Below are positions 1 to 64,000 of a stretch of DNA of 64,000 bases, piece after piece. The notes beneath the pieces are model-generated. The model did no database searches. It was not told where the DNA came from and saw nothing but the letters and a program-made list of their open reading frames with translations. A program made the translations under genes and the position numbers. Each line of letters starts with the position of its first letter. Position 1 is the first letter of the stretch. The DNA lies in assembly GCF_004153445.1 (NCBI RefSeq), contig NZ_SDQC01000003.1:372001-436000 (forward strand), in the 5' to 3' direction. Origin of the DNA: Allopusillimonas soli. GTDB lineage: Bacteria; Pseudomonadota; Gammaproteobacteria; Burkholderiales; Burkholderiaceae_B.

Positions 1-561
1 ATATCTGTCGGCAAGGTGCCGCACAACATCCGCTTCACATCCGACGGCAAGACCGCCTATGTCACCTTGCAAGGCGGCACAGGTGTGGCTGTGCTGGACA
101 TGGCATCTCTCAAGAAGGTAGACGAGATTTCCGTACCCGGTATCAAGGGGCCTCACAACCTTGACCTGTCTTCCGATGAGAAAACGCTATGGGTGCGCGA
201 CCTGGTTGGCAAGGTTGCCGCCGTCGATCTCGCGACACATGCGGTGAAGGCAGTGATTCCCGTCGGTCTAAGCCATGGCGGCATCGATGTGATACCCGGC
301 GGCAAGTATGTGTTTACCGGAGCGATTGCCGATCATCTCGTGGATGTGATTGATCCGGCCACATTCAAGGTCGTCAAGCGGATTGATGTCGGTCAGGGGC
401 CGCATGGCGTACGGGCCAGCCGCGATGGACGCTGGGTATATGTCAGCGTAACCGGTACAGACCGCGTCGCAGTCATAGATACGGAAACGCTAAAAGTTGT
501 TCATCAGGAGCCAACCAACGGAAAGCTGCCCTTCTGGATCTCCGTTGCGGGCAACGACTGA
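1..561 (+). CDS. YVTN beta-propeller repeat protein, 5'-truncated
   Basis: The open frame runs in from the left edge; the first readable codons (I-S-V-G-K-V-P-H) continue the fold, so the GTG at 16 is not the true start. About 186 residues remain. The repeats show the spacing of YVTN/40-residue beta-propeller blades: VAVLDMASLKKV, VAAVDLATHAVK, VDVIDPATFKVV and VAVIDTETLKVV, each followed by a GPH or SHGG turn. Such proteins are normally periplasmic and often accompany metal or c-type redox systems. The HiPIP gene starts 76 bases downstream on the same strand, so co-transcription is plausible. Substrate or partner cannot be told from sequence. The family call is firm; the biological role is not. 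Confidence 0.85.
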   Translation: MSVGKVPHNIRFTSDGKTAYVTLQGGTGVAVLDMASLKKVDEISVPGIKGPHNLDLSSDEKTLWVRDLVGKVAAVDLATHAVKAVIPVGLSHGGIDVIPGGKYVFTGAIADHLVDVIDPATFKVVKRIDVGQGPHGVRASRDGRWVYVSVTGTDRVAVIDTETLKVVHQEPTNGKLPFWISVAGND

Positions 562-637
562 CACCGCTCTCAACGTCCGACATGCCAGCGCCATCTGCCA
601 CTTCGACCCGCACTCAATACATCATGAGGTAATCACC

Positions 638-949
638 ATGAAGACACGACACGCCCAGCACATTTCCCGCCGTGAAATGCTGCGCCAAATAAGCCTTGCT
701 ACCGGAGCGGCAGCCGCGCTCCCTCTCATTGGCCTGGCGGGCATGTCACAGGCCATGGCGGCGGAAGAACCCGCCAAGGCCAGCCAATCGGCCGTGCAAT
801 ATCAGGACCATCCTAAAGGCACATCCGCCTGTGCCAACTGTGCCAACTTCATTCCCGGCCCCGGCAGCGACGAACCGGGAAGCTGTACGGTTGTAGCGGG
901 CGAAATCAGTCCCAAGGGATGGTGCCTCGCCTACGCGGGTAACGGCTGA
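638..949 (+). CDS. high-potential iron-sulfur protein (HiPIP)
   Basis: This 103-residue protein has an N-terminal twin-arginine signal (S-R-R-E-M-L at residues 10-15, then a hydrophobic stretch ending near A-M-A-A at 39-42). The mature part has four cysteines, C65, C68, C83 and C96, in the HiPIP pattern CxxC...C...GWC, which would hold one 4Fe-4S cluster. HiPIPs are small periplasmic electron carriers exported folded by Tat. The start at 638 was chosen because it gives the complete Tat signal; a longer frame opens at 497 but overlaps the upstream propeller gene. It lies between two YVTN propeller genes, which suggests a shared periplasmic redox role. The electron donor and acceptor are unknown. 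Confidence 0.93.
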   Translation: MKTRHAQHISRREMLRQISLATGAAAALPLIGLAGMSQAMAAEEPAKASQSAVQYQDHPKGTSACANCANFIPGPGSDEPGSCTVVAGEISPKGWCLAYAGNG

Positions 950-997
950 CTACGGAACGCCCGTGCCGGTATGCCTGAAACGCACCGCAGCCAGACG

Positions 998-1020
998 AAA
1001 ACGGCCGCCGAGGCGGCCGC
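998..1020 (-). terminator. hairpin terminator for the minus-strand YVTN gene
   Basis: A perfect 7-bp stem (GGCCGCC at 1003-1009, GGCGGCC at 1012-1018) with a 2-base loop is followed on the minus strand by GTTTTC. It sits 26 bases past the stop of the minus-strand propeller gene and 54 bases past the HiPIP stop, between convergent genes. The loop is short, so the innermost pair probably opens. Confidence 0.6.
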
Positions 1021-1045
1021 AAACGACTGGGAATCAAAGCCTAGG

Positions 1046-2437
1046 CTAGATGCTGGCGAGCGCGGCACCCTTGGCGTCAACGGGCGCGTTACCCTCCATG
1101 ACGATGATGCTGTTTTTCACCGCTGTGTCAACGGCACCGGGCCTGGCTGGCTGGCGCAGTGGGGCAATCATCGTTCCCACCGCTTTGCCGTTCTCGTCCG
1201 TCTCAAAGCTTGCTGCAGGCGCCGACAGGCCATTCAAGTACACGTTGTAGACTGTCTTGGGCTTTAATTTGAAGAGATTGACATCCAGGGCATCCACGAC
1301 GCCCAGGTTGCGAAGAACCGCAAAACCGCGTCCTTTTTCCTTGACTGGCTTGAGGGAAATATTGACGGGATCCACATTGACGCGCGAAACCAGATTTTCA
1401 CCGCCCTTGCCTTCAGGCACTGCGTTCGAGACGAAAGCCAATGCCTGGGGTGATTCGCCCACAGGAACACGTGCCACAACCTTGTTGGCTGCGGTATCTA
1501 TCACGTCGACGGCATCGCCATTTTCCAGTCCAACATAGACACGGCTGCCATCATCCGAGGCCCATATGCCATGAGGCAGCGCACCTGTCTGAATGGTCTT
1601 TACCAGCTTGGCCTTCTTGTCCGTGGTGTATACCTTGACCGCATTCTCACCGCCGATTGTCACGTATGCAAACGTCTTGCCGTCAACTGGCGCGAAGGCA
1701 ATATGGTTGGTAATGAAGCCTGTATCCATAACGCCCACCACCTCCAGGGACTTGGTGCTGATGCGGGTGATCTTGCCTACGTCCTTGTGGGTCATCCAGA
1801 TCTCGCTGCTGTCCGGCGTGATTTGCAGGAACGGAGAGAAGGGGCTGACCACATCTATTTTTTTCACGATCTTATGGGACTTCACATCGATCACATCAAC
1901 TCTGGGTGTGAAGCTCGACACCACGAAAGCCAGTTTCCCATCCGGCGGAAAGATCACCATTCCAGGACCCAGGTCAGTCTGGATGCGATCCGTTTCCTTG
2001 AAGGTTTCGGGATCAATAACCGAAACATAGTCCTCGCCCCGCACAACCACCCAGGCCTCCTTGCCGTCCGCTGTGAAGAAACCTTCGTGAGGGGAGCGAC
2101 CCAGATAGGTAATGCCCTTGACCTTGTTGGTAGCCGTGTCAATGAAGGTGGCGGAGTTCGATCCGTTGGACACCACCAGCAGTGTCTTGTGATCGGGTGA
2201 GAAACCCATGCCATGGACATTGATCTGGCCCTTGTAGAGCGGGGACAGCAGGTTGGGCCGGGGATTTCCCAGCCGTATCTGACCCAGTAGTGCGTTCGTG
2301 GACGGATCGATGACCGACACGGTATTGCTGTTCTGGTCAGCGGTGTAGACGCGATCATGCGATGAAGGCAATGCCCAGGTGGCGCTTGCGTACAGCGTGC
2401 TCGCTGCAATGACAAAGAATGCGTGATGGTTTTTCAT
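1046..2437 (-). CDS. secreted YVTN beta-propeller protein
   Basis: This 463-residue protein starts at 2437. An upstream in-frame start at 2536 would overlap the DUF305 gene and spoil the signal peptide. The signal peptide (KNHHAFFVIAASTLYASATWA) ends near residue 22. It is followed by a chain of beta-propeller blades with the YVTN hallmarks (VYTADQNSNTVSVIDPST, VSVIDPETFKETD, VDVIDVKSHKIV, VDVIDTAANKVV). The last 110 residues have a different, beta-rich composition after the propeller. It follows the DUF305 gene by 49 bases on the same strand, so both are probably one transcript under the metal-responsive site at 3050. The role is probably periplasmic, of unknown ligand. Confidence 0.88.
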   Translation of the reverse strand: MKNHHAFFVIAASTLYASATWALPSSHDRVYTADQNSNTVSVIDPSTNALLGQIRLGNPRPNLLSPLYKGQINVHGMGFSPDHKTLLVVSNGSNSATFIDTATNKVKGITYLGRSPHEGFFTADGKEAWVVVRGEDYVSVIDPETFKETDRIQTDLGPGMVIFPPDGKLAFVVSSFTPRVDVIDVKSHKIVKKIDVVSPFSPFLQITPDSSEIWMTHKDVGKITRISTKSLEVVGVMDTGFITNHIAFAPVDGKTFAYVTIGGENAVKVYTTDKKAKLVKTIQTGALPHGIWASDDGSRVYVGLENGDAVDVIDTAANKVVARVPVGESPQALAFVSNAVPEGKGGENLVSRVNVDPVNISLKPVKEKGRGFAVLRNLGVVDALDVNLFKLKPKTVYNVYLNGLSAPAASFETDENGKAVGTMIAPLRQPARPGAVDTAVKNSIIVMEGNAPVDAKGAALASI

Positions 2438-2486
2438 GGTGTTTTCGCTCTTGCTCTGATTGAATGAAAGGTCTTCTTTCTGTTGG

Positions 2487-2942
2487 TTAGTTGCTCGTCG
2501 TGCCGGCATGACGGTCAAGCCATGCCTGCATGACATGGATTTCGGTCTGCTGCTCGGTGATGATGCCCAGCGCGAGATTCCTGATCTCAGGATCCTCGGT
2601 GTACAGCAATACTGCCTTGGCCATGTCCACCGCCCCCTGATGATGCGGCATCATCATGGTGACGAAATCATGATTGGCCTCGCCATTCATGGGTGCGCGC
2701 AACATGCCTTCATCCATGACGGCCATGGCATCGTTCATAAGCGCCGGAAAGGTTTTTTCCGTACTGGCGACAAACACAGCAGGCTCGCGGTTCCCGGAGG
2801 AAGCCTGCTGCCCATCGGGCGAAGCATGGCCATGATGGTGTCCGGAATGTGCCTGGGCATATGTGCCCGCAAGGCACAGAAATAGCGCAGCGCCAAGCAG
2901 GCGCGCAGGTTGCCGGTATGGTTTTACATGCAGTTTCCGCAT
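2487..2942 (-). CDS. DUF305 family periplasmic protein
   Basis: This 151-residue protein has a signal peptide ending near A-Q-A (residues 29-31) and a His-rich stretch (HSGHHHGH, 32-39) just after it. The DUF305 core is clear: MMMPHHQGAVDMA at 96-108 and the second helix EQQTEIHVM at 130-138. DUF305 proteins form four-helix bundles and recur beside copper and other metal resistance genes; the histidines and methionines would suit metal binding. The gene is divergent from the response regulator at 3119, with a CusR-like palindrome in between, so metal induction is the natural reading. Metal identity is inference. Confidence 0.9.
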   Translation of the reverse strand: MRKLHVKPYRQPARLLGAALFLCLAGTYAQAHSGHHHGHASPDGQQASSGNREPAVFVASTEKTFPALMNDAMAVMDEGMLRAPMNGEANHDFVTMMMPHHQGAVDMAKAVLLYTEDPEIRNLALGIITEQQTEIHVMQAWLDRHAGTTSN

Positions 2943-3049
2943 AAATGTCTCCGAAAGATATGTGGAAGGACGACAGGCCCCGATCTGGATAAAGCAAGCC
3001 TGACGCAGGTCATCCTAGGGCTTCCTCTCTATCGCCAGCATGGCATTCT

Positions 3050-3067
3050 CATGACATTTTTGTCATG
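3050..3067. promoter_or_regulatory. CusR/CopR-like operator in the divergent promoter region
   Basis: A perfect inverted repeat, CATGACA (3050-3056) - TTTT - TGTCATG (3061-3067), lies between the divergent DUF305 and response regulator genes. Its core ATGACA-N4-TGTCAT closely resembles the CusR box of enterobacteria. The adjacent regulator is of that family, so this is probably its binding site for both directions. Binding is inferred, not shown. Confidence 0.65.
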
Positions 3068-3118
3068 AATTCAATGGCTTAAATTGCTAAGATAAGCTTC
3101 CCTCGCTTGGAGATAATC

Positions 3119-3790
3119 ATGACCATACTCGTCATCGAAGACGATATAAAAACTGGAGACTATCTGAAGAAGGGCTTGCTCGAATCCGGATACAACGTTG
3201 ACCTGGCTCGCAACGGCGTGGATGGCCTGCACATGGCCCGCGAGCAGTCCTACGACCTGCTTATTCTTGATGTCATGCTGCCCGGTAAAGATGGCTGGCA
3301 GGTCATGGAAGAGATTCGCCGCAGCTGTGATTTACCCGTCATCTTCCTGACTGCGCGCGATCAGGTCGATGACCGCATACGCGGCCTGCAGTTAGGCGCG
3401 GACGACTACCTGATCAAGCCGTTCTCGTTTACGGAGCTTGTGCTGCGCATCCGCACTCTACTGCGCCGCGGTGTGGTGCGCGAGTCGGAAACATTCCAGC
3501 TGGCCGACCTGAAGCTCGATCCCATGCGTCGGAAGGTCACGCGCAACGGCGTCAATATCATCCTGACGAACAAGGAGTTCATGCTCCTGCATCTGCTCGT
3601 GAAACGGCAAGGGGAGGCCCTGTCCCGCACTGTAATCGCCTCCCAGGTTTGGGATATGAATTTCGACAGCGACACCAATGTGGTGGATGTGGCCATCAAG
3701 CGGCTACGCGCCAAGATCGACGCCCCATTCGAGCGCAAACTGATACACACTGTGCGCAGCATTGGCTACATGTTTTCGGAACAGCCATGA
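3119..3790 (+). CDS. heavy-metal response regulator, OmpR/CusR family
   Basis: A response regulator of 223 residues. The receiver domain (1-115) has the acidic pocket ED at 7-9, the phosphorylation site D51 ([12 protein letters not shown]) and K100 (DDYLIKPF). A winged-helix DNA-binding domain follows (about 125-220, ending [10 protein letters not shown]). Of the possible starts the ATG at 3119 gives the canonical MTILVIEDD; the longer frame begins at TTG. Length and sequence are typical of the CusR/CopR/IrlR group that switches on metal efflux or sequestration. The kinase gene overlaps its stop codon by ATGA, so the pair is translationally coupled. The likely target site is at 3050. No efflux pump is visible in the window. 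Confidence 0.92.
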
Positions 3791-5190
3791 AACGCTGGAC
3801 ATTGCGGTCGCTCACCGTACAAACCACGCTGTTCTTTGCACTGATATCCTGTCTGGTCGTATCGGCTCTAGGGCTGTATCTTTACTCTTCAGCCAAGCAC
3901 GCGCTCGAAGTGCGCGCAGACTATACCCTTGTCGGGCGAGTGGATCGATTTCGCAACCTGCTTCATGATCTTTACAACGTCAGGCAGATGGAAGAACGCC
4001 CCGCGATTTTCGAAAGCATGCTCGGCAACGAGCGCGACGTCCGTATATTTCAGCGCATGGGCGAGGACCCTTTTATTCAGGTCAACCCCGATCACATGCC
4101 CCCGCCCTCCATGACACCGGTGCCTGTGGGCCACGAACTCACCATCGAGTCCCTGCATCCCGGAACGCGCGCGGATGGTATACGCGTACGCTGGGTATCC
4201 GCGCTTGCGAAAATCGGCGATCAGGGCGGTGTCGTGAAAATCACCGCGGCCTATGTCATGACGCAGGAATCGCAGATGCTTGCCGCCTACCGGCTGCGGG
4301 TTATGGGTGCCATTGTCCTGGCGGTGCTGTTGAGCACGCTCATGGGCTTCATGCTTCTGAAGCGCGGCCTCAAACCGCTGGGCATCATGAGCCGACGCGC
4401 CGCACGCATCACCCCCTCCAACCTGACACTGCGGCTTCCCGAGAACGATGCGCCGTCGGAGCTGCTCCAGTTGGCCACCGCGTGCAACGCAATGCTGGAT
4501 CGGCTGCAAGCGGGCTATGAGCACCTGTCGCAGTTCTCGGCCGACCTCGCACACGAAATACGAACACCCGTGAACATTCTGATGGGACAAACCCAGGTCG
4601 CTCTTGGGCAATCAAGAAGCCATGCCGAGTATGAGCAGCTGCTCGAGTCAAATCTCGAGGAGCTGACTCGCCTTGCCCACATCGTCGAGAATATCCTGTT
4701 CCTGTCGCGCACCGATCATGACACCACGGCCGTAGATCGCCAGCCTCTCGATCTCTCGGACGAAATGGAGAAAATCGCTGACTACTTCGAAGGCCTGGCT
4801 CAAGAGCGCGATATGTACTTCGACGTTGCCGCGACCGGCACCGCGCACGCCAATGCCATCATGTGGCGGCGCGCCGTCAATAATCTGGTGATTAATGCCA
4901 TACGGCACGGAGAGGCCGGCACGTGCATACGGCTTCGGGCAGAGGCCGAGCCTTCGGGCGCCACGGTCACGGTTGAGAATCATGGCCAGCCCCTTTCCCA
5001 GAACGAGATAGACCGCATGTTCAGGCGCTTCTATCGCGGCGACAAATCCCGTACCCGGTATACCGAATCCAATGGCCTGGGCCTCGCCATCGTAACGGCT
5101 ATCATGGCGATTCATGGCGGCAGTGCCGATGCGCGCGCGTTCGACGACGGACGTATCCGCTTTTGCCTGAAGTTTCCGACCTCGACATGA
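3787..5190 (+). CDS. heavy-metal sensor histidine kinase, CusS-like
   Basis: This 467-residue kinase overlaps the regulator gene by four bases. Two membrane segments (about 13-34 and 172-193) frame a periplasmic sensor of roughly 135 residues. Then follow a HAMP domain (about 195-245), a HisKA domain with the phosphorylated H256 ([12 protein letters not shown]) and a HATPase_c domain (N box [12 protein letters not shown]2 box NGLGLAIV). The layout and the strong pairing with the upstream regulator match CusS/CopS metal sensors. The sensor loop is not unusually rich in His or Met, so the metal cannot be named. Confidence 0.92.
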
Positions 5191-5198
5191 ATGCATTG

Positions 5199-5226
5199 CA
5201 TAATGCCCCCAGGACGGGGCATTATG
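5199..5226 (+). terminator. hairpin after the two-component operon
   Basis: A perfect 11-bp inverted repeat (CATAATGCCCC at 5199-5209, GGGGCATTATG at 5216-5226) with a 6-base loop starts 8 bases after the kinase stop and is followed by TCTTGTTT. It is probably a rho-independent terminator with a weak T tract. Since it lies just before the LysR gene it could also be a regulatory dyad. Confidence 0.55.
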
Positions 5227-5254
5227 TCTTGTTTGCATATCACGGAGAGATCTG

Positions 5255-6169
5255 ATGAAGCAGCTATGGATAGAGGATTTTCTTACGCTGGCCGAAACCG
5301 GGTCGTTCTCGGGTGCCGCTGCCTTGCGTCATGTAACGCAGCCAGCGTTTTCGCGCCGCATACAGCAACTCGAAACCTGGCTGGGCGTAGAGCTGGTGGA
5401 CCGCCGCAGCCAGCCCATGCACCTAACCGCCGTGGCGCAACGCTATGTGCCCGCTTTCCAGGCCCTGCTGCGCGACATGCACCAGCTTCGCAATCGCATG
5501 CAGGCCGAACATAACGGCTCTGCCCGCATCGTACTTGCCACGCAGCATTCCCTCACCATGGCTCGCCTGCCGCCGCTGCTCGAACTGTTCATGGCGTGCA
5601 GCCCGCCCCGCATCGACGTGAATGTGCGGTCGGAGGATCATGACGAGTGCGTGGCTGTTTTCCTGCGCGGCGAGGCGGATCTGCTGCTGTGCATGGAAGA
5701 GCAGCATGATCCTCTGTATACCCTGATACCCGACTCGCTGCGCCTGCCAATGGGATACGAAACGCTGGTGCCTCTAAGCGCACCGGGCATGCATGGCGGC
5801 GCTCTGCATCAGCCGCAAGCCGACAAGCCGCTCAATCTGCTGGCCTTCCCGTCCGACAGCTTCCTGGGCCGCATTATGTACAAACAAGCCTTTCCAGCCC
5901 TGATGCAGTACCACAACGTGGAAATTGTTCACGAGTCGGTTTTTCTGGCCGGCGTAAAAGAAATGCTTCTTGCTGGATTCGGCATGGCATGGTTGCCGCA
6001 AAGCCTGGTGGAGCGAGAACTCAAGGCAGGCGCGCTGGTCATACTGACGAACGGTGACGACGACGTGTTTCAGCCCGTCCGATTGCAGCTCGGCCTGTAC
6101 CGCAACGCGCATTCCGCCTATCCCGAAGCGCTGGATAGAATTTGGAGCCAAATCAAGACGCAGCGGTAA
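5255..6169 (+). CDS. LysR-family transcriptional regulator
   Basis: This 304-residue protein has the standard layout. An N-terminal winged helix-turn-helix (FLTLAETGSFSGAAALRHVTQPAFSRRIQQLE, about 9-41) is followed by a substrate-binding-type effector domain (about 92-300). The start has a plausible GGAGAG upstream. It sits 64 bases after the metal sensor kinase, past a hairpin, and ahead of a DUF4148 gene; no divergent partner is present. In the effector domain SRRIQQLETWLGVELVDRR leads into a typical linker helix. The target genes and inducer are unknown. Confidence 0.9.
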   Translation: MKQLWIEDFLTLAETGSFSGAAALRHVTQPAFSRRIQQLETWLGVELVDRRSQPMHLTAVAQRYVPAFQALLRDMHQLRNRMQAEHNGSARIVLATQHSLTMARLPPLLELFMACSPPRIDVNVRSEDHDECVAVFLRGEADLLLCMEEQHDPLYTLIPDSLRLPMGYETLVPLSAPGMHGGALHQPQADKPLNLLAFPSDSFLGRIMYKQAFPALMQYHNVEIVHESVFLAGVKEMLLAGFGMAWLPQSLVERELKAGALVILTNGDDDVFQPVRLQLGLYRNAHSAYPEALDRIWSQIKTQR

Positions 6170-6182
6170 GCCGAATGCGCAA

Positions 6183-6198
6183 ATGTCTTTTTTGTCAT
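6183..6198. promoter_or_regulatory. possible second CusR-like box upstream of DUF4148 gene
   Basis: ATGTCTTTTTTGTCAT matches 14 of the 16 core bases of the palindrome at 3052-3066 (ATGACA-TTTT-TGTCAT); only two A-to-T changes in the left half break it. It lies 120 bases upstream of the DUF4148 start at 6318, so the small secreted protein may belong to the same metal regulon. Confidence 0.35.
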
Positions 6199-6317
6199 GC
6201 CCGCGTCATGAACGCGTCAGTGCCCCCTCTTTAAAGTGAAGTCCTGGCCAGTAAGTCCAGTGCCGCGGTCACCAAAAGTGAAAGCGCGGCATCTATCAAA
6301 CTCAAAAGGAATTCACG

Positions 6318-6650
6318 ATGTCTCTTCGCTCCAAAACATGCCTAGCTCTCCTGACCATTGCCATATCCGCGCCCCTCACCTCTTTCGCCCGCTGGATCCC
6401 CGACAACACAGAACAGGGTGGCACTGAAGTGTATGACTGGTCCCACGCAAAAACGCGCGCCCAGGTGCTCGAAGAGCTGGAGCAGGCCAAGGCCGATCCG
6501 ACATGGGCCACGCGTCAAGGCGAAGAAACCGGCGTCTGGCCCGTGCTCAGCCCTGAGCCTCAAAAAACCAGGGAGCAGGTTGTGATGGCGCTCAAGAACA
6601 TGAGCGCCGCGGAAAAAGCCTATATCCAAAGCTTCTATACCGGCGCCTGA
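6318..6650 (+). CDS. DUF4148 family small secreted protein
   Basis: This 110-residue protein has a signal peptide (KTCLALLTIAISAPLTSFA, cut near residue 25). The mature part carries the DUF4148 hallmark TRAQVLEELEQAK (about 47-59) and a second, similar TREQVVMALKNM segment. An AGGAATT ribosome site precedes the ATG. DUF4148 proteins are numerous and short in Burkholderiales, of unknown function. A second member lies at 14873. A CusR-like half-conserved box upstream hints at metal control; this is inference. Confidence 0.88.
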   Translation: MSLRSKTCLALLTIAISAPLTSFARWIPDNTEQGGTEVYDWSHAKTRAQVLEELEQAKADPTWATRQGEETGVWPVLSPEPQKTREQVVMALKNMSAAEKAYIQSFYTGA

Positions 6651-6685
6651 TGCCTTCTCGCGGCGCGGGCCAGTCCGGGACAGGT

Positions 6686-6713
6686 CCCGGCTGCGCATAC
6701 CTATGCAGCCGGG
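6686..6713. terminator. hairpin between convergent genes
   Basis: An 8-bp inverted repeat, CCCGGCTG (6686-6693) and CAGCCGGG (6706-6713), whose loop can pair further (CATA/TATG), lies between the convergent DUF4148 and OsmC genes. No T tract follows on either strand. It may terminate in both directions, but only its position supports that. Confidence 0.4.
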
Positions 6714-6730
6714 ATACATCAAGCGCCACG

Positions 6731-7276
6731 CTAGGTGCCTTCATCTGCGCGATTTCCATCCATCGGACTGTCCGTCTCATCGGAAACATCCAGCACCACA
6801 ATATTCTCGATTCCCTGCCTGGCCATCTTGGCGTATGGGCAGAATCGTTCCGTGTTGCGGACCAGTTCTTCCGCGAGAGGCCGGTCCAGGCCGGGAAGGC
6901 GTACACGGGTTTTCGCCTTCAAGACAAAAAGGCCGTCCACGGGATCCCGGCAAAAATCTATCGTGACCTGAACGGCACTGCCTGGTATGGGAAGGCGGGC
7001 CCGGGCTGCCAACAGGCTGAGCGCGCCGTGAAAACAAGCAGCGTAGCCAGCGGCAAACAACTGCTCAGGGTTGGTGCCGCCGCCAGGACCGCCCAGTTCG
7101 TGAGGCAGTCTCAAGCTGACATCGAGATTACCGTCATCGGAACGTGCGACGCCTGATGCCCGGCCATGGCCGGCATCGCCGCCAGTCACGGTGACCGTGG
7201 CGGAGTACAGCGTCTGCGTGTCTCGCCCCCGATACTTCTCGAGCAGGGTCAGTGGCGGTGGTTGCAATGGAGTCAT
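6731..7276 (-). CDS. OsmC/Ohr-type organic hydroperoxide resistance protein
   Basis: This 181-residue protein matches the Ohr/OsmC fold: an N-terminal strand region (LYSATVTVTGGDAGHGRA), GGTNPEQLFAAGYAACFHGAL and a C-terminal VRNTERFCPYAKM. The two redox cysteines are C81 and C146. Ohr reduces organic hydroperoxides with lipoyl-bound dihydrolipoamide. The protein is somewhat longer than usual Ohr (about 140) because of N- and C-terminal extensions (PLQPPPLTLLEKYRGRD and DETDSPMDGNRADEGT). It follows the SDR gene by 24 bases, so both are probably one operon. It is consistent with the oxidative-stress theme of the neighbours. Confidence 0.9.
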   Translation of the reverse strand: MTPLQPPPLTLLEKYRGRDTQTLYSATVTVTGGDAGHGRASGVARSDDGNLDVSLRLPHELGGPGGGTNPEQLFAAGYAACFHGALSLLAARARLPIPGSAVQVTIDFCRDPVDGLFVLKAKTRVRLPGLDRPLAEELVRNTERFCPYAKMARQGIENIVVLDVSDETDSPMDGNRADEGT

Positions 7277-7300
7277 GATGCGCTATGCCTGGGCGGGGTT

Positions 7301-8056
7301 CTATTTCGACACTGTTGAACGGGCGAGCCAGGCATCGAAACCGATACTGCCCAAATGTGCGCCGGCGCCCGGCATTAGCGTGTCATCATCGATCTGCGCC
7401 CCAAAGTACGAAGCCTGCGCATCCTCCACCACTTTACGTGAATCCAAGATCGCCTTCAGGTAGCGCTGTACGAGATGCGACATGCGCACGCGCTCCGGTC
7501 CCGCGATCTCGACAACGCCGTTTTGCGGCTGAGCAAGCGTGTAATTTGCCACTGCTGCCGCCACGTCGTCCGAGGAAATCGGTTGAAAAAATGCCGGCGA
7601 CAGCCGAATTGTTTCTCCTTCGCTGCCAGAGTGCGCAATGCCGCCCAGGAACTCGAAGAACTGCGTGGAGTGAATGATGGTGTAGGGGATGCCGGACTCC
7701 CGAATCAGCTTTTCCTGCACAATCTTTCCGCGGAAGTAACCGCTTTGCGACAGGCGATCCGTGCCCACGACGGACAATGCGACATGATGGCCAACGCCCG
7801 CAGCCTTCTCGACCTCGAACAGATTGCGTCCGGAAGTGGCAAAGAATTCCAGCACATCCTCGTCCTTGAACGAAGGTGAATTGGCAAGATCAACCACCAC
7901 GCTGGAGCCTTCCAGAGCCTGCGCCAACCCTTCTCCCGTCACGGTATTGACGCCCGACGCAGGCGACGCGGCCACAACATCATGCCCCTTCGAACCCAAT
8001 ATACCGACAACCTTGCTACCGATAAGGCCGGTGCCGCCGACAACAACGATCTTCAT
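7301..8056 (-). CDS. NmrA-like atypical short-chain dehydrogenase
   Basis: This 251-residue protein opens with MKIVVVGGTGLIGSKVVGILGSKGHDV, the glycine-rich NAD(P) motif (GGTGLIG, 8-14) of atypical SDRs. It lacks a clear YxxxK catalytic pair, as in NmrA-like and epimerase-related proteins. Such genes commonly travel with ECF41 sigma factors (the 'E' and 'O' of the COE set). It is followed by the Ohr gene and preceded by a dyad at 8140 that is repeated upstream of the decarboxylase gene. Substrate unknown. Confidence 0.85.
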   Translation of the reverse strand: MKIVVVGGTGLIGSKVVGILGSKGHDVVAASPASGVNTVTGEGLAQALEGSSVVVDLANSPSFKDEDVLEFFATSGRNLFEVEKAAGVGHHVALSVVGTDRLSQSGYFRGKIVQEKLIRESGIPYTIIHSTQFFEFLGGIAHSGSEGETIRLSPAFFQPISSDDVAAAVANYTLAQPQNGVVEIAGPERVRMSHLVQRYLKAILDSRKVVEDAQASYFGAQIDDDTLMPGAGAHLGSIGFDAWLARSTVSK

Positions 8057-8139
8057 GTGTTTCTCCTCAGGTGTAAGTGCGTGGAATACATTCTAGAGAC
8101 GCCTACCCTGGTTCGGAAGCCGCGGGACAGCGCTCACGG

Positions 8140-8160
8140 TGTTGCCCAGCACGCACCAAT
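8140..8160 (-). promoter_or_regulatory. dyad shared with the region upstream of the CMD gene
   Basis: On the plus strand the sequence is TGTTGCCC-N5-GCACCAAT, identical at all 16 fixed positions to 10340-10360. It starts 84 bases upstream of the SDR start and overlaps the stop codon of the LysR gene. It has the T-N11-A style of LysR sites and partial dyad symmetry. It is probably an operator for a regulator shared by the two genes, with the adjacent LysR the best candidate. Confidence 0.5.
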
Positions 8161-9173
8161 CACGGCTCAGATACGAGGGTGTTGACGGTCAGGCAATCCA
8201 GATCAAGCGCGCGGACTTCCTCGGTAACATAGTCTGCGAAGACGCGGATGCGCGCGGGAAGGTGCTTGCGGCTGAGGTAGCATAGATAATGCCCGCCATC
8301 CTCGGGGGCATACTGCGATAGGCAAGCGCGCAGCCTGCCATCACGAACTGCCTCGCACACCAGGTAGCCTGGCAATTGCGCAATGCCCTGCCCCTGCGTG
8401 ACCGCCTCCAATATAAGGTCAAGGTCGTTGAAAATATGCGACGCAAGATTCCGCCGCTTCTGGGCGACGCCATCCACCTTGAATGCCCAATCCTTGATCC
8501 TGCCCGATGCCATGCGAAACGCAATGGATTCGTGACCGTCCAGATCATCGATCGCCCGCGGCAAACCATGAGATTCAATATAGGTCGGCGCGGCGCAGAC
8601 TATCATCTGCATGGGAATCAGCTGCCTCGCCACGACTTCACTGTCCTCCAGTTTTCCATCGCGGAATGCCACGTCAATGCGATCACTGGCAAAGTCGGCG
8701 GGGCGTTCGTCCAACAGCAGCTCAACCGTGATGTCTGGATACCGGCTGCGAAAGCGCCGCAAAAGCGGTGCAATGACATGGCGCCCGAAGCCCGGCGCCG
8801 ACTTGACACGCAAATGGCCTCGCGGCGGTCCATTGCGAAGCTCGCGCATATCGTCCAGAGCGCGAACGATGCGCTCAACACCCGGCCGGCAGTTCTCATA
8901 GAACAGCTCGCCCTCGCGTGTCATGGAGGTGCTTCGGGTTGTCCGGTGAAAAAGCCGGGCATCAAGTTGCGCCTCCAGCTTCTGCACATTGCGGCTCACC
9001 GCCGAGCGGCCTATGCCCAGGCGGTCGCCGGCGCGCGAGAAGCTGCCTTCATTGGCAACGGCCAAGAAGGCAATAACACCGGCATAACTGGTGGCAAAGC
9101 TGCTGGCAAATGCGTCGGCCGCGCCCCGAGGCTGGCGTGGCGAATCATCGGATGCGGAGGTATGGGTGGTCAT
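8160..9173 (-). CDS. LysR-family transcriptional regulator
   Basis: This 337-residue protein has a helix-turn-helix around residues 25-60 (FLAVANEGSFSRAGDRLGIGRSAVSRNVQKLE) and a LysR effector domain to the end. It has a hydrophilic N-terminal tail of about 22 residues before the usual LysR start. I chose the ATG at 9173 because GGGAG lies 8 bases before it; an ATG at 9179 lies only 2 bases from that site, and the frame is open to 9269. It is followed downstream by the SDR-Ohr pair. A possible ECF41-type promoter at 9188-9214 lies directly upstream. The dyads at 8140 and 10340 are candidate binding sites. Confidence 0.85.
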   Translation of the reverse strand: MTTHTSASDDSPRQPRGAADAFASSFATSYAGVIAFLAVANEGSFSRAGDRLGIGRSAVSRNVQKLEAQLDARLFHRTTRSTSMTREGELFYENCRPGVERIVRALDDMRELRNGPPRGHLRVKSAPGFGRHVIAPLLRRFRSRYPDITVELLLDERPADFASDRIDVAFRDGKLEDSEVVARQLIPMQMIVCAAPTYIESHGLPRAIDDLDGHESIAFRMASGRIKDWAFKVDGVAQKRRNLASHIFNDLDLILEAVTQGQGIAQLPGYLVCEAVRDGRLRACLSQYAPEDGGHYLCYLSRKHLPARIRVFADYVTEEVRALDLDCLTVNTLVSEP

Positions 9174-9187
9174 ATTCATATCTCCCA

Positions 9188-9214
9188 GACGTATGGGCAA
9201 GGAGATTTGTGACG
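9188..9214 (-). promoter_or_regulatory. candidate ECF41-type promoter
   Basis: On the minus strand CGTCACA (9214-9208), 16 bases, then CGTC (9191-9188) matches the ECF41 promoter pattern TGTCACA-N16-CGTC in all but one base, with exact spacing. The sigma factor at 10392 carries ECF41 signatures. Transcription would start only about 8-10 bases before the LysR ATG, which leaves little room for a leader, so it could be a chance match. Confidence 0.4.
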
Positions 9215-9265
9215 CTGACGGCAAAAATTTTTCGCTTTCTTGGGATCGGAAATGCCGGAGAGGGA

Positions 9266-9673
9266 TCAATGCTCCGGAACGAGTATGGGTGCGCCCTCGT
9301 TCTTCAGCAGCAGCACCAGGAATCTGGCCGGCTCGGTCTGGCTCGCATTGCGCCCCACGGTGTGGACGTCGTCGGGGCCTTCGTGGAAACTTTGCCCTGG
9401 CGTCAATGTGACAGCCTTGCCGCCTCTGACCTGCATTACGATGGAACCTTCAAGCACGTAGATGAAGCCATGCGCATGATGGCGGTGTACGGGATCCGCC
9501 GCCCCGGGCGGGTACTCAACCATGATCATCTGCGCTTCCTTGCCAGGGTAGTCTTTCAGCGGCACTTCCATGACAGGGGTAACGATTGCCTGCGGCGGCG
9601 CCGCATTGGCGATGCCCATTTGCACGCCGGCCAGCATCAGCAGCGCGGCGCTCATCCTCTTCAAACAAGACAT
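9266..9673 (-). CDS. secreted cupin-domain protein
   Basis: This 135-residue protein has a signal peptide (MSAALLMLAGVQMGIANA, cleaved near residue 25) and a single cupin barrel: PVHRHHAHGFIYVLEGS (cupin motif 1, His ligands about 63-67, E 75) and GQSFHEGPDDVHTVGRN (motif 2). The metal-binding histidines and glutamate are all present, so it likely binds a metal. It has its own AGGAG-like site and is 65 bases after the CMD gene on the same strand. Substrate unknown; other family members include oxidoreductases and anti-sigma-like sensors. Confidence 0.85.
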   Translation of the reverse strand: MSCLKRMSAALLMLAGVQMGIANAAPPQAIVTPVMEVPLKDYPGKEAQMIMVEYPPGAADPVHRHHAHGFIYVLEGSIVMQVRGGKAVTLTPGQSFHEGPDDVHTVGRNASQTEPARFLVLLLKNEGAPILVPEH

Positions 9674-9738
9674 GGCTATTCTCCATGAAAGCGGCCCGGT
9701 TGGGCCGCAGGGATTGTGAAAGGCCGACTGTCGACGGA

Positions 9739-10218
9739 TCAGGAAAGATTCGCCTTGTCGAGGCCAAACGCTTTGTCAGCCGATCCAGGAACAGTCCTGA
9801 AGGCGATATTCGCGCGGTTCCAGCCATTGATGGCCATGATTTCAAAGGTCAGGTCGGAAAGCTCTTTCTCGTTGAACTGCGTGCGGACGCGCTCGTAGAG
9901 GTCATCGGGAACGCCTTGCGCAGGAAGCTCGGTCAACACTTCCGCCCAGGCAAGCGCGGCGCGCTCGCGCGGCGCAAAGAGCGTGGAGTCGCGCCAGATG
10001 GCCACATGGTGGACGCGCAGATCTCTTTCCCCGTGTATGCGCGCTTCCTTTACATGCATATCGAGGCAGAATCCGCAGCCATTTATCTGCGATGCGCGAA
10101 TGGAAACAAGATCGCGAATGGTCTGTTCGATGGTGCTGCTCTTCAGTGCGTTGCTGAAATCCATGAATTTCTTGAACAGATCCGGCGACTGCTGAATATA
10201 GTTGATGCGCTGAGTCAT
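9739..10218 (-). CDS. carboxymuconolactone decarboxylase/AhpD-family protein
   Basis: This 159-residue alkylhydroperoxidase-like protein has the redox motif GCGFCLDMH: C48-x2-C51 with H55, as in AhpD and the CMD family of peroxidases. The ORF ends well with its own AGGAGAAATC site before the ATG. It is adjacent to the ECF41-type sigma factor gene at 10392, which lies upstream on the same strand. CMD genes are the classic 'C' partner of ECF41 and their usual target. The dyad at 10340 lies 122 bases upstream. Activity on peroxides is plausible but not proven. Confidence 0.9.
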   Translation of the reverse strand: MTQRINYIQQSPDLFKKFMDFSNALKSSTIEQTIRDLVSIRASQINGCGFCLDMHVKEARIHGERDLRVHHVAIWRDSTLFAPRERAALAWAEVLTELPAQGVPDDLYERVRTQFNEKELSDLTFEIMAINGWNRANIAFRTVPGSADKAFGLDKANLS

Positions 10219-10339
10219 GATTTCTCCTGGCGATGATGGAAGCGAGACCCCGTCTTGGGAGCGGGGAACGGCAAAAACCGTATGCCTTCATCGTAGGAGC
10301 GCGCGCGGGCTTGCGGAAGCCTCGCAGGCGTGCACGCAG

Positions 10340-10360
10340 TGTTGCCCGTTGGGCACCAAT
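10340..10360 (-). promoter_or_regulatory. dyad shared with the region upstream of the SDR gene
   Basis: The plus strand reads TGTTGCCC-N5-GCACCAAT, matching 8140-8160 at all 16 fixed positions. Here the inner bases make a stronger dyad, TGCCC-AAC-GGGCA on the minus strand. It lies in the gap between the sigma factor gene and the CMD gene and would control CMD. Confidence 0.5.
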
Positions 10361-10391
10361 GGCCATCGAAACCAAACAGGAGAATGGCTGC

Positions 10392-11273
10392 TCAGGCGCC
10401 GGCGGCTGCCTGGGCGATGCGTTGCAGTTTCTCGGGGTTGCGCTGCACGTAGATACGAGCGATCCGCTCGCCGTCTGACTCGAATACCATGGCGGATTCG
10501 AGCCGCCCCTCGATAAGCCGCAGGAGGGCCAACTGGCCATTGAGCTGGATGGGAACCATGCGAAGCATGCTTTTGAAACGCAGCGTTGAAGCGAAGAACA
10601 GCTGCGCGATGCGGCGGCCGCCCACCATGGGCTTTGGAAAGCTGGTCACATGGCCGCCCCCATCGCCCATCAGCATGGCATCCTCGGCCAGCAACGCGCT
10701 GATCGCGCCAAGATCGCCGGTCTCAAGCGTCTGGACGAACTGCCGCAAAAGGCGATGATGCGTCTCACGGGACACGTTGAATCGCGGGCGCTCGTCGCGC
10801 AATTGCGTCCTGGCCCGGCTAACCAGTTTGCGGCATGCCGCCTGGGTCTTGCCAAGAATGTCGGCAATCCGACCGTACTCTTCGTCAAACACTTCCCGCA
10901 GCAGAAACGCCGCGCGCGCCTCCGGCGTCAGTCTCTCAAGCAGCAGTAGATAGGCAATGGAGACATCATCCGCCCGCTCCCTTGCCCCCTCCGGGGTATC
11001 CAGTGCATCAGACAGCGAGGGTTCGGGCAGCCATATTCCCGGATAGTGCTCGCGCTGCGTCTTCACAGCGCGCAGGCGGTCAATGGACAGCCTGGTCGTA
11101 ACGGATACCAGCCATGCCTCGACATTGTCTATGCTGTGGCGCGCCGCACCATGCCAACGCAGCCATGCATCCTGCACGACATCCTCTGCTTCGGCCACTG
11201 AGCCCAGCATTCTGTACGCGATGCCTTGCAGCCGCGGACGAAGCGAATCAAAAGCATGAATAGGATCTTCCAT
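10392..11273 (-). CDS. ECF41-group RNA polymerase sigma factor
   Basis: This 293-residue protein has sigma region 2 (about 8-72: YRMLGSVAEAEDVVQDAWLRW) and region 4 (about 110-165). A C-terminal SnoaL/NTF2-like domain (about 172-293) acts as an internal regulator in this group. ECF41 signatures are visible: WLPEP in the linker (81-85), DGGGH (204-208; consensus DGGGK/R) and NPEKL (279-283; consensus NPDKL). There is no anti-sigma gene; ECF41 factors are controlled by their own C-terminal domain. Next to it lie a CMD decarboxylase gene and an NmrA-like SDR gene, the standard ECF41 context. The inducing signal is unknown. Confidence 0.93.
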   Translation of the reverse strand: MEDPIHAFDSLRPRLQGIAYRMLGSVAEAEDVVQDAWLRWHGAARHSIDNVEAWLVSVTTRLSIDRLRAVKTQREHYPGIWLPEPSLSDALDTPEGARERADDVSIAYLLLLERLTPEARAAFLLREVFDEEYGRIADILGKTQAACRKLVSRARTQLRDERPRFNVSRETHHRLLRQFVQTLETGDLGAISALLAEDAMLMGDGGGHVTSFPKPMVGGRRIAQLFFASTLRFKSMLRMVPIQLNGQLALLRLIEGRLESAMVFESDGERIARIYVQRNPEKLQRIAQAAAGA

Positions 11274-11549
11274 TTGCTGGCGCCGCGGCGGTGATCGTCT
11301 GACTTGATTGCTCGGGCGCGCATCGCCATCGCTTTCTTTTCAAGCCCGTGGCTTGAGACGCAATGTTCCGGGACGGGGAGCGCGCCCACCCCGGGCATTG
11401 TACCTATTCCGGCCTGCGCCAGGCACCCATATCGCTGCAGGGGCAACGTTACATTTCGGTGCTGGAATACATCACCCGCAAGCGCGAAGACCTCTGACGT
11501 ACAGGCACAGCAGTTGCCGATACGGTATTTCCTTCACTGGGAGCAAAGC

Positions 11550-13319
11550 ATGCAAACTGTTTCGGATTTCATACTCAGCCGCCTTGCCGAATGGGGTATT
11601 CAGCGCATCTATGGCTATCCGGGCGATGGCATAAACGGACTGATCGGCGCGTTCGGCCGAACACGTGAGCCATTGAAATTTATTCAGACCCGGCACGAAG
11701 AAATGGCCGCCTTCATGGCCTGCGCACATGCGAAGTTTACCGGACAGGTGGGTGTATGCATGGCAACCTCCGGCCCTGGCGCCATTCATTTGCTCAATGG
11801 CTTGTATGACGCGCGTATGGACCACCAGCCCGTCGTGGCCATTGTGGGGCAGCAAGCCCGAAGCGCGCTGGGAGGAGACTATCAGCAGGAAGTCGACCTC
11901 GCGAACCTGTTCAAGGATGTTGCACGTGATTTCGTGCAGATGGCGGCAAGCCCGGTTCAAGCACGTCATCTTGTGGACCGGGCCATGCGTATCGCCATGG
12001 AAGAACGCAGCGTAACCTGCATTATCGTACCCAACGACGTGCAGGACATGCCAGCTGTGGAGAAAGTTCCGCGCAGCCATGGCACTATCCATACCGGCAT
12101 TGGCCTTACAAACCACGCGAGCATGCCCGACGACCGCGCCATGGATGAGGCTGCTGCGATCCTTAACAGTGGGGAACGTGTCGCTTTACTCGTTGGAGCT
12201 GGCGCACTGGGCGCTTCGCAGGAGATACAGAACGTAGCGGATATCCTGGGAGCGGGCGTCGCCAAGGCGCTTCTTGGCAAGGCGGCCGTGCCCGATACGC
12301 TACCCTATGTGACCGGATCCATAGGGCTGCTGGGAACCCGCCCGAGCTGGACCCTTATGAATAACTGCGATCGGCTGCTTATGGTCGGAACCTCGTTTCC
12401 TTATTCAGAGTTTCTGCCACCTGAAGGGCAGGCCCGCGCCGTACAGATTGACCGCGATGGCCGCAAGATCAACCTGCGCTACCCAGTGGAGCTGGGTTTG
12501 GTCGGCGACAGCAAAATGACTTTGCAGGCCTTGATATCCAGGCTCGATCGCAAGCCGGACCGCAGCTGGCGCAAGGAAATTGAGCAACAAGTAGCCGATT
12601 GGTGGAAAGTGGTGGAAAACAGGGCCATGCTCGATGCAAACCCCATCAACCCCCAACGCGTGATGTGGGAGCTTTCTCCAAGATTGCCGGATCGCTGCAT
12701 TATCACTTGCGACTCCGGCTCGGCAGCAAACTGGTTTGCCCGGGACTTGAAAATGCGAGACGACATGATGGCATCTGTATCAGGTGGGCTGGCCTCCATG
12801 GGCTGTGCCGTTCCTTATGCGCTGGCTGGCAAACTTGCACATCCGGACCGCCCGGTCATTGCCTTGGTGGGCGATGGCGCCATGCAGATGAATGGCCTGA
12901 ATGAGTTGATCACCATATCTGCCCATTGGCATGAATGGCGAAATCCCACGCTGATCATCATGGTGCTGAACAATGGCGATCTGAACCAAGTCACTTGGGA
13001 GCAGCGGGTTTTGGGTGGAGACCCCCGCTTTCACGATTCCCAATTGCTGCCCTCTTTTCCCTATGCCATTTATGCCGATTTGCTTGGTCTTGAAGGCATG
13101 CGCGTCGATACGCCAGAGAAAATCGGCGAGGCATGGGAAGCCGCGCTGCGCGCTGAACGCCCAGTCGTCCTGGAGATGGTGACAGATCCGGAGATCCCAC
13201 CTATTCCGCCTCACATCACACTGAAACAGGCAAAGGCTTATCTCAAGGCAATGATACACGAGGACAAAGCCGGCGCATCCGCTGTTCGCGCGACCATCAA
13301 GCAGTGGTGGGCCAGCTAG
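11550..13319 (+). CDS. thiamine pyrophosphate-dependent pyruvate oxidase-like enzyme
   Basis: This 589-residue protein has the three TPP-enzyme domains: N-terminal PYR (1-170, with the catalytic Glu in QTRHEEMAAF), a central FAD/nucleotide-binding-like domain (about 185-335) and a C-terminal PP domain (about 370-540). The TPP motif is GDGAMQMNGLNEL followed by NN (LNNGDLNQVTWEQR). The match is closest to PoxB-like pyruvate oxidases/dehydrogenases; FAD cannot be confirmed by eye. The ATG at 11550 is preceded by GGGAGCAAAGC and gives the typical N-terminus; the longer frame to 11304 is not needed. It stands alone between a sigma factor gene and a pseudogene. Confidence 0.85.
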   Translation: MQTVSDFILSRLAEWGIQRIYGYPGDGINGLIGAFGRTREPLKFIQTRHEEMAAFMACAHAKFTGQVGVCMATSGPGAIHLLNGLYDARMDHQPVVAIVGQQARSALGGDYQQEVDLANLFKDVARDFVQMAASPVQARHLVDRAMRIAMEERSVTCIIVPNDVQDMPAVEKVPRSHGTIHTGIGLTNHASMPDDRAMDEAAAILNSGERVALLVGAGALGASQEIQNVADILGAGVAKALLGKAAVPDTLPYVTGSIGLLGTRPSWTLMNNCDRLLMVGTSFPYSEFLPPEGQARAVQIDRDGRKINLRYPVELGLVGDSKMTLQALISRLDRKPDRSWRKEIEQQVADWWKVVENRAMLDANPINPQRVMWELSPRLPDRCIITCDSGSAANWFARDLKMRDDMMASVSGGLASMGCAVPYALAGKLAHPDRPVIALVGDGAMQMNGLNELITISAHWHEWRNPTLIIMVLNNGDLNQVTWEQRVLGGDPRFHDSQLLPSFPYAIYADLLGLEGMRVDTPEKIGEAWEAALRAERPVVLEMVTDPEIPPIPPHITLKQAKAYLKAMIHEDKAGASAVRATIKQWWAS

Positions 13320-13343
13320 CGCAAGACGCGGGCCCTCATGCGC

Positions 13344-13760
13344 CTACCGCATCACAAACGGATTCGCCGTCGCGGCACCGCTGTTTATCCAGACGGACTT
13401 GGTCTGCAGATACGCCATGATGGCCTCTATGCCGTTCTCCCGGCCTAGCCCGGAATCCTTGTAACCGCCAAAAGGCGCCATGAAACTGATGGCACGGTAG
13501 GGGTTCATCCACACCATGCCGGCCTGCAGCTTTTCCGACATACGGATGGCGCGCCCGTGGAAATAGTGGGTTCGACGAACCAACCACCCCCGCACTCCGG
13601 CGCCGCTCTCCCTTCTTCCCGCCCAAAACAGGAACAACGCCTTCCTTGCGCGCCACATCAATGTAGTCGAGCACTTTTTGGCATTGAGGCGGTGTTGTCA
13701 CCGGACCGACTTGCGTGCCGGCATCCATGGGATCACCCATGCGACGCCGGGCGTGCTCTC
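13344..13760 (-). pseudogene. aldehyde dehydrogenase C-terminal remnant, frameshifted with internal deletion
   Basis: Two minus-strand frames hold pieces of one aldehyde dehydrogenase. The upstream piece (ARRRMGDPMDAGTQVGPVTT, then DYIDVARKEG...VLGGKK) starts about 13755 and the downstream piece (AIRMSEKLQAGMVWMNPYR, APFGGYKDSGLGRENG, YLQTKSVWIN) ends at the stop at 13344. The two lie in different frames. Between GWLV-TxYF, matching the usual GWFVEPTIF, and GRAIRMSEKL about 80 residues of the family are missing, so a deletion joined the parts. The catalytic Cys region upstream is absent. It is a decayed gene of the betaine/phenylacetaldehyde dehydrogenase type, without function. Confidence 0.85.
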
Positions 13761-13984
13761 GGTTTTGGTGCTTTTACAGCAACACCGTGCGTCCGCGCTG
13801 CGGTCTTCCGCGCCGCATCACACCTACCTAGAATCTGCTTCATGCACCGGCTTGGCCGCCCGCACTGCCCAGGGTGATCAACGCATATGGGCTCTCTGCC
13901 GGCCACTGTGATGCAGGCATCTTGGAAGCATCAATTCTAGACGCAATAACAAGCAACACATCGAACAATTACAGGAGTATTTCG

Positions 13985-14737
13985 ATGACCCGATTCAAAG
14001 ACAAGGTTGTACTCGTGACTGGCGGAGGCGCCGGCATCGGGCTGCGTGCAGCCACAATGTTCGCTCGTGAAGAGGCCCGTGTCGTGATCACCGGACGCAG
14101 GCAGGAGGCGCTATCCAAGGTGGCAGATACGGAAACAGGTATTGACTATGTTTTGGCCGATGCCGGAAGTTCATCCGATGCAGCGCGCACAATCGAAGAA
14201 GTAATACATCGATATGGACGCCTGGACGTGCTGGTAAACAATGCGGGTGCTGGCGCAATCCTGCCCTTATCGCAAGCGGGCTTTGCCCGCATCAACGAAA
14301 TATTTTCCGTCAATGTCGTCGGACCATCGCTATTGGCTACCGCTTCGCTTCCTTATCTCAAGCGGTCAGCGGGAAATATCATCAATGTATCGAGTACGTT
14401 CGGACACAAAGCCGCACCGGCTCTGTCTCACTATGCGGCGAGCAAGGCCGCGCTTGAGCACATGACGCGATGCTGGGCACTGGAACTGGCCCCCGACGGC
14501 ATACGTGTGAACGCTGTCGCCGCAGGTCCCACGGAAACCGATTTTCTCTCCGAAAGAATGAAGCTGCCCGCTGATCAGATAGAAAGCATCAAGGCCCAGG
14601 AGCGCGTGCGAATTCCACTTGGCCGGCGCGGCGTACCGAAGGATGTTGCCCACTGGATTGTTGCATTGGCATCTTCTGACGCGGCGTGGATCACTGGCCA
14701 GGTGATCACCGTGGATGGCGGCCTGGATGCGACATGA
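13985..14737 (+). CDS. short-chain dehydrogenase/reductase
   Basis: This 250-residue classical SDR starts at 13985 (AGGAG, then 7 bases, ATG). It has the cofactor motif TGGGAGIG (12-19), the NNAG motif (LVNNAGAGA), the active-site Ser and the YAASK pair (Tyr and Lys). It ends with the usual VTGQVITVDGGLDAT. A longer frame from 13874 is not supported by any ribosome site. No neighbours hint at a substrate; the decayed aldehyde dehydrogenase lies upstream on the other strand. Confidence 0.9.
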   Translation: MTRFKDKVVLVTGGGAGIGLRAATMFAREEARVVITGRRQEALSKVADTETGIDYVLADAGSSSDAARTIEEVIHRYGRLDVLVNNAGAGAILPLSQAGFARINEIFSVNVVGPSLLATASLPYLKRSAGNIINVSSTFGHKAAPALSHYAASKAALEHMTRCWALELAPDGIRVNAVAAGPTETDFLSERMKLPADQIESIKAQERVRIPLGRRGVPKDVAHWIVALASSDAAWITGQVITVDGGLDAT

Positions 14738-14794
14738 TGCACCCCAAGCCGATAGTCATCCCTTATTCGGTTCAACCCTCTTTATCAGCTGTAC

Positions 14795-14840
14795 CCGTAG
14801 TCCCTATGTAACCGTAGTCCCTATGTAACCGCAGTCCCTT
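14795..14840 (+). repeat. 17-bp tandem repeat upstream of DUF4148 gene
   Basis: The unit CCGTAGTCCCTATGTAA occurs at 14795-14811 and 14812-14828, and its first part recurs at 14829-14840 with one change (CCGCAGTCCCTT). The array ends 32 bases before the DUF4148 start at 14873. It may be promoter or leader DNA duplicated by slippage, or a regulator-binding array. Confidence 0.85.
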
Positions 14841-14872
14841 CTTTTCTTCTTTCCCTCTTATGGAGTTTTACT

Positions 14873-15226
14873 ATGAAGACCTTTGCAATAACCGCTGCCG
14901 TACTCACCTTCTCCCTGGCCGGCCTGGCTCAGGCAGGCGATCTTACCCGTGCCCAGGTCGTGGAGGATCTGCACCAGGCACAGGCCAAGGGCCTGGTCAC
15001 TGTGGGAGAGCAGCCCTACCCAAACTTTGACCAATCCAGCACGGCACGGCGCACCGACGTCCTGAACGAACTGGCCGTCGCACAGGTCACGGGCCGGGTC
15101 ACGGTTGGAGAAGCCGCATCCTATCCCGCCTGGAAACCCGGCAGCGATTCGAATGCCACGCGTGCGCAGGTCTTGCGTGAGCTACACGAGTATCTGGCCT
15201 CCGGCGACCACAATGTTCCGGCATGA
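14873..15226 (+). CDS. DUF4148 family small secreted protein
   Basis: This 117-residue protein has a signal peptide (TFAITAAVLTFSLAGLAQA, cut near residue 21). The mature part has the DUF4148 pattern LTRAQVVEDLHQAQAKGLVTVGEQPYP, and the same pattern is repeated twice more (RTDVLNELAVAQVTGRVTVGEAASYP, TRAQVLRELHEY). The internal repeats of about 35 residues are unusually clear. It has its own promoter region with tandem repeats and its own terminator at 15239. Function unknown, probably periplasmic. Confidence 0.9.
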   Translation: MKTFAITAAVLTFSLAGLAQAGDLTRAQVVEDLHQAQAKGLVTVGEQPYPNFDQSSTARRTDVLNELAVAQVTGRVTVGEAASYPAWKPGSDSNATRAQVLRELHEYLASGDHNVPA

Positions 15227-15238
15227 TGGTCATGTTTC

Positions 15239-15275
15239 ATGCCGGCACCCGTGAATCGGGTGCCGGCATTTTCAT
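15239..15275 (+). terminator. rho-independent terminator of the DUF4148 gene
   Basis: A perfect 12-bp stem (ATGCCGGCACCC at 15239-15250, GGGTGCCGGCAT at 15258-15269) with a 7-base loop is followed by TTTCATTT. It lies 12 bases after the DUF4148 stop. Confidence 0.85.
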
Positions 15276-15368
15276 TTGCGGATGACGCTTTGACATAAAG
15301 GAGCAAAGCAAAACGCCATTGATATGGCGGAAACGGAAGCGGTGTGGCAATGGGGCAGCCATGCATCG

Positions 15369-16046
15369 CTATTTCTGCTTTTTCCTGATGAGGTGCAGTT
15401 CCGGAACACGCATGAGCGGCGCCAGCTCCAGTTTCACGGCTTTCGCGTGACGTGCGCGCCAGTATACAGATGCGGCAATGAATGCAATAACGACAAGCGC
15501 CAATGCACAATAAGGGCCATAAGGTTTCAGAAACGCCATGGCCGCCGTAACGGTGTCCTGAAACGCGTACCCCAAGGCAAGCGCGGAGCCGGCCCACAAA
15601 GCTGAGCCGATCGCATCATAAATAATGAACTTCTTTATGCAAGTGCCATTCGTTCCTGCAAGCAGCGTCGTCATCGCGCCGGCGCCTGGAAGAAACTTCG
15701 CAAACAACAACGTGCCAGGCCCGTATTTCCGGTAGATATCAGCACTGCGTACCACACACGCTTGCGGAGACATGGAAAAGCGGCACATCAGCCGGGTCAA
15801 CGCACCACCGAACCTGCGCCCCGACCAATACCATGCAATGTCGGCAGCGAGGCAGGCTCCCACCGCCACCCCCAGCGATTGGCAGAGCAACGCCACCGCA
15901 GCGCCCGCAGGAGGATGAGCGCCTGCGACGACAAGTGAGGGGTAGGCCGGCACAGGAAGGCCTATCTGCTCCAGCAAGACCGTGCCAAACAGCAGAAGCT
16001 GCCTGTTCTGATCAAGCAGGCATTGCGCGATATCCAAAGTACTCAT
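15369..16046 (-). CDS. DedA family membrane protein
   Basis: This 225-residue protein shows the DedA signatures EQIGLPVPAYPSLVVAGA near residue 26 and FAKFLPGAGAMTTLLAG (about 115-131), with four or five membrane segments. DedA proteins belong to the VTT superfamily and act in membrane lipid (undecaprenyl phosphate) flipping and envelope integrity. It lies 127 bases downstream of the patatin gene on the same strand. No further function can be assigned. Confidence 0.9.
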   Translation of the reverse strand: MSTLDIAQCLLDQNRQLLLFGTVLLEQIGLPVPAYPSLVVAGAHPPAGAAVALLCQSLGVAVGACLAADIAWYWSGRRFGGALTRLMCRFSMSPQACVVRSADIYRKYGPGTLLFAKFLPGAGAMTTLLAGTNGTCIKKFIIYDAIGSALWAGSALALGYAFQDTVTAAMAFLKPYGPYCALALVVIAFIAASVYWRARHAKAVKLELAPLMRVPELHLIRKKQK

Positions 16047-16173
16047 GATGTTGTCTCCGTGCAGACTTTCTAAGTACGATGGATTCTAGGTGGCCATCCT
16101 GCCCTGCGGTAGCGCCAGAAAGGAAGCCACCATGTTGCCTTGCAAGCATCAACCAGCCAGCGATCAGCGCCGC

Positions 16174-17403
16174 TCAGTCTCCTCTCGAATGCCTGACTGG
16201 TCCCAACGTATCGTCCACTTCCTGATGATGCCGATGCACGTCACGGGTGACGAAACCGATATCCCGGCCAGGGACGTCGAACCACTCAGGATGCGCGAAG
16301 GTACGCTGGATGTCGTTCAGGCCGCTCGCCCAATGCTCGCGCATTGTTTCCTTGCTGAACTCATAATCCTTGTAATGCCCCTCGAACGATTTGTCCTTGT
16401 AAATGAGATGCACAATATTTACAGCACTGCCGTCCGCAGTCTTCTGAGCGTCCCGCAACAAGGGATCTGAAAGCCGCTTTTTCTCCGGTATGTGCTCCAG
16501 CAACGCCTTGATCATCTGAGCGTGCTTCTGATTCTGGGCCATGAATGCCGTGACCGCGCGAGTGCGACTCGAGTACTGAATGTCTTTGATACGCTCGCTG
16601 ACTTCCAGGAAGTCGCCAGGCAGCTTGCCGCTGGCGCTCCATAAGTCCACCTGGAAAACGACCGTGTCCCTGTGATGACTTTCCTTGATGATTTCCGTGA
16701 GCGGGGTGTTTGAAACGAGGCCGCCGTCCCAGTAGTATTCTCCGTCAATCTCCACGGCGGGGAAGCCAGGAGGCAATGCACCCGACGCAATGAAGTGCTC
16801 CGGCGCCAGGCGCGTTGTGGCGTTGTCGAAATAAACGAGATTGCCCGTACGAACATTGACCGCGCCGACCGAAACCCGCATGCCGCCATCGTTGATACGG
16901 TCGAAATCCGTATACTGCAACAGCGTTTCGCGCAATGCCGAAGTGTCGTAGTAGCTGACCTCGTCAGGGTTCTTTTGACTTTCCATTGCAAACGGCGAAT
17001 AGACACGCGGAAAAAAGAAGCCCACCTGTCCTTCCATCAGCGTGCGCATGGCTGCCCATGCACTGAGCCATTTCCGCCCCATGTTCTCGAACCCCGGCCA
17101 CAAGGGCGCGCGCTCGCCGATTTGCGTAAGCACATCCGCGGGCTGTGTGATTGTGTCCCAGAACCCCCGCAGCGCCTGCACCCGATCCGCTGGCGGATTG
17201 CCGGCAATAATGGCCGTATTCAAAGCACCAATGGATATGCCGGCGATCCGCGTTGGCTCAACACCGGCTTGCGCCATGCCCTGATACACCCCCGCCTGGT
17301 ACGAACCCAGCGCGCCGCCTCCTTGAAGCACAAGTCCGATTTCATCATAGGCGGAAAGCGCAGCCCTGTATGGCTGCTGCTTCTTTCGCTGGCTTGCGTG
17401 CAT
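16174..17403 (-). CDS. patatin-like phospholipase with DUF3734
   Basis: This 409-residue protein has the patatin oxyanion GGGALGSYQAGVY (28-40), the nucleophile motif GISIG with S57 and the catalytic DGG at 226-228. A C-terminal DUF3734 region follows (about 290-400). It should be a lipid acyl hydrolase; the Ser-Asp dyad is intact. No signal peptide, so it is cytosolic or peripheral. The DedA gene follows it; both touch membrane lipids. The start is preceded by AAGGAGAGA. Confidence 0.92.
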   Translation of the reverse strand: MHASQRKKQQPYRAALSAYDEIGLVLQGGGALGSYQAGVYQGMAQAGVEPTRIAGISIGALNTAIIAGNPPADRVQALRGFWDTITQPADVLTQIGERAPLWPGFENMGRKWLSAWAAMRTLMEGQVGFFFPRVYSPFAMESQKNPDEVSYYDTSALRETLLQYTDFDRINDGGMRVSVGAVNVRTGNLVYFDNATTRLAPEHFIASGALPPGFPAVEIDGEYYWDGGLVSNTPLTEIIKESHHRDTVVFQVDLWSASGKLPGDFLEVSERIKDIQYSSRTRAVTAFMAQNQKHAQMIKALLEHIPEKKRLSDPLLRDAQKTADGSAVNIVHLIYKDKSFEGHYKDYEFSKETMREHWASGLNDIQRTFAHPEWFDVPGRDIGFVTRDVHRHHQEVDDTLGPVRHSRGD

Positions 17404-17659
17404 ATTCTCTCCTTAACGCATGTATCAAAGCATCATGCGACGCGCTCTGACAATGAATATCGCCCGCCAAAAGCTGGCCGGCATGATGCGATCAATCCAG
17501 GTTGCCATTTTTGCATGCATGAGGGCGCCACCACGGCTTGAGCGCAAGGAAAACGATACTCGTCCTAAAATGAAGGCCTGGACAGACGGAATTCATGTTT
17601 TCGCCATGTACAGCCGTGGACCACACGGAAGAGATCGAATCCATCCAAGAGACACCCTC

Positions 17660-18874
17660 ATGACAAAGGCAGCGCCTGCCTGGCTTGTGCCCGTAGCGGC
17701 AATTTGTATTCTTCAAACGACTGCGTCTTTCATGTCACGCTTTATCCCTATCATTGCCCCGGCAGTGTCCGATGAGTTCGGATGGAGCGGCAGCTCGATT
17801 GGTTACCTGACGGCAAGCAACTCTTTGGGCGGGCTGGCCATGCTGGTTGGGGGATCAACCCTTCTCAAGCAGGTTGGCGGCGTGCGCACGCTGCAAATCA
17901 CGCTGCTGCTGGGCGCGGCCAGCATGGCGCTATTTCTTCAGTCGGCCTTGAGCATCGTCCTGGCCGCATGCTTTCTTATGGGCCTGAGCAACGGCACCGC
18001 CAATCCTGCCGGCAGTGAAGTGCTGCAGCGTTTCTCCCCCCCAGGCAAGCGGAATCTCATATTCTCCATAAAACAGGCAGGCGTGCCTCTGGGAGGCGTG
18101 ATAGCGGGGCTTGCCATACCTGTTATGGTTATTCTGGTCGGCTGGCGCATCACGCTGCTCGCTTGCGTTCTGTTGGTGGTGATGCCGCCAATGCTCACGT
18201 GGCGCCTGAGCCCCCACGTGGATCAGACAGCTGGCTCGCCTCGCTGGCATGTCACCATGCCAACGCTGCAATCGCTGCGAACGCTCAAGGTGCCGTTGCA
18301 GGCACTGACCCATAACCGCGGACTCCTGCGAATATCCGTCGTCGGAAGCCTTTTCGCCGTTTCTCAAAGCTGCTGGTTCACCTTCACGGTCATCTATCTG
18401 ATCGACGGATTGCACTTCTCGCTTGGCCTGGCCGGCGTCGTGTTCGCCATTATGCAGGCAGGTGGCGTGATAGGTCGCGTTGCGCTCGGATGGCTATCCG
18501 ATCGGCTTCGGTCTCCCAATGCTTCATTGTCGACGGCGGCCATTCTATCGGCAACGACAACACTGCTGCTGGGCTTGAGCAGTCCTGCATGGCCTTTATG
18601 GAGCATAATCTTCCTCGCCTTTGTGGCGGGATCTTCCGCGGCAAGCTGGAATGGCGTGCAAATTGCCGAGGTCGCGCGCCGCTCGCCTCCGGGCATGATC
18701 TCGGAAACCTCGGCCGGCTCCAGTATCCTGGTGAATCTGGTCAATATGTTGGCACCGACCGCATTCGCAGCGTTCGTCTCGGCGGGAGGCAGCTACGGCT
18801 ATGCGTTTGGTTTGGCCGGCGTGTGCACCTTGCTGGTGCTGGTTGTACTGCCACGCGACGGAAAAGCACGGTAG
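17660..18874 (+). CDS. MFS transporter
   Basis: This 404-residue protein has about 12 transmembrane segments and an MFS loop motif (between segments 2 and 3, GGLAMLVGGSTLLKQVGGVRTL). The other half contains GWLSDRLRSP. The ATG at 17660 was chosen because it begins the first membrane segment; the longer frame to 17420 adds 80 unrelated residues. It is a single gene; substrate unknown. The 256 bases before it hold no gene. Confidence 0.88.
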   Translation: MTKAAPAWLVPVAAICILQTTASFMSRFIPIIAPAVSDEFGWSGSSIGYLTASNSLGGLAMLVGGSTLLKQVGGVRTLQITLLLGAASMALFLQSALSIVLAACFLMGLSNGTANPAGSEVLQRFSPPGKRNLIFSIKQAGVPLGGVIAGLAIPVMVILVGWRITLLACVLLVVMPPMLTWRLSPHVDQTAGSPRWHVTMPTLQSLRTLKVPLQALTHNRGLLRISVVGSLFAVSQSCWFTFTVIYLIDGLHFSLGLAGVVFAIMQAGGVIGRVALGWLSDRLRSPNASLSTAAILSATTTLLLGLSSPAWPLWSIIFLAFVAGSSAASWNGVQIAEVARRSPPGMISETSAGSSILVNLVNMLAPTAFAAFVSAGGSYGYAFGLAGVCTLLVLVVLPRDGKAR

Positions 18875-18962
18875 AGCGATAGCCCGACGATCAACATTCC
18901 ACCCATTCCATGTTACCTGCGGTAATATTCCTGCAAAATTAGATAACTGGCAGGAGACAAGC

Positions 18963-19616
18963 ATGGACGATGTACCGGAGAAGACCCGGCGCAATCTGTT
19001 GGTGGTATCCAGCGCCCTCGTTCTATTGTGGTTTCTGAATGCGCCGCTGTATGGCAAGGCGACAGGCCTGTTTGATCTTTCACCCGGCGATGCGTGGCGG
19101 CCCTGGCTTGCCGCAGTCCTGGTTCTTGCATACTTCTTCCTGCGGTTTCACACATCTCCTGCAGACGCCGAAGAGCGCGCCGCCGCGCTGCGCCGCTACT
19201 GGCAAAAGATCCATAAGAAAAAAGAGATCTATATTTTCAGTGTCTCGACCGCTGCCCTGGCTCGGGGAAGCAGGCCCCGTATACTCCCGTTCCTGGACCC
19301 CAAGCGTGCACCCCACATATTGGTTCAATGCGATCTCGGGCGCGACAGCGCCGGAGAAGTAAGCGATTTTCGCAGCAATGAGGTCGTTGTGCTCTGGTAC
19401 AGGCAGCCAGACACCGCCCACGCCCAGACCAATGAGGTAATCAAGGGCAACGCCTCACTGATGTTCACCGACGCGGTGCGCATACATTATGCTGTCTGGA
19501 GCGAAGGCCGTTTTTTCTGGTGGCCGGTGCTTCGCTGGGGCGTTCCCTATGCCTTGAGTCTGGCGGCGCTGGCCGTATGCCTCGGATCAATATATGGAGG
19601 CCTGGCTATTTACTAA
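18963..19616 (+). CDS. hypothetical membrane protein
   Basis: A 217-residue protein starting at 18963 behind CAGGAGACAAGC. I do not recognise the family. It has a hydrophobic segment near 14-31, another near 47-60 and two close hydrophobic stretches at the end (about 183-214). The central 120 residues are soluble and contain a basic KIHKKKEIYIF run. It could be an inner-membrane protein with a cytoplasmic central domain. It is 88 bases after the MFS gene on the same strand and converges on the dehydrogenase gene. Confidence 0.7.
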   Translation: MDDVPEKTRRNLLVVSSALVLLWFLNAPLYGKATGLFDLSPGDAWRPWLAAVLVLAYFFLRFHTSPADAEERAAALRRYWQKIHKKKEIYIFSVSTAALARGSRPRILPFLDPKRAPHILVQCDLGRDSAGEVSDFRSNEVVVLWYRQPDTAHAQTNEVIKGNASLMFTDAVRIHYAVWSEGRFFWWPVLRWGVPYALSLAALAVCLGSIYGGLAIY

Positions 19617-19641
19617 CGCCAGGTCCGCATTACGCCCTGGT

Positions 19642-20682
19642 TTATTCCAGCGCCAACTGGACCTTGACCGATCGGCTACGGTCGGCGGCAGCCTCGAACG
19701 CCTCCAGTGCCTTGTCCAGCGGATAGCGGCCGGTAATGATCGGCCCAACATCAATGCGCCCGCTGTCGATCAGCGACACAGCCAGCTCAAACTCTTGATC
19801 AAAGCGGTGTGTGCCGCGCAGCGAGATTTCCTTTCCCACCAGCACATTCAGGGGAATCGTCTGGTCACCCGTAACACCGACCTGCACAATGGTGCCGCAA
19901 GGGCGTACGGCGGACATGGCATCGCGCATGGCGCTGGGCGCTGCCGAGCACTCAAAGACGACGTCAAATTGGCCTTTGTCGGCATACCAGGGCTCCAGCG
20001 CCCCCCCGTTGCGAACCATATTCAGCGTCTCATCGGCACCCATCTGGCGGGCGACCTCCAGCGTGGCATCCTGGATATCCGTCGCCACAATATGTTTGGC
20101 GCCACCTTCGCGAGCTGCCGCCACGCACAACGATCCTATGGGGCCGGCCCCCGTGACCAGTACCTGCTTGCCCGTCATATCGCCTGCGCGGCTCCGGGCG
20201 TGCAGCGCCACAGATAGCGGTTCGGCGCAAGCAGCGTGCGCCAGAGAGGTGGCATTGCGCAGCGGGATGCATTGTTCAGCTTGAACAATCATGTGCTGGC
20301 GAAATCCGCCCTGCTCATGAGGCGTGCGCATGGCAGACCCGGAAAAGCGCATTTCAAGACAGTGGCGCGGCATGCCTTCCTGGCAATAGCGGCAGCGGCC
20401 GCATGCCCGACTGGGATTGAATGCCACCTTCATGCCGACCTGGAGATGAGAGACTCCGCTGCCCAACGCCGCAACAGTGCCCGATACTTCGTGCCCCAGT
20501 ATGATGGGCTCTTTGACACGGATGGGACCGAAGCCGCCATCCTGGTAATAGTGCAGATCGGAACCGCAGATTCCACCAAACCCCATCCGCAGCAAGACCT
20601 CGCCAGGGCCCGGGTCGCCGATGACGTCGGTTTCTATGCGTATGTCGTTCTGGGCATAGAGGCGGCAGACACGTGTTTTCAT
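19642..20682 (-). CDS. zinc-dependent polyol dehydrogenase, L-idonate 5-dehydrogenase-like
   Basis: This 346-residue protein is a medium-chain zinc alcohol dehydrogenase. Catalytic zinc ligands are C39 (GGICGSDLHYY) and H64 (GHEVSG). The structural zinc Cys cluster is CGRCRYCQEGMPRHC. The NAD motif is GAGPIGSLC near 175. The start (GGICGSDLHYYQDGGFGP) matches L-idonate/L-gulonate 5-dehydrogenases. It is the last gene of a minus-strand operon behind a TRAP transporter and opposite UxuA-UxuB, so I infer L-gulonate to D-fructuronate oxidation; L-idonate is the alternative. The cofactor appears to be NAD. Confidence 0.85.
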   Translation of the reverse strand: MKTRVCRLYAQNDIRIETDVIGDPGPGEVLLRMGFGGICGSDLHYYQDGGFGPIRVKEPIILGHEVSGTVAALGSGVSHLQVGMKVAFNPSRACGRCRYCQEGMPRHCLEMRFSGSAMRTPHEQGGFRQHMIVQAEQCIPLRNATSLAHAACAEPLSVALHARSRAGDMTGKQVLVTGAGPIGSLCVAAAREGGAKHIVATDIQDATLEVARQMGADETLNMVRNGGALEPWYADKGQFDVVFECSAAPSAMRDAMSAVRPCGTIVQVGVTGDQTIPLNVLVGKEISLRGTHRFDQEFELAVSLIDSGRIDVGPIITGRYPLDKALEAFEAAADRSRSVKVQLALE

Positions 20683-20755
20683 AAGACACTCTCAAAAAAA
20701 TAGCCGTCAGCGGTGCATCCGGATCGATGAAGAGACGGCACTCATCGGGTCAACG

Positions 20756-22033
20756 TCACTGCATCAGCGTCGTGGGCAACCACGTGGCCAGCGGCGGAAT
20801 ATATGAGACCAGAAACAGCACGATGATATTGGTGATGATATAAGGGAAGATGGCCCGTACGATAGGCGACAGCGGCAGTCTGGCAATGTTCGCGCAGACA
20901 AACAGGCACACCCCCACGGGGGGAGTCGTGAGCCCGATCATCAGGTTCAACACCGCGAAGGTCGCAAAGTGTAGCGGATCGATGCCCACGCTTTGCGCCA
21001 GCGTGAGCAGCGGCACAAACAAAATGATGAGCGCGGCGATGGTTTCCATGAACATGCCTACGATCAGCAGCAGTATGTTCACCATCAGGATGATGGCGTA
21101 TTTGTTGTGGGTGACGCCCAGCACAGCATGTGCGATGGTTTGCGGGATACGTTCGGACACCAGAATCCAGCCGAACACATTCGCGAAACCGACCAGCATC
21201 AGAATCGCCGCTGAGGCGATGGCACTGTCGATGACGAGCTTGGGCACCTTGCGAAAGTCCAGATCCCCGTAGACGAAGCGCCCGACGACCAGGGCATAGA
21301 GGCAAGCCACTATTGCCGTTTCCGTTGGCGTGGCCACGCCGGTCATCAGACCACCAACGATGAGCAGCGTCATGAATATCGCCCAGAACGCCCCCAGAAA
21401 GGATTTGAACAGCTCACTGAACCCCTGCCAGGGCTGGCGGGGGAAATTGCGCTTCACGGCAATGATGTAGGTGGTCACCATCATGGCCAATCCCATGAGG
21501 ATGCCCGGTATGGCGCCGGCCAGAAACATCTGACCCACGGAGATTCCCGACAACGCCCCCACGATAATCATGGGGACACTGGGCGGAATAATGGGGCCCA
21601 CCGTCGATGAAGCCGCAGTGACCGCGGCCGAGAAGGCGGCGGGATAGCCTGATCTGGTCATCCCCGGAATCAGTACGCCGCCCAGCGACGCCGCATCGGC
21701 CACGGCCGTGCCGGAAATGCCACCGAACAGCATGGAACCCGCCACGTTCGTCAGGCCAAGCCCGCCACGCATCCAGCCCACCCCCGCATTGGCGAACCGG
21801 ATAATGCGCTCGGTGATGCCGCCGCTGTTCATGAGGTTGCCCGCAAGAATGAATCCGGGAATGCACAACAGGACGAAAGAATCGATGCCCGCAAACATTT
21901 TTTGCGGCATGACAACGATGGGGATGCCTTGATACAGCAAATAAGAGGCGGAAGCGACCCCTAGTGTAATGGCCACAGGCAAGCCGATCAGCAAACCGAG
22001 GGCAAACACGCCGAACAGGATGGCCAGGCTCAT
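20756..22033 (-). CDS. TRAP transporter large permease (DctM family)
   Basis: This 425-residue protein has about 12 transmembrane segments with DctM features: GLPVAITLGVAS at the start and the GxxTPxE pattern (VGGLMTGVATPTETAIVACLYAL) in the middle. It overlaps the small permease gene by four bases (ATGA). Together with the small permease and the binding protein it makes a TRAP transporter driven by a sodium gradient. The neighbouring UxuA, UxuB and zinc dehydrogenase suggest a hexonate or uronate substrate. Confidence 0.95.
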   Translation of the reverse strand: MSLAILFGVFALGLLIGLPVAITLGVASASYLLYQGIPIVVMPQKMFAGIDSFVLLCIPGFILAGNLMNSGGITERIIRFANAGVGWMRGGLGLTNVAGSMLFGGISGTAVADAASLGGVLIPGMTRSGYPAAFSAAVTAASSTVGPIIPPSVPMIIVGALSGISVGQMFLAGAIPGILMGLAMMVTTYIIAVKRNFPRQPWQGFSELFKSFLGAFWAIFMTLLIVGGLMTGVATPTETAIVACLYALVVGRFVYGDLDFRKVPKLVIDSAIASAAILMLVGFANVFGWILVSERIPQTIAHAVLGVTHNKYAIILMVNILLLIVGMFMETIAALIILFVPLLTLAQSVGIDPLHFATFAVLNLMIGLTTPPVGVCLFVCANIARLPLSPIVRAIFPYIITNIIVLFLVSYIPPLATWLPTTLMQ

Positions 22034-22536
22034 GCGTCTTCCTCCAGGGGTAGGTGGGCAGGCAGACCGTCGGTGGTGCCCAACAGCATGCCTATGATGC
22101 GCAGAATGGAAAACGCCAGCAGGGAAATGACCGCGACCAGCATGGATGCCTGGATAAAGTCCATGCGCCAGCCCAGCGCGGGCGATGTCTGGATGGCGCC
22201 GATTTCAGTAAATTGCCAGGCGGGCTGCAGCAGCATGATGCAAAACACGGCGGTAATGCCCGCAGCCAGTAGCCGCAGCATCCACGGCTTGCGGCCTTTC
22301 AGGCTTTCGCAGAACAAATCCACGTTGACAAGGTCTCCAGAGGGCAGAGACGGACCCAATCCGAAACCGGCGAGAAAGAGCAGTCCGAAGCGCGACAGCT
22401 CCTCCGTCCAGAGAGGAGAGTCTGGCAGCACATTGCGCCCGATCAGCTGAATGGTGACCGACACAATGATGGCAAAAAATGCAAGCCCCGCAAGATAGCG
22501 GCATAGCTTTTCAATTAGCATGGAGATGGTGTTCAT
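22030..22536 (-). CDS. TRAP transporter small permease (DctQ family)
   Basis: This 168-residue protein has four transmembrane segments in the DctQ layout (LAFFAIIVSVTIQLIGRNVLPDSPLWTEELSRF, the conserved second helix near 15-47). It overlaps the large permease by four bases. It is the small integral membrane part of the TRAP carrier that couples to the binding protein. Confidence 0.94.
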   Translation of the reverse strand: MNTISMLIEKLCRYLAGLAFFAIIVSVTIQLIGRNVLPDSPLWTEELSRFGLLFLAGFGLGPSLPSGDLVNVDLFCESLKGRKPWMLRLLAAGITAVFCIMLLQPAWQFTEIGAIQTSPALGWRMDFIQASMLVAVISLLAFSILRIIGMLLGTTDGLPAHLPLEEDA

Positions 22537-22673
22537 GGAAAGAATCCCAGCGTATGCAAGAGACCGGGCCGCACTTGAGGAGCATCACATGCGGCGCCGC
22601 TGCGCCCGCATAATGTCGGCGCCCGTATCGGAACTTGCCGGCATTTTGTCGGCAAGGACTCCGGAGAGGCAGC

Positions 22674-23666
22674 CTATTGCTGCTTCATGATTTCTTCCAC
22701 GTATTTCTTGACCTCGCCCTGCACATTGGCGAGCACAGCATCGTGCGCCTTCTTGGCAAAAGCCTTCTGATCAACATCGACAAACGTCATGCCGGCATTC
22801 TTCAGGTCCTGTTCCAGCTGCTTTTCGTCTTTCAGGAATAGGTCGCGCTCGTAGGCCTGGGCTGTCTTGGCCGCCTGCATGACGGCCTGCTGGTCTTCCT
22901 TGGACAGCTTGTTCCAGGTAATCGTGGATATCGTCAGGTAGATCCAGCTGCGCACATGCTCAGTACGGTTCACGTACTTCTGGACTTCGTTGAAGTTCGC
23001 GGATTTGATCAGGGCCAGCGGATTTTCCTGAGCATCGATGGTTCCGTTCTGCAGCGACGTAAAAACCTCGGAGAAGGCCATGGGCGTGGGCCGGGCGCCC
23101 AGGGCCTTCCACACAGCCATGAACAGCGGCACATTGGGCACGCGCATTTTCAGGCCCTTCAAATCGTCAGGTGTATGTATAGGCCGATTGGAAGTCAGAT
23201 CGCGCGGGCCGCGTGCAAAATAGGCAATGGGACGGATACGGGCTTTTTCTTCGATTTGCTGTTCGATCTTCTTGCCGATATTGCCTCCGGCTACTTTATC
23301 CAGGCCCTCCAGCGAATGAACGGCATAGGGAATCGCCAGCAGGGCGGCGAGCGGCGCCCAGTTCTGCAGGCTCTCGCCGGTGATGGTCATGTCCACCGTG
23401 CCCAGCTGCATGCCTTTGATCAGGTCCATCTCTTTGCCCAATGACCCATTGGGATAGACCTCGACCTTGACGCGCCCATCGGTCAGCTTCGATACTTCAT
23501 CGGCAAACTTGAGCGAAGCCTTGTGCCAGGTGGTCTGTTCGTTGGCCAGGTGTCCGAGCTTGAGCGTGGTTTCCGCGGCACCCGCTGTTCCCGCTGCGCA
23601 AGCAAAGGCCAGGCTCAAGGTGCCTGCGGCCAGGGACTTCAGTATTCTAAGGTTTGATGTTTTCAT
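22674..23666 (-). CDS. TRAP transporter substrate-binding protein (DctP family)
   Basis: This 330-residue periplasmic protein starts at 23666 with a good signal peptide ending GTAGAAETTLKLGHLANEQ. The conserved Arg that grips the substrate carboxylate lies in the KMRVP motif, and AFSEVFTSLQNGTIDAQENP is the usual later block. A further 98 residues in frame upstream have no signal and are not needed. Its closeness to UxuA-UxuB argues for a hexuronate or aldonate ligand. Confidence 0.93.
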   Translation of the reverse strand: MKTSNLRILKSLAAGTLSLAFACAAGTAGAAETTLKLGHLANEQTTWHKASLKFADEVSKLTDGRVKVEVYPNGSLGKEMDLIKGMQLGTVDMTITGESLQNWAPLAALLAIPYAVHSLEGLDKVAGGNIGKKIEQQIEEKARIRPIAYFARGPRDLTSNRPIHTPDDLKGLKMRVPNVPLFMAVWKALGARPTPMAFSEVFTSLQNGTIDAQENPLALIKSANFNEVQKYVNRTEHVRSWIYLTISTITWNKLSKEDQQAVMQAAKTAQAYERDLFLKDEKQLEQDLKNAGMTFVDVDQKAFAKKAHDAVLANVQGEVKKYVEEIMKQQ

Positions 23667-23710
23667 GAAATTGTCTCCTCCGTATGGGATCGGGTAGCAG
23701 GGGGTGCTTC

Positions 23711-24427
23711 TTAGATCGGAATCAAGCTGGATCGGCTGTCGTCGAACAAATCCGGATGCGCGGTTCTGATTTCGGGCAAGTCGTGCAGTATCTGTCGTAA
23801 ATGCATGCGTATCGCCTTGTCCGCCCCAGAGGCATCCTGATGCTCTATGGCATTCACGATGGCCGTATGCTGGGTAATCAGCCTTGGCAATTGCATCTGG
23901 TTGAAGCTGAGGTATCGAACGCGATCCATTTGCGCCTTGATGCCTTCGGTGACTTTCCATGCGTGCGCAACGCCCGCGGCTTCCGCCAGCGTGCGGTGAA
24001 ACAGTTCGTCCAGCCCCAGGAATTCGGCGGGATGGTCGGCTGAGACTTCTTTCTGACGGCTTAGCTGGGCGCGCAACTCGCGCACGATATGGGTATCACC
24101 CAATGCGATGATGCGCTTCACCACATCGGCCTCTATGGCTTCGCGAACAAATCGCGCTTCCAGGACGGCCTCTTCCGATATCCGGCGCACCAGCGTGCCA
24201 CGCTGGGGCCGCACTTCCACCAGGCCTTCTTCACTGAGCTTGATGAAAGCCTCGCGCACAGGTTGCCGGCTCACGGAGAACGTGGCCGCGCATTCAGACT
24301 CCGACAGCCTCGTACCGGGCAAAAACTGGCCACGGATAATCTGCTGACGCAGGATTTGATGTATCTGCGGCCCGATGGCGCTCGACTGCACGATTGTCGT
24401 GTCTGGCGGATATACGATAGTGCTCAT
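23711..24427 (-). CDS. GntR/FadR-family regulator of the hexonate cluster
   Basis: This 238-residue protein has an N-terminal winged helix-turn-helix (about 20-75: LRQQIIRGQFLPGTRLSESECAATFSVSRQPVREAF) and a C-terminal all-helical FCD effector domain with Asp/His ligands (about 85-225). The ATG at 24427 is preferred; another lies 12 bases upstream. It is the first gene of the TRAP operon and divergent from UxuA, with palindromes between. It probably represses both arms until a pathway intermediate binds, like UxuR/ExuR. Confidence 0.88.
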   Translation of the reverse strand: MSTIVYPPDTTIVQSSAIGPQIHQILRQQIIRGQFLPGTRLSESECAATFSVSRQPVREAFIKLSEEGLVEVRPQRGTLVRRISEEAVLEARFVREAIEADVVKRIIALGDTHIVRELRAQLSRQKEVSADHPAEFLGLDELFHRTLAEAAGVAHAWKVTEGIKAQMDRVRYLSFNQMQLPRLITQHTAIVNAIEHQDASGADKAIRMHLRQILHDLPEIRTAHPDLFDDSRSSLIPI

Positions 24428-24431
24428 GCGT

Positions 24432-24460
24432 AGTATCATACTTCCATACTAGTCTACTAT
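24432..24460. promoter_or_regulatory. palindromes in the GntR-UxuA divergent promoter region
   Basis: Two dyads lie side by side between the divergent starts. AGTAT-C-ATACT (24432-24442) is perfect. ATACTAGTCTACTAT (24446-24460) is symmetric except for one mismatched pair and the centre base. They are the natural operator candidates for the GntR regulator. Confidence 0.45.
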
Positions 24461-24493
24461 TCAAGTCATGATGCGAATTGAAGAGGAAGGAAA

Positions 24494-25711
24494 ATGAGAC
24501 AGACGTGGCGTTGGTTCGGTCCCAGTGATGCAGTCAGCGTGGACGACATGCTGCAGGCGGGTGCTCAAGGGACCGTGTCAGCTTTGCATCATGTTCCCGT
24601 CGGGGATGTATGGTCTGTGGAAGAAATTCAGGCGCGACAGGCATTGATTGCCCACATGTCCGATGGCTCGCCATCCGGGCTGCAATGGGAGGTCGTCGAA
24701 AGCCTGCCGGTCTCCGAAGACATCAAGAAGCAGCGTGGCAACTGGCGGGAGCATGTCGAGAACTACAAAACCAGTCTGCGTCACCTGGCCCAATGCGGCA
24801 TCGAGGTGGTGTGCTACAACTTCATGCCCGTTCTGGACTGGACGCGAACGGATCTGCAGTGGCGCCTGCCGCACGGCGGCACCTGCATGCGTTTCGACTA
24901 CGCCGATTTTGCGGCATTCGATATCCATATCCTGCGCCGGCCTGGGGCGGCTGAATCGTTTCCCGCGGAACTGGTCGAGATGGCGCAGGCTCGCTACATG
25001 GCCATGGACGATGCGCATAAGGAACAATTGGCTGCCAACGTCGTGTTTGGTTTGCCGGGCGCCGCGGAGCACCTGAGCCTGGCGGACGTACGCATGCACC
25101 TGCAGGAATATAGCCGCATCGATGAGGATTGTTTGCGACGCCATTTCCATGACTTCCTGGAAGAGGTGGCGCCCGTTGCCCAAGCGTTGGGGCTGCGGCT
25201 ATGCTGCCATCCCGATGACCCGCCTTACGCCTTGCTGGGCTTGCCGCGCATCATGTCGACCGAGGCAGACTACACCGCTCTGATGAAGGCTGTCGATATA
25301 CCGGCCAATGGCATCACGCTCTGTTCCGGATCCTTGGGCGCACGCGCGGACAACGATTTGCCGGGCATGATGCAGCGCCTTGGCGACCGTGTGCACTTCC
25401 TGCACTTGCGCAACGTGCATCGCGAAACAGACGCGCTCTTCGGCTCCTTCCATGAAGCAGCGCATCTGGGTGGAGACACCGATATGGTGGCATTGATCGC
25501 TGCGGCCATACAGGAAGAACGCCGGCGCCGCGCAGCCGGCCGTCCGGATGCCTCCATCCCGTTTCGTCCGGATCACGGACAGGACATTCTGGATGACCTG
25601 AAGCGCAAGGCACAGCCGGGCTATCCGGCCATCGGCAGGCTGCGGGGGCTGGCCGAGCTGCGCGGCATCGTAACCGCACTCGAGCACGCCGATTTCGGGC
25701 TGGCGGCATGA
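24494..25711 (+). CDS. uxuA: D-mannonate dehydratase UxuA
   Basis: This 405-residue protein begins MRQTWRWFGPSDAVSVDDMLQAGAQG, as UxuA does, and is close to the family length (about 394). It has the metal-binding residues of the TIM-barrel family: His in CCHPDDPP, Cys/His around LCSGSLGARADND, HLRNVHRE and FRPDHGQD. It dehydrates D-mannonate to 2-keto-3-deoxy-D-gluconate. It overlaps UxuB by 4 bases and is divergent from the GntR regulator. Confident in identity; regulation is inferred. Confidence 0.95.
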   Translation: MRQTWRWFGPSDAVSVDDMLQAGAQGTVSALHHVPVGDVWSVEEIQARQALIAHMSDGSPSGLQWEVVESLPVSEDIKKQRGNWREHVENYKTSLRHLAQCGIEVVCYNFMPVLDWTRTDLQWRLPHGGTCMRFDYADFAAFDIHILRRPGAAESFPAELVEMAQARYMAMDDAHKEQLAANVVFGLPGAAEHLSLADVRMHLQEYSRIDEDCLRRHFHDFLEEVAPVAQALGLRLCCHPDDPPYALLGLPRIMSTEADYTALMKAVDIPANGITLCSGSLGARADNDLPGMMQRLGDRVHFLHLRNVHRETDALFGSFHEAAHLGGDTDMVALIAAAIQEERRRRAAGRPDASIPFRPDHGQDILDDLKRKAQPGYPAIGRLRGLAELRGIVTALEHADFGLAA

Positions 25712-27330
25712 AACTGCCGCGCCTGAATGCCGAATGGCTGAAGGAGGCGCAGGAAGCAGCGGCCGGGCCACGTGCCGGCCACGCCCCAGGAAGTCCAGCC
25801 ACAGCCGGGGCTCATTCCTCCACGGCCGACAAAGGTATCAATGGGATTGAATCACGCGGCGCCTCCCTGCCGATGTACCACCGTGAGGCTTGCGGCGTAG
25901 GCATCGTGCATCTTGGCGTTGGAAATTTTCACAGAGCGCATCAGGCCGTCTATACCGACGAGGTGCTTGCGCGACAAAGCGGGGATTGGCGCATCCTGGG
26001 CGTAAGTCTGCGCAGCGAGAACATTGCCCGCATCCTGAATGAGCAAGATGGCCTGTACACACTGCTCATTCGCGGCGAGGGAGGCACACATGCGCATGTG
26101 ATCGGCAGTATTGCAGGCGCGGTGGCCGCCTCGCGCAGTCTGGCGCCGGTACTGACTGCGCTCATCAGTCCGAAAACGCGTATTGTGACGCTGACTGTAA
26201 CGGAAAAAGCCTACGGCATCGATCGGGCCAGCGGCGCAGTTTCCTCGCTGCATCCGGCCGTCATGCACGATTTGGCTAACCCCGACCAGCCGGCAGGCGT
26301 GCTGGGGCTACTGGTGTGGGGCTTGCGACACCGCCGCCAGCGGCAATTGGCGCCATTCTCCGTCTTGTGCTGCGACAATCTGCCAGAAAATGGCCGATTG
26401 CTGCGTGCCGGCGTGTGTGATCTGGCGGAGCGCACCGAAGCCGGGCTGGGCGGCTGGATAGCCGAACACGTGGCCTTTCCATGTTCCATGGTAGACAGAA
26501 TCACACCGTCTCCCACTGATCAGACGCTGAGGGATGCCGCTTTGGCCACCGGATGCGACGACTTGGCCGCAGTGGAAACGGAGCCATTCAGCATGTGGGT
26601 CGTCGAGGACCATTTCCCGGCCGGCCGGCCTGCATGGGAGCGCGCTGGCGCGCTGATGGTGCATGATGTGGCGCCCTACGAGCGCATGAAGCTTCGCATG
26701 CTAAATGGTGCGCATTCGCTGCTGGCCTATGCCGGCCATGTGGCCGGCCACGCGTATGTTCGAGACGCCATGCGCGACGACGCCCTGTCGCGCCGGGTCG
26801 ATGAGTATCTGCGGGCAGCGGCAGCCACGCTGCAGCCGCTGCCCGCCGTGGATTTCAGCACCTATGCCGCTGATTTGCGGCGCCGCTTCGCCAATCCTTC
26901 CATAGCCCACAAGACCAGCCAGATCGCCATGGACGGCACGGAGAAGCTGCCGCAGCGCATACTGGAAGCGGCGGCGGACAGCCTGGCAAAGGAAATGCCC
27001 ACAAAAATCTTTGCCTTCGCCACGGCAGCCTGGATGCGTTACAGCCTGGGCATCACGGATGCCGGAGAACAGTATGATTTGAATGACCCCCGGGCGGGGG
27101 AAATTACATCGGCGGTACGTCGGGTATCGGGCGCACCCCATGCTCCCGACCTTCACAGCCTGCGCAGCTACGCCGTGCATGCCTCCGCACTGTCCGCAGC
27201 CCTGATGGGCTTGCCAGGGCTTTTCCCCCCGTCTTTGCTACAGTCCCCGGCGTGGCGGGAGCAAGTAAGCGGCTATTTGCGGGTAATGCTGGACAAAGGC
27301 ATGACGGCGGCATTGCAGGATGCGGATTGA
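25708..27330 (+). CDS. uxuB: mannitol dehydrogenase-family fructuronate reductase (UxuB)
   Basis: This 540-residue protein overlaps UxuA by four bases. After about 57 poorly conserved residues (rich in A, G, P and S) it shows the NAD motif GIVHLGVGNFHRAHQAVY and later KLRMLNGAHSLLAY, which holds the catalytic Lys, Asn and His of polyol-specific long-chain dehydrogenases. UxuB of E. coli has 486 residues; the N-terminal extension here may be real or a start misjudged, though no better ATG-plus-site is visible. It should reduce D-fructuronate to D-mannonate with NADH. Adjacency to UxuA fixes the pathway. Confidence 0.92.
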   Translation: MKLPRLNAEWLKEAQEAAAGPRAGHAPGSPATAGAHSSTADKGINGIESRGASLPMYHREACGVGIVHLGVGNFHRAHQAVYTDEVLARQSGDWRILGVSLRSENIARILNEQDGLYTLLIRGEGGTHAHVIGSIAGAVAASRSLAPVLTALISPKTRIVTLTVTEKAYGIDRASGAVSSLHPAVMHDLANPDQPAGVLGLLVWGLRHRRQRQLAPFSVLCCDNLPENGRLLRAGVCDLAERTEAGLGGWIAEHVAFPCSMVDRITPSPTDQTLRDAALATGCDDLAAVETEPFSMWVVEDHFPAGRPAWERAGALMVHDVAPYERMKLRMLNGAHSLLAYAGHVAGHAYVRDAMRDDALSRRVDEYLRAAAATLQPLPAVDFSTYAADLRRRFANPSIAHKTSQIAMDGTEKLPQRILEAAADSLAKEMPTKIFAFATAAWMRYSLGITDAGEQYDLNDPRAGEITSAVRRVSGAPHAPDLHSLRSYAVHASALSAALMGLPGLFPPSLLQSPAWREQVSGYLRVMLDKGMTAALQDAD

Positions 27331-27387
27331 GGGCGAGTGAATGGTAGATATCAGCGGGCCGCGCTGCGAGCCCATCGAACAGGCCCA

Positions 27388-28155
27388 CTACAGCAGCGTC
27401 TCCATTTCCCGCGCAGCCTTGCTCAGATAGGGAAGTTGCTTTTTTGCGTGCTCCAGCGACATCCGTGCGGTGGGCGCGTGCATTGCCACCACAGCACGGA
27501 CATCGCCATGTGAATCGTACACCGGGACGGCAACAGCGATGAGCCCGGCAATGAACTCTTCCCTATCGGTCGAATAGCCGAGCTCACGGATCTCCCTGCA
27601 CTCGTTCTCCAGATCTACCAAACTCGTGATCGTGGAAGGGGTTTTGGCATCGAGCTTCAGATGAGCCACAATCTGCGAAAACTCTTTCGGAGGCAAATGC
27701 GCGAGCATCATTTTGCCGCTGGCAGTGCAATGCAGCGGAACATGTGAGCCCACATCGAGAATCAAACGCAGCGGCCATTGCGACTCTACCCGGTCCAAAT
27801 AGACCACCTCAGTGCCGTCCAGCGTCGTGAAATTGCAGGTTTCCTCGACCTGCTTGACAAGTTCAATCAGCACCTGGTGACGCAAACTCTGAATGGAACG
27901 GTGATTGAGCGTACTCAAAGCGAGCCTGCGCAAGGCACTGCCTATTCCATAGCTGCGTGCGTCGATGTCCCGAGCGAGAAATCCCATGTCCACTAGCTGC
28001 GCGCACAATCGGTGAGCGGTGCCCTTGGGGATGTCCAGTTGCTCTGTGATCTCCGCCAAGGATATCGCACGTCCATGCTTGGACACTACGTCCATGATGC
28101 GCAAAACCCTGCCGGCGGAGCTATTTTTCGGGTTCATTCCATTATTTGCAGTCAT
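27388..28155 (-). CDS. IclR-family transcriptional regulator
   Basis: This 255-residue protein has an N-terminal winged helix-turn-helix (about 13-75: RVLRIMDVVSKHGRAISLAEITEQLDIPKGTAHRLC) and the IclR effector domain (about 90-250). It is divergent from a GMC oxidoreductase gene with dyads in the gap (28236-28264), which suggests it regulates that gene and the TRAP genes behind it. The start (ATGACTGCAAATAATGGAATG) offers two ATGs, 28155 being the longer. The inducer is unknown. Confidence 0.9.
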   Translation of the reverse strand: MTANNGMNPKNSSAGRVLRIMDVVSKHGRAISLAEITEQLDIPKGTAHRLCAQLVDMGFLARDIDARSYGIGSALRRLALSTLNHRSIQSLRHQVLIELVKQVEETCNFTTLDGTEVVYLDRVESQWPLRLILDVGSHVPLHCTASGKMMLAHLPPKEFSQIVAHLKLDAKTPSTITSLVDLENECREIRELGYSTDREEFIAGLIAVAVPVYDSHGDVRAVVAMHAPTARMSLEHAKKQLPYLSKAAREMETLL

Positions 28156-28235
28156 ATGTCTATAAGTGGAACCAAAACCTCGGGAAACTTCCTAGCGAAA
28201 ACATGAAATTCCGCCTTGTGGGCGTTTCCTGAATT

Positions 28236-28264
28236 CTATAGTATGTATAGAACGTTTTGTTCCA
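28236..28264. promoter_or_regulatory. inverted repeats upstream of the GMC oxidoreductase gene
   Basis: CTATA-N5-TATAG (28236-28250) is directly followed by TAGAAC-GTTTT-GTTCCA (28248-28264), a nearly perfect dyad of the TGGAAC-N5-GTTCCA type seen at IclR-family sites. A related string, TGGAACCAAAAC, lies at about 28166 near the IclR start. They are operator candidates for the IclR regulator. Confidence 0.4.
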
Positions 28265-28289
28265 TTTTATCGTCTTCAATGGAATGGAT

Positions 28290-29918
28290 ATGTCGGGCAC
28301 GAAAGAATATTTCGATTTCATCGTGGTAGGCGCTGGCTCCGCAGGCTGCGTTCTGGCATCCCGACTAAGCCAAGATCAGAAAATAAGAGTATTGATACTG
28401 GAGGCGGGACCTCCGGATCATTCCATATGGCTGCATCTGCCCATAGGGTATGGAAAGACCATGTGGAGCTCCAAGTACAACTGGTGCCTGTACACAGATC
28501 CCGATCCGAATATGAACGGGCGCAACCTGTACTGGCCACGAGGAAAAACACTGGGCGGATCCAGTGCAATCAATGGCCTGATCTACATTCGTGGGCAAAA
28601 AGAAGATTACGACCATTGGGCGGCGCTCGGCAACAAGGGTTGGAGCTACGACGACGTACTGCCTTATTTCATCAAGGCGGAAACCAACGAGCGCGGCGCG
28701 TCCGATTATCACGGAGATACCGGCCCACTCAAGGTATCCAACATTCCCTGCAAGCACGAACTGATAGAAGCATTCATTCAGGGAGCGCAGCAAATAGGAA
28801 TTCCTCGCAATGAAGATTTCAACGGCGCCAGTCAGGAAGGGGCGGGATATTATCAACTAACCACATGGAAAGGATGGCGCTGCAGCACCGCAACGGGCTA
28901 CCTAAAGCCCGCACGAGGCCGCGCCAACCTGGTCGTCCGCAGCCGCGCTCGCGCCACGCGAATACTGTTCGATGACAAGCAGGCCGCAGGCGTAACGTAC
29001 CTGCACGAAGGAACTGAACATACGGCATCGTTGGCGGAGGGCGGCGAGGTATTGTTGTCCGCGGGTGCGATTCACTCACCCCAGTTGCTGCAATTGTCTG
29101 GCGTTGGCCCGCCAACCTTGCTGGAGCGCCTTGGCATTCCTGTCGTGGCGCCGCTACCAGGCGTGGGAAGTTCACTTCAGGATCACTTGCAGCTGCGCCT
29201 GGGATTTGAGTGCAGCAAACCGATAACCACAAACGACGAACTCAATTCCTGGCTGGGTAAATGCCGGATAGGCATGCAATGGCTGCTGCATCGGGGTGGC
29301 CCTCTGGCGGTAGGCATAAACCAAGGCGGCTGCTTCATGCGAGCGCTGCGCGGCAGAGATGAAAGACCCGACATCCAGTTCCATGTCGGAACCTTGTCGG
29401 CCGACATGGCAGGCGGCAAAGTGCATCCTTATTCCGGCTTCACCTTTTCAGTCTGCCAGCTTCGCCCCGAATCACAAGGTCATGTCCGAGCCAGATCCAT
29501 AAACCCGCTCGACACACCCGAAATACAACCAAATTATCTTGCGACGGATCTCGACCAGCGCACGGCTGTAGCAGCCATACGCCAGGCACGCGCAATAGCG
29601 CAATCGGATGCGATGCGCCCTTACGTCAAACGTGAGGTCAAGCCAGGCCTGGACAAGGTCACGGACGAAGATCTCCTGGAATTTGCGCGCGATGACGGAG
29701 CAACCATATTTCACCCAAGCAGCACATGCAAGATGGGGCCGCAAGGCGACGCCATGGCGGTCCTGGACGAACGGCTTCGGGTCCGCGGCGTGCATGGCTT
29801 GCGTGTCGTGGATGGTTCGGCCATGCCGACGCTGGTTTCAGGAAACACCAATGCACCCATTGTGATGATGGCTGAGAAAGCGGCAGACATGATTCAGGAA
29901 GACAGAAAAACAGCCTGA
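28290..29918 (+). CDS. GMC family FAD oxidoreductase (choline dehydrogenase-like)
   Basis: This 542-residue flavoprotein has the FAD motif GAGSAGCVLASRL near residue 14, the GMC signature around GGSSAINGLIYIRG (about 85-98) and GAIHSPQLLQLSG (about 250-262). The C-terminal active-site His is in HPSSTCKMG, and the NTNAPIVMMAEKAAD tail is present. There are close ATGs at 28257, 28284 and 28290; I prefer the one with GGA six bases upstream, but the choice is weak. GMC enzymes oxidise primary alcohols or polyols with an electron acceptor. The TRAP genes follow 35 bases downstream, so the protein probably oxidises the imported alcohol or sugar acid. Substrate unknown. Confidence 0.93.
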   Translation: MSGTKEYFDFIVVGAGSAGCVLASRLSQDQKIRVLILEAGPPDHSIWLHLPIGYGKTMWSSKYNWCLYTDPDPNMNGRNLYWPRGKTLGGSSAINGLIYIRGQKEDYDHWAALGNKGWSYDDVLPYFIKAETNERGASDYHGDTGPLKVSNIPCKHELIEAFIQGAQQIGIPRNEDFNGASQEGAGYYQLTTWKGWRCSTATGYLKPARGRANLVVRSRARATRILFDDKQAAGVTYLHEGTEHTASLAEGGEVLLSAGAIHSPQLLQLSGVGPPTLLERLGIPVVAPLPGVGSSLQDHLQLRLGFECSKPITTNDELNSWLGKCRIGMQWLLHRGGPLAVGINQGGCFMRALRGRDERPDIQFHVGTLSADMAGGKVHPYSGFTFSVCQLRPESQGHVRARSINPLDTPEIQPNYLATDLDQRTAVAAIRQARAIAQSDAMRPYVKREVKPGLDKVTDEDLLEFARDDGATIFHPSSTCKMGPQGDAMAVLDERLRVRGVHGLRVVDGSAMPTLVSGNTNAPIVMMAEKAADMIQEDRKTA

Positions 29919-29953
29919 AGCACGGGCATCTTAAAACCAATAGTAGGGAGCTG

Positions 29954-30508
29954 ATGGGTATGAATAATATACGCGAGCCGGCGCCGGCACTGCTCCGAGT
30001 CATTGCAGTGTTGGAGTTTCCATCCATCCTCATAGGCAAGCTGGCAGGATGGCTGATACTGCCGCTGGTCGGGGCGCTCGTTTATGAAGTCACCGCACGG
30101 TATGTCTTCAATAGCCCAACAATATGGGCGTATGACGTCACATATATGCTTGGAGGCACCCTGTTCATGTTGGGATCAGCTTATGCCCTGCAGACGGGAA
30201 GCCATGTCAAGGCTGACTTTCTTATGGCTGCGCTACGGCCGCGCTGGCAGGCCTTGATCGATGTCGTGCTCTATCTGGTTTTGTACTTCCCAGCCATGTT
30301 CCTGTTCCTGGACTACGGCCTTCGTTTCGCTGCGCAGTCCTGGTCGCAGCATGAAACCTATCCTCAAAGCCCGTGGATGCCCATCATCTACCCGTTGAAA
30401 ACCGTCATTCCAATCACCCTGGTGCTTCTTCTAATCCAAGGAGTGGCCGAACTGATCAAGGCGGTGTGGGTGCTGCGAAACGACGCCCCTTTTCCAAAAA
30501 GCGAGTAG
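29954..30508 (+). CDS. TRAP transporter small permease (DctQ-like)
   Basis: This 184-residue protein has four transmembrane segments and the DctQ pattern TARYVFNSPTIWAYDVTYMLGGTLFMLGSAYAL. An alternative start lies at 29960, better spaced from the AGGGAG site. It is translated just before the large permease (gap of 6 bases). It belongs to the mannitol/chloroaromatic-type TRAP branch by appearance. Substrate unknown. Confidence 0.93.
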   Translation: MGMNNIREPAPALLRVIAVLEFPSILIGKLAGWLILPLVGALVYEVTARYVFNSPTIWAYDVTYMLGGTLFMLGSAYALQTGSHVKADFLMAALRPRWQALIDVVLYLVLYFPAMFLFLDYGLRFAAQSWSQHETYPQSPWMPIIYPLKTVIPITLVLLLIQGVAELIKAVWVLRNDAPFPKSE

Positions 30509-30514
30509 CCAAAA

Positions 30515-31837
30515 ATGACTGATCCTATGCTGGGCCTCATTTCCTTGCTCGTGGCCGTCGTGGGCGTGCTGACGGGCTTTCCAATGGCCTTTGTGTTTAT
30601 CTTCGTCGCCTTGTTATTTGGCTTCATGGCGATCGGACAACAGGTCTTCAATCTGCTGACGTACCAGTTCTTTGCATTGATGACCAATGTCGAGCTGACG
30701 GCGGTCCCTCTTTTCCTGTTCATGGGTTATGTCCTTGAGCAATCGGGGTTGATGGATCGCATGTTCAAGGCCTTGCAAATGATTCTGGGCGGAATCAAAG
30801 GCTCACTTTATGTAATCGTTCTGGCAACCGCGACACTGTTCGCGGCAGCGACGGGCATCGTTGGTGCTTCCGTAACGGTTCTAGGCGTAATGGCCGCCCC
30901 CATGCTGATCCGGAGCAACTATGACACGCGCCTGTCAGCCGGCAGCATCGCCGCAGGTGGAACGCTCGGGATACTGATTCCCCCAAGCATCATGCTGATT
31001 GTTATGGGCCCGCTCGTGGGAGTGCCTGTATCTACCCTGTTCGCCGCAGCGGTTATCCCAGGACTGCTGCTGGCTGTTGTCTACATTATCTATACAATCA
31101 TTCGCTGCCATTTCAATCCCGCTCTCGGCCCCGCACTCAAATACGACGGGCCTCATCTATCCGCGCTGGCCAAAACGCGCGAACTGATAGTCGGGATAAT
31201 TCCCATCACCATCGTAATCATGGCAACGCTCGGGCTGATCATCGGCGGCATTACCACGCCTACCGACGCCGCGGCAACGGGCGCATTTGCATCGCTTGTG
31301 CTGACCGCCCTTTTCGGGCGCCTGAAATGGAAGCCGTTGAAGACAGCCGTATTTCGCACTCTGGAGACCAGCGCATTCATCATGTTCCTGATTGGCGCGG
31401 CGAACTTCTTTGGCGCCGTATTTGCAAGAATGGGCAGCGGACGGCTGATCACCGAAACCCTCACCGCGCTGCAGGTATCCCCCACGGTCATGCTGCTGCT
31501 GATGCTTTTCATGATATTCGTGCTTGGTGGGCCGCTGGAGTGGATTCCCATCGTACTGGTGGTGGTGCCCATACTGCTGCCCGTCGCGCAGGACCTCGGG
31601 TTCGACATGCTTTGGTTTTGTATCCTGATCGCCGTAACGCTGCAGACCTCGTGGCTGACTCCGCCCCTGGCACTGTCGTCATACTTCCTGAAAGGTGTCG
31701 TGCCTCAGTGGAGCATGAAAGACATTTACCTGGGCATGGTGCAATTTGTTGCTCTGCAGATCCTCGTTGTTTTCCTTCTCATAAATTTCCCCATATTGGT
31801 GCATTGGCTCCCGCAGGTCACCGGCCTGCTGGATTGA
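30515..31837 (+). CDS. TRAP transporter large permease (DctM-like)
   Basis: This 440-residue protein has about 12 transmembrane segments and DctM features (GFPMAFVFIFVALLFG at the start, GGITTPTDAAATGAFASL in the middle, and LTPPLALSSYFLKG near the end). It is the sodium-driven translocation subunit of the GMC-linked TRAP carrier. Confidence 0.95.
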   Translation: MTDPMLGLISLLVAVVGVLTGFPMAFVFIFVALLFGFMAIGQQVFNLLTYQFFALMTNVELTAVPLFLFMGYVLEQSGLMDRMFKALQMILGGIKGSLYVIVLATATLFAAATGIVGASVTVLGVMAAPMLIRSNYDTRLSAGSIAAGGTLGILIPPSIMLIVMGPLVGVPVSTLFAAAVIPGLLLAVVYIIYTIIRCHFNPALGPALKYDGPHLSALAKTRELIVGIIPITIVIMATLGLIIGGITTPTDAAATGAFASLVLTALFGRLKWKPLKTAVFRTLETSAFIMFLIGAANFFGAVFARMGSGRLITETLTALQVSPTVMLLLMLFMIFVLGGPLEWIPIVLVVVPILLPVAQDLGFDMLWFCILIAVTLQTSWLTPPLALSSYFLKGVVPQWSMKDIYLGMVQFVALQILVVFLLINFPILVHWLPQVTGLLD

Positions 31838-31947
31838 AGTACGCGTCAAGGAGAATGCCATGGCTTGAATCAATTTGAGTGTGGTTCTTTCACTCACGCC
31901 CTCAAATCAAAGGAACACACTGGAGGGTAGACTAAGGAGGAGTAGAA

Positions 31948-33078
31948 ATGCTCGACAAGACAAAAACCAGATTGGCTGGGGCTCTAATCGCATGCGCATC
32001 ACTGGGCTTGTGCGTGCCCGCAGCAGCGAATGCCGCGGACAAAGACATTCATGAGTTCTCCATCCAAACCGCAGTCCCATCTGCCAGTCTTTACTTCAAA
32101 CTGCTGCAGAAATTCTCAAAGCAAATCGACATCATGTCCAACGGCCGTCTTAAGGCGGAGGTGCTGGCCGCAGGCGCGGTAGTGGGGCCATTCCAGATTC
32201 TGGATTCCGTCAGCAACGGTGTCATCAAGGCTGGCTACGTCTGGCCCAATTATTTCTCCGGCAAGAATTCCGCCTACGTATTGTTCTCAAACGCACCTGC
32301 CAGTACGGGCCTGGACCAACGCAGCCTGGTTGCCTGGTACTACAACGGGGGAGGCGAGGCGCTATACCAAGAGCTGATGGACAAGATGCACTTCAACGTC
32401 AAAGCGTTCATGGTGCAGCCCATGGGGCCGGATCCCCTGGGCTGGTTCAAGGAGCCGATCGAGAGCATGGATGACTTTAAGAACTTCAAGTACCGCTCGC
32501 CTCCTGGCATCCCCGGGGAAACCTATAAAAACATGGGTGTTGCATCGGTGGCGCTTCCGGGCGGAGATATTGTGCCATCGGCCCAGCGTGGGGTTATTGA
32601 TGCCGCCGAGTGGATCGGCCCGGCAGATGATCGCAATCTCGGTCTTCAGAAAATCTGGAAATATTATTATTTACAAGGCCTGCACCAGCAGACCGACGTA
32701 GGCCAGATATTCATCAATGGAGATTTTTGGAAATCGTTGCCGCCCGATCTCCAGGAAATCATCAAAGTCGCGGCAAAGGCAAGCATCGCCGAAACATTCA
32801 ACGCCGACATCTACGATAATGCCATGGCTTTGCATCAGTTCCAGGACAAGGAGGATGTCAAGGTACTTGATACACCAGAGGACTATTACCCGAAATTCAT
32901 TGCCGCTGAAAGGAAAGTAACCGAGAAGTATGCGCAGGAGAATCCGTTCTTCAAAAAAGTCCTGGATTCACAAACCGAGTTCGCAAAAATGGTGTATCCA
33001 TATCGCTCGCGCATTCTGACCCTCTATGACAGGATGCTCAAAGCAGCTCACGAGCAGCACGAGGCGGAGAAGAAATAG
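31948..33078 (+). CDS. TRAP transporter substrate-binding protein (DctP-like)
   Basis: This 376-residue protein has a signal peptide ending AAANAA (about residue 30) behind AAGGAGGAG. It has the binding-protein core: VGPFQILDSVSNGVIKAGYVWPNYFSGKNSAYVLF, FKYRSPPGIPGE with the binding Arg, and QRGVIDAAEWIGPADD. It belongs to the TRAP group with the 'WIGP' signature of the mannitol/chloroaromatic type. The 110-base gap after the large permease holds a small imperfect stem. The ligand is not known. Confidence 0.93.
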   Translation: MLDKTKTRLAGALIACASLGLCVPAAANAADKDIHEFSIQTAVPSASLYFKLLQKFSKQIDIMSNGRLKAEVLAAGAVVGPFQILDSVSNGVIKAGYVWPNYFSGKNSAYVLFSNAPASTGLDQRSLVAWYYNGGGEALYQELMDKMHFNVKAFMVQPMGPDPLGWFKEPIESMDDFKNFKYRSPPGIPGETYKNMGVASVALPGGDIVPSAQRGVIDAAEWIGPADDRNLGLQKIWKYYYLQGLHQQTDVGQIFINGDFWKSLPPDLQEIIKVAAKASIAETFNADIYDNAMALHQFQDKEDVKVLDTPEDYYPKFIAAERKVTEKYAQENPFFKKVLDSQTEFAKMVYPYRSRILTLYDRMLKAAHEQHEAEKK

Positions 33079-33115
33079 AACCCTGTATCTGGCGTTGGCA
33101 GGGAACGCCCAGAAA

Positions 33116-33149
33116 GCGGCCGGCTTCGCCTACCAGGCAAGCCGGCCGC
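33116..33149 (+). terminator. GC-rich hairpin after the GMC-TRAP operon
   Basis: A perfect 11-bp stem (GCGGCCGGCTT at 33116-33126, AAGCCGGCCGC at 33139-33149) whose inner bases GCCT/AGGC can extend it. No T tract follows, so it may be a transcript-stabilising hairpin rather than a true terminator. It starts 37 bases after the DctP stop. Confidence 0.5.
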
Positions 33150-33239
33150 ACGCCATTCGCGAAAACAGGCACGGCGACGGCACCTGTCCTTACTCTCGTA
33201 ACATTTGTCATCGTTCAAAGAAACAAAGTGCCCAAGCCT

Positions 33240-33725
33240 TCAGCGACGAGAGACCTCAATTTCATTGCGAACTTCCTTAACGCCCGGGCAGTTTTTCGCC
33301 ATTAGTTCAGCATGCCGCCAGGCCTCCCGGTCAGGAAGAAAGCCCGTCAGACGAACACATCCCCTATTCACGTCAATCGACACGGCCTCATCGGCCAAGC
33401 CACTTTCCGCCAGGCTTGCGTGGATGCTCTCTCGTATCCGTTCATCATCCTGACTGTAGTCCGGTGGTGGGTAAATATGAGTCGGACTTTCGGGGTCGGG
33501 AGGTCTCTCACCCAGTTTCTGGTGCGCTCGCCCATAATCCCCCGCCTTGCCAAACTGTCGCCCCTCGGCGTAGGACCGGTAATCCACCTCCGCTTTTTCC
33601 CCCTGGGGCATGCGAGGGCTGCTGGGGATGCGCCCATCTTCAGTATTGCCTGCCGGCTGCCCATCGTGATCGCGTGGCCCGCCATCCGCCTCGCGGTTGT
33701 TACCCTGCTGCTTTCTCTCGTTCAT
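33240..33725 (-). CDS. BON domain protein
   Basis: This 161-residue protein starts at 33725 (CAGG, seven bases, ATG). The first 90 residues are hydrophilic, low in order, and rich in Gly, Asn, Arg and Pro. The C-terminal part (about 95-160) is a BON domain: DDERIRESIHASLAESG, ...VRLTGFLPDREAWRHAELMAKNCPGVKEVRNEIEV. BON domains bind membranes or phospholipid and occur in envelope stress proteins. It lacks a signal peptide. It is 47 bases downstream of the 75-residue gene, on the same strand. Confidence 0.8.
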   Translation of the reverse strand: MNERKQQGNNREADGGPRDHDGQPAGNTEDGRIPSSPRMPQGEKAEVDYRSYAEGRQFGKAGDYGRAHQKLGERPPDPESPTHIYPPPDYSQDDERIRESIHASLAESGLADEAVSIDVNRGCVRLTGFLPDREAWRHAELMAKNCPGVKEVRNEIEVSRR

Positions 33726-33772
33726 TTGATTACCTGTTTCCTCGTTGGCCCACATCACCACGCCAGGTCTCC

Positions 33773-34000
33773 CTACGTCTGGTAGCTGGCAATAATTTCG
33801 CCCTCAATGCGACCCGTGGCCTTCATGTCGTCCAATAGCAAGCGGGCGTGCTCTTCGCTCAGCGCCATGATCGTGGTGCCGAATGTAACGTCGACGCCAT
33901 GCCACACTATTTCGTGCGGTTTCCATATGCGTCCTTCCGCGTCGACATATGGCCGGCGCGTTACAAGAGACTTATAAGAAGGATATTCGGCAGCAGCCAT
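33773..34000 (-). CDS. conserved hypothetical small protein
   Basis: This 75-residue protein starts at 34000 behind AAGGGG (8-base gap). It is composed of a mixed alpha/beta sequence with W, Y and R (YVDAEGRIWKPHEIVWHGVDVTFGTTIMAL, then a helix). I recognise no family. It is the first of two minus-strand genes with the BON protein and probably stress-related. The frame is closed and codon use is normal. Confidence 0.65.
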   Translation of the reverse strand: MAAAEYPSYKSLVTRRPYVDAEGRIWKPHEIVWHGVDVTFGTTIMALSEEHARLLLDDMKATGRIEGEIIASYQT

Positions 34001-34285
34001 GCATGAACCCCTTGTGCCATAAGACGGTTCTTCGCAGGCGGATTGAGGTAATTCTTACCGCCTGTCCAAAGATTTTTCCAACCGCCGCCATAAGCCTGCC
34101 ACGTCGGAGTCGTATGCCATCCAATCGGCAAGCTACGGGTTCGATTATCAATGCCTCGATCCCCAGCAAATGTCGTTCCTCCAAGGCGGTGCTGCCAGGA
34201 TAAATCGCTTCTGAGGACGACCAAGGAGATACGCGGGCATGGGGTTTGCCGTGGATTAACGACTACATGCCCTGAAAGGTAAGTC

Positions 34286-34813
34286 ATGAGCATAGATTGG
34301 TCTGGGATGTTTGGGTTCTCCATGTCGCCGTGGGAACTGATGCTTCGCGGTACGGCTATGTATTGGTTTATCTTTATTGCGCTACGCGTGGCCGGACGAC
34401 GGGATCTGGGATCATTCAGCACTACAGACATGCTCTTGCTCGTGCTTATTGCGGACGCGGCACAGAACGGTATGGCCGCTCAATATAACAGCGTCACAGA
34501 GGGTGCATTGCTTGTTCTTACATTGGTGTTCTGGAGCGCTGCTTCCAACCGAATCGCATACTTCTTTCCTGCAACCCGCCCCTTCTTCGAGCCCCGCAGA
34601 ATACTGCTTATAAAGGATGGAAAGTTGCAACGGCGTGGAATGCGACGTGAGTATGTAAGCGAAGACGAGCTGATGGAGGAACTGCGGCTGCATGAGATCA
34701 ACAACGTTGCGGAAGTGCTGTATGCATATATCGAATCAACCGGCGATATCAGCATCAAGAAAAAATCGAATGAACCGAAGGATGCCTTCTGGCGACCTCC
34801 CAAAGACCCGTAA
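34286..34813 (+). CDS. DUF421 (YetF-like) membrane protein
   Basis: This 175-residue protein has three N-terminal transmembrane segments (about 15-35, 47-62 and 70-88), then the soluble DUF421 domain with RILLIKDGKLQRRGMRREYVSEDELMEELRLHEI (about 105-138). It matches the DUF421/YetF family in length and order. Function unknown. A small hydrophilic gene follows 45 bases downstream. The 285 bases before this gene hold nothing recognisable. Confidence 0.9.
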   Translation: MSIDWSGMFGFSMSPWELMLRGTAMYWFIFIALRVAGRRDLGSFSTTDMLLLVLIADAAQNGMAAQYNSVTEGALLVLTLVFWSAASNRIAYFFPATRPFFEPRRILLIKDGKLQRRGMRREYVSEDELMEELRLHEINNVAEVLYAYIESTGDISIKKKSNEPKDAFWRPPKDP

Positions 34814-34858
34814 GCGCGAAGGTGGAACTGAAGCAGCATTACGTCGAGGAGAAATATC

Positions 34859-35050
34859 ATGACTAAGGCCAGAATTGAGCCGGGAATCAAAAGCATCAAT
34901 CCGTCGAGAGAATCCGACTTGGAAAAGAACAAAGACAGAATACGCAGGGAGAAGGATGTCCTGCCTGAGCTCGGGCTCAAGCGTCCCGACAAATCCAATA
35001 AGCCTCAAGCGGACGCGCCACTTGGCACTGGCGTGGATTCAGACCAATGA
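34859..35050 (+). CDS. small hydrophilic protein, hypothetical
   Basis: This 63-residue frame (MTKARIEPGIKSINPSRESD...) starts behind CGAGGAGAAATATC. It is strongly charged and lacks any hydrophobic segment. I do not recognise a family. The good ribosome site and the 45-base spacing from the DUF421 gene support it as real; its composition resembles small stress-induced proteins. Confidence 0.55.
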   Translation: MTKARIEPGIKSINPSRESDLEKNKDRIRREKDVLPELGLKRPDKSNKPQADAPLGTGVDSDQ

Positions 35051-35087
35051 AGAGGTTTGTACGTTGATGACCGTTATTGGCTATCCG

Positions 35088-35327
35088 TCAAACATGCGAA
35101 AGCTGCGGATTAAAGCAGCGGAGTAAAGCGATGAATGGAGAACAGTTGTGATTTGCCTGTACCACGAACAAAGCGGAGAACATGGCCCAGGTGGTTGTGT
35201 CGAAAGGTAATAGATGCATCGCACCATGGGCGACCAGTACTGCACTGACAGTCTGCAGCGTAACTCTGCTGTCATCGCGTGCCAGCATGTCGGCTATCCG
35301 CGCCGTAGCCGAAGAAAATAGATGCAT
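35088..35327 (-). pseudogene. FUSC/aromatic-acid exporter N-terminal fragment
   Basis: A 79-residue minus-strand frame begins at 35327 behind AGGAAC. Its residues 20-58 (RVTLQTVSAVLVAHGAMHLLP... and TWAMFSALFVVQ) look like the first two membrane segments of FUSC/ArAE efflux proteins (the 'YWA..TALFVVQ' region). A normal member has 350-700 residues. No continuation is seen in other frames within 35040-35170, so the gene seems cut off. It may also be an old remnant that lost the rest by deletion. Confidence 0.45.
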
Positions 35328-35402
35328 GCCTCTTGTTCCTTGCCAGATGTAGCCAGGCATGCTGTTTGCGTGCATGACGCAATTGCCAGACAGGGGAGCG
35401 AC

Positions 35403-36398
35403 ATGGCCACACGCAGCAAAGCACGCAGTGCCGATACAACAGAAACAACTCGCAAGCAACAAGAGGTCCAGGCGCAGCAGGATAAAAAGGATGCCAAAAA
35501 GTCGGGTCAGAAGAAGGTTGCCGGGTCGGCACGCCAGACGGGCAGCCGGCGGCATCCCCAACCTCCGCTGCCTGAACAACACTTGAAGAAGCCCGGGCTT
35601 GAGCGAAACATGGTCCCGCGGCCTCAATACATGGCGCCAACGTATCGTGGCAGCGGCAAGCTTGAAGGATTCGCCGCCATCGTCACGGGCGGCGACTCCG
35701 GCATAGGCCGAGCCGTATCCATATTGTTTGCGCGCGAAGGAGCGGATGTAGCCGTTGTATATCTGGACGAACATGCGGATGCGGAAGAGACAGGGCGGGC
35801 TGTCGAAGCCGAGGGCAGGACCTGCCTGCTCATTCCGGGAGACGTGAAGGATCCGGAATTTTGCCGCAAGGCGGTGCAGGAAGCGATCGATGCCTTCGGC
35901 AAGCTCGACGTGCTCGTCAACAATGCAGGCTTTCAGGAGCATGCCGGCGCGCTGGAAGACATTACCGATGAGCGGTTCGACGAAACCATGCGCACGAACG
36001 TCTATGGCTATTTTTACATGGCGCGGGCGGCGGTTCCGTACATGAGCGCGGGCAGCAGCATCATCAACACCGGCTCAGTGACAGGCTTGCGAGGTCATGG
36101 CACGCTGCTTGACTACTCAAGCACCAAAGGCGCTATCCATGCATTCACCATGTCTCTGGCGTCGAACCTGATTAAGAAAGGCATACGCGTGAACGCAGTT
36201 GCTCCGGGCCCGATCTGGACGCCGCTCAATCCTGCAGACCAGCCGGCCAAGAAAATCAAGTCCTTCGGTGAAGGCACTTCCATGCAGCGACCGGGCCAGC
36301 CCGAGGAATTGTCTCCTGCGTATGTTTACCTGGCGTCTCCAGTATGTTCCAGCTTTGTCACCGGTATCGTCCTTCCGGTGACAGGAAGCCCCGGATAA
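35403..36398 (+). CDS. SDR family oxidoreductase, YghA-like
   Basis: This 331-residue SDR starts at 35403. The first 85 residues are basic and disordered (KARSADTTETTRKQQ...), followed by a PQYMAPTYRGSGKLEGFAA segment of the YghA/YhdF group. The NAD(P) motif is GGDSGIGRA, then NNAG, and the catalytic pair is YSSTK. The long N-terminal tail is unusual but typical for this subgroup (about 290-340 residues). It stands within a run of stress and envelope genes (BON, DUF421). Substrate unknown. Confidence 0.88.
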   Translation: MATRSKARSADTTETTRKQQEVQAQQDKKDAKKSGQKKVAGSARQTGSRRHPQPPLPEQHLKKPGLERNMVPRPQYMAPTYRGSGKLEGFAAIVTGGDSGIGRAVSILFAREGADVAVVYLDEHADAEETGRAVEAEGRTCLLIPGDVKDPEFCRKAVQEAIDAFGKLDVLVNNAGFQEHAGALEDITDERFDETMRTNVYGYFYMARAAVPYMSAGSSIINTGSVTGLRGHGTLLDYSSTKGAIHAFTMSLASNLIKKGIRVNAVAPGPIWTPLNPADQPAKKIKSFGEGTSMQRPGQPEELSPAYVYLASPVCSSFVTGIVLPVTGSPG

Positions 36399-36461
36399 CA
36401 TAGCGACTCCGTAAGCACTGCATGACAGGCAGGCATACCCTGGGCCTCGGCCGCAACAACG

Positions 36462-38849
36462 CTATGGCTTCAGGTCAAGTACGTAGACGGGCGATGTCCC
36501 CGTCCGGCGACTGTAGTTCTGGAAGTAAAGGCGGTTCTGCTCTCTATCCATGCCCAGCACGCCTGGATAATCGTCTATGGCAAGCTTGTGCCAGTTGCTA
36601 CCGCCATCGTCCGAGTAGTAATAGGCCTCGGCCGACACGGAAAATTCGTCGCGAGCGCCGAAGCGCAACCAACGCGGCAACTTCAAGTCGCTGTCCACTT
36701 CGGCCACCAAGGTGCCCCGGGAGGCCCAAAAATTGCGGATTCTGCTTTTGCCCAGGAGCCCGAACGGATCAGGTGTATTCGGCAGGGGCTCCCAACGCAA
36801 GGTTTCAGCGTTCAAGCGCGCAATCGTCCCGTGCCGGGCGCCTTCGTGATCCAGCACGGCATATGCCGGCCCGCCTTGCGCCTGCGCCAATCCGTCAATA
36901 TAAAGATCATCGATATGGAGCACCTCGTCCACCGTCCAGCCAGCCCCGTGATGACTCAGCACCAGTCTGTCGGTACGCTTGGCTTGATGCCACCGGGACT
37001 TCCCCGCCTCGTCCTTGGGCGCATGGTAACCAACCATGCGGGAAACCCAGAGCACCACCTTTTCCTTCGAGATATAGGTCAGGTAATAGATCACACGCTG
37101 ATCCTGTTCCACATCGACCTGCGAGCCTGCCGGCAGGCTCTCCATAATGTCCTCGAGCGAACTAAGAGATTCAGAAGGTATGGCTATCGAATGAGCCGTA
37201 TCTCCTCCATCGGCCGACAGTGCAATATAGGGCCGGCGATCACCCCACTCATAGGGCGAGTAAGTTAGCCAAAGCTCGTCCCGGGAAACAAAATCGGCCT
37301 GAAAATGGGCGCCATTCAAATCAATACTGGAGAACGCTTTGCCCGTATATTCCGTCCAGTTGGCACCACCATCCGACGACTCGAAAGTAGCCGGCGGGTT
37401 CGCCGTATCGTTGCGCAGACTGGTCATCAGCAGCACACGCCGGGATTCAGGTACGGAAATTAGGCAGGCTTCGCCACGCACATAGAACAGAGGCTGCAGC
37501 GCGCCATCGGATGTCAGGCGCGAGAGCATTGTGAAATGGTCGGAGTAAGTCCGGTATGGAGGATTGTCCGGGCCCGCTACCAGCGCGGCGATATCCCGGA
37601 CAGCGCCGCTCTTCTCGAGCTTCTTCAAGCCTGACCAGAAATCGCCATATCCCAGATACCAGAGTTCTCCTCCCGCCCGAACCACGCCATCGCAACGCCC
37701 TTCATACGGCGTGCCGATCTGCGCCAGGTTCGCTTTATCAGCGGCGACAGTACGGTGAGGCTGCGAGCCTGTCCACCCCAGCTTTCCAGCGGCAATCACG
37801 CCGACGACGCCATAGAAAACAACCACCACCAGCCCGTTGGACATTGCCAGCATGGCACGCGGCAGCAGCGCCCGGTTTCCGGATTCACGCCGGGAACGCC
37901 GCCCACACACAATGACATACGCAACCCAGGTGGCCATTGCATTGGCTACCCATATCCATATGAGCCAGCCCCAGACCAGATGCATGAGGTCTTCGGGCCG
38001 GCGAAATGCATCCGAGGACAGAATCAAAGCGGCGAGCAAGCCGATCAGCGCATACGTGGCACCCAGCAACAAGGCGAGCAGCACGACAGGGATGGTGCGC
38101 CAAAGGCCACTTCTGCCTGGATCGCGCCACCACGCCACCACCCACACAGGCAGGGACAAGACAATGGGTGTGACCAAGATGGACCAATTGATGCTGACAC
38201 CAAGCGTACGCTCCCACTCGCCCACAAACATGACATAGTCACTGTCTGAAAACAGAACCAGATAAAGATGCGCCCAGCCCAGCCCTACCATGAAAATTGC
38301 AGTAAACAGAGAAAAAGCGAAAAACGCCCTCCTGCCCCTACTGTCCGTTGCGGAAGCATCTTTCTCCGGCGCAAAGCACAAGGCCGAAACAGGCAGCCAC
38401 GCCAGCAGAACCGTTGCCACGGTAGCGATTGGCGGTGAGAAGAACACGATATACAACAGCCGCTGGACCGGGTCGAAGTTCTCAAAGGCTGACATCGATC
38501 CGGCCATGGCAGAGCCCACGACGGCATAGATATACTCCAGCCCTGTTAGCAGCATCAGAAGCGCGAGAAAGAAATAGAGGGGCCAAAAACGGAAAACCCG
38601 GCCTTGCCTGGCATGCCGCTTTGGCGGCGTCGCAAGCAGCAACACGGGAATCAGGCAGAACAAGGCGCGAGCCGGGAAACTCAACCATTCCCAATGCGCG
38701 AGCAGCGTGGCCAGGCAACCGTCCTCGCCACAGTACTGAGCATCCTCCAGCCAGGCCCCTGCAAGGCGAACCAGGATGATGGCCACAGCCGCCAGCAACA
38801 TCATGACAAATACGACGGGCATCCTACGGGATGCCTGGGATTGCTTCAT
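36462..38849 (-). CDS. membrane protein with C-terminal Asp-box (BNR-like) region
   Basis: A 795-residue protein I cannot name. The first 355 residues hold about nine hydrophobic segments (roughly 10-32, 52-72, 87-110, 130-153, 172-197, 215-240, 253-277, 287-315, 335-355). The rest (about 360-795) is soluble. It carries repeated Asp-box motifs of sialidase/BNR-type propellers: SSDGGANW, SADGGD and SDDGGSNW. Such a fusion is rarely seen: probably an inner-membrane anchor plus a periplasmic or outside propeller. The start is behind a AGGAG-like site. Neighbours (SDR upstream on the other strand, ABC exporter divergent) do not tell a function. Confidence 0.75.
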   Translation of the reverse strand: MKQSQASRRMPVVFVMMLLAAVAIILVRLAGAWLEDAQYCGEDGCLATLLAHWEWLSFPARALFCLIPVLLLATPPKRHARQGRVFRFWPLYFFLALLMLLTGLEYIYAVVGSAMAGSMSAFENFDPVQRLLYIVFFSPPIATVATVLLAWLPVSALCFAPEKDASATDSRGRRAFFAFSLFTAIFMVGLGWAHLYLVLFSDSDYVMFVGEWERTLGVSINWSILVTPIVLSLPVWVVAWWRDPGRSGLWRTIPVVLLALLLGATYALIGLLAALILSSDAFRRPEDLMHLVWGWLIWIWVANAMATWVAYVIVCGRRSRRESGNRALLPRAMLAMSNGLVVVVFYGVVGVIAAGKLGWTGSQPHRTVAADKANLAQIGTPYEGRCDGVVRAGGELWYLGYGDFWSGLKKLEKSGAVRDIAALVAGPDNPPYRTYSDHFTMLSRLTSDGALQPLFYVRGEACLISVPESRRVLLMTSLRNDTANPPATFESSDGGANWTEYTGKAFSSIDLNGAHFQADFVSRDELWLTYSPYEWGDRRPYIALSADGGDTAHSIAIPSESLSSLEDIMESLPAGSQVDVEQDQRVIYYLTYISKEKVVLWVSRMVGYHAPKDEAGKSRWHQAKRTDRLVLSHHGAGWTVDEVLHIDDLYIDGLAQAQGGPAYAVLDHEGARHGTIARLNAETLRWEPLPNTPDPFGLLGKSRIRNFWASRGTLVAEVDSDLKLPRWLRFGARDEFSVSAEAYYYSDDGGSNWHKLAIDDYPGVLGMDREQNRLYFQNYSRRTGTSPVYVLDLKP

Positions 38850-39038
38850 TGCTTCTCCTGTCTGCTCGGATCGAAACTGCCACGCTTAGCTGCACAACCA
38901 GCCACCGGAGGAATCTTGTTCGATGACCAGAGCACGATCGGGGCGTCCTGGACGGCGGGTAGCTTGTTGTCAAATTGTTCTAATAAAATACTGCGAGGAA
39001 AGAACTGAATATATTGTCAGTGCGTATGGTAAATCCTC

Positions 39039-40880
39039 ATGGACGCGGAGGCGAGTTTGCTGGGCCGGATTGAATCATTGCTTGCCCCTTTTCCGCCCGA
39101 GGAGCCCCGGCTGCCTCCTGGCGGCCTGTTGCCCTTCCTCTGGTTTTGCACGCGCGGATCACGGCGCTACCTCGTCGCGCTGGCAACATTGAGCGCCGCC
39201 GTGTCTATCTATGAGGCCTGGCTGTTTGCCTTCCTGGGACAGGTGGTGGACCTGCTTTCCGCCTGGCAGGCCGGGGAACCGGCATCGGCGCATGAACGTC
39301 ATGTTCTGTGGGGCATAGGCGCTGTACTGGCAGCCAGCATCGTGCTCGTGGCCCTGCGCACGCTGGTTCAGCATCAGGTGTTGGCCATCAACCTGCCGCT
39401 GCGCCTGCGCTGGGATTTCCACCGCCTGATGTTGCGGCAAAGCCTGTCTTTCTTCGCCGATGAGTTTGCGGGGCGCGTCACCACGAAAGTCATGCAGACC
39501 GCGCTGGCGGTACGTGACGTGTTGCTGACCTTTTCCGAAATTACGATCGGTATCGGCGTGTACTTCTTCACCATCATCGCGCTGGCGGGTGGATTCGATT
39601 TGCGCCTCATGATCCCCTTTATTGCATGGATCACGCTATATGGGCTGGCCATGGGGTATTTCGTGCCGCGCCTGGGCAAAGTCGGGCAGCAACAAGCCCA
39701 CGCCCGTTCGTCCATGACGGGGCGCGTAACCGATGCCTATGCCAATATCAGTACTGTCAAGTTGTTTTCGCATACTCGGCGCGAAGCCCGCTTCGCCCGC
39801 GCGGCAATGGAGGACTTCAAACACACGGGATATCGCCAGATGCGGCTAGTCAGCCAGTTTGAGGCAATCAACCAGGTTCTGGTCACCGGCCTGATTTTTG
39901 GCGCGGGCGGCTACGCGCTTTGGCTCTGGCACAGCGGCGAAGTTGGCACCGGCGCAGTCGCCGCCGTCACGGCAATGGCCTTGCGGGTCAATGGCATGTC
40001 GCAGTGGGTCATGTGGGAGATGGCCTCGTTGTTCGAGAGTATCGGCACCGTCCAGGACGGCATCGCCACGCTGACCCGGCCGACGAAGGTACAAGATGCG
40101 CCCGATGCGTCCGAACTGAAGGTGGAACGCGGCGGGGTGATATTCGATGACGTCGCATTCAATTACAACGGCGAGCGCCAGGTATTCGATGGCTTGAAGC
40201 TCAACGTCCGCCCCGGCGAGAAGATAGGTCTGGTGGGCCGTTCTGGCGCAGGCAAGTCCACACTTATAAGCCTTCTGCTGCGTTTTTATGATGTGGACCG
40301 CGGTCGTATTCTCATCGACGGCCAGGACATCGCTTGCGTTACACAAGACAGCCTGCGCGCCGCCATCGGCATGGTGACTCAGGACACATCGCTCTTGCAT
40401 CGCTCCATTCGCGACAATATCGCCTATGGCCGTCCCGATGCCAGCGAAGCGGATATCCAGGACGCGGCCAAGCTGGCTCAGGCACATGAATTCATCCAGC
40501 AATTGAGCGATCCGCAAGGCAACAGCGGCTATGAAACCCTGGTGGGCGAGCGCGGGGTAAAGCTGTCTGGCGGCCAGCGCCAGCGCATCGCGATTGCCCG
40601 CGTCATGCTCAAGAATGCGCCTATTCTGCTGCTGGACGAAGCAACCAGCGCGCTCGACTCGGAGGTGGAGATTGCCATACAGGAAAGCCTGTACAAAATG
40701 ATGGCAGGTAAAACCGTCATTGCCATCGCTCACCGCCTGTCCACCATTGCCGCCATGGACCGCCTTATTGTCCTGGACGAGGGACGTATTGTCGAAGAAG
40801 GCAGCCACACCGAACTGCTCCAGAAAGACGGCATCTATGCCCGTCTGTGGCGGCATCAGAGCGGAGGGTTTCTGGCCTAG
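39039..40880 (+). CDS. ABC transporter, fused permease and ATPase
   Basis: This 613-residue half transporter has six transmembrane segments in the N-terminal 350 residues and an ATPase domain in the C-terminal 250: Walker A GRSGAGKST, signature LSGGQRQR, Walker B ILLLDEATSALD and the His switch AHRLST. It belongs to the multidrug/lipid exporter type (MsbA/ATM-like) and works as a homodimer. It is divergent from the 795-residue protein and convergent with the EamA gene. Substrate unknown. Confidence 0.93.
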   Translation: MDAEASLLGRIESLLAPFPPEEPRLPPGGLLPFLWFCTRGSRRYLVALATLSAAVSIYEAWLFAFLGQVVDLLSAWQAGEPASAHERHVLWGIGAVLAASIVLVALRTLVQHQVLAINLPLRLRWDFHRLMLRQSLSFFADEFAGRVTTKVMQTALAVRDVLLTFSEITIGIGVYFFTIIALAGGFDLRLMIPFIAWITLYGLAMGYFVPRLGKVGQQQAHARSSMTGRVTDAYANISTVKLFSHTRREARFARAAMEDFKHTGYRQMRLVSQFEAINQVLVTGLIFGAGGYALWLWHSGEVGTGAVAAVTAMALRVNGMSQWVMWEMASLFESIGTVQDGIATLTRPTKVQDAPDASELKVERGGVIFDDVAFNYNGERQVFDGLKLNVRPGEKIGLVGRSGAGKSTLISLLLRFYDVDRGRILIDGQDIACVTQDSLRAAIGMVTQDTSLLHRSIRDNIAYGRPDASEADIQDAAKLAQAHEFIQQLSDPQGNSGYETLVGERGVKLSGGQRQRIAIARVMLKNAPILLLDEATSALDSEVEIAIQESLYKMMAGKTVIAIAHRLSTIAAMDRLIVLDEGRIVEEGSHTELLQKDGIYARLWRHQSGGFLA

Positions 40881-40989
40881 TTCACAACGAAACCGTATGT
40901 GTTGTGCATGCACGCTTATATGCAGGTGGCCGAGCCATTCAGCTACAGCGCTTCGGCATGGCGCCAACGCGAAACGCTATCGGCCACAC

Positions 40990-41865
40990 CTACGGTCTAT
41001 GGTTTGCTCGGCTTAGCCTGCGTCCGCCGTACTCGGCAAGACAGATGCCCGCCAGAATCATCGCCAAGGCAATCGCGTGGTACGAGAGAAAGGCTTCTCC
41101 AAGAACGGCAACCGACAATAGCGCGCCCCACAGCGGCAACAGATTGATGAACAGACCTGCCCGATTCGCGCCGATAAGCTCCACCGCCTTGATGTAGAAG
41201 ACCTGAGAAATCAGAGATGGAAAGATGACAATGTAGATAATTGCCAGCCAGCCCCACGTATCAGGGATCAAGGTGTCGCCCCGAACCGCCTCGAAAGCCA
41301 GCATGGGCAGCGCCGCCAAGGTGGCACCCACGCAAAGCATGAACATCAGGCTTGCCCAGTGTATTCGAGGCTTGTTGCGCAATGCGGCGGTATAAAAGCC
41401 ATATGCGACGACGGCGACAAGCATCAAAGCATCGCCGAAATTGACATCGAGACTAATGATCCGGCTCAGGTCGCCGCGCATCGCAATGACAATGACGCCC
41501 ACGAAGGAAAGCATAAAGCCAACCGCTTGCGCCATGCCTATGCGGCTGGAAAAAAGAATGAAACTGGCGGCGAATACGAATAGGGGCATGCCTCCCTGCA
41601 GGATGCTGGCATTGATTGCGGTGGTGTACACAAGCGCATAGTAGAGCGCCACACTAAAGACGGTGAACCCTAGCGCACCCAGAAACAGCAGATAGCTCAG
41701 CCGCGGCCGGATGGCGGGCCAATCGGCGTAAATCTGCTTCCTCCCGAATATATACAGCACCACCATCACGCTCGCCCATCGGATGGTGGCAAGCACCATG
41801 GGCGAAGCATGGCCCACGGCCAACTTTCCGGCGATTGAATTGCCCGCCCAGAAAAATGTTGTCAA
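40990..41865 (-). CDS. EamA/DMT family transporter, start region apparently frameshifted
   Basis: This 291-residue reading has about ten transmembrane segments in two EamA halves. It begins at a TTG (41865) in the first membrane segment (TTFFWAGNSIAGK). In frame upstream (AIFKAYILLAL) the hydrophobic first helix continues without any ATG before a stop near 41930. An ATG exists one base out of frame at 41895-41897 (ATGCCATC). One extra base there would give the expected MAIFKAYILLALTTFFWAG. So either the gene has lost a base or a rare start is used. The remaining permease is complete. Confidence 0.8.
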   Translation of the reverse strand: MTTFFWAGNSIAGKLAVGHASPMVLATIRWASVMVVLYIFGRKQIYADWPAIRPRLSYLLFLGALGFTVFSVALYYALVYTTAINASILQGGMPLFVFAASFILFSSRIGMAQAVGFMLSFVGVIVIAMRGDLSRIISLDVNFGDALMLVAVVAYGFYTAALRNKPRIHWASLMFMLCVGATLAALPMLAFEAVRGDTLIPDTWGWLAIIYIVIFPSLISQVFYIKAVELIGANRAGLFINLLPLWGALLSVAVLGEAFLSYHAIALAMILAGICLAEYGGRRLSRANHRP

Positions 41866-41987
41866 CGCCAGAAGAATGTAGGCTTTAAAGATGGCATGTC
41901 CCCGAGTAAAGCCTGGGAATCATCCCATGCTTCCGTTGATGTGTGGCAATAATATATCGCGGCAATGCAAGACGGGTCAGCGCTTGC

Positions 41988-42950
41988 TCAACCCCGCCCC
42001 GACAGCTCAGGTGCAAGCTGAATTCCCAAATCAGATGTGGGGTCTGCCAAAACCCGCCTGAATACATCGCATACTTCTTGCTCGACGAGTTTGACGGCAT
42101 GTGTGATGGGACGATTGGACGCCTTGACCATCATCAGACGGGTCATCACCACGGGTTCGACAATCGGACGCGCCAGCAGCCTGCCGCTTGCCAGTTCCTC
42201 GCGCGCGGCAGGCAGCGCCAGCGTGGCATGCGCCAAACCGGCGGCGGCGATTTCACACATAAGGTCCAGATTGTCCATCTCGTACTGGATGTTGAGCTTC
42301 ACGCCGCGCATCCCGGCGGCCGCCTCCATAGTGCGTCGCAGGCCGTGATTATGCGTCGGGAGCACCAAGGGCAGGTGGGGAATCTCCAGAAGCGGAACGG
42401 CTGACTTGCCAAGGCGTTCCGCCGGCGCCAGCACATGAGGCGCGGACATGAGATAAAGCTGCATGTCGGCGATATGCTGAACCGCGACGTACTGAGATCT
42501 GCGCGCATCGTGCAAGATGGCCAAATCCACACGGGCGCTGGCAAGCCATTCGTGTACATAACCACTGTAGCCAGAAACCACGTTCAATCTCAACCTTGGA
42601 AACTTGCGCCTCAAGCTGGTCAACAGCGGCATGCCAATCAGCTTGCTCACCGTGGGGGTCAAGCCCAATGTGATTTCGCCGGATGGCGACGCAGATTGAT
42701 CGCGCAGCCGATTAGCCGCCATGTCGATTTGACGCATCAATGGACGCATTTCGTCCAAGAAGGCCTCTCCGGCGGGCGTCAGCGATACGCCTCGCCCATG
42801 ACGATACAGCAGCCGGGCCCCGTATTCGTTCTCCAGCTTTTGAACCTGTCTACTCAGAGAGGGCTGGGCGATTCCGATGACTGTTGCAGCACGGGAAAAA
42901 TTCCCCAGATCGGCTACCTGCATCAGATACTTCACACGGTTCAGATCCAT
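41988..42950 (-). CDS. LysR-family regulator of the TPP-TRAP cluster
   Basis: This 320-residue protein starts at 42950 (MDLNRVKYLMQVADLGNFSRAATVIGIAQPSLSRQVQKLE, the helix-turn-helix). The effector domain follows (about 90-300). The frame could begin up to 43124, but this would overlap the divergent gene and adds no domain. It is divergent from the TPP-dependent enzyme gene with a perfect 11-bp palindrome (42995) between, so it probably controls the TPP-TRAP-aldolase operon. Inducer unknown. Confidence 0.9.
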   Translation of the reverse strand: MDLNRVKYLMQVADLGNFSRAATVIGIAQPSLSRQVQKLENEYGARLLYRHGRGVSLTPAGEAFLDEMRPLMRQIDMAANRLRDQSASPSGEITLGLTPTVSKLIGMPLLTSLRRKFPRLRLNVVSGYSGYVHEWLASARVDLAILHDARRSQYVAVQHIADMQLYLMSAPHVLAPAERLGKSAVPLLEIPHLPLVLPTHNHGLRRTMEAAAGMRGVKLNIQYEMDNLDLMCEIAAAGLAHATLALPAAREELASGRLLARPIVEPVVMTRLMMVKASNRPITHAVKLVEQEVCDVFRRVLADPTSDLGIQLAPELSGRG

Positions 42951-42994
42951 ATGAGTTTGCCGTCGATAAATCGCCCAAAGGGGTGCCTGAATGA

Positions 42995-43005
42995 TGCAAT
43001 TTGCA
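42995..43005. promoter_or_regulatory. TGCAATTTGCA palindrome, LysR operator candidate
   Basis: A perfect palindrome, TGCAA-T-TTGCA, sits between the divergent LysR and TPP genes. Its size fits the LysR T-N11-A type (the pair starts T, ends A). Position and symmetry are the only support. Confidence 0.4.
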
Positions 43006-43081
43006 CATAACTGATATATGTAGCACATCATTGATTGCATAGCCAGTTGCGCCCAATAATGAATCGAGCCTGTGCAAAACC

Positions 43082-44740
43082 ATGGCTGCCCTGCGTGTTG
43101 ACGACATTCTGATTGCGAGACCACGAGTGCCTACCTCTTCTCATGCCCTGTTGTCCGTGTTGGCGGCACATGGCGTAGATCGTATCTTTCTGGTCCCGGG
43201 AGAAAGCTACCTGGGAATTCTTGATGGCCTGAACGAATATCCGCACATCGATGTGGTGACTTGCCGACATGAGGCGGGGGCTGGCTTCATGGCCTGCGCC
43301 GATGGCCGATTGACGCGCCGGCCCGGCGTGGTCATGGTCAGCCGCGGCCCGGGCGCCAGCAATGCGGCCATCGCCATACATACCGCGCAGCAAGACGCCA
43401 TCCCGCTGATCGTGATCGTGGGTCAAGTGCCAAAATCGCACTTGCGCAAACATGCGTTCCAGGAAATCGACTACCAGCACATGTACGGGACCATCGCAAA
43501 GTGGGTAGTGGAAGTATCCTCGCCCCAGGCTTTAGGCGAGGCGGCATTCAAGGCGATACGCGTTGCAACAACCGGCACACCGGGCCCCGTCGTGCTGGTG
43601 GTGCCGGAGGATGTCCAGCAGCAGGATGTGGACGAATTCAGTTGGATATCCCCCGGGCTCGCACCCACCACAGCCGAGAGAGCCACCCGCGACGAAATAC
43701 GAACGCAGTTGCGGGATGCGCGCCGGCCCCTGTTGATTGCGGGCGGCATGATGGATCAACCAGGTGGACGCGCCGCACTGTTGGCGTTTGCGCAGGCATG
43801 GAATATCCCGGTAGCCGTCGCGTTCCGACGCCACGATCTGTTTCCCAACCGCAGCCCCCTATACGTCGGAGATCTAGGCTTGGCCAATCCGCGCGAGCAG
43901 ATCGAGGCATTCAGGGAATGCGACCTGATACTCGCGCTAGGCACGCGGCTCGATGATGTTACGACCCAGGGCTATCGGTTTCCCAACCTGCCGCAGCCGT
44001 CTCAGACACTGATTCACTGCTACCCGGATCCTGCCATTGTCGGCGCGCACTTTACGCCCCGGATCGGACTGGCATGCAACCCGGTGACGCTGGCCCGCGA
44101 TCTTATGCCCGAAGAACCCTTTGCTCCGGACGATGGGCGTCAAGCTTGGAACCACAGGTTGCGCGGCATCTACGAAAAGCTGGCAACCTGGCCCATTCAT
44201 AACAATGACCACGCGCTGGATTTTGTCGGCGTGGTGCGGGCCGTCCAACGGTACGCGCCGGAGGACGCCATCGTCAGCCTGGACGCGGGCACCTTTGCCG
44301 CACCCGTCTATCGGCATTTCCCGTTCATGCCGCCACAACGCCTCATGGCGCCTCTTTCGGGAGCCATGGGATATGGCGTTCCCGCCGCTGTTGCGGCCCA
44401 GCTGCGCCATCCCGATCGCAAAGTGATCTGCATGGTGGGCGACGGCGGATTCATGATGACAGGGAATGAAATGATACTGGCGGCCAAACGCGCGCTGCCG
44501 ATTCTATTCCTGCTGGCCAACAACCACCGTTACGGCTCCATACGGTTGCATCAAGATGCCCAATATCCCGGCCGCCATCTTGGGACGGACCTCTACAACC
44601 CCGATTTCCAGCATATCGCATCTGGTTTCGGGCTGCCCAGCAAAAGAATTTCCAGTCCGGAACAGATAGACGCCGCGATACAGGATGCCATGCGGAATCA
44701 GGGACCGCAGTTTTTGGAGTTCGCCACGCACCAACCATAA
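43082..44740 (+). CDS. thiamine pyrophosphate-dependent enzyme (acetolactate synthase-like)
   Basis: This 552-residue protein shows the three domains of the TPP family: PYR domain with the catalytic Glu in CRHEAGAGFMACADGR (about 62-77), the central domain and the PP domain with GDGGFMMTGNEMILAAKRALP...NN (TPP motif, about 452-480). It matches acetolactate synthase-type enzymes in size but is not a true IlvB by context: it lies between a divergent LysR and a TRAP transporter, with a class II aldolase downstream. It is probably a 2-oxoacid decarboxylase or carboligase in a catabolic route. The start (ATG 43082) lacks a clear ribosome site. Confidence 0.88.
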   Translation: MAALRVDDILIARPRVPTSSHALLSVLAAHGVDRIFLVPGESYLGILDGLNEYPHIDVVTCRHEAGAGFMACADGRLTRRPGVVMVSRGPGASNAAIAIHTAQQDAIPLIVIVGQVPKSHLRKHAFQEIDYQHMYGTIAKWVVEVSSPQALGEAAFKAIRVATTGTPGPVVLVVPEDVQQQDVDEFSWISPGLAPTTAERATRDEIRTQLRDARRPLLIAGGMMDQPGGRAALLAFAQAWNIPVAVAFRRHDLFPNRSPLYVGDLGLANPREQIEAFRECDLILALGTRLDDVTTQGYRFPNLPQPSQTLIHCYPDPAIVGAHFTPRIGLACNPVTLARDLMPEEPFAPDDGRQAWNHRLRGIYEKLATWPIHNNDHALDFVGVVRAVQRYAPEDAIVSLDAGTFAAPVYRHFPFMPPQRLMAPLSGAMGYGVPAAVAAQLRHPDRKVICMVGDGGFMMTGNEMILAAKRALPILFLLANNHRYGSIRLHQDAQYPGRHLGTDLYNPDFQHIASGFGLPSKRISSPEQIDAAIQDAMRNQGPQFLEFATHQP

Positions 44741-44774
44741 GCCCGGGAGTGGCAACAACAATGGAGACATCACC

Positions 44775-45317
44775 ATGGCTTTTCTTGAAAGAATCATCAT
44801 TTGGATAGAGCGAGTCTTTGATGTTGTAGCGGCACTGCTCATGATCGTGATCATGCTTATTGTGGTGCTGGACGTTTCCTTGCGCTACCTGCTCCATGCC
44901 CCACTGGTATGGGCCTATGACATGATCGGCCTGTATCTCATGGTGGGTGTATTTTTTCTATCCGTCTCAGGCACCTATGCAGCCCATAAGCACATAGGAC
45001 TGGACATCGTGGTGCAACATCTCGGTCCGCGCGGGCGGCGTTACGCTGAAATCTTCACCTCGGTGGTCAGCATTCCCCTCTTCTTCTTTATCACCAAGGT
45101 TGGCGCCGAACGCGCCTATATCAATTTCATCCACAACGACGCCACATCCGGCCTGGTGGCATGGCCAACCTGGATTGCCTCCATACTGGTGCCGTTGGGT
45201 ATAGGGCTGCTGCTGCTGCGATTGATATTCCGTTTGGCTGGCCAGATCGCAAGCCTGGCCACCGGACGGGATATGGTTGAGAACGCCCCGCTGATCACCA
45301 GTCAAGGCAGCGAGTAA
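44775..45317 (+). CDS. TRAP transporter small permease (DctQ family)
   Basis: This 180-residue protein starts at 44775 behind GGAGACATCACC. It has four transmembrane segments with the DctQ second-helix pattern (DVSLRYLLHAPLVWAYDMIGLYLM). It lies 34 bases after the TPP gene and 3 bases before the large permease. It is part of the third TRAP transporter of the window. Confidence 0.94.
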   Translation: MAFLERIIIWIERVFDVVAALLMIVIMLIVVLDVSLRYLLHAPLVWAYDMIGLYLMVGVFFLSVSGTYAAHKHIGLDIVVQHLGPRGRRYAEIFTSVVSIPLFFFITKVGAERAYINFIHNDATSGLVAWPTWIASILVPLGIGLLLLRLIFRLAGQIASLATGRDMVENAPLITSQGSE

Positions 45318-45320
45318 TTC

Positions 45321-46607
45321 ATGACGGCGATCTCCATTACCCTGCTCCTGTTTTTCATGATGGCCATGGGCGTACCTGTCGGCTTCGCCATGGGGGTGAG
45401 CGGAGCCGTTGGCCTGTATGCGGTGGGCAATTGGGACATGCTGCTGGGCGTGCTGGAGACCGTGCCGCTCTCCACGGTCAGCTCCTATGAAATGATCACG
45501 ATCCCGATGTTCCTGCTCATGGCCGAGCTGGTGCTCAAAAGCGGCATCGCGGATGATCTGTTCGACGCCGCAGCCGCATGGGTGGGCAGCCTGCGGGGCG
45601 GTCTAGGCATGGCCACAGCCATCGCGGGTGCCGGCTTCGGTGCCATTTGCGGAACCAGTACCGCCGCAGCCGCAACGCTGTCCGCCACAAGTCTTCCGGC
45701 CATGATCAAGCATGGATATGAGCCCAAGATGGCGGCTGGCGTCGTGGCCATTTCAGGCACGCTCGCCATGCTGATCCCGCCCAGCGTCGTGTTGATTATC
45801 TACGGCTTGCTGGCGGAAGCCAACATCGGGAGACTGCTGATCGCCGGCATCATTCCGGGCTTACTGATCGCCCTGACCATCATGCTGACGGTATATATCC
45901 TTGCAACGCTCAAGCCCTCTTCCGCGCCGGTGTCGCCCCGCAAGACCCTGTCCGAGAAAATCCACGTGCTCAAGGTCGTCGGACCGATGCTCGTCCTGAT
46001 GATGATGGTCACGGGGGTTATTTATACCGGCGTGGCCACACCCACCGAAGCCTCCGCACTGGGCGCCTTCGGCGCATTGTTGATTGCGCTTCTGCGCCGC
46101 AAAGCCACCGCAAGCGTGGTCCTGGATGCCGCCAAGCAGGCAGCCCAGGGCACCTGCATGATCGCCATGATTCTTATGGGCGCCAGCATATTCGGCTATT
46201 TCTTTACACTCACTTCGGTCACCCAGGATCTCGTCCAATGGGTAGGTGGCCTCCATATGCAGCCATGGCTGATCATGCTGGGTGTATTCGCGGTGTACAT
46301 AATCCTTGGCGCCTTCATGGACCAGATCGCCATCCTGGTGCTCACGGTGCCTGTCGTCTTGCCTGTCGTCATCGCACTCGGTTATGACCCCATCTGGTTT
46401 GGCGTACTGGTCATCGTGATCGCCGAGGTCGGCTTGTTGACCCCGCCCATGGGCCTGAACTGCTTCGTGGTGGCGTTTTATGCCAGGCGCCCCGTCACCG
46501 AGGTATTTGCCGGGATCTGGCCTCATGTGCTGGCCCATCTTGTGGCGATTGGCCTTCTACTGGCATTTCCACAAATCGTCTTGTGGCTGCCCTCCATGAT
46601 GAAGTAA
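45321..46607 (+). CDS. TRAP transporter large permease (DctM family)
   Basis: This 428-residue protein has about 12 transmembrane segments and the DctM patterns (GVPVGFAMGVSGAVGLY, MMMVTGVIYTGVATPTEASALGAF and LLTPPMGLNCFVVAFYA). It is the sodium-driven translocation subunit of the third TRAP carrier. Its start is preceded by the tail of the small permease gene (AGGCAGCGAG). Confidence 0.95.
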   Translation: MTAISITLLLFFMMAMGVPVGFAMGVSGAVGLYAVGNWDMLLGVLETVPLSTVSSYEMITIPMFLLMAELVLKSGIADDLFDAAAAWVGSLRGGLGMATAIAGAGFGAICGTSTAAAATLSATSLPAMIKHGYEPKMAAGVVAISGTLAMLIPPSVVLIIYGLLAEANIGRLLIAGIIPGLLIALTIMLTVYILATLKPSSAPVSPRKTLSEKIHVLKVVGPMLVLMMMVTGVIYTGVATPTEASALGAFGALLIALLRRKATASVVLDAAKQAAQGTCMIAMILMGASIFGYFFTLTSVTQDLVQWVGGLHMQPWLIMLGVFAVYIILGAFMDQIAILVLTVPVVLPVVIALGYDPIWFGVLVIVIAEVGLLTPPMGLNCFVVAFYARRPVTEVFAGIWPHVLAHLVAIGLLLAFPQIVLWLPSMMK

Positions 46608-46657
46608 GCACCCTGATTCTTATATGGCCGCAAGGCCGCCAACAAAGGAGACACACG

Positions 46658-47704
46658 ATGAAACGCCTAGCACGACATCCTCTTTTCTTAGCCGCTGCCG
46701 GCGCGTTGACGCTGGGCCTGGGCACAGCCGCCCACGCCGCGGACGACGCGCTCACGCTACGCATCGCCGACAGCCTGCCCAATGGCAGCTATATCTACAA
46801 GTTGGCCACCAAACCCTTCATGGACGAGGTCGAGAAACGCAGCAATGGCCAGATCAAGTTCAAATACTTTCCTGGGCAGCAACTTGGCAAAGCCAAGGAC
46901 ATGCTCAAGCTTACTCAAGCCGGCATGACAGACATCGGCTACGTCGGCCCGTCCTATGTGCGCGACAAAATGCCGCTGTCGTCCGTCTTCGAACTTCCGG
47001 GTGCGTTCTCGGACGACTCTTGCCAGGGGTTCACCGCCTTCTGGAACATGACCCATGACGGCGGCTTCCTGCAGAAGAACGAATGGGACACCAACAACGT
47101 CATTCCCATTCTGTCGGTCATCACTCGCCACCACATCTATGTCTCGAACGACAAGCCCATCCGCACACTGGATGATCTGAAGGGCCTGAAAATGCGAACA
47201 TCCGGCGGCGCAATGGCGCGCACCATGCAGGAGCTTGGCATGGTGCCCGTCAATGTTTCAGCACCCGAGACCTATGAAAGCATGTCCCGCGGCACGATAG
47301 ACGGCGCCTTTTACCCCGCTCAAAGCGCCTTTGACTACGGGCTGACAGATCTCATCAAAAGTGGCACCGAGACAAAGCACGTCGCCGGCGCGGTGCTGAC
47401 CTATGCCGTCAGCAAGAATACGTGGCGCAAACTCAGCCCCGAGCAGCAGAAAATCATCATGGATGTGGGCCACGAAGTCTCCACCACCAGCTGCAAGGGC
47501 TTTGATGCCGCCGAACAGAAGGCCATAGACCGCATGCATGAACTGGGCATCAAGACCATCAAGTTCGATGAGGCGGACAACAAGCGGGTGGACGAGGCCT
47601 TCCAACGCTCGTCGGAAAACTGGGCCAAGGCGTTGGATGAGCGCGGCAAGGCAGGCAGCAAGGCATTGGATGCCATGCGCAAGGCTGTCGCCGCTGTGCA
47701 ATAG
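46658..47704 (+). CDS. TRAP transporter substrate-binding protein (DctP family)
   Basis: This 348-residue periplasmic protein starts at 46658 behind AAAGGAG. The signal peptide ends in TAAHAAD (about residue 27). Binding-protein features are KMRTSGGAMARTMQELGMVPVNVS (binding Arg) and YESMSRGTIDGAFYP. The ligand is likely a carboxylate, as in most DctP proteins. It follows the large permease by 50 bases. Confidence 0.93.
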   Translation: MKRLARHPLFLAAAGALTLGLGTAAHAADDALTLRIADSLPNGSYIYKLATKPFMDEVEKRSNGQIKFKYFPGQQLGKAKDMLKLTQAGMTDIGYVGPSYVRDKMPLSSVFELPGAFSDDSCQGFTAFWNMTHDGGFLQKNEWDTNNVIPILSVITRHHIYVSNDKPIRTLDDLKGLKMRTSGGAMARTMQELGMVPVNVSAPETYESMSRGTIDGAFYPAQSAFDYGLTDLIKSGTETKHVAGAVLTYAVSKNTWRKLSPEQQKIIMDVGHEVSTTSCKGFDAAEQKAIDRMHELGIKTIKFDEADNKRVDEAFQRSSENWAKALDERGKAGSKALDAMRKAVAAVQ

Positions 47705-47769
47705 CACCGCGGCATGCGCGACAACCAGAGCCAGGATGCCAAGAACTCAAGGGCAGCTGCCCGATACCA

Positions 47770-47796
47770 CCACAGGCCTCTTCATGCGGCCTGTGG
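47770..47796 (+). terminator. hairpin between DctP and aldolase genes
   Basis: A perfect 9-bp stem (CCACAGGCC at 47770-47778, GGCCTGTGG at 47788-47796) with a 9-base loop lies between the DctP and the class II aldolase genes. No T tract follows, so it may only attenuate or protect the transcript; the aldolase probably still belongs to the operon. Confidence 0.4.
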
Positions 47797-47823
47797 CCCC
47801 TGGCATGTCAAAGAGGAATCACC

Positions 47824-48570
47824 ATGACAGCACGCTGTAGTGAACAAGAACGCCAGATCCGCATCGATCTGGCAGCCTGCTATCGTCTCATGCCTTTGTT
47901 TGGAATGAGCGACCTCATTTACAACCACATCACAGCCCGCGTGCCCGGTACGGATGATGAAATCCTGATCAACCCCTACGGCCTGATGTACGAAGAAATG
48001 ACCGCCTCCAGCATGGTAAAGATCAACCTGAATGGCGATATCCTGGATAATCCGAATAAAGACATGGATATCAACAAGGCGGGCTATGTCATTCACAGTG
48101 CGGTACATGGCGCGCGACACGATGTCGGCTGCGTCATCCACACGCACTCCCGGGCAGGCATGGCCGTATCCGCAATGAAGCAAGGCCTCCTGCCCTTGAC
48201 TCAAACGTCCATGCGATTCAGGGATATACGCTATCACGACTACGAAAGCGTGGCAGTGGATCTTGAAGAACGCGAACGCCTGGTGCAGGACCTGGGAGAC
48301 CAGGACGCCATGATTCTACGCAACCACGGTCTGCTAGTGGCATCGTCCAGCATCCCCGAGGCCTTCAATACCATGTACTGGCTGGAGATGGCCTGCCGCG
48401 TGCAAGTAGACGCATTGGGCTCAGGGCTGGAAATCAACATGCCCTCACAAGAGGTCATAGACAAGACACACTACCTCTACCTGCCCACCACGCGCCGGCG
48501 CTTCGGCTTGCTTGAATGGCCGGCGATGCTGCGTTACCTGGACAGGCGCAATCCTGGTTATGCTGATTAA
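47824..48570 (+). CDS. class II aldolase/adducin family protein
   Basis: This 248-residue protein has the metal-binding HTH motif (VIHTHSRAGMAVS, H106 and H108) and NHGLLVASSS further on, as in class II aldolases (fuculose-phosphate type) and ribulose-5-P epimerases. The GLMYEEMTASSMVKIN block near residue 53 is typical. It stands at the end of the TPP-TRAP cluster behind AAAGAGGAATC. It may cleave or decarboxylate the intermediate, but the reaction is not known. Confidence 0.9.
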   Translation: MTARCSEQERQIRIDLAACYRLMPLFGMSDLIYNHITARVPGTDDEILINPYGLMYEEMTASSMVKINLNGDILDNPNKDMDINKAGYVIHSAVHGARHDVGCVIHTHSRAGMAVSAMKQGLLPLTQTSMRFRDIRYHDYESVAVDLEERERLVQDLGDQDAMILRNHGLLVASSSIPEAFNTMYWLEMACRVQVDALGSGLEINMPSQEVIDKTHYLYLPTTRRRFGLLEWPAMLRYLDRRNPGYAD

Positions 48571-48941
48571 TATGGCGGGCGCTTACGCCTTGCTGGCGGG
48601 TCGGGATACAGCGTGTACTTGAAAAGATCCGGGTTGGCCAGCCTTGCCATCAACGCGGCAATTGACCTACTGGAAACCCATCGGCACGGCGCGGGGCATA
48701 TTCTGGTTGCTCAACAAAGAACAGACATCCGATGATTCCCAGCGTAGCGCCGAAAAGTAGATAATAGGCTGGCGTGATTCCCCCGCAGATACTAACCACT
48801 GCTTCTGTTCAAAAAGTGCAAAACCACTTCTTTCATGAGCGGTAACTGGTAAGAAGCGCCATAGAATCGCTGACAGCAAAACAACCTTGTAATCATCCAT
48901 ATCACTATCTTGCAGTCGTAGGAGCAGTATTCCCTTTAGGT
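48571..48941. other. 371-base gap without a recognised gene
   Basis: The stretch between the aldolase stop and the nuclease stop has no supported gene. A 77-residue minus-strand frame at 48667-48900 has no family signature. It marks the change from a dense catabolic operon to a patchy accessory region. Confidence 0.6.
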
Positions 48942-49979
48942 TTAGCCCAAGGCTTGATAACTTATTCCATGGCCTTCTGGCAAGATCGAGAAAATCTCAG
49001 CTAAAGCCCGTTCGGCTGACACTTTGCTCCACTGATTCATGAGCAGGTAGCTTTTGTCGTCAACGACAAACACCTCTTCCTCTTTACTGAAAAAGCGGTC
49101 TTCATCTTTACCATTGGCTGCTGCAATCGCCGGGGCAGTGTGTTGCCCATTCAAAGAAATAAATAGGCGATGCCCCCGCTTGGAAACGGCTGCCATAATT
49201 TGCTCAGGCTTTATACCAAGACCGATCACCTCTTGAACTACCTTGAAGATCAAACCCCGTTTATTCAGTGGCTCAAACCGTCCCGTTGATGTAATGACAC
49301 AGTATTTTGTGTAGTCTTTGCTTGAGGTTTGTGCGACTTCACGTTCCCGATTTTTCTCCCGAATAGCAACCTGGAACTCGGATGCCTCAGGAAGTGGAAT
49401 TACTTGTTGAATGTCCAAGAATATATTGTTGTCAGCAAGGTGCGGGCGTAAGCGCACGCAGGTGATATCCAAGCCTTGTTCATTTAGCCACAGCACTGAC
49501 GAGGTGATTTCTTTGGAAAAATCGGCGCTGGCCAGGACGATCCTTACTTGATTGTCTAGTGTGGGTTCGTCTTCGGATTCATCCAAAAACTCACGGATTC
49601 GCTCTTCCGCAGACTCCGTTGCTTTACCATTTTTCGATAGATAAGATTGGTGCGCCTCAACTGCTTGTCGAAAGGTCATCGTTGAGACCATGGCGGCATA
49701 GCGCAGAGCCTGAAGCTCCATGTGGCCACCATCCTCAGTTCGCTTTAGCTCAATTACAACCAGCTGTGCTTCTCTTGTCAGGCCCAGTAGATCAATGCGG
49801 CGCCGACTATCCTCCCAGTCGCCATATTCCTCAGCAAGAACCATAACATCTTTGGAAATGATCTCAACATGATCCTTCAGAATCCGCTGTATGTCAGTCC
49901 GTTCCCTTAAGCCAAGCTCATTGAACGAAGTCTGAGGCAGTTCGGTCAGCGTATCGCTGTTAAGACGGTAAATCGTCAT
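48942..49979 (-). CDS. NucS/DUF91-like nuclease-fold protein
   Basis: This 345-residue protein has a PD-(D/E)xK nuclease core: RRRIDLLGL with D63, then LVVIELKR with E77 and K79, and LQALRYA with Q90, as in the NucS/DUF91 nuclease domain. The C-terminal 200 residues are alpha/beta and not recognised. No partner gene (methylase, helicase, modification gene) lies next to it, so it may be a stand-alone defence or repair nuclease. It has a lower GC content by eye than the catabolic genes and no homology to phage genes that I recognise. Function is inferred from fold only. Confidence 0.65.
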   Translation of the reverse strand: MTIYRLNSDTLTELPQTSFNELGLRERTDIQRILKDHVEIISKDVMVLAEEYGDWEDSRRRIDLLGLTREAQLVVIELKRTEDGGHMELQALRYAAMVSTMTFRQAVEAHQSYLSKNGKATESAEERIREFLDESEDEPTLDNQVRIVLASADFSKEITSSVLWLNEQGLDITCVRLRPHLADNNIFLDIQQVIPLPEASEFQVAIREKNREREVAQTSSKDYTKYCVITSTGRFEPLNKRGLIFKVVQEVIGLGIKPEQIMAAVSKRGHRLFISLNGQHTAPAIAAANGKDEDRFFSKEEEVFVVDDKSYLLMNQWSKVSAERALAEIFSILPEGHGISYQALG

Positions 49980-50443
49980 ATCGGGTCTCGTCGGTAGTTA
50001 TTTTTGCTATGTGCCCTCTTGTTTGGTAGAGGTAAAATAGTTATACCAAATTTCACTATATTTATTTTTGCTGCATGTAATAACAGTTCAACGACGTTGT
50101 TGTATTTCGGAGCATCCCACAAATGTCTGTGAGTTCGAAACAAGCTCTTCACGCACAACGTCAAACACTGACAAAGCACTGGGATTAGTTCCAGCGCGCG
50201 GCAAAAACCCCTGGCTGGCGCAACCTTATAGACGCCATCATTGAACTAAATTCCGTTGGAGCCAGAAGATAGACATCCTTGAAGGCCTGCCGCTTGAACA
50301 ACGCATAACCGACATATTGAAAACCAGCAGACCCTGTTAGAGCACACATACCCATTAACTCCATGGACACGCACGAACTATGAACCTACCAAGCTCCGAT
50401 AACAGCGCCACTACTCATCACTGCTTAAAGCCCAACCGATGAA
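49980..50443. other. 464-base gap without a recognised gene
   Basis: AT-richer DNA upstream of the nuclease gene. It holds the likely nuclease promoter in its first 150 bases. A 61-residue minus-strand frame at 50185-50370 has no good ribosome site and no family I know. Confidence 0.5.
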
Positions 50444-50794
50444 TCAACGCCTGGATGACGCATCGTTGTCGGGTGTGGCTATGGATAGGCGAGCTCGCAG
50501 CAAACTGGGGCTGGCATCATCCCCAGCCAACGCTACACGAGCAAGTTGAACGAGGCGTAGCAACCAACCCGCCGACGACTCCACAAACATATCAGCTTCA
50601 AGTTCAGCGTTGCGCGAACCCATACTGATTCCCAGTTCCTGTTGGTTCAGCCACGCCTCAACGCCCTCCAAGGCCTCGTCATCGCCAAGCATGCTTACGA
50701 TATATGGAATGACGTCGATCTGCACATCCGTTAGTACATTATCCTCGACAATGCGCGGCCCGCGCGCTAGTTCGGCTAGATCCAGAGGTTTCAT
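50444..50794 (-). CDS. hypothetical protein
   Basis: This 116-residue protein (MKPLDLAELARGPRIVEDN...) starts at 50794 behind GAGAGTAGTGAA. It is mostly helical and acidic, without a signal peptide or membrane segment. I do not recognise its family. Its frame is closed and the codon use resembles the neighbours. It lies 47 bases downstream of the molybdopterin oxidoreductase gene on the same strand, and may or may not belong to that operon. Confidence 0.5.
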   Translation of the reverse strand: MKPLDLAELARGPRIVEDNVLTDVQIDVIPYIVSMLGDDEALEGVEAWLNQQELGISMGSRNAELEADMFVESSAGWLLRLVQLARVALAGDDASPSLLRARLSIATPDNDASSRR

Positions 50795-50841
50795 ATTTCA
50801 CTACTCTCGATGTTCATTAAGTTAATGACTGACATGCAGCG

Positions 50842-51618
50842 TCAGATACCTGCATACCACTCATAGCCGCGATCTTCCCAATAACCGCCTCGGCCACCCC
50901 ACAAGGTGTCGAAGGCAGAGACGACTTCAATCCGCATCAGGTACTTCGCGTGCTTGTAGCCCAGTTGTCGTTCAACCCTGAGGCGTAGTGGCGCGCCGTG
51001 CGCCACGGGAAGGTTCTTGCCGTTCATGGCATAGGCAAGGATCGTCTGAGGGTGATAAGCGTCGGGCAGATCGATGCTCTCGTAATAGCGCCCGCTGCCA
51101 TCAAACGTTTTCTCCAGCTCGTCCGCACAGTGGAATATCACATAGCGCGCACCGGGTTTGAGGCGCGCGATATCCAGGATCCGCCCGAGATGTACGCCTT
51201 GCCATTGCCCGATTGCGCTCCACCCTTCCACGCAATCGTGGCGAGTGATTTGCGTGCGCGATGGCAGGCGCTTCAGGTCGGCAAGCGACAGACTGAGCGG
51301 CTGTTGCACGAGCCCATCCACCTGCAGTCGCCAATCAACGAAACCGTGTTCGAGCAGATGCGCGTACTCCTCGGAATCGGGGGATTGAGTGCCGTTGGCG
51401 CGGAACACCGGCGAGAGGTCGGCCACGCTGTATTCCCTGGCCAGCGACTGGCGACCGAGCAGCAATCGCTGGCCGCTCATCGTCAGCTTCTCGGTATTGC
51501 GTAGCAACGCGCCAAACTGGGTACTTTGCGTCATGCGATCACAGCCGGCAAGCATGGCCACACCGGCGCCAGCCATCAAGCCGGTCAACATGCGTCGACG
51601 TGAGAAATTGGGCTTCAT
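50842..51618 (-). CDS. molybdopterin-dependent oxidoreductase (MsrP/YedY-like)
   Basis: This 258-residue protein has an N-terminal signal with twin arginines (FSRRRMLTGLMAGAGVAMLAGC), which is Tat-like and ends in a possible lipobox (LAGC). The oxidoreductase_molyb domain has the molybdenum ligand Cys in RHDCVEGWSAIGQW, followed by CADELEKTFDGSGRYYESIDLPDAYHPQT. It likely is a periplasmic reductase or oxidase related to MsrP (protein methionine-sulfoxide reductase). The cytochrome b gene overlaps by four bases and would carry the electrons; MsrQ-type neighbours are replaced here by a di-haem b-type protein. Confidence 0.88.
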   Translation of the reverse strand: MKPNFSRRRMLTGLMAGAGVAMLAGCDRMTQSTQFGALLRNTEKLTMSGQRLLLGRQSLAREYSVADLSPVFRANGTQSPDSEEYAHLLEHGFVDWRLQVDGLVQQPLSLSLADLKRLPSRTQITRHDCVEGWSAIGQWQGVHLGRILDIARLKPGARYVIFHCADELEKTFDGSGRYYESIDLPDAYHPQTILAYAMNGKNLPVAHGAPLRLRVERQLGYKHAKYLMRIEVVSAFDTLWGGRGGYWEDRGYEWYAGI

Positions 51619-52481
51619 GGTGCATCTCCTGAGCGATCGATGGCGTAACGCCCGCTGATCATCGACCGAACGTTGTTCCAGAAGCCAGACACGACGACCA
51701 TCAACACATGAACAACGACGAACAGCACGAGCGAGGACGCTGTGATGAAATGCCAGGTGCGTGCTGAAGGGCGCCCGCCAAACAGGTCGGGTAAAAAGGG
51801 AAAGGCGGCGTCAAGGCCCGGTGACATGGTCAGCCCCGTCAACACCATTAATGGAAGCAATACCAGCGCCACGAGCAGGTAGGTGATTTTCTGCAGGGCG
51901 TTGTAGCGCCGTGCCTCGTCACCCTTGGCAAAACGAAGGCGTGCATGGTCGGTCACCTCTTGCCATAGGTGTCGCAGTTTCAGTTGATCCCGGTTCGGCA
52001 ACAAGTCGCGCCGGATGTGGCCGCGCCAAAATCCATGCGCCAAGTAGACCAGGCCATTGATAACCAGCAGCCAAGCAAAGAGGAAATGCCAATTTCTTCC
52101 TGCGCCCAGATCATGGTAAGAGGGAATCGTGAGCCAAGCCGGAAACGCTCGGGCCGTGACCACATCGCCTTGACGAGAGGCGCCTAGAACGCCGGTTGTC
52201 TCGATGCGCAGCGCACCGATCCGCAAGAAGCCACGTACCCCATCTTCGTGCTTCTGGGATTCGATTGCGATGAATGCCTGATCGGCATCGGCCCCATACT
52301 CTCCCCAATATAGCCGGGGGTGTGCATTGAGAATCTGCAGACCGCTCAGCAGCAGAACAGAAAGACAAAACACATTTATCCAATGCGTCATTCGCACAAC
52401 GGCCGAATGCCGCTCGATGAACTGGCGCTGATCTGCATCATCAGCTGCCGCGAGCCGGTGCTTCGATTCAAAGGTTTTCAT
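51615..52481 (-). CDS. cytochrome b561-type membrane protein
   Basis: This 288-residue protein has four to five transmembrane segments of the bacterial cytochrome b561/Ni-Fe-hydrogenase type with likely haem histidines (HWINVFCLSVLLLSG, LVYLAHGFW and HFITASSLVLFVVVHVL). It overlaps the molybdenum enzyme gene by four bases and follows the DUF5666 gene by 51 bases. It should transfer electrons between the quinone pool and the molybdenum enzyme in the periplasm. Confidence 0.88.
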   Translation of the reverse strand: MKTFESKHRLAAADDADQRQFIERHSAVVRMTHWINVFCLSVLLLSGLQILNAHPRLYWGEYGADADQAFIAIESQKHEDGVRGFLRIGALRIETTGVLGASRQGDVVTARAFPAWLTIPSYHDLGAGRNWHFLFAWLLVINGLVYLAHGFWRGHIRRDLLPNRDQLKLRHLWQEVTDHARLRFAKGDEARRYNALQKITYLLVALVLLPLMVLTGLTMSPGLDAAFPFLPDLFGGRPSARTWHFITASSLVLFVVVHVLMVVVSGFWNNVRSMISGRYAIDRSGDAP

Positions 52482-52532
52482 GAAATACTCTCGCGCCGAC
52501 TGACCGATCTGCCAGTCGGCGATTGTGGTTGC

Positions 52533-53168
52533 TTACATTGGCGGGACAACACCGTCTTTTCCGACGATCACATTGCCGGCGGACAGAGTGCCCTTTGCAG
52601 CTTTTTCAGCGGGAATAAACACCACCGTGCCGGGCTTTACATCGTCGACCGTAGCCGGTGCAAGCGTGACAACGGGCGTGCCGTTGGGAATGGAGATTTT
52701 TTTTGCTTTGCCGTGATAGTTAACCGTTACAACGCTGCCATCTACCGACTTGACGGCGTCTCCGACGGTTGCGTTGGTCATCGTACTGTTCGGTTTCAAG
52801 TCCCAACCGTAGCTGCCTTCGCCGCGCCCCTTCATGGCGGGTGGGAAAATTAGCACTTCCAGCGCGCCGTCACCGCCTTCCGACTTGGGTAGCGATGCGA
52901 TGCCCACAAAATCACCCGGCTTGATATCGCTGATGCTGGCTTTCTTTACTGCCGACGCCATCCAGCCGTTTTTGAGCGTTACGGTTACTGGCTGACCATC
53001 GCGTGACTTCACTTGAAGTTGATCGCCCGCAAGCGAGACGACGGTGCCCCGCACGCGAACGCTCTGGTCAGCTGCGCTGGCGGTTGTGGCGGCGGTTAAC
53101 CCGCCGACGGCAAACATGACACCAGCCAGACCGCCAGTAAGAAGCTTGTGAAGTCGTGAAATATGCAT
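52533..53168 (-). CDS. secreted DUF5666-like OB-fold protein
   Basis: This 211-residue protein starts at 53168 behind AGGAGTTTCAAC. Its signal peptide (LLTGGLAGVMFAVGGLTAATTASAA) ends near residue 34. Two similar beta segments follow, with VRVRGTVVSLAGDQLQVKSRDGQPVTVTLKNG and VTVNYHGKAKKISIPNGTPVVTLAPATVDDVKPGTVVFIPAEK, as in DUF5666 proteins. It is the first gene of the DUF5666-cytochrome b-molybdenum enzyme operon. Function unknown. Confidence 0.82.
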   Translation of the reverse strand: MHISRLHKLLTGGLAGVMFAVGGLTAATTASAADQSVRVRGTVVSLAGDQLQVKSRDGQPVTVTLKNGWMASAVKKASISDIKPGDFVGIASLPKSEGGDGALEVLIFPPAMKGRGEGSYGWDLKPNSTMTNATVGDAVKSVDGSVVTVNYHGKAKKISIPNGTPVVTLAPATVDDVKPGTVVFIPAEKAAKGTLSAGNVIVGKDGVVPPM

Positions 53169-53618
53169 GTTGAAACTCCTGGGCGATAGCACATCGCCTT
53201 ATCAATACTCGGCGCATGAATGAGTAATACCGCCGAAAGCTGCGCCGGGAAAACTTTCGAAAGTGACAAATCGATTTGTGCAATCAGTTGCTAGTAGCGT
53301 GCGTGCTTGGCGCGACAAGTCCCGCAAAAGATCTCCGGCTTTAGCTCGCTTGCGTGTGCCTGCTCTAGGTCTGAGGAACGCCCTGCTGCGAGCTCTGATG
53401 TATGGGCGGTAGAGTTTGCAGGCATGACGCCGATGACGATGGTTGAAACAGCGGTTTTGGCGCTCACAGCGGATCCATAAAAACCAGGAGAAAAAGTGAA
53501 TAGAACTTTGGGGTTGCCGAGCATTTTCCAGAGTCTTGCCTTATTAAACGATCAACTAGTTGGTAGACAGTTGGATTAAAAAAATAGAAAACCTTTTCTC
53601 TTAAGAAAATTAAAACGT
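53169..53618. other. 450-base gap between DUF5666 and TetR genes
   Basis: No supported gene. The end near TetR (53555-53564) holds ACTAGTTGGT, which recurs at 54292-54301 on the other side of the TetR gene. A 77-residue minus-strand frame at 53291-53524 lacks a signature. Confidence 0.5.
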
Positions 53619-54206
53619 TCAACCAGGTGCGCTCAACTGACTAATGGCGGCTTGAGAGATGGATTCGAATATCTCCGGCTTGCCCAGGGCTCGTGCGGTC
53701 AGCATTGCACCATGCACGGTAGACATCAATGTCTGTGCCTCGATGACAGCGCTGTCGCGCAGTTTAAATTGCCCCTTTGTTGCGCCATCTTCCAGGATCC
53801 TTGCGAGCCAGGCCGCCAGGTCTTCGAAGTAGCCATGCACTTCGTCTGCCACCTCTTTTGGAATCATGGGCAATTCAGCAGCCAGCATCGCGCAGATGCA
53901 GATGGGCGCTGTGCCCTCACGTATACACTTCGACCAATAGCCGGTGTAGGCTTCGAGCCGTTCCAAGGGATCAGCGAGCTGTCGGTCCAGAGCGGCCATA
54001 CCCTCCTGAGTCTGCTCGCGATGTCGCACGACCACAGTCTGGACCAACTCTGCCTTGCTCGGAAAATGATGATGAATGCTGGCCTTGCCAATATGTACCC
54101 GATCGGAAATATCTGCATAGCTGAAGCCGTTATAGCCGCCAGAGGCGAGCAATAGTTTCGTTTGATCGGCAATTTCAGTTGCTCGGGGGGATAGTTCGAC
54201 GCTCAT
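53619..54206 (-). CDS. TetR-family regulator
   Basis: This 195-residue protein has an N-terminal helix-turn-helix (about 22-46: YNGFSYADISDRVHIGKASIHHHFPSKAELV) and a helical C-terminal domain (about 70-190). It contains a CICAMLAAELPM segment typical of a subgroup of TetR repressors. The 10-mer ACTAGTTGGT stands at 53555 and 54292, flanking the gene, and likely marks its operators. No divergent or downstream target is certain; the DUF5666 operon lies beyond a 450-base gap. Confidence 0.9.
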   Translation of the reverse strand: MSVELSPRATEIADQTKLLLASGGYNGFSYADISDRVHIGKASIHHHFPSKAELVQTVVVRHREQTQEGMAALDRQLADPLERLEAYTGYWSKCIREGTAPICICAMLAAELPMIPKEVADEVHGYFEDLAAWLARILEDGATKGQFKLRDSAVIEAQTLMSTVHGAMLTARALGKPEIFESISQAAISQLSAPG

Positions 54207-54291
54207 GGTGCATGCACTCGTTTGGCTAAAAACACATGTAAGACAGCTTTCGTGCAGACATGTTGTTTATTATATTCAATTCAGCCATTCT

Positions 54292-54301
54292 ACTAGTTGG
54301 T
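54292..54301. promoter_or_regulatory. ACTAGTTGGT site upstream of TetR gene
   Basis: This 10-mer occurs here, 86 bases upstream of the TetR start, and again at 53555-53564 past its stop. The latter is part of ATCAACTAGTTGGT, a near-palindrome of the ACCAACTAGTTGGT type known from TetR sites. It would fit autoregulation. Confidence 0.35.
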
Positions 54302-54324
54302 TGGTTTTATGTCAATGCGCCGAA

Positions 54325-54348
54325 ATGGCAATGGCAATGGCAATGGCA
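54325..54348 (+). repeat. ATGGCA hexanucleotide repeat
   Basis: Four perfect copies of ATGGCA stand in a row, with a part copy (AT) after them. The array lies in the TetR-dehydrogenase intergenic region and outside any gene. It could expand and contract by slippage. Confidence 0.9.
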
Positions 54349-54476
54349 ATGCACATGCTTGTAAAAGGTTCGACTCGATATATCAGCAACCTAAGCCAGC
54401 TGGCTCCTTCCAGCACGAGTGAAACCACGCTGATCGAACAACGGCTCCGCGGCGGAAAGCAACTTAGCCGTATATC

Positions 54477-55334
54477 TCAGTCCGCCGCCTTCTTGAGGGT
54501 ATAGTCCGCCATAATGGACCAGTCGCACTCGCCGCCGCCCGCATCTACAGCAGCGTTCATCCGCTCTCGCACTGCTTCCAGCATTGGAAGGCGACGACCG
54601 GCTGTCGCGGCGGCGGCCGTTGCAAGGCGAAGATCTTTTAGGCCCAACCGCGCCTTGAAGCCCGGATCATATCTTTCGTTGAGGATGTTGGCGCTGTAGT
54701 TCTGATATGAGCGACCGCTGAACAAGGTATTGAGAATAAGTTCGAAGAAACTTCCTCTGTCGAGATCATTGGCTTCTGTTATGACCACCGCTTCGGCCAT
54801 GGCTTCGATCGCCATGCTGATCATCATATTTGCCGCCAGCTTTGCAGCATTCGCTTGCCTCGGCTGAGAACCCATCATCCACACCTTCTTGCCAAGTACA
54901 TCAAGCAAGGGGCGGACCTTCGCCAGCGCTTTTCCATCGCCAGCAGCCAGAATATTGAGCGCTCCGGCGGCCGCAACATTGGGGCGGCCAAGAACTGGTG
55001 CGGCGACGTATGCGACCTTTGCTTCCGCATGTGCAGCGCTGAGTTCTTCGGCAAACGCAACCGAAATCGTTGAGGTGATGATATGCACCACGCCGGGATG
55101 GGCCTGCGACAAAACTCCGGTGTCGAGCGCAACTTCGCGGATCGCCATATCATCGGACAGCATCGTGAACGTTGCATCACCCTTCAAGGTGTCGCCCACC
55201 TCGCCCACCATTTCCAAACCATCGACACCAGGGTTGCCGGATCGGTTCCATGCCCGCACGATATGACCTGCCGCTACAAGATTGCGCGCCATCGCCGAGC
55301 CCATCGCACCAAGGCCGATAAATCCAACTTCCAT
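54477..55334 (-). CDS. NAD(P)-dependent 3-hydroxyisobutyrate dehydrogenase/imine reductase family
   Basis: This 285-residue protein starts at 55334 behind GGAGGAACGTGAAG. It has the GLGAMG cofactor motif at 6-11, the catalytic Lys in the NAAKLAANMM segment (about 165-175) and the helical C-terminal domain. It belongs to the beta-hydroxyacid dehydrogenase family. It is the last gene of an operon with an alpha/beta hydrolase (2-base gap) and an SDR. Which acid or imine it handles is not known. Confidence 0.87.
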   Translation of the reverse strand: MEVGFIGLGAMGSAMARNLVAAGHIVRAWNRSGNPGVDGLEMVGEVGDTLKGDATFTMLSDDMAIREVALDTGVLSQAHPGVVHIITSTISVAFAEELSAAHAEAKVAYVAAPVLGRPNVAAAGALNILAAGDGKALAKVRPLLDVLGKKVWMMGSQPRQANAAKLAANMMISMAIEAMAEAVVITEANDLDRGSFFELILNTLFSGRSYQNYSANILNERYDPGFKARLGLKDLRLATAAAATAGRRLPMLEAVRERMNAAVDAGGGECDWSIMADYTLKKAAD

Positions 55335-55336
55335 CT

Positions 55337-56344
55337 TCACGTTCCTCCGCTGAGCACCGTAGCGTCCAGCCAATTGGTCACCGCGTGCAACACATCATCA
55401 GAATTCAGTTCATAAATCACGCCGTGACCGTTTCCGTAGATGCCGTGATCTGGCAAATGCAGCAGCTTGGCGGCTGCGCCCGCGGCAATGAGATGGTCGA
55501 CGATGGGCACACTGGCCGCAGCGAAATTCGATGCTTCAGCCGTCAGGACAAGGATTGGCAGGTCCACGAGCGCCGGTACGCGCAGCGCCTCAAGTGGCGC
55601 ATTTCGAACCTCTTCGTAACAGGTCCGCGGCGGATCAAATGTCAATGGCGCTGCTGCAAGGCCCCAGTTGAGGGGACCGATATTCGGAATATCCGCAAAA
55701 GGTGGCCCCATGGGCTCGACCGCAACAATCGCTATCACCTGACCAGGTCGTCGGTCCGCCGCCAGCCAACCGCTTGGGCCTGAGGCCGAGTGAGTCAGTA
55801 GAATCGACGGACCGATGCGGTCGAGAAGGCGGGCAAGGCGGTCCGCATCCATGTCTTGCGATGCCTCAAGATCGGCTGGAAGCGGGCCATAACCAGCAAT
55901 GAAGGCATCCATCGCCGCGTCGTCATCGGCAGCAAAAGGCCATTGTGTGTGTGTCGGCAACGCCTCAGTCGGAAAATAAATTCGCCGGCCGTTCTCGTAG
56001 GAAAAAGGAGGCCCCATTGGCCCGATAGTGTCGGTGTGGAATGGTGAGCGGCCATGACCAGGGCGGTCAACCACCAGTACGGCGTAACCCGCTTCCACGA
56101 GCCTTTGCGCCCATCCCGGCCGTCCATCGGGCGTATCGAACCATTCGCTGCCCTGGAAGCCGCCGCCATGAACTAAGATGACCGGAAACGGTTTGTTGAC
56201 ACGCTCGGGCGCTTCCCACTCCACGAACATCGGTCCGCGCTGGTAGGTCTCACCGTCGCGTTCTACACGTTCACCTGGCACCCAGAAATGACCGTGGCGA
56301 ACTGCTCTTGCTGGTTTGTTGTGCCAGGGGTTCTCAATCGTCAT
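55337..56344 (-). CDS. alpha/beta hydrolase
   Basis: This 335-residue protein has an alpha/beta hydrolase core: oxyanion HGGGFQGSEW (59-68), GHGRS (96-100), nucleophile in THSASGPSG (probably S186), and the terminal His in PDHGIYGNGH. The catalytic Asp is probably within VLTAEASNF or the VEP region. No signal peptide. It sits between the SDR (16-base gap) and the dehydrogenase (2-base gap). An esterase or lactonase is likely; the substrate is unknown. Confidence 0.87.
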   Translation of the reverse strand: MTIENPWHNKPARAVRHGHFWVPGERVERDGETYQRGPMFVEWEAPERVNKPFPVILVHGGGFQGSEWFDTPDGRPGWAQRLVEAGYAVLVVDRPGHGRSPFHTDTIGPMGPPFSYENGRRIYFPTEALPTHTQWPFAADDDAAMDAFIAGYGPLPADLEASQDMDADRLARLLDRIGPSILLTHSASGPSGWLAADRRPGQVIAIVAVEPMGPPFADIPNIGPLNWGLAAAPLTFDPPRTCYEEVRNAPLEALRVPALVDLPILVLTAEASNFAAASVPIVDHLIAAGAAAKLLHLPDHGIYGNGHGVIYELNSDDVLHAVTNWLDATVLSGGT

Positions 56345-56360
56345 TGTCTTGATCTCTGAA

Positions 56361-57116
56361 TCAGGCGCTTATGCCGCCATCGACAAGAATGCCCGACCCG
56401 GTAACATAGGCAGCGCCGGGCCCGGCGAGGAAGGCGACGGCCTCGGCGACCTCCCTGGTCTGACCGTAGCGGCTAATCGACAGGCTTGGAATGATAGAAG
56501 GCGCGAGAGCGCCATCGGCGGGGTTCATGTCGGTGTCAATTGGGCCGGGGCGGACCAGATTGACGGTGATTTCTCGTGGACCCAATTCACGCGCAAGACC
56601 ACGGGTGAAGCTTTCCAGCGCGGATTTGGTGGCTGCGTAGACTGCTATACCAGCGAACGGAACAGACAGGCCCGCATTGCTTCCGACACTAATGATGCGG
56701 CCGCCATTCGGGATGTGTTTCAACGCAGCCTGCGTGACCAGGAAAACACCGCGCACATTGACATTCAGTTGCCTGTCTATGTCCTCCAGCGACTGCTCGG
56801 TGAAGTCACCCGCGATGAGGACGCCGGCGTTATTAACCAGAATATCAAGACTGCCGAGGTCGGCGACAGTCTGCTCGACCGCTGTCTTCGCGGCTTCAGG
56901 GCTGGCGGCATCGGCTTGAAAGGCGACAGCCTTGCGGCCCAGGGCGCGAATATCAGCGGCGAGCGCTTCGGCCTTATCGGCCGACTTACCGTAAGTGATA
57001 GCGACGTCGGCGCCATCCTCAGCCAGCTTCAGCGCAATGGCCGCGCCGATGCCACGCGCTGCACCAGTAACAAGCGCGCGCTTACCCGCGAGACGAAGAG
57101 AGGGCATGTTGTTCAT
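56361..57116 (-). CDS. short-chain dehydrogenase/reductase
   Basis: This 251-residue classical SDR has TGAARGIG (17-24), NNAGV, a catalytic Ser (SVGSNAG) and YAATK. The start at 57116 is behind AGGAA. It ends VTGSGILVDGGISA. It is the first intact gene of the SDR-hydrolase-dehydrogenase operon, with a truncated SDR fragment 47 bases upstream. Substrate unknown; related enzymes act on 3-oxoacyl or hydroxysteroid substrates. Confidence 0.92.
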   Translation of the reverse strand: MNNMPSLRLAGKRALVTGAARGIGAAIALKLAEDGADVAITYGKSADKAEALAADIRALGRKAVAFQADAASPEAAKTAVEQTVADLGSLDILVNNAGVLIAGDFTEQSLEDIDRQLNVNVRGVFLVTQAALKHIPNGGRIISVGSNAGLSVPFAGIAVYAATKSALESFTRGLARELGPREITVNLVRPGPIDTDMNPADGALAPSIIPSLSISRYGQTREVAEAVAFLAGPGAAYVTGSGILVDGGISA

Positions 57117-57163
57117 AGCGAAATTCCTGTATTAATTTGCTTCTGTATCACTCAGCAGAGAGA

Positions 57164-57283
57164 TCAGTTATGGTCGGTGATATAGACACGCTTCGCACCC
57201 TGCGCGATGAGTGCTTCAGCGATGGAGAAACCGATGCAGGTAGATCCATCGGTTGCGACGTGGCTCAATAACTTGATAGTCAT
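57164..57283 (-). pseudogene. short SDR N-terminal fragment
   Basis: A 39-residue frame begins at 57283 behind AAAGGAATAGAAGT. It contains DGSTCIGFSIAEALIAQGAKRVYIT, which resembles the N-terminal Rossmann part of an SDR (usual form TGGSSGIGxxIAEALIAQGAKRVYIT). The rest of the enzyme is missing before the stop at 57164. The good ribosome site and upstream operator suggest it was once the first gene of this operon. Confidence 0.6.
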
Positions 57284-57390
57284 ACTTCTATTCCTTTCAA
57301 AGTAAAAGGTACTTGGGGTTGCGAGCGCAGCACGACTGCGCCGCCAGTTGCGCGTATGTATCGGGCAGTCTTTATAGCTACATTAATTAA

Positions 57391-57404
57391 GAACCATTTG
57401 GTTC
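57391..57404. promoter_or_regulatory. GAACCA-TT-TGGTTC palindrome, TetR operator candidate
   Basis: A perfect inverted repeat, GAACCA-TT-TGGTTC, lies between the TetR gene at 57455 and the operon read leftward from 57283. The string TTGGTTCC recurs at 57438-57445, and GGAACCATT recurs at the TetR gene start (about 58079). This arrangement suits a repressor that controls both the operon and itself. Confidence 0.6.
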
Positions 57405-57454
57405 CAAATTAGGCAGCCTGTTTCCTAGTTGATTCAGTTGGTTCCGAATTAAAG

Positions 57455-58075
57455 TCAGGTCAACGGTTTCAGCGCGAGATCAATCACGGATCGCATGTCG
57501 TCACGATCCGCGCCCGCCTTTCCCAATACCCTCATTCCCTGAATCTGGCACACAAGAAACCTGGCAAATGTCCGTTCATTCAAACTATGATCAATCTCAC
57601 CCAAGGCCTGCGCTCGGATGATTGCAGCTGCAAAAAGGTCCTGCAGCCGCCGAAACAATCGGGCTATCCGAATCAACACCTCCTCGTCACCCGGGAGCAT
57701 TTCAGTTGCCGTGAGCACCACAAAGCATCCGCGCAACCCGTCCTTGCCGGACGAAAGCTCGGCATAGCACGAAAAGGCCTCACGAATTGCAGCCTTCGGA
57801 GAAGCGTTGGAACTCAACATCTCACTAACCTTACGAATCGCGTCATCGATGTAGACATCCAGTGCACGAAGGAAAACCCCTCTCTTGTCGCTGAACGCCT
57901 TGTAGAAACTGCCTCTGGATAGACCCATGCCATCAAGCAAGTCGGGAAGCGACGCATCATGATATCCACGATCCCAAAATACGCCCATGGCTTTGCGAAC
58001 AACCTCTTCAATCTCAAATTCGCGGGGGCGTCCTATGGATGGGGATGTATGAGTATCTTTGATCATGGAGCGCAT
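57455..58075 (-). CDS. TetR-family regulator
   Basis: This 206-residue protein has the N-terminal helix-turn-helix (FEIEEVVRKAMGVFWDRGYHDASLPDLLDGMGLSRGSFYKAFSDKRGVF, about 20-68) and a helical C-terminal ligand domain. Starts at 58075 and 58066 are both possible; no strong ribosome site is seen. It belongs to the AcrR/NemR-like branch by sequence. Its operators are probably the GAACCA/TGGTTC sites, so it should repress the operon from 57283 to 54477. NemR-like proteins answer to reactive electrophiles or quinones; the ligand here is unknown. Confidence 0.88.
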   Translation of the reverse strand: MRSMIKDTHTSPSIGRPREFEIEEVVRKAMGVFWDRGYHDASLPDLLDGMGLSRGSFYKAFSDKRGVFLRALDVYIDDAIRKVSEMLSSNASPKAAIREAFSCYAELSSGKDGLRGCFVVLTATEMLPGDEEVLIRIARLFRRLQDLFAAAIIRAQALGEIDHSLNERTFARFLVCQIQGMRVLGKAGADRDDMRSVIDLALKPLT

Positions 58076-58165
58076 TATGGAACCATTCAGTCTATAAATC
58101 AAGTGTAATTTTCCGGGCACCTGAATACTGTGCAGCCAAGGCAGCAATACTGGCTGCCTCGGTCG

Positions 58166-58336
58166 TTATGGAAGATCAGGTCCGCTGGAAGGCGTCGTCG
58201 GACCAAGCCATGGCGCTGCATCAATCCACGCACCCGCTTTTTTTGCAATATCGCGTTTCATTATCAGCCTGGCATTCTCCGCTCGCAGGCGCGCAATCTC
58301 CATCTGTTCGGGCATCACCATGGCTTGCAGTTTTTG
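58166..58336 (-). pseudogene. IS3-family transposase OrfA C-terminal remnant
   Basis: On the minus strand the frame reads KLQAMVMPEQMEIARLRAE then NARLIMKRDIAKKAG, which is the leucine-zipper end of IS3-family OrfA (standard form MPEQMEIARLRAENARLKMERDILKKA). The N-terminal half, OrfB and both ends are missing. It is a scar of an old insertion and lies between the TetR gene and the VapC gene, so it may have carried the accessory genes. Confidence 0.75.
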
Positions 58337-58349
58337 TGTGCTATCGGAA

Positions 58350-58772
58350 TTACTCAGCCGCCCATGGGTTGAGAACTGTCACACCAGATGATTGAAAATC
58401 TGCCACATTTCGCGTTACTAAGGTCATGCCATGTACAAGTGCTGTTGCTGCGATCAGGCTATCCATGGCTGGGCCTGGATCGGGTACATGAAGCGCTGCG
58501 CAGCGCTGCGCAACGGCTGTATCAACCGGCAGGATGCGACCGGCAAAAGCTGGCAAAACATGGCTCTCGAGCCAAGTTCGAAAAATGGCGCCTTGCGTCG
58601 AGTCGCGACGCTCAACCAATAATACGCCGAGCTCCAACTCCTGCACGGTGATTGCCGACAAGTAAAGGTCTGGTGCATCCACACTGTCGGCCCACTGCGC
58701 CACATTTTTATCAGCACGACCAAGGCGAACTTTGCGCAGTTCAGAGACCACATTGGTGTCCAGAAGGAACAT
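58350..58772 (-). CDS. vapC: VapC-type PIN-domain toxin
   Basis: This 140-residue protein has the PIN-domain acidic residues: D5 (LLDTNVVSE), E45 (TVQELELG), D104 (AMDSLIAAT) and D125 (TRNVADF). All four are present, so the RNase site should be intact. Its start touches the antitoxin stop by one base, so the pair is coupled. VapC toxins cleave initiator tRNA or rRNA. It forms a toxin-antitoxin pair with the upstream Phd-type gene. Confidence 0.93.
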   Translation of the reverse strand: MFLLDTNVVSELRKVRLGRADKNVAQWADSVDAPDLYLSAITVQELELGVLLVERRDSTQGAIFRTWLESHVLPAFAGRILPVDTAVAQRCAALHVPDPGPAMDSLIAATALVHGMTLVTRNVADFQSSGVTVLNPWAAE

Positions 58773-59026
58773 CAGGAGAAATCCGCAGGCTTCGCAAGGT
58801 CACGCGAGCGAGGCGTCTCAAAATCGGTATCAGCAATACCCGGCATTGCCAGCAAATCAGCAATCTTCTTGCTGCTTCCAGTAATGCGCTGGTAAAGCTC
58901 GATACTCATAAGAACATGAGCCGGTCGACCTCGGTCAGTGATGAACACCGGCCCATTATTTGCGGCCCGTTTTGCCTCGCTTGCCCCTTGGTTGAACTCC
59001 CGGCTTGATATGCTGGTGATGGTCAC
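58772..59026 (-). CDS. Phd/YefM-family antitoxin
   Basis: This 84-residue protein begins with the Phd/YefM pattern (ISSREFNQGASEAKRAANNGPVFITDRGRPAHVLMSIELYQRI), a DNA-binding N-terminal half, followed by a flexible tail that would clamp VapC. It is read first and shares one base with the VapC gene. Its promoter holds a perfect palindrome at 59051. Phd-type antitoxins with VapC toxins are a known pairing. Confidence 0.93.
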   Translation of the reverse strand: MTITSISSREFNQGASEAKRAANNGPVFITDRGRPAHVLMSIELYQRITGSSKKIADLLAMPGIADTDFETPRSRDLAKPADFS

Positions 59027-59050
59027 AATGGCACCTCGATGAATACGAGA

Positions 59051-59072
59051 ATTGTAGTAATGTTACTACAAT
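59051..59072. promoter_or_regulatory. antitoxin operator palindrome
   Basis: A perfect inverted repeat of 10 bases (ATTGTAGTAA at 59051-59060, TTACTACAAT at 59063-59072) with a TG centre lies 24 bases upstream of the antitoxin start. Such palindromes are the usual autorepression sites of toxin-antitoxin operons. Confidence 0.75.
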
Positions 59073-59181
59073 GAAAAATTATATGCAAGAATAGCAGCAA
59101 TTTCGCCCGAGATTTTTTGACGTAGATGTTCGGACGATCAGCGATAAGCTTTAACCCCTCTTCGGGCATGCAGGGTAGAGG

Positions 59182-60288
59182 TCAGTGCTGCTTAACTCGC
59201 CTGCTCAGCATCGCTAGAACAACCCCACCTACGATCAATGCGGTTCCGAAGAGCAATTGTGTGCTCAACGTTTCACCGAGAATAAGGGAGGAAAAAGAAA
59301 GGCCGACTACTGGCACCCCTAATGACGCCAGGGAAACAACACTAGCTGATAATCGGCGACTGACACTATTCATCGCCCAATAAGCAAGTACGGTTCCAAT
59401 GAGGCTGCCATAAGCCAACAGCCCCAACAGTCGCCAACTCCATTCAATTGCTGGAATGCCCTCCAGCATCACGGCAAGTGCCAATTGCACGACCGCAGCC
59501 AAGAGAATTTGCCAAGGTAAAAGTTGCAATGTCGAAGCTGTACTTTTATGAGCCCGGTTATACACGATACAAATGGCCCAACATAATGCAGCGCCCAGGA
59601 TCAGGACATGACCATACAGAATATCAGGATCATGCCAATCCAGGGCGCTGGGCTGTAACAGCAAAGCCAAGCCAGCTAAACCTATTGCCATGCCCAACAT
59701 CCGCTGTCTGGACAATGTCTCATGCAGAAACAACCACGCCGCCGGCAAGACCCACAGAGGCGTTGTATAGGCAAGCACAGCAGATTTCCCTGCTGGCACA
59801 TACTGCAGGCCAATACTTGCCAGCACAGTGAAAGCAGCCATATGCAGCAATCCAACGTTGAAAATGACGGGAATGTCGCTTTTCGCGGGAACCTTAGCTT
59901 GGCCTGCCAGTGCAGAGAGCACCCACACGGCAAGGCAGGCGGGTATCGTGCGTAATGCAGCGGCCCAAACGGGCGGAAGATAATCCAGAACGGCTTTTCC
60001 TACGCTCCAGTTAATGCCCCAAGCAAGGATTACGATACTCATGAGCGCAACAGATACAAAGTGAGAAGGCGATTCTTTTTGAATTGCCTTTCCAGGGGGC
60101 ACCAGAATCGAGCTGGTTTTTACGCGCTTTCCTATTCTGTACCATTCGGCAGTCAGCGCGCTACGAGTCAAGCCCATATCATCAAGCAAGTAATCATCCA
60201 GTTCAAGCAAATGCCGCAGGTCCTTGCGACTACCAAATGGGCTCTGGAAACCTAATATTCTTCCAAGCAGGTAAGGCAATCTCATCAT
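59182..60288 (-). CDS. DUF1127-EamA fusion transporter
   Basis: This 368-residue protein starts at 60288. Its first 50 residues form a DUF1127 (YjiS-like) motif: GSRKDLRHLLELDDYLLDDMGLTRSALTAEW. The remainder (about 75-365) is an EamA/DMT exporter of ten transmembrane segments in two halves (WGINWSVGKAVLDYLPPVWAAALR and SLGVPVVGLSFSSLILGE). Fusion of the two families is uncommon. A longer frame runs to 60522 but has no signal or family. A perfect palindrome at 60410 lies 122 bases upstream. An amino-acid or metabolite export role is inferred. Confidence 0.85.
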   Translation of the reverse strand: MMRLPYLLGRILGFQSPFGSRKDLRHLLELDDYLLDDMGLTRSALTAEWYRIGKRVKTSSILVPPGKAIQKESPSHFVSVALMSIVILAWGINWSVGKAVLDYLPPVWAAALRTIPACLAVWVLSALAGQAKVPAKSDIPVIFNVGLLHMAAFTVLASIGLQYVPAGKSAVLAYTTPLWVLPAAWLFLHETLSRQRMLGMAIGLAGLALLLQPSALDWHDPDILYGHVLILGAALCWAICIVYNRAHKSTASTLQLLPWQILLAAVVQLALAVMLEGIPAIEWSWRLLGLLAYGSLIGTVLAYWAMNSVSRRLSASVVSLASLGVPVVGLSFSSLILGETLSTQLLFGTALIVGGVVLAMLSRRVKQH

Positions 60289-60409
60289 TTTCACTTCTTG
60301 ATTGCTAGAACTGTAATGGGCCCATATCACCCACATCCAAAGGTGCTGTTTGCAAAGGCAAGCAGCATCTCGGTGTGCAACCAAGCCTGAAACACCCAAC
60401 TTAGCCCCA

Positions 60410-60423
60410 TTGCACCGGTGCAA
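60410..60423. promoter_or_regulatory. TTGCACCGGTGCAA palindrome
   Basis: A perfect 14-bp palindrome lies in the gap between the MFS stop (60467) and the EamA start (60288), 122 bases upstream of the latter. It looks like an operator; no regulator can be named, though the MocR regulator at 62582 is the only one nearby. Confidence 0.45.
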
Positions 60424-60466
60424 ACGAGCAGAACGCGCACAAAAGCGCGACGCCACAGTACCCTCC

Positions 60467-61702
60467 TCATGGCTGCACCCCGCCCGACGCGGATTGCTCG
60501 GCAGTAGACAATGGCGTGTCATCGATCAGCCAATGCACTACTGCGGCCATACACCCAATCGCAGCTGCACCGAGCCAGAGCGGCTCATAGGTTTGAAATC
60601 GTTCATAAATCCAGGCGCTCAGCCATACGCTAAAAAAGCCGCCGACTTGGTGGCCCAGGAACACAATGCCGAATAAGGTCGCGATATAACGCATGCCAAA
60701 TAGCCGCAACACCAGCTCGTTGGTCATCGGTGCCGTTCCCAGCCACAGAAAACCCATGGTCAGCGCAAAAGCATAAGTTCCGGATGCGGTGACTGGCGTC
60801 GAAATAAAAAGCAGAATCGCGACGGCGCGAGTCGCGTACAACCCAGCCAACAGATTTTTCACCCGCCATATGCCGGCGCATCGGCTGCAGACATAAGTGC
60901 CGAAGGCGTTCGCTAAGGCAATCAATGCCAGCGCTGTGGCCGCCTGTTCAACACCCAACCCCTGGCCGAGCATATAAGCAGGAAGATAGGTGGCGATAAA
61001 TGCAAGTTGAAACCCACAAGCAAAAAACCCAAGGTTCAAAAGCCAGAAACCTTTATGGCGTAAGGCTTGTTGTATGGAAGCACCGACAACCTGTTTCACG
61101 GAGTTGGCATCCTTTTTCGTGGATGGGGTTCGCAGCATCCAGGCGCATGGCAAGCTCACCAGAAACAACAAACCCAGCATCATCACGGTGCTTTGCCAAC
61201 TCACTTGTTCCAGCAGCTGCTGGAACAAGGGGACCAAGCAAAATTGACCCAGCCCGCCAATGCCCCCTGCGACGGCTATTGCCCAGCTACGCCGTGCAGG
61301 TTCAAAAATTCTCGACAAGGCACCATAAACCGTACCGAATGCTGTGCCAGACAGCGCCACACCCACCAGCACGCCGTTGCTGACGATAAAGCCAGCAGGC
61401 TCCTGAGCAGATGACATCAGATATAACCCCAAGGCGTAGGCGAGGACTCCAAGAAAGAGCGCACGACCAGAGCCGTAACGGTCAGCAAACAGCCCGGTCA
61501 GAGGCTGAGTCAATCCCCAGACGAGATTCTGCAATGCAAGGGCGAATCCAAAAGTTTCCAGTGACCAGCCTTGGTCCATCGTGACAGGTTGCATTAGCAA
61601 GCCCTGTGAATGCCTAACCCCTAAGGAAAGACCCAAAAGGACCCCGCCTGAGATAACAATCATCCATCGGGATAGCGAAGATGCAGGAGTTTGGTTCCTC
61701 AT
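60467..61702 (-). CDS. MFS transporter
   Basis: This 411-residue protein has about 12 transmembrane segments and the MFS loop motif (GLFADRYGSGRALFLG, about 70-85). The C-terminal half shows RYIATLFGIVFLGHQVGGFFSVWLSAWIY, as in oxalate/formate or monocarboxylate-type permeases. It starts behind GGGGAGTGCTAA. It lies between the LysE exporter gene (49 bases upstream) and the EamA exporter gene on the same strand. Confidence 0.9.
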   Translation of the reverse strand: MRNQTPASSLSRWMIVISGGVLLGLSLGVRHSQGLLMQPVTMDQGWSLETFGFALALQNLVWGLTQPLTGLFADRYGSGRALFLGVLAYALGLYLMSSAQEPAGFIVSNGVLVGVALSGTAFGTVYGALSRIFEPARRSWAIAVAGGIGGLGQFCLVPLFQQLLEQVSWQSTVMMLGLLFLVSLPCAWMLRTPSTKKDANSVKQVVGASIQQALRHKGFWLLNLGFFACGFQLAFIATYLPAYMLGQGLGVEQAATALALIALANAFGTYVCSRCAGIWRVKNLLAGLYATRAVAILLFISTPVTASGTYAFALTMGFLWLGTAPMTNELVLRLFGMRYIATLFGIVFLGHQVGGFFSVWLSAWIYERFQTYEPLWLGAAAIGCMAAVVHWLIDDTPLSTAEQSASGGVQP

Positions 61703-61751
61703 TTAGCACTCCCCTTAACCTGTGTAGAGATAAGGCCAAGAATGAACATGA

Positions 61752-62360
61752 TCAGGCCAACATCGGATAAAGCGAGGCCAGTAGCAACAATGCCATCACG
61801 CGATTGAACTGACGTTGCCGCCTAGAGTCGTTAAGCAATCTGCCAATCAGGCTGCCACACCCTGCCCACAGGCTGACACACGGTAAATTAATGACAGCAA
61901 AGAGCGCAGAAATGATGAATACATTCACCAGATAGCCTTGCTGCGGGGTATAGGTACTTACCGCAGCCACGGCCATGCTCCAGGCTTTTGGGTTCACCCA
62001 CTGGAATGCAGCAGCATTCAAGAACCCTATAGGCCTGCCTGCGCCTTCCACCAGATCGTGTCGCGCTGTCGGAGAAGATTGCGCGACTCTCCATGCGAGA
62101 TAGATCAGGTAGGCAGCACCAAGATAACGCAGCCATTCATACAGATCGGGAACACGGGCAAACAATGCTCCGAGTCCAAGGCCAATACCAAGAACCATCA
62201 GAAAAAAACCACCGGTAACGCCAAGGAGATGCGGAAACGTACGACGGAATCCGAACACCATGCCAGAAGCAAGCAGCATCGTATTGTTCGGACCAGGCGT
62301 GATAGACGTAACCAACGCAAATACTGAAAAGGCCAAAAGTAGGTCGGTGGAAAGCATCAT
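61752..62360 (-). CDS. LysE family exporter
   Basis: This 202-residue protein has about six transmembrane segments and the LysE/RhtB pattern SITPGPNNTMLLASG (residues 19-33), and later FLNAAAFQWVNPKAWSMAV (about 113-131). It should export an amino acid or related metabolite. It is divergent from the MocR regulator with 221 bases between, so it is probably the regulator's target. Its start is at 62360; no strong ribosome site is seen. Confidence 0.92.
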   Translation of the reverse strand: MMLSTDLLLAFSVFALVTSITPGPNNTMLLASGMVFGFRRTFPHLLGVTGGFFLMVLGIGLGLGALFARVPDLYEWLRYLGAAYLIYLAWRVAQSSPTARHDLVEGAGRPIGFLNAAAFQWVNPKAWSMAVAAVSTYTPQQGYLVNVFIISALFAVINLPCVSLWAGCGSLIGRLLNDSRRQRQFNRVMALLLLASLYPMLA

Positions 62361-62507
62361 GAAGTGATTTTCTATGTGTCATTAGCCACGATGAGCCGGC
62401 AGAGCAATCTTCATCTTTTATGGAGCTGTGCTGAAGACACAGACATAATTGATTTTTTCCATACAGAGCGGCAGACAACCACACTGAATTAATAAAAAAA
62501 CGAGGAT

Positions 62508-62542
62508 CTGTATCTTTTTGTGGTACAGAATTCGCCATACAG
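62508..62542. promoter_or_regulatory. CTGTA/TACAG sites between LysE and MocR genes
   Basis: CTGTA (62508-62512) and TACAG (62524-62528) form an inverted pair, and TACAG recurs at 62538-62542, 14 bases on. A set of direct and inverted CTGTA-type half-sites is typical of MocR (PdxR-like) binding regions. It lies 40 bases before the MocR start. Confidence 0.45.
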
Positions 62543-62581
62543 TAGTGATTGAAACCTTAGGTTTTCCTCAGGGACGTCTCC

Positions 62582-64000
62582 ATGAACCGATATCTCACTC
62601 TTGCAGAAACCCTGGGCAGTCGCATCGAACAAGGCCTGTACGAAACTGGCCAACGACTGCCTTCAGTGCGTGAGCTCAGTAGCGAGCACGGTGTGAGCTT
62701 GACCACCGTCCAGCAAGCCTATCGCTGGCTTGAAATGGCTGGTCTGGCTGAGGCCCGGCCTCGATCGGGCTGGTATGTTCCGCCGGCTAGAAAACTGCCG
62801 GAGCTACCACGCATGGGCAAACCGAATCTCCGCCCTACTGACGTATCTGATTGGGGCCAAGTCCAGGACCTACTGGATCTGGAGCGTGATAGCGAAACCG
62901 TTCAACTTGGTCGAGGGATGCCGGACGTTGAAAGCCCCAGCCTACGACCTTTGCAAACGGCCCTCGCCAGAGAGGGCCGTCATGCCGGCATCGCCAGCTT
63001 GCATTACAACGACATACAGGGAGTTTTGGCCTTGAGAGACCAGCTATGTCGACTGGCTGTAGACGCAGGCTATGAGATCACGCCCGACGCGCTAATCGTT
63101 ACGACAGGCTGTCAGGAAGCACTATCGTGCGCTATCAGAGCCTTGTGCTCACCGGGTGATATCGTGGCCATTGCCTCTCCCAGCTATCACGGCATGATGC
63201 AGATCCTGAAAGAGGCCGGCGTCCAGGTCTTCGAGATTCCCTCTGATCCCGTTCATGGCATCAGCCTGGAGGCGCTGGAAGTGGCCCTTGATCGCTGGCC
63301 CGTCAAGGCAATCCAGGTAATTCCCAACGCCAGCAATCCATTGGGATACACCATGCCCGAGCACAACAGGATAGGGTTGATCCGTTTAGCCCAGCGATTT
63401 GACATCCCAATCATCGAAGACGATATATATGGCGATCTGGTCTACGGATGGCCTAGACCACACGCGCTGAAGGCACTCGACGAGGACGGGCGGGTATTGT
63501 TATGCAGTTCGTTTTCCAAGACTTTGGCTCCTGGACTCCGAGTTGGCTGGATCGCTCCAGGTCGGTATTTTGACAAAGTGCTGCGCATGAAATACACCAG
63601 CTCAGGCCCAACCGCGCCATTACCTCAAATCGCCGTCGCCGAATTTTTACAAAAGGGACATTATCCGGTGCATTTGCGTCGAATGCGGCGTCAATATCAG
63701 CGTCAGCGCGATGTCATGACCGAATGGGTGAGACGCTACTTTCCCGAAGAGACCCGCATCAGTCAGCCCCAGGGTGGCTTCACATTATGGATTGAACTGC
63801 CCGAAGCATTCGACACACATGCACTGGACAGTATGCTGCGCGCGAACGGAATTGTCATTGCCCACGGCAATATTTTCTCTGCTACCGGAAAGTACAGGAA
63901 TTGTATGCGCCTTAGTCATGCGTCAGTTTTTAACTCACGCACCGAATGGGCTGTACAGAAAATTGGCGAAACCATTGGTGAAATACTGAGCTCCAAACGA
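62582..64000 (+). CDS. MocR-family regulator (GntR domain plus aminotransferase fold), 3'-truncated
   Basis: The frame starts at 62582 behind AGGGAC and stays open to the last base (473 codons), so the stop is just outside the window. The first 75 residues are a GntR winged helix (RIEQGLYETGQRLPSVRELSSEHGVSLTTVQQAYRWLE). The rest is a fold-type I aminotransferase domain with the PLP Lys at K313 (SSFSKTLAPGLRVGW) and the usual NPLG, DDIYGD and R residues. MocR proteins bind PLP and an amino acid and regulate amino-acid export or use. The divergent LysE gene is the natural target. The gene is nearly complete, as MocR proteins have 460-500 residues. Confidence 0.93.
   Translation, partial: MNRYLTLAETLGSRIEQGLYETGQRLPSVRELSSEHGVSLTTVQQAYRWLEMAGLAEARPRSGWYVPPARKLPELPRMGKPNLRPTDVSDWGQVQDLLDLERDSETVQLGRGMPDVESPSLRPLQTALAREGRHAGIASLHYNDIQGVLALRDQLCRLAVDAGYEITPDALIVTTGCQEALSCAIRALCSPGDIVAIASPSYHGMMQILKEAGVQVFEIPSDPVHGISLEALEVALDRWPVKAIQVIPNASNPLGYTMPEHNRIGLIRLAQRFDIPIIEDDIYGDLVYGWPRPHALKALDEDGRVLLCSSFSKTLAPGLRVGWIAPGRYFDKVLRMKYTSSGPTAPLPQIAVAEFLQKGHYPVHLRRMRRQYQRQRDVMTEWVRRYFPEETRISQPQGGFTLWIELPEAFDTHALDSMLRANGIVIAHGNIFSATGKYRNCMRLSHASVFNSRTEWAVQKIGETIGEILSSKR

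What the first reader, a model, noticed from the sequence alone, without database searches (positions are those of the whole stretch)
36462..38849. Nine-helix membrane protein fused to an Asp-box propeller
About 355 residues of membrane helices are followed by about 440 soluble residues with at least three Asp-box motifs. I know no family with this layout. It could be a membrane enzyme or sensor that binds glycans or polymers outside the cytoplasm.
Basis: partly seen in the sequence, partly recalled or inferred. Interest (0 to 1): 0.5.

Follow-up and report, generated by a model that had tools for sequence, protein, structure and literature searches.

The report
Membrane-anchored propeller protein, possible toxin immunity
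A bacterial inner-membrane protein carries a large propeller-shaped domain on its outer side; distant relatives of that domain sit right behind genes for injected antibacterial pore-forming toxins, so it may be a self-protection (immunity) protein of a kind not described before.

Summary
An intact 795-residue ORF (36462-38849, minus) has nine predicted membrane helices, N-in/C-out, then a periplasmic beta-propeller with three Asp-boxes. Pfam, NCBIfam and PADLOC do not place it beyond one sub-threshold Asp-box. The long form is scattered: 7 full-length and 2 fragmentary copies in 268 genomes of its family, none in 4 sister species. The same propeller behind only the last helix occurs as shorter proteins. 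In two separate branches of the propeller superfamily a member lies in a type VI secretion (T6SS) cassette: VgrG > DUF4123 > BTH_I2691/VasX-type effector > three tandem propellers; and DUF4123 > BTH_I2691 effector > two ExIF > propeller > DUF6708. I favour a membrane-anchored orphan immunity-type protein against a T6SS pore-former, but only at 0.4: the host genome matched neither VipA nor BTH_I2691, and 19 of 21 tested propeller-bearing stretches gave no T6SS hit. The glycan enzyme/sensor reading has only weak, indirect support. The extra helices of the two long-form clades are not demonstrably homologous.

The parts
36462..38849 (-). Focal gene, 795 aa: nine-helix membrane part plus periplasmic Asp-box beta-propeller
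37794..38849 (-). Membrane part, residues 1-352 (nine predicted helices; helix 9 = 334-352 aligns with the single helix of the short relatives)
   Evidence: AF2 helical at low confidence
36465..37766 (-). Propeller domain, residues 362-795
   Evidence: AF2 pLDDT blocks 65-95; beta-propeller matches, best Z 17.5
37356..37379 (-). Asp-box 1, residues 491-498 (SSDGGANW)
37194..37217 (-). Asp-box 2, residues 545-552 (SADGGDTA, no Trp)
36591..36614 (-). Asp-box 3, residues 746-753 (SDDGGSNW); Pfam BNR at 744-755

Best explanation
An inner-membrane protein that holds a beta-propeller in the periplasm and acts as an (orphan) immunity-type protein against injected pore-forming T6SS effectors of the BTH_I2691/VasX kind: the propeller would bind the incoming effector at the periplasmic face of the inner membrane, and the helices would place it there and might themselves obstruct pore assembly. 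Shown: the layout, the periplasmic side by prediction, a conserved propeller family, and family members placed as candidate immunity genes in two T6SS cassettes. Inferred: that those members are the immunity proteins, that the function carries over to the focal protein, and the mode of action.
For: A profile of seven long forms alone, searched in 399 genomes of the order, matched 3 genomes: the window's own, G402, and G421 at two places (E 1.6e-22 and 5.1e-19). In G421 three tandem propeller genes (first against the other two 79.6 and 78.7% identical) follow a BTH_I2691 effector (NF041559 E 4.1e-99; VasX_N E 4.3e-21); if the first ATG is used the first overlaps the effector by 4 bp. DUF4123 and VgrG genes lie upstream, and in the ORF list no other gene follows the effector in that run. 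In G779 a member of a second, distant branch follows another BTH_I2691 effector (2.6e-173) and two ExIF-family genes. vgrG-adaptor-effector-immunity is the order reported for Tke5/Tki5, a BTH_I2691 pore-former that Tki5 neutralises and that is proposed to insert from the periplasm (PMC12909789, passages). Scattered carriage with two fragmentary copies suits an acquired resistance gene.
Against: The window genome has no match to VipA (PF05591) or BTH_I2691. VgrG, adaptor, effector and G779-neighbour queries hit only 2 of 21 propeller-bearing stretches given. Of 7 BTH_I2691 genes in 13 carrier genomes only 2 have a propeller relative nearby; one of the 5 negatives is cut by a contig end about 650 bases after the effector. 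The focal propeller is only about 24% identical to a G421 one over 297 residues (1.7e-9) and not reliably alike to the G779 one by single sequences (0.007). In G755 and G779 the short form sits beside genes that look by eye like hemA and prfA, as a resident gene would. dN/dS 0.21 in one long-form pair lies within that of four neighbouring genes (0.02-0.22), so there is no sign of an arms race. In the G779 cassette the ExIF and DUF6708 proteins are rival immunity candidates. The tree warns that the long G421 and Achromobacter/G779 branches may be misplaced.
Confidence: 0.4

Rival explanations
1. A general periplasmic binding or scaffold protein of the inner membrane (protein-protein docking, envelope upkeep) with a propeller family that T6SS cassettes recruited once or twice; the focal protein has nothing to do with T6SS.
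For: 19 of 21 propeller-bearing stretches given gave no hit to the T6SS queries; the short form keeps its place beside core-looking genes in two species of one genus; purifying selection in one long-form pair; the host genome lacks VipA and BTH_I2691 matches; the fold is a generic docking fold.
Against: Patchy carriage (7 full-length of 268 genomes, no match in 4 sister species) is unusual for housekeeping; the only contexts found that suggest a function are effector cassettes, in two branches.
Confidence: 0.42
2. Membrane enzyme or sensor whose propeller binds or cleaves glycans or polymers outside the cytoplasm.
For: Foldseek's first matches are propeller lyases and glycosidases (PL25, GH74); hexuronate-catabolism-like genes (by eye) lie about 9 kb away.
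Against: Those matches share only the fold (9-14% identity) and the second look ranks unrelated propellers as high or higher; no Glu or His and only two Arg reach 80% conservation in the propeller; no output domain; the membrane part has few invariant residues, though that alignment joins clades whose helices may not be homologous.
Confidence: 0.12
3. The long forms arose twice: two unrelated eight-helix domains were joined to the same anchored propeller, so the helices are only a membrane platform. Not exclusive of the other explanations.
For: hhalign between the eight-helix parts of the two long-form clades gives E 0.3, no better than four control membrane stretches against either clade (0.2-0.83), while the propeller parts give 3.5e-44; on the tree the two long clades do not form a supported group.
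Against: Similar helix number and orientation in both (8-9 peaks before the propeller in clade 2); one clade is represented by two sequences only, so the test is weak; the fork that holds the long clades and the short main clade is unresolved.
Confidence: 0.4

Closest known systems
T6SS immunity proteins of BTH_I2691/VasX-type pore-forming effectors (e.g. Tki5 for Tke5)
   Same: Place of the G421 and G779 relatives downstream of a DUF4123 adaptor and a BTH_I2691 effector; a membrane-anchored, periplasm-facing protein at the site of attack
   Different: No T6SS gene by the focal gene and no VipA or BTH_I2691 match in its genome; Tki5 itself was not compared by sequence or fold; five other BTH_I2691 loci looked at show no such propeller, one of them cut by a contig end
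Tsi1, T6SS immunity protein with a partial beta-propeller (PMC3391265, passages)
   Same: Propeller-like fold used as a periplasmic effector inhibitor
   Different: Tsi1 is a fragmented propeller of three sheets against a peptidoglycan hydrolase; here a full-size Asp-box propeller on membrane helices; no sequence relation shown
Tli3 (PF24316)
   Same: Very weak local Pfam match in one short relative, L032 (E 0.0023, 28 residues, below cut-off), and in one of seven long forms (best E 0.019)
   Different: The L032 match covers only the last Asp-box region; the fold of Tli3 'seems unique' per PMC9860674 (passages)
Asp-box/BNR propellers (sialidases, GH74, PL25)
   Same: Asp-box hairpins, propeller fold
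   Different: No conserved catalytic set found, 9-14% identity, membrane-anchored

Membership tests
T6SS immunity proteins | Gene adjacent to a T6SS effector | tested here: not met
   For the focal gene: no VgrG, DUF4123 or BTH_I2691-like hit in the 64-kb window; met for relatives in G421 and G779
T6SS immunity proteins | Neutralises its cognate effector | not testable with these tools
   needs co-expression or competition assay
T6SS immunity proteins | Located where the effector acts (periplasm/inner membrane) | tested here: met
   Predicted N-in/C-out, nine helices; hydropathy prediction only
T6SS immunity proteins | Homologous to an effector-linked candidate immunity protein | tested here: met
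   Long-form profile to G421 propellers E 1.6e-22; pairwise 1.7e-9
Tli3 (PF24316) | Profile match above the curated cut-off | tested here: not met
   No match listed for P0001 at E up to 10; best relative 18.7 bits against cut-off 27
Sialidase / GH33-type BNR enzyme | Conserved Arg triad with Asp and Tyr/Glu nucleophile pair (recalled) | tested here: not met
   By conservation in a 15-row alignment only: R444 and R628 alone among Arg reach 80%, no Glu does; BNR_2 (PF13088) has no match in the genome. Active-site geometry was not examined
Anti-phage defence proteins (PADLOC) | Profile match | tested here: not met
   0 families for each of 5 proteins at E up to 0.1
Any known fold for the membrane part | Structural match | tested here: inconclusive
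   AF2 of residues 1-357 with 7 sequences: pLDDT 51, pTM 0.36; too poor to search, not searched

The most novel reading that the evidence does not exclude
A new class of T6SS immunity protein: a full Asp-box beta-propeller carried at the periplasmic face of the inner membrane, in its long form fused to a nine-helix membrane body, kept as an orphan shield against BTH_I2691/VasX-type pore-formers by bacteria without T6SS of their own.
Probability: 0.3. Interest if true: 0.7.

Novelty: new variant of a known kind. Interest (0 to 1): 0.42.

Why it matters
If true, it adds a full beta-propeller to the folds used for effector immunity (a 2012 survey stated that propellers had not yet been found among polymorphic-toxin immunity proteins; PMC3482391, passage), links an unannotated membrane protein family to interbacterial competition, and gives a direct test: the G421 effector and its three propeller neighbours in laboratory E. 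coli. If not, it remains an unclassified nine-helix/propeller family that Pfam, NCBIfam and PADLOC do not recognise.

Tried and rejected
Profile libraries: Pfam, NCBIfam, PADLOC and PDB sequences give nothing for the focal protein beyond a sub-threshold Asp-box. PHROGs and the viral contig collection were not searched. The GPCR hit of the A2 profile (E 0.013) was set aside as a weak helix match. The 50 rows shown in each fold list hold no T6SS immunity protein by title; that is not evidence against a relation.

Plasmid records: no tblastn match for P0001, one G421 propeller or the G779 propeller at E 1e-3. The first genome-contig scan with P0001 alone found no relative; the alignment scan found seven loci.

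Synteny: none between the window and the other long-form loci apart from the gene itself and low-identity paralogues (a LysR, an SDR and an IclR-like protein, 27-38%). In the sister species G003 the ABC-transporter neighbour is kept at 85%, but no other window gene from beside it was found there and the focal gene is absent, so no clean empty site was seen.

Membrane part: a membrane-only profile matched 9 of 260 genomes: the 7 long forms, the G235 fragment and one weak hit (G074, 2.9e-4).

Rows left out of family counts: the G113 hit (4e-4, a transporter-like frame by eye); 15 of the 19 matching genomes (E 2.7e-5 to 9.5e-4) and 38 of the 40 (best E 8.9e-7 to 9.3e-4), short Asp-box-region matches that I took as generic without inspecting each.

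An arms-race signal was looked for in one pair and not seen.

Full report
Observation. The ORF at 36462-38849 on the minus strand is intact and 795 aa long. A hydropathy scan gives nine helices up to residue 352, with K/R-rich loops alternating with acidic ones, so that the N-terminus is inside and the long C-terminal part outside. Three S-x-D-x-G Asp-boxes lie at 491, 545 and 746. AlphaFold2 on an alignment of 15 relatives (A5) gives mean pLDDT 68.6; ten-residue blocks are 37-64 up to residue 360 and 65-95 after it, mostly 75-95. In the VIA-align second look at Foldseek's matches, residues from about 359 to 795 match many unrelated beta-propellers, best Z 17.5 (rmsd 4.0, 306 aligned), so the fold is clear and the function is not. 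The membrane part folded alone gave pLDDT 51 and is not interpretable.

Known families. For the focal protein Pfam gives only BNR at E 0.0066 (below cut-off), NCBIfam and PADLOC nothing, PDB sequences nothing meaningful. The profile of seven long forms also finds nothing useful in PDB sequences, and Pfam on its seven members finds only weak matches, BNR in 6 of 7.

Relatives with the same layout. Among 268 genomes of the same family, 17 matched the first profile: 7 full-length long forms including the window's own, 2 fragments (G235, G159), 7 in genus g4 that prove to be 467-485 aa proteins with one N-terminal helix, and 1 transporter-like frame left out. The four other species of the genus had no match. 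13 and 4, Schauerella fraxinea and Achromobacter aestuarii; G012 is unnamed. Schauerella and A. aestuarii share neighbours with each other; otherwise neighbours differ from locus to locus. For that pair dN/dS is 0.21 for the whole gene; the membrane part is 73.5% and the propeller 90.7% identical, while four neighbouring genes are 88-98% identical with dN/dS 0.02-0.22. The gene is under purifying selection there; this does not show an arms race.

Short forms. Comamonas terrae, a Rhodocyclaceae genome, G402, G755, G779 and G1160 carry the propeller with, by alignment and by eye, only the last helix in front. A single N-terminal anchor agrees with a periplasmic propeller. A profile-profile test aligns the C-terminal parts of the two long-form clades over their whole length including the last helix (E 3.5e-44), but their eight other helices not convincingly (E 0.3; four control membrane stretches against either clade 0.2-0.83). 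Either the helices have diverged beyond recognition or were added twice; two sequences only represent the window's clade, so the test is weak.

T6SS link. The profile of seven long forms, before any T6SS member was in it, was searched in 399 genomes of the order and matched 3: the window's own, G402 (1.8e-46) and G421 at two places (1.6e-22, 5.1e-19). The G421 locus (L035) reads VgrG (TIGR03361 E 9.9e-135), DUF4123 protein (E 3.5e-12), BTH_I2691 effector (NF041559 E 4.1e-99; VasX_N E 4.3e-21), then three tandem propeller genes; with the first ATG, the effector stop and the first propeller start overlap in ATGA. In G779 a contig (L061) reads DUF4123 (partial frame), BTH_I2691 effector (2.6e-173), two T6SS_Burk_ExIF proteins, a propeller protein with one N-terminal helix, and a DUF6708 protein. 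On the tree of 19 propellers the G421 trio lies on the side of the window's clade, while the G779 protein groups with the Achromobacter-like 467-485 aa proteins (100/100); the tool warns that long branches, those of the G421 trio among them, meet here and may be misjoined. The order VgrG, adaptor, BTH_I2691 effector, immunity is that of the Pseudomonas putida Tke5/Tki5 locus, where Tki5 neutralises the pore-forming part (PMC12909789, passages only).

Limits of the link. tblastn with nine T6SS-cassette proteins against 25 stretches found hits in L035 and L061 and in L076 and L077, the last two fetched because they hold effectors. Of the 21 stretches that hold a propeller relative or fragment, 2 scored; they are 3 to 64 kb long, five further short g4 loci (L019-L023) were not given, and T6SS genes of other kinds would be missed. 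Of 7 BTH_I2691 genes in 13 carrier genomes, 2 have the propeller; the other 5 have none within the fetched stretch, one of which ends about 650 bases after the effector. VipA was found in 10 of 15 carrier genomes and not in the window genome, Candidimonas, G235, G402 or G085; BTH_I2691 in 4 of 13. The window protein would thus have to be an orphan. Orphan T6SS immunity genes that protect are reported elsewhere (PMC12247911, abstract and outline).

Function. In the 15-row alignment the Arg, Lys, His, Glu, Asp, Cys, Tyr or Trp positions of the focal propeller conserved at 80% or more are two Cys (386, 462, in all 15), the Asp-box Asp, Trp and Tyr and some further Trp and Tyr, and two Arg; no Glu, His or Lys. 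This speaks against a conserved hydrolase and for a binding scaffold, perhaps with a disulfide between 386 and 462 (inference). I put immunity-type function at 0.4, a general periplasmic scaffold at about the same, and a glycan enzyme or sensor at about 0.1; genes that look by eye like hexuronate catabolism at 24494-27330 are the one contextual hint for the latter.

Novelty. Searches of the paper library: propeller with immunity protein, T6SS and effector (17 papers, listing seen; passages on propellers read in PMC3391265, PMC3482391 and PMC10933484); Asp-box with immunity protein (0); BNR repeat with T6SS and immunity (0); Tli3/Tle3 (listing; passages of PMC9860674); BTH_I2691 (listing of 9); Tke5/Tki5. 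In what I saw there is no report of an Asp-box propeller immunity protein. Known precedents are propeller-like inhibitors such as Tsi1 and X-Tfi XAC2610. Most subscription papers are not held, so this is not proof.

Noticed in passing
L035:8543-12906 (G421:C97): Three tandem propeller genes (first against the others 79.6 and 78.7% identical) behind one BTH_I2691 effector, an apparent immunity gene array.
   Followed up: partly
L061:3755-5285 (G779:C132) and L076:6742-7470 (G012): Proteins of the family named 'putative type VI secretion system effector' (NF041560, ExIF; for G779, tblastn similarity for G012) stand directly downstream of BTH_I2691 effectors, in tandem in G779; the place looks more like that of immunity proteins than of effectors.
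   Followed up: no
L017-L023 (Achromobacter-like genus g4): A 467-485 aa one-helix propeller protein occurs in 7 genomes of one genus; in the two given to (L081, L082) no T6SS gene was hit. It is the nearest branch to the T6SS-linked G779 propeller.
   Followed up: partly
L015 and L016 (G235, G159): Fragmentary copies of the long-form gene.
   Followed up: no
window 24494-33078 and 44685-47704: Hexuronate-catabolism-like genes and two TRAP-transporter gene sets (by eye from the translations) in one window, one set next to a GMC oxidoreductase.
   Followed up: no
window 33240-36398: BON-domain protein, YetF-like (DUF421) protein and a short-chain dehydrogenase with a charged N-terminal extension lie together before the focal gene.
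   Followed up: no
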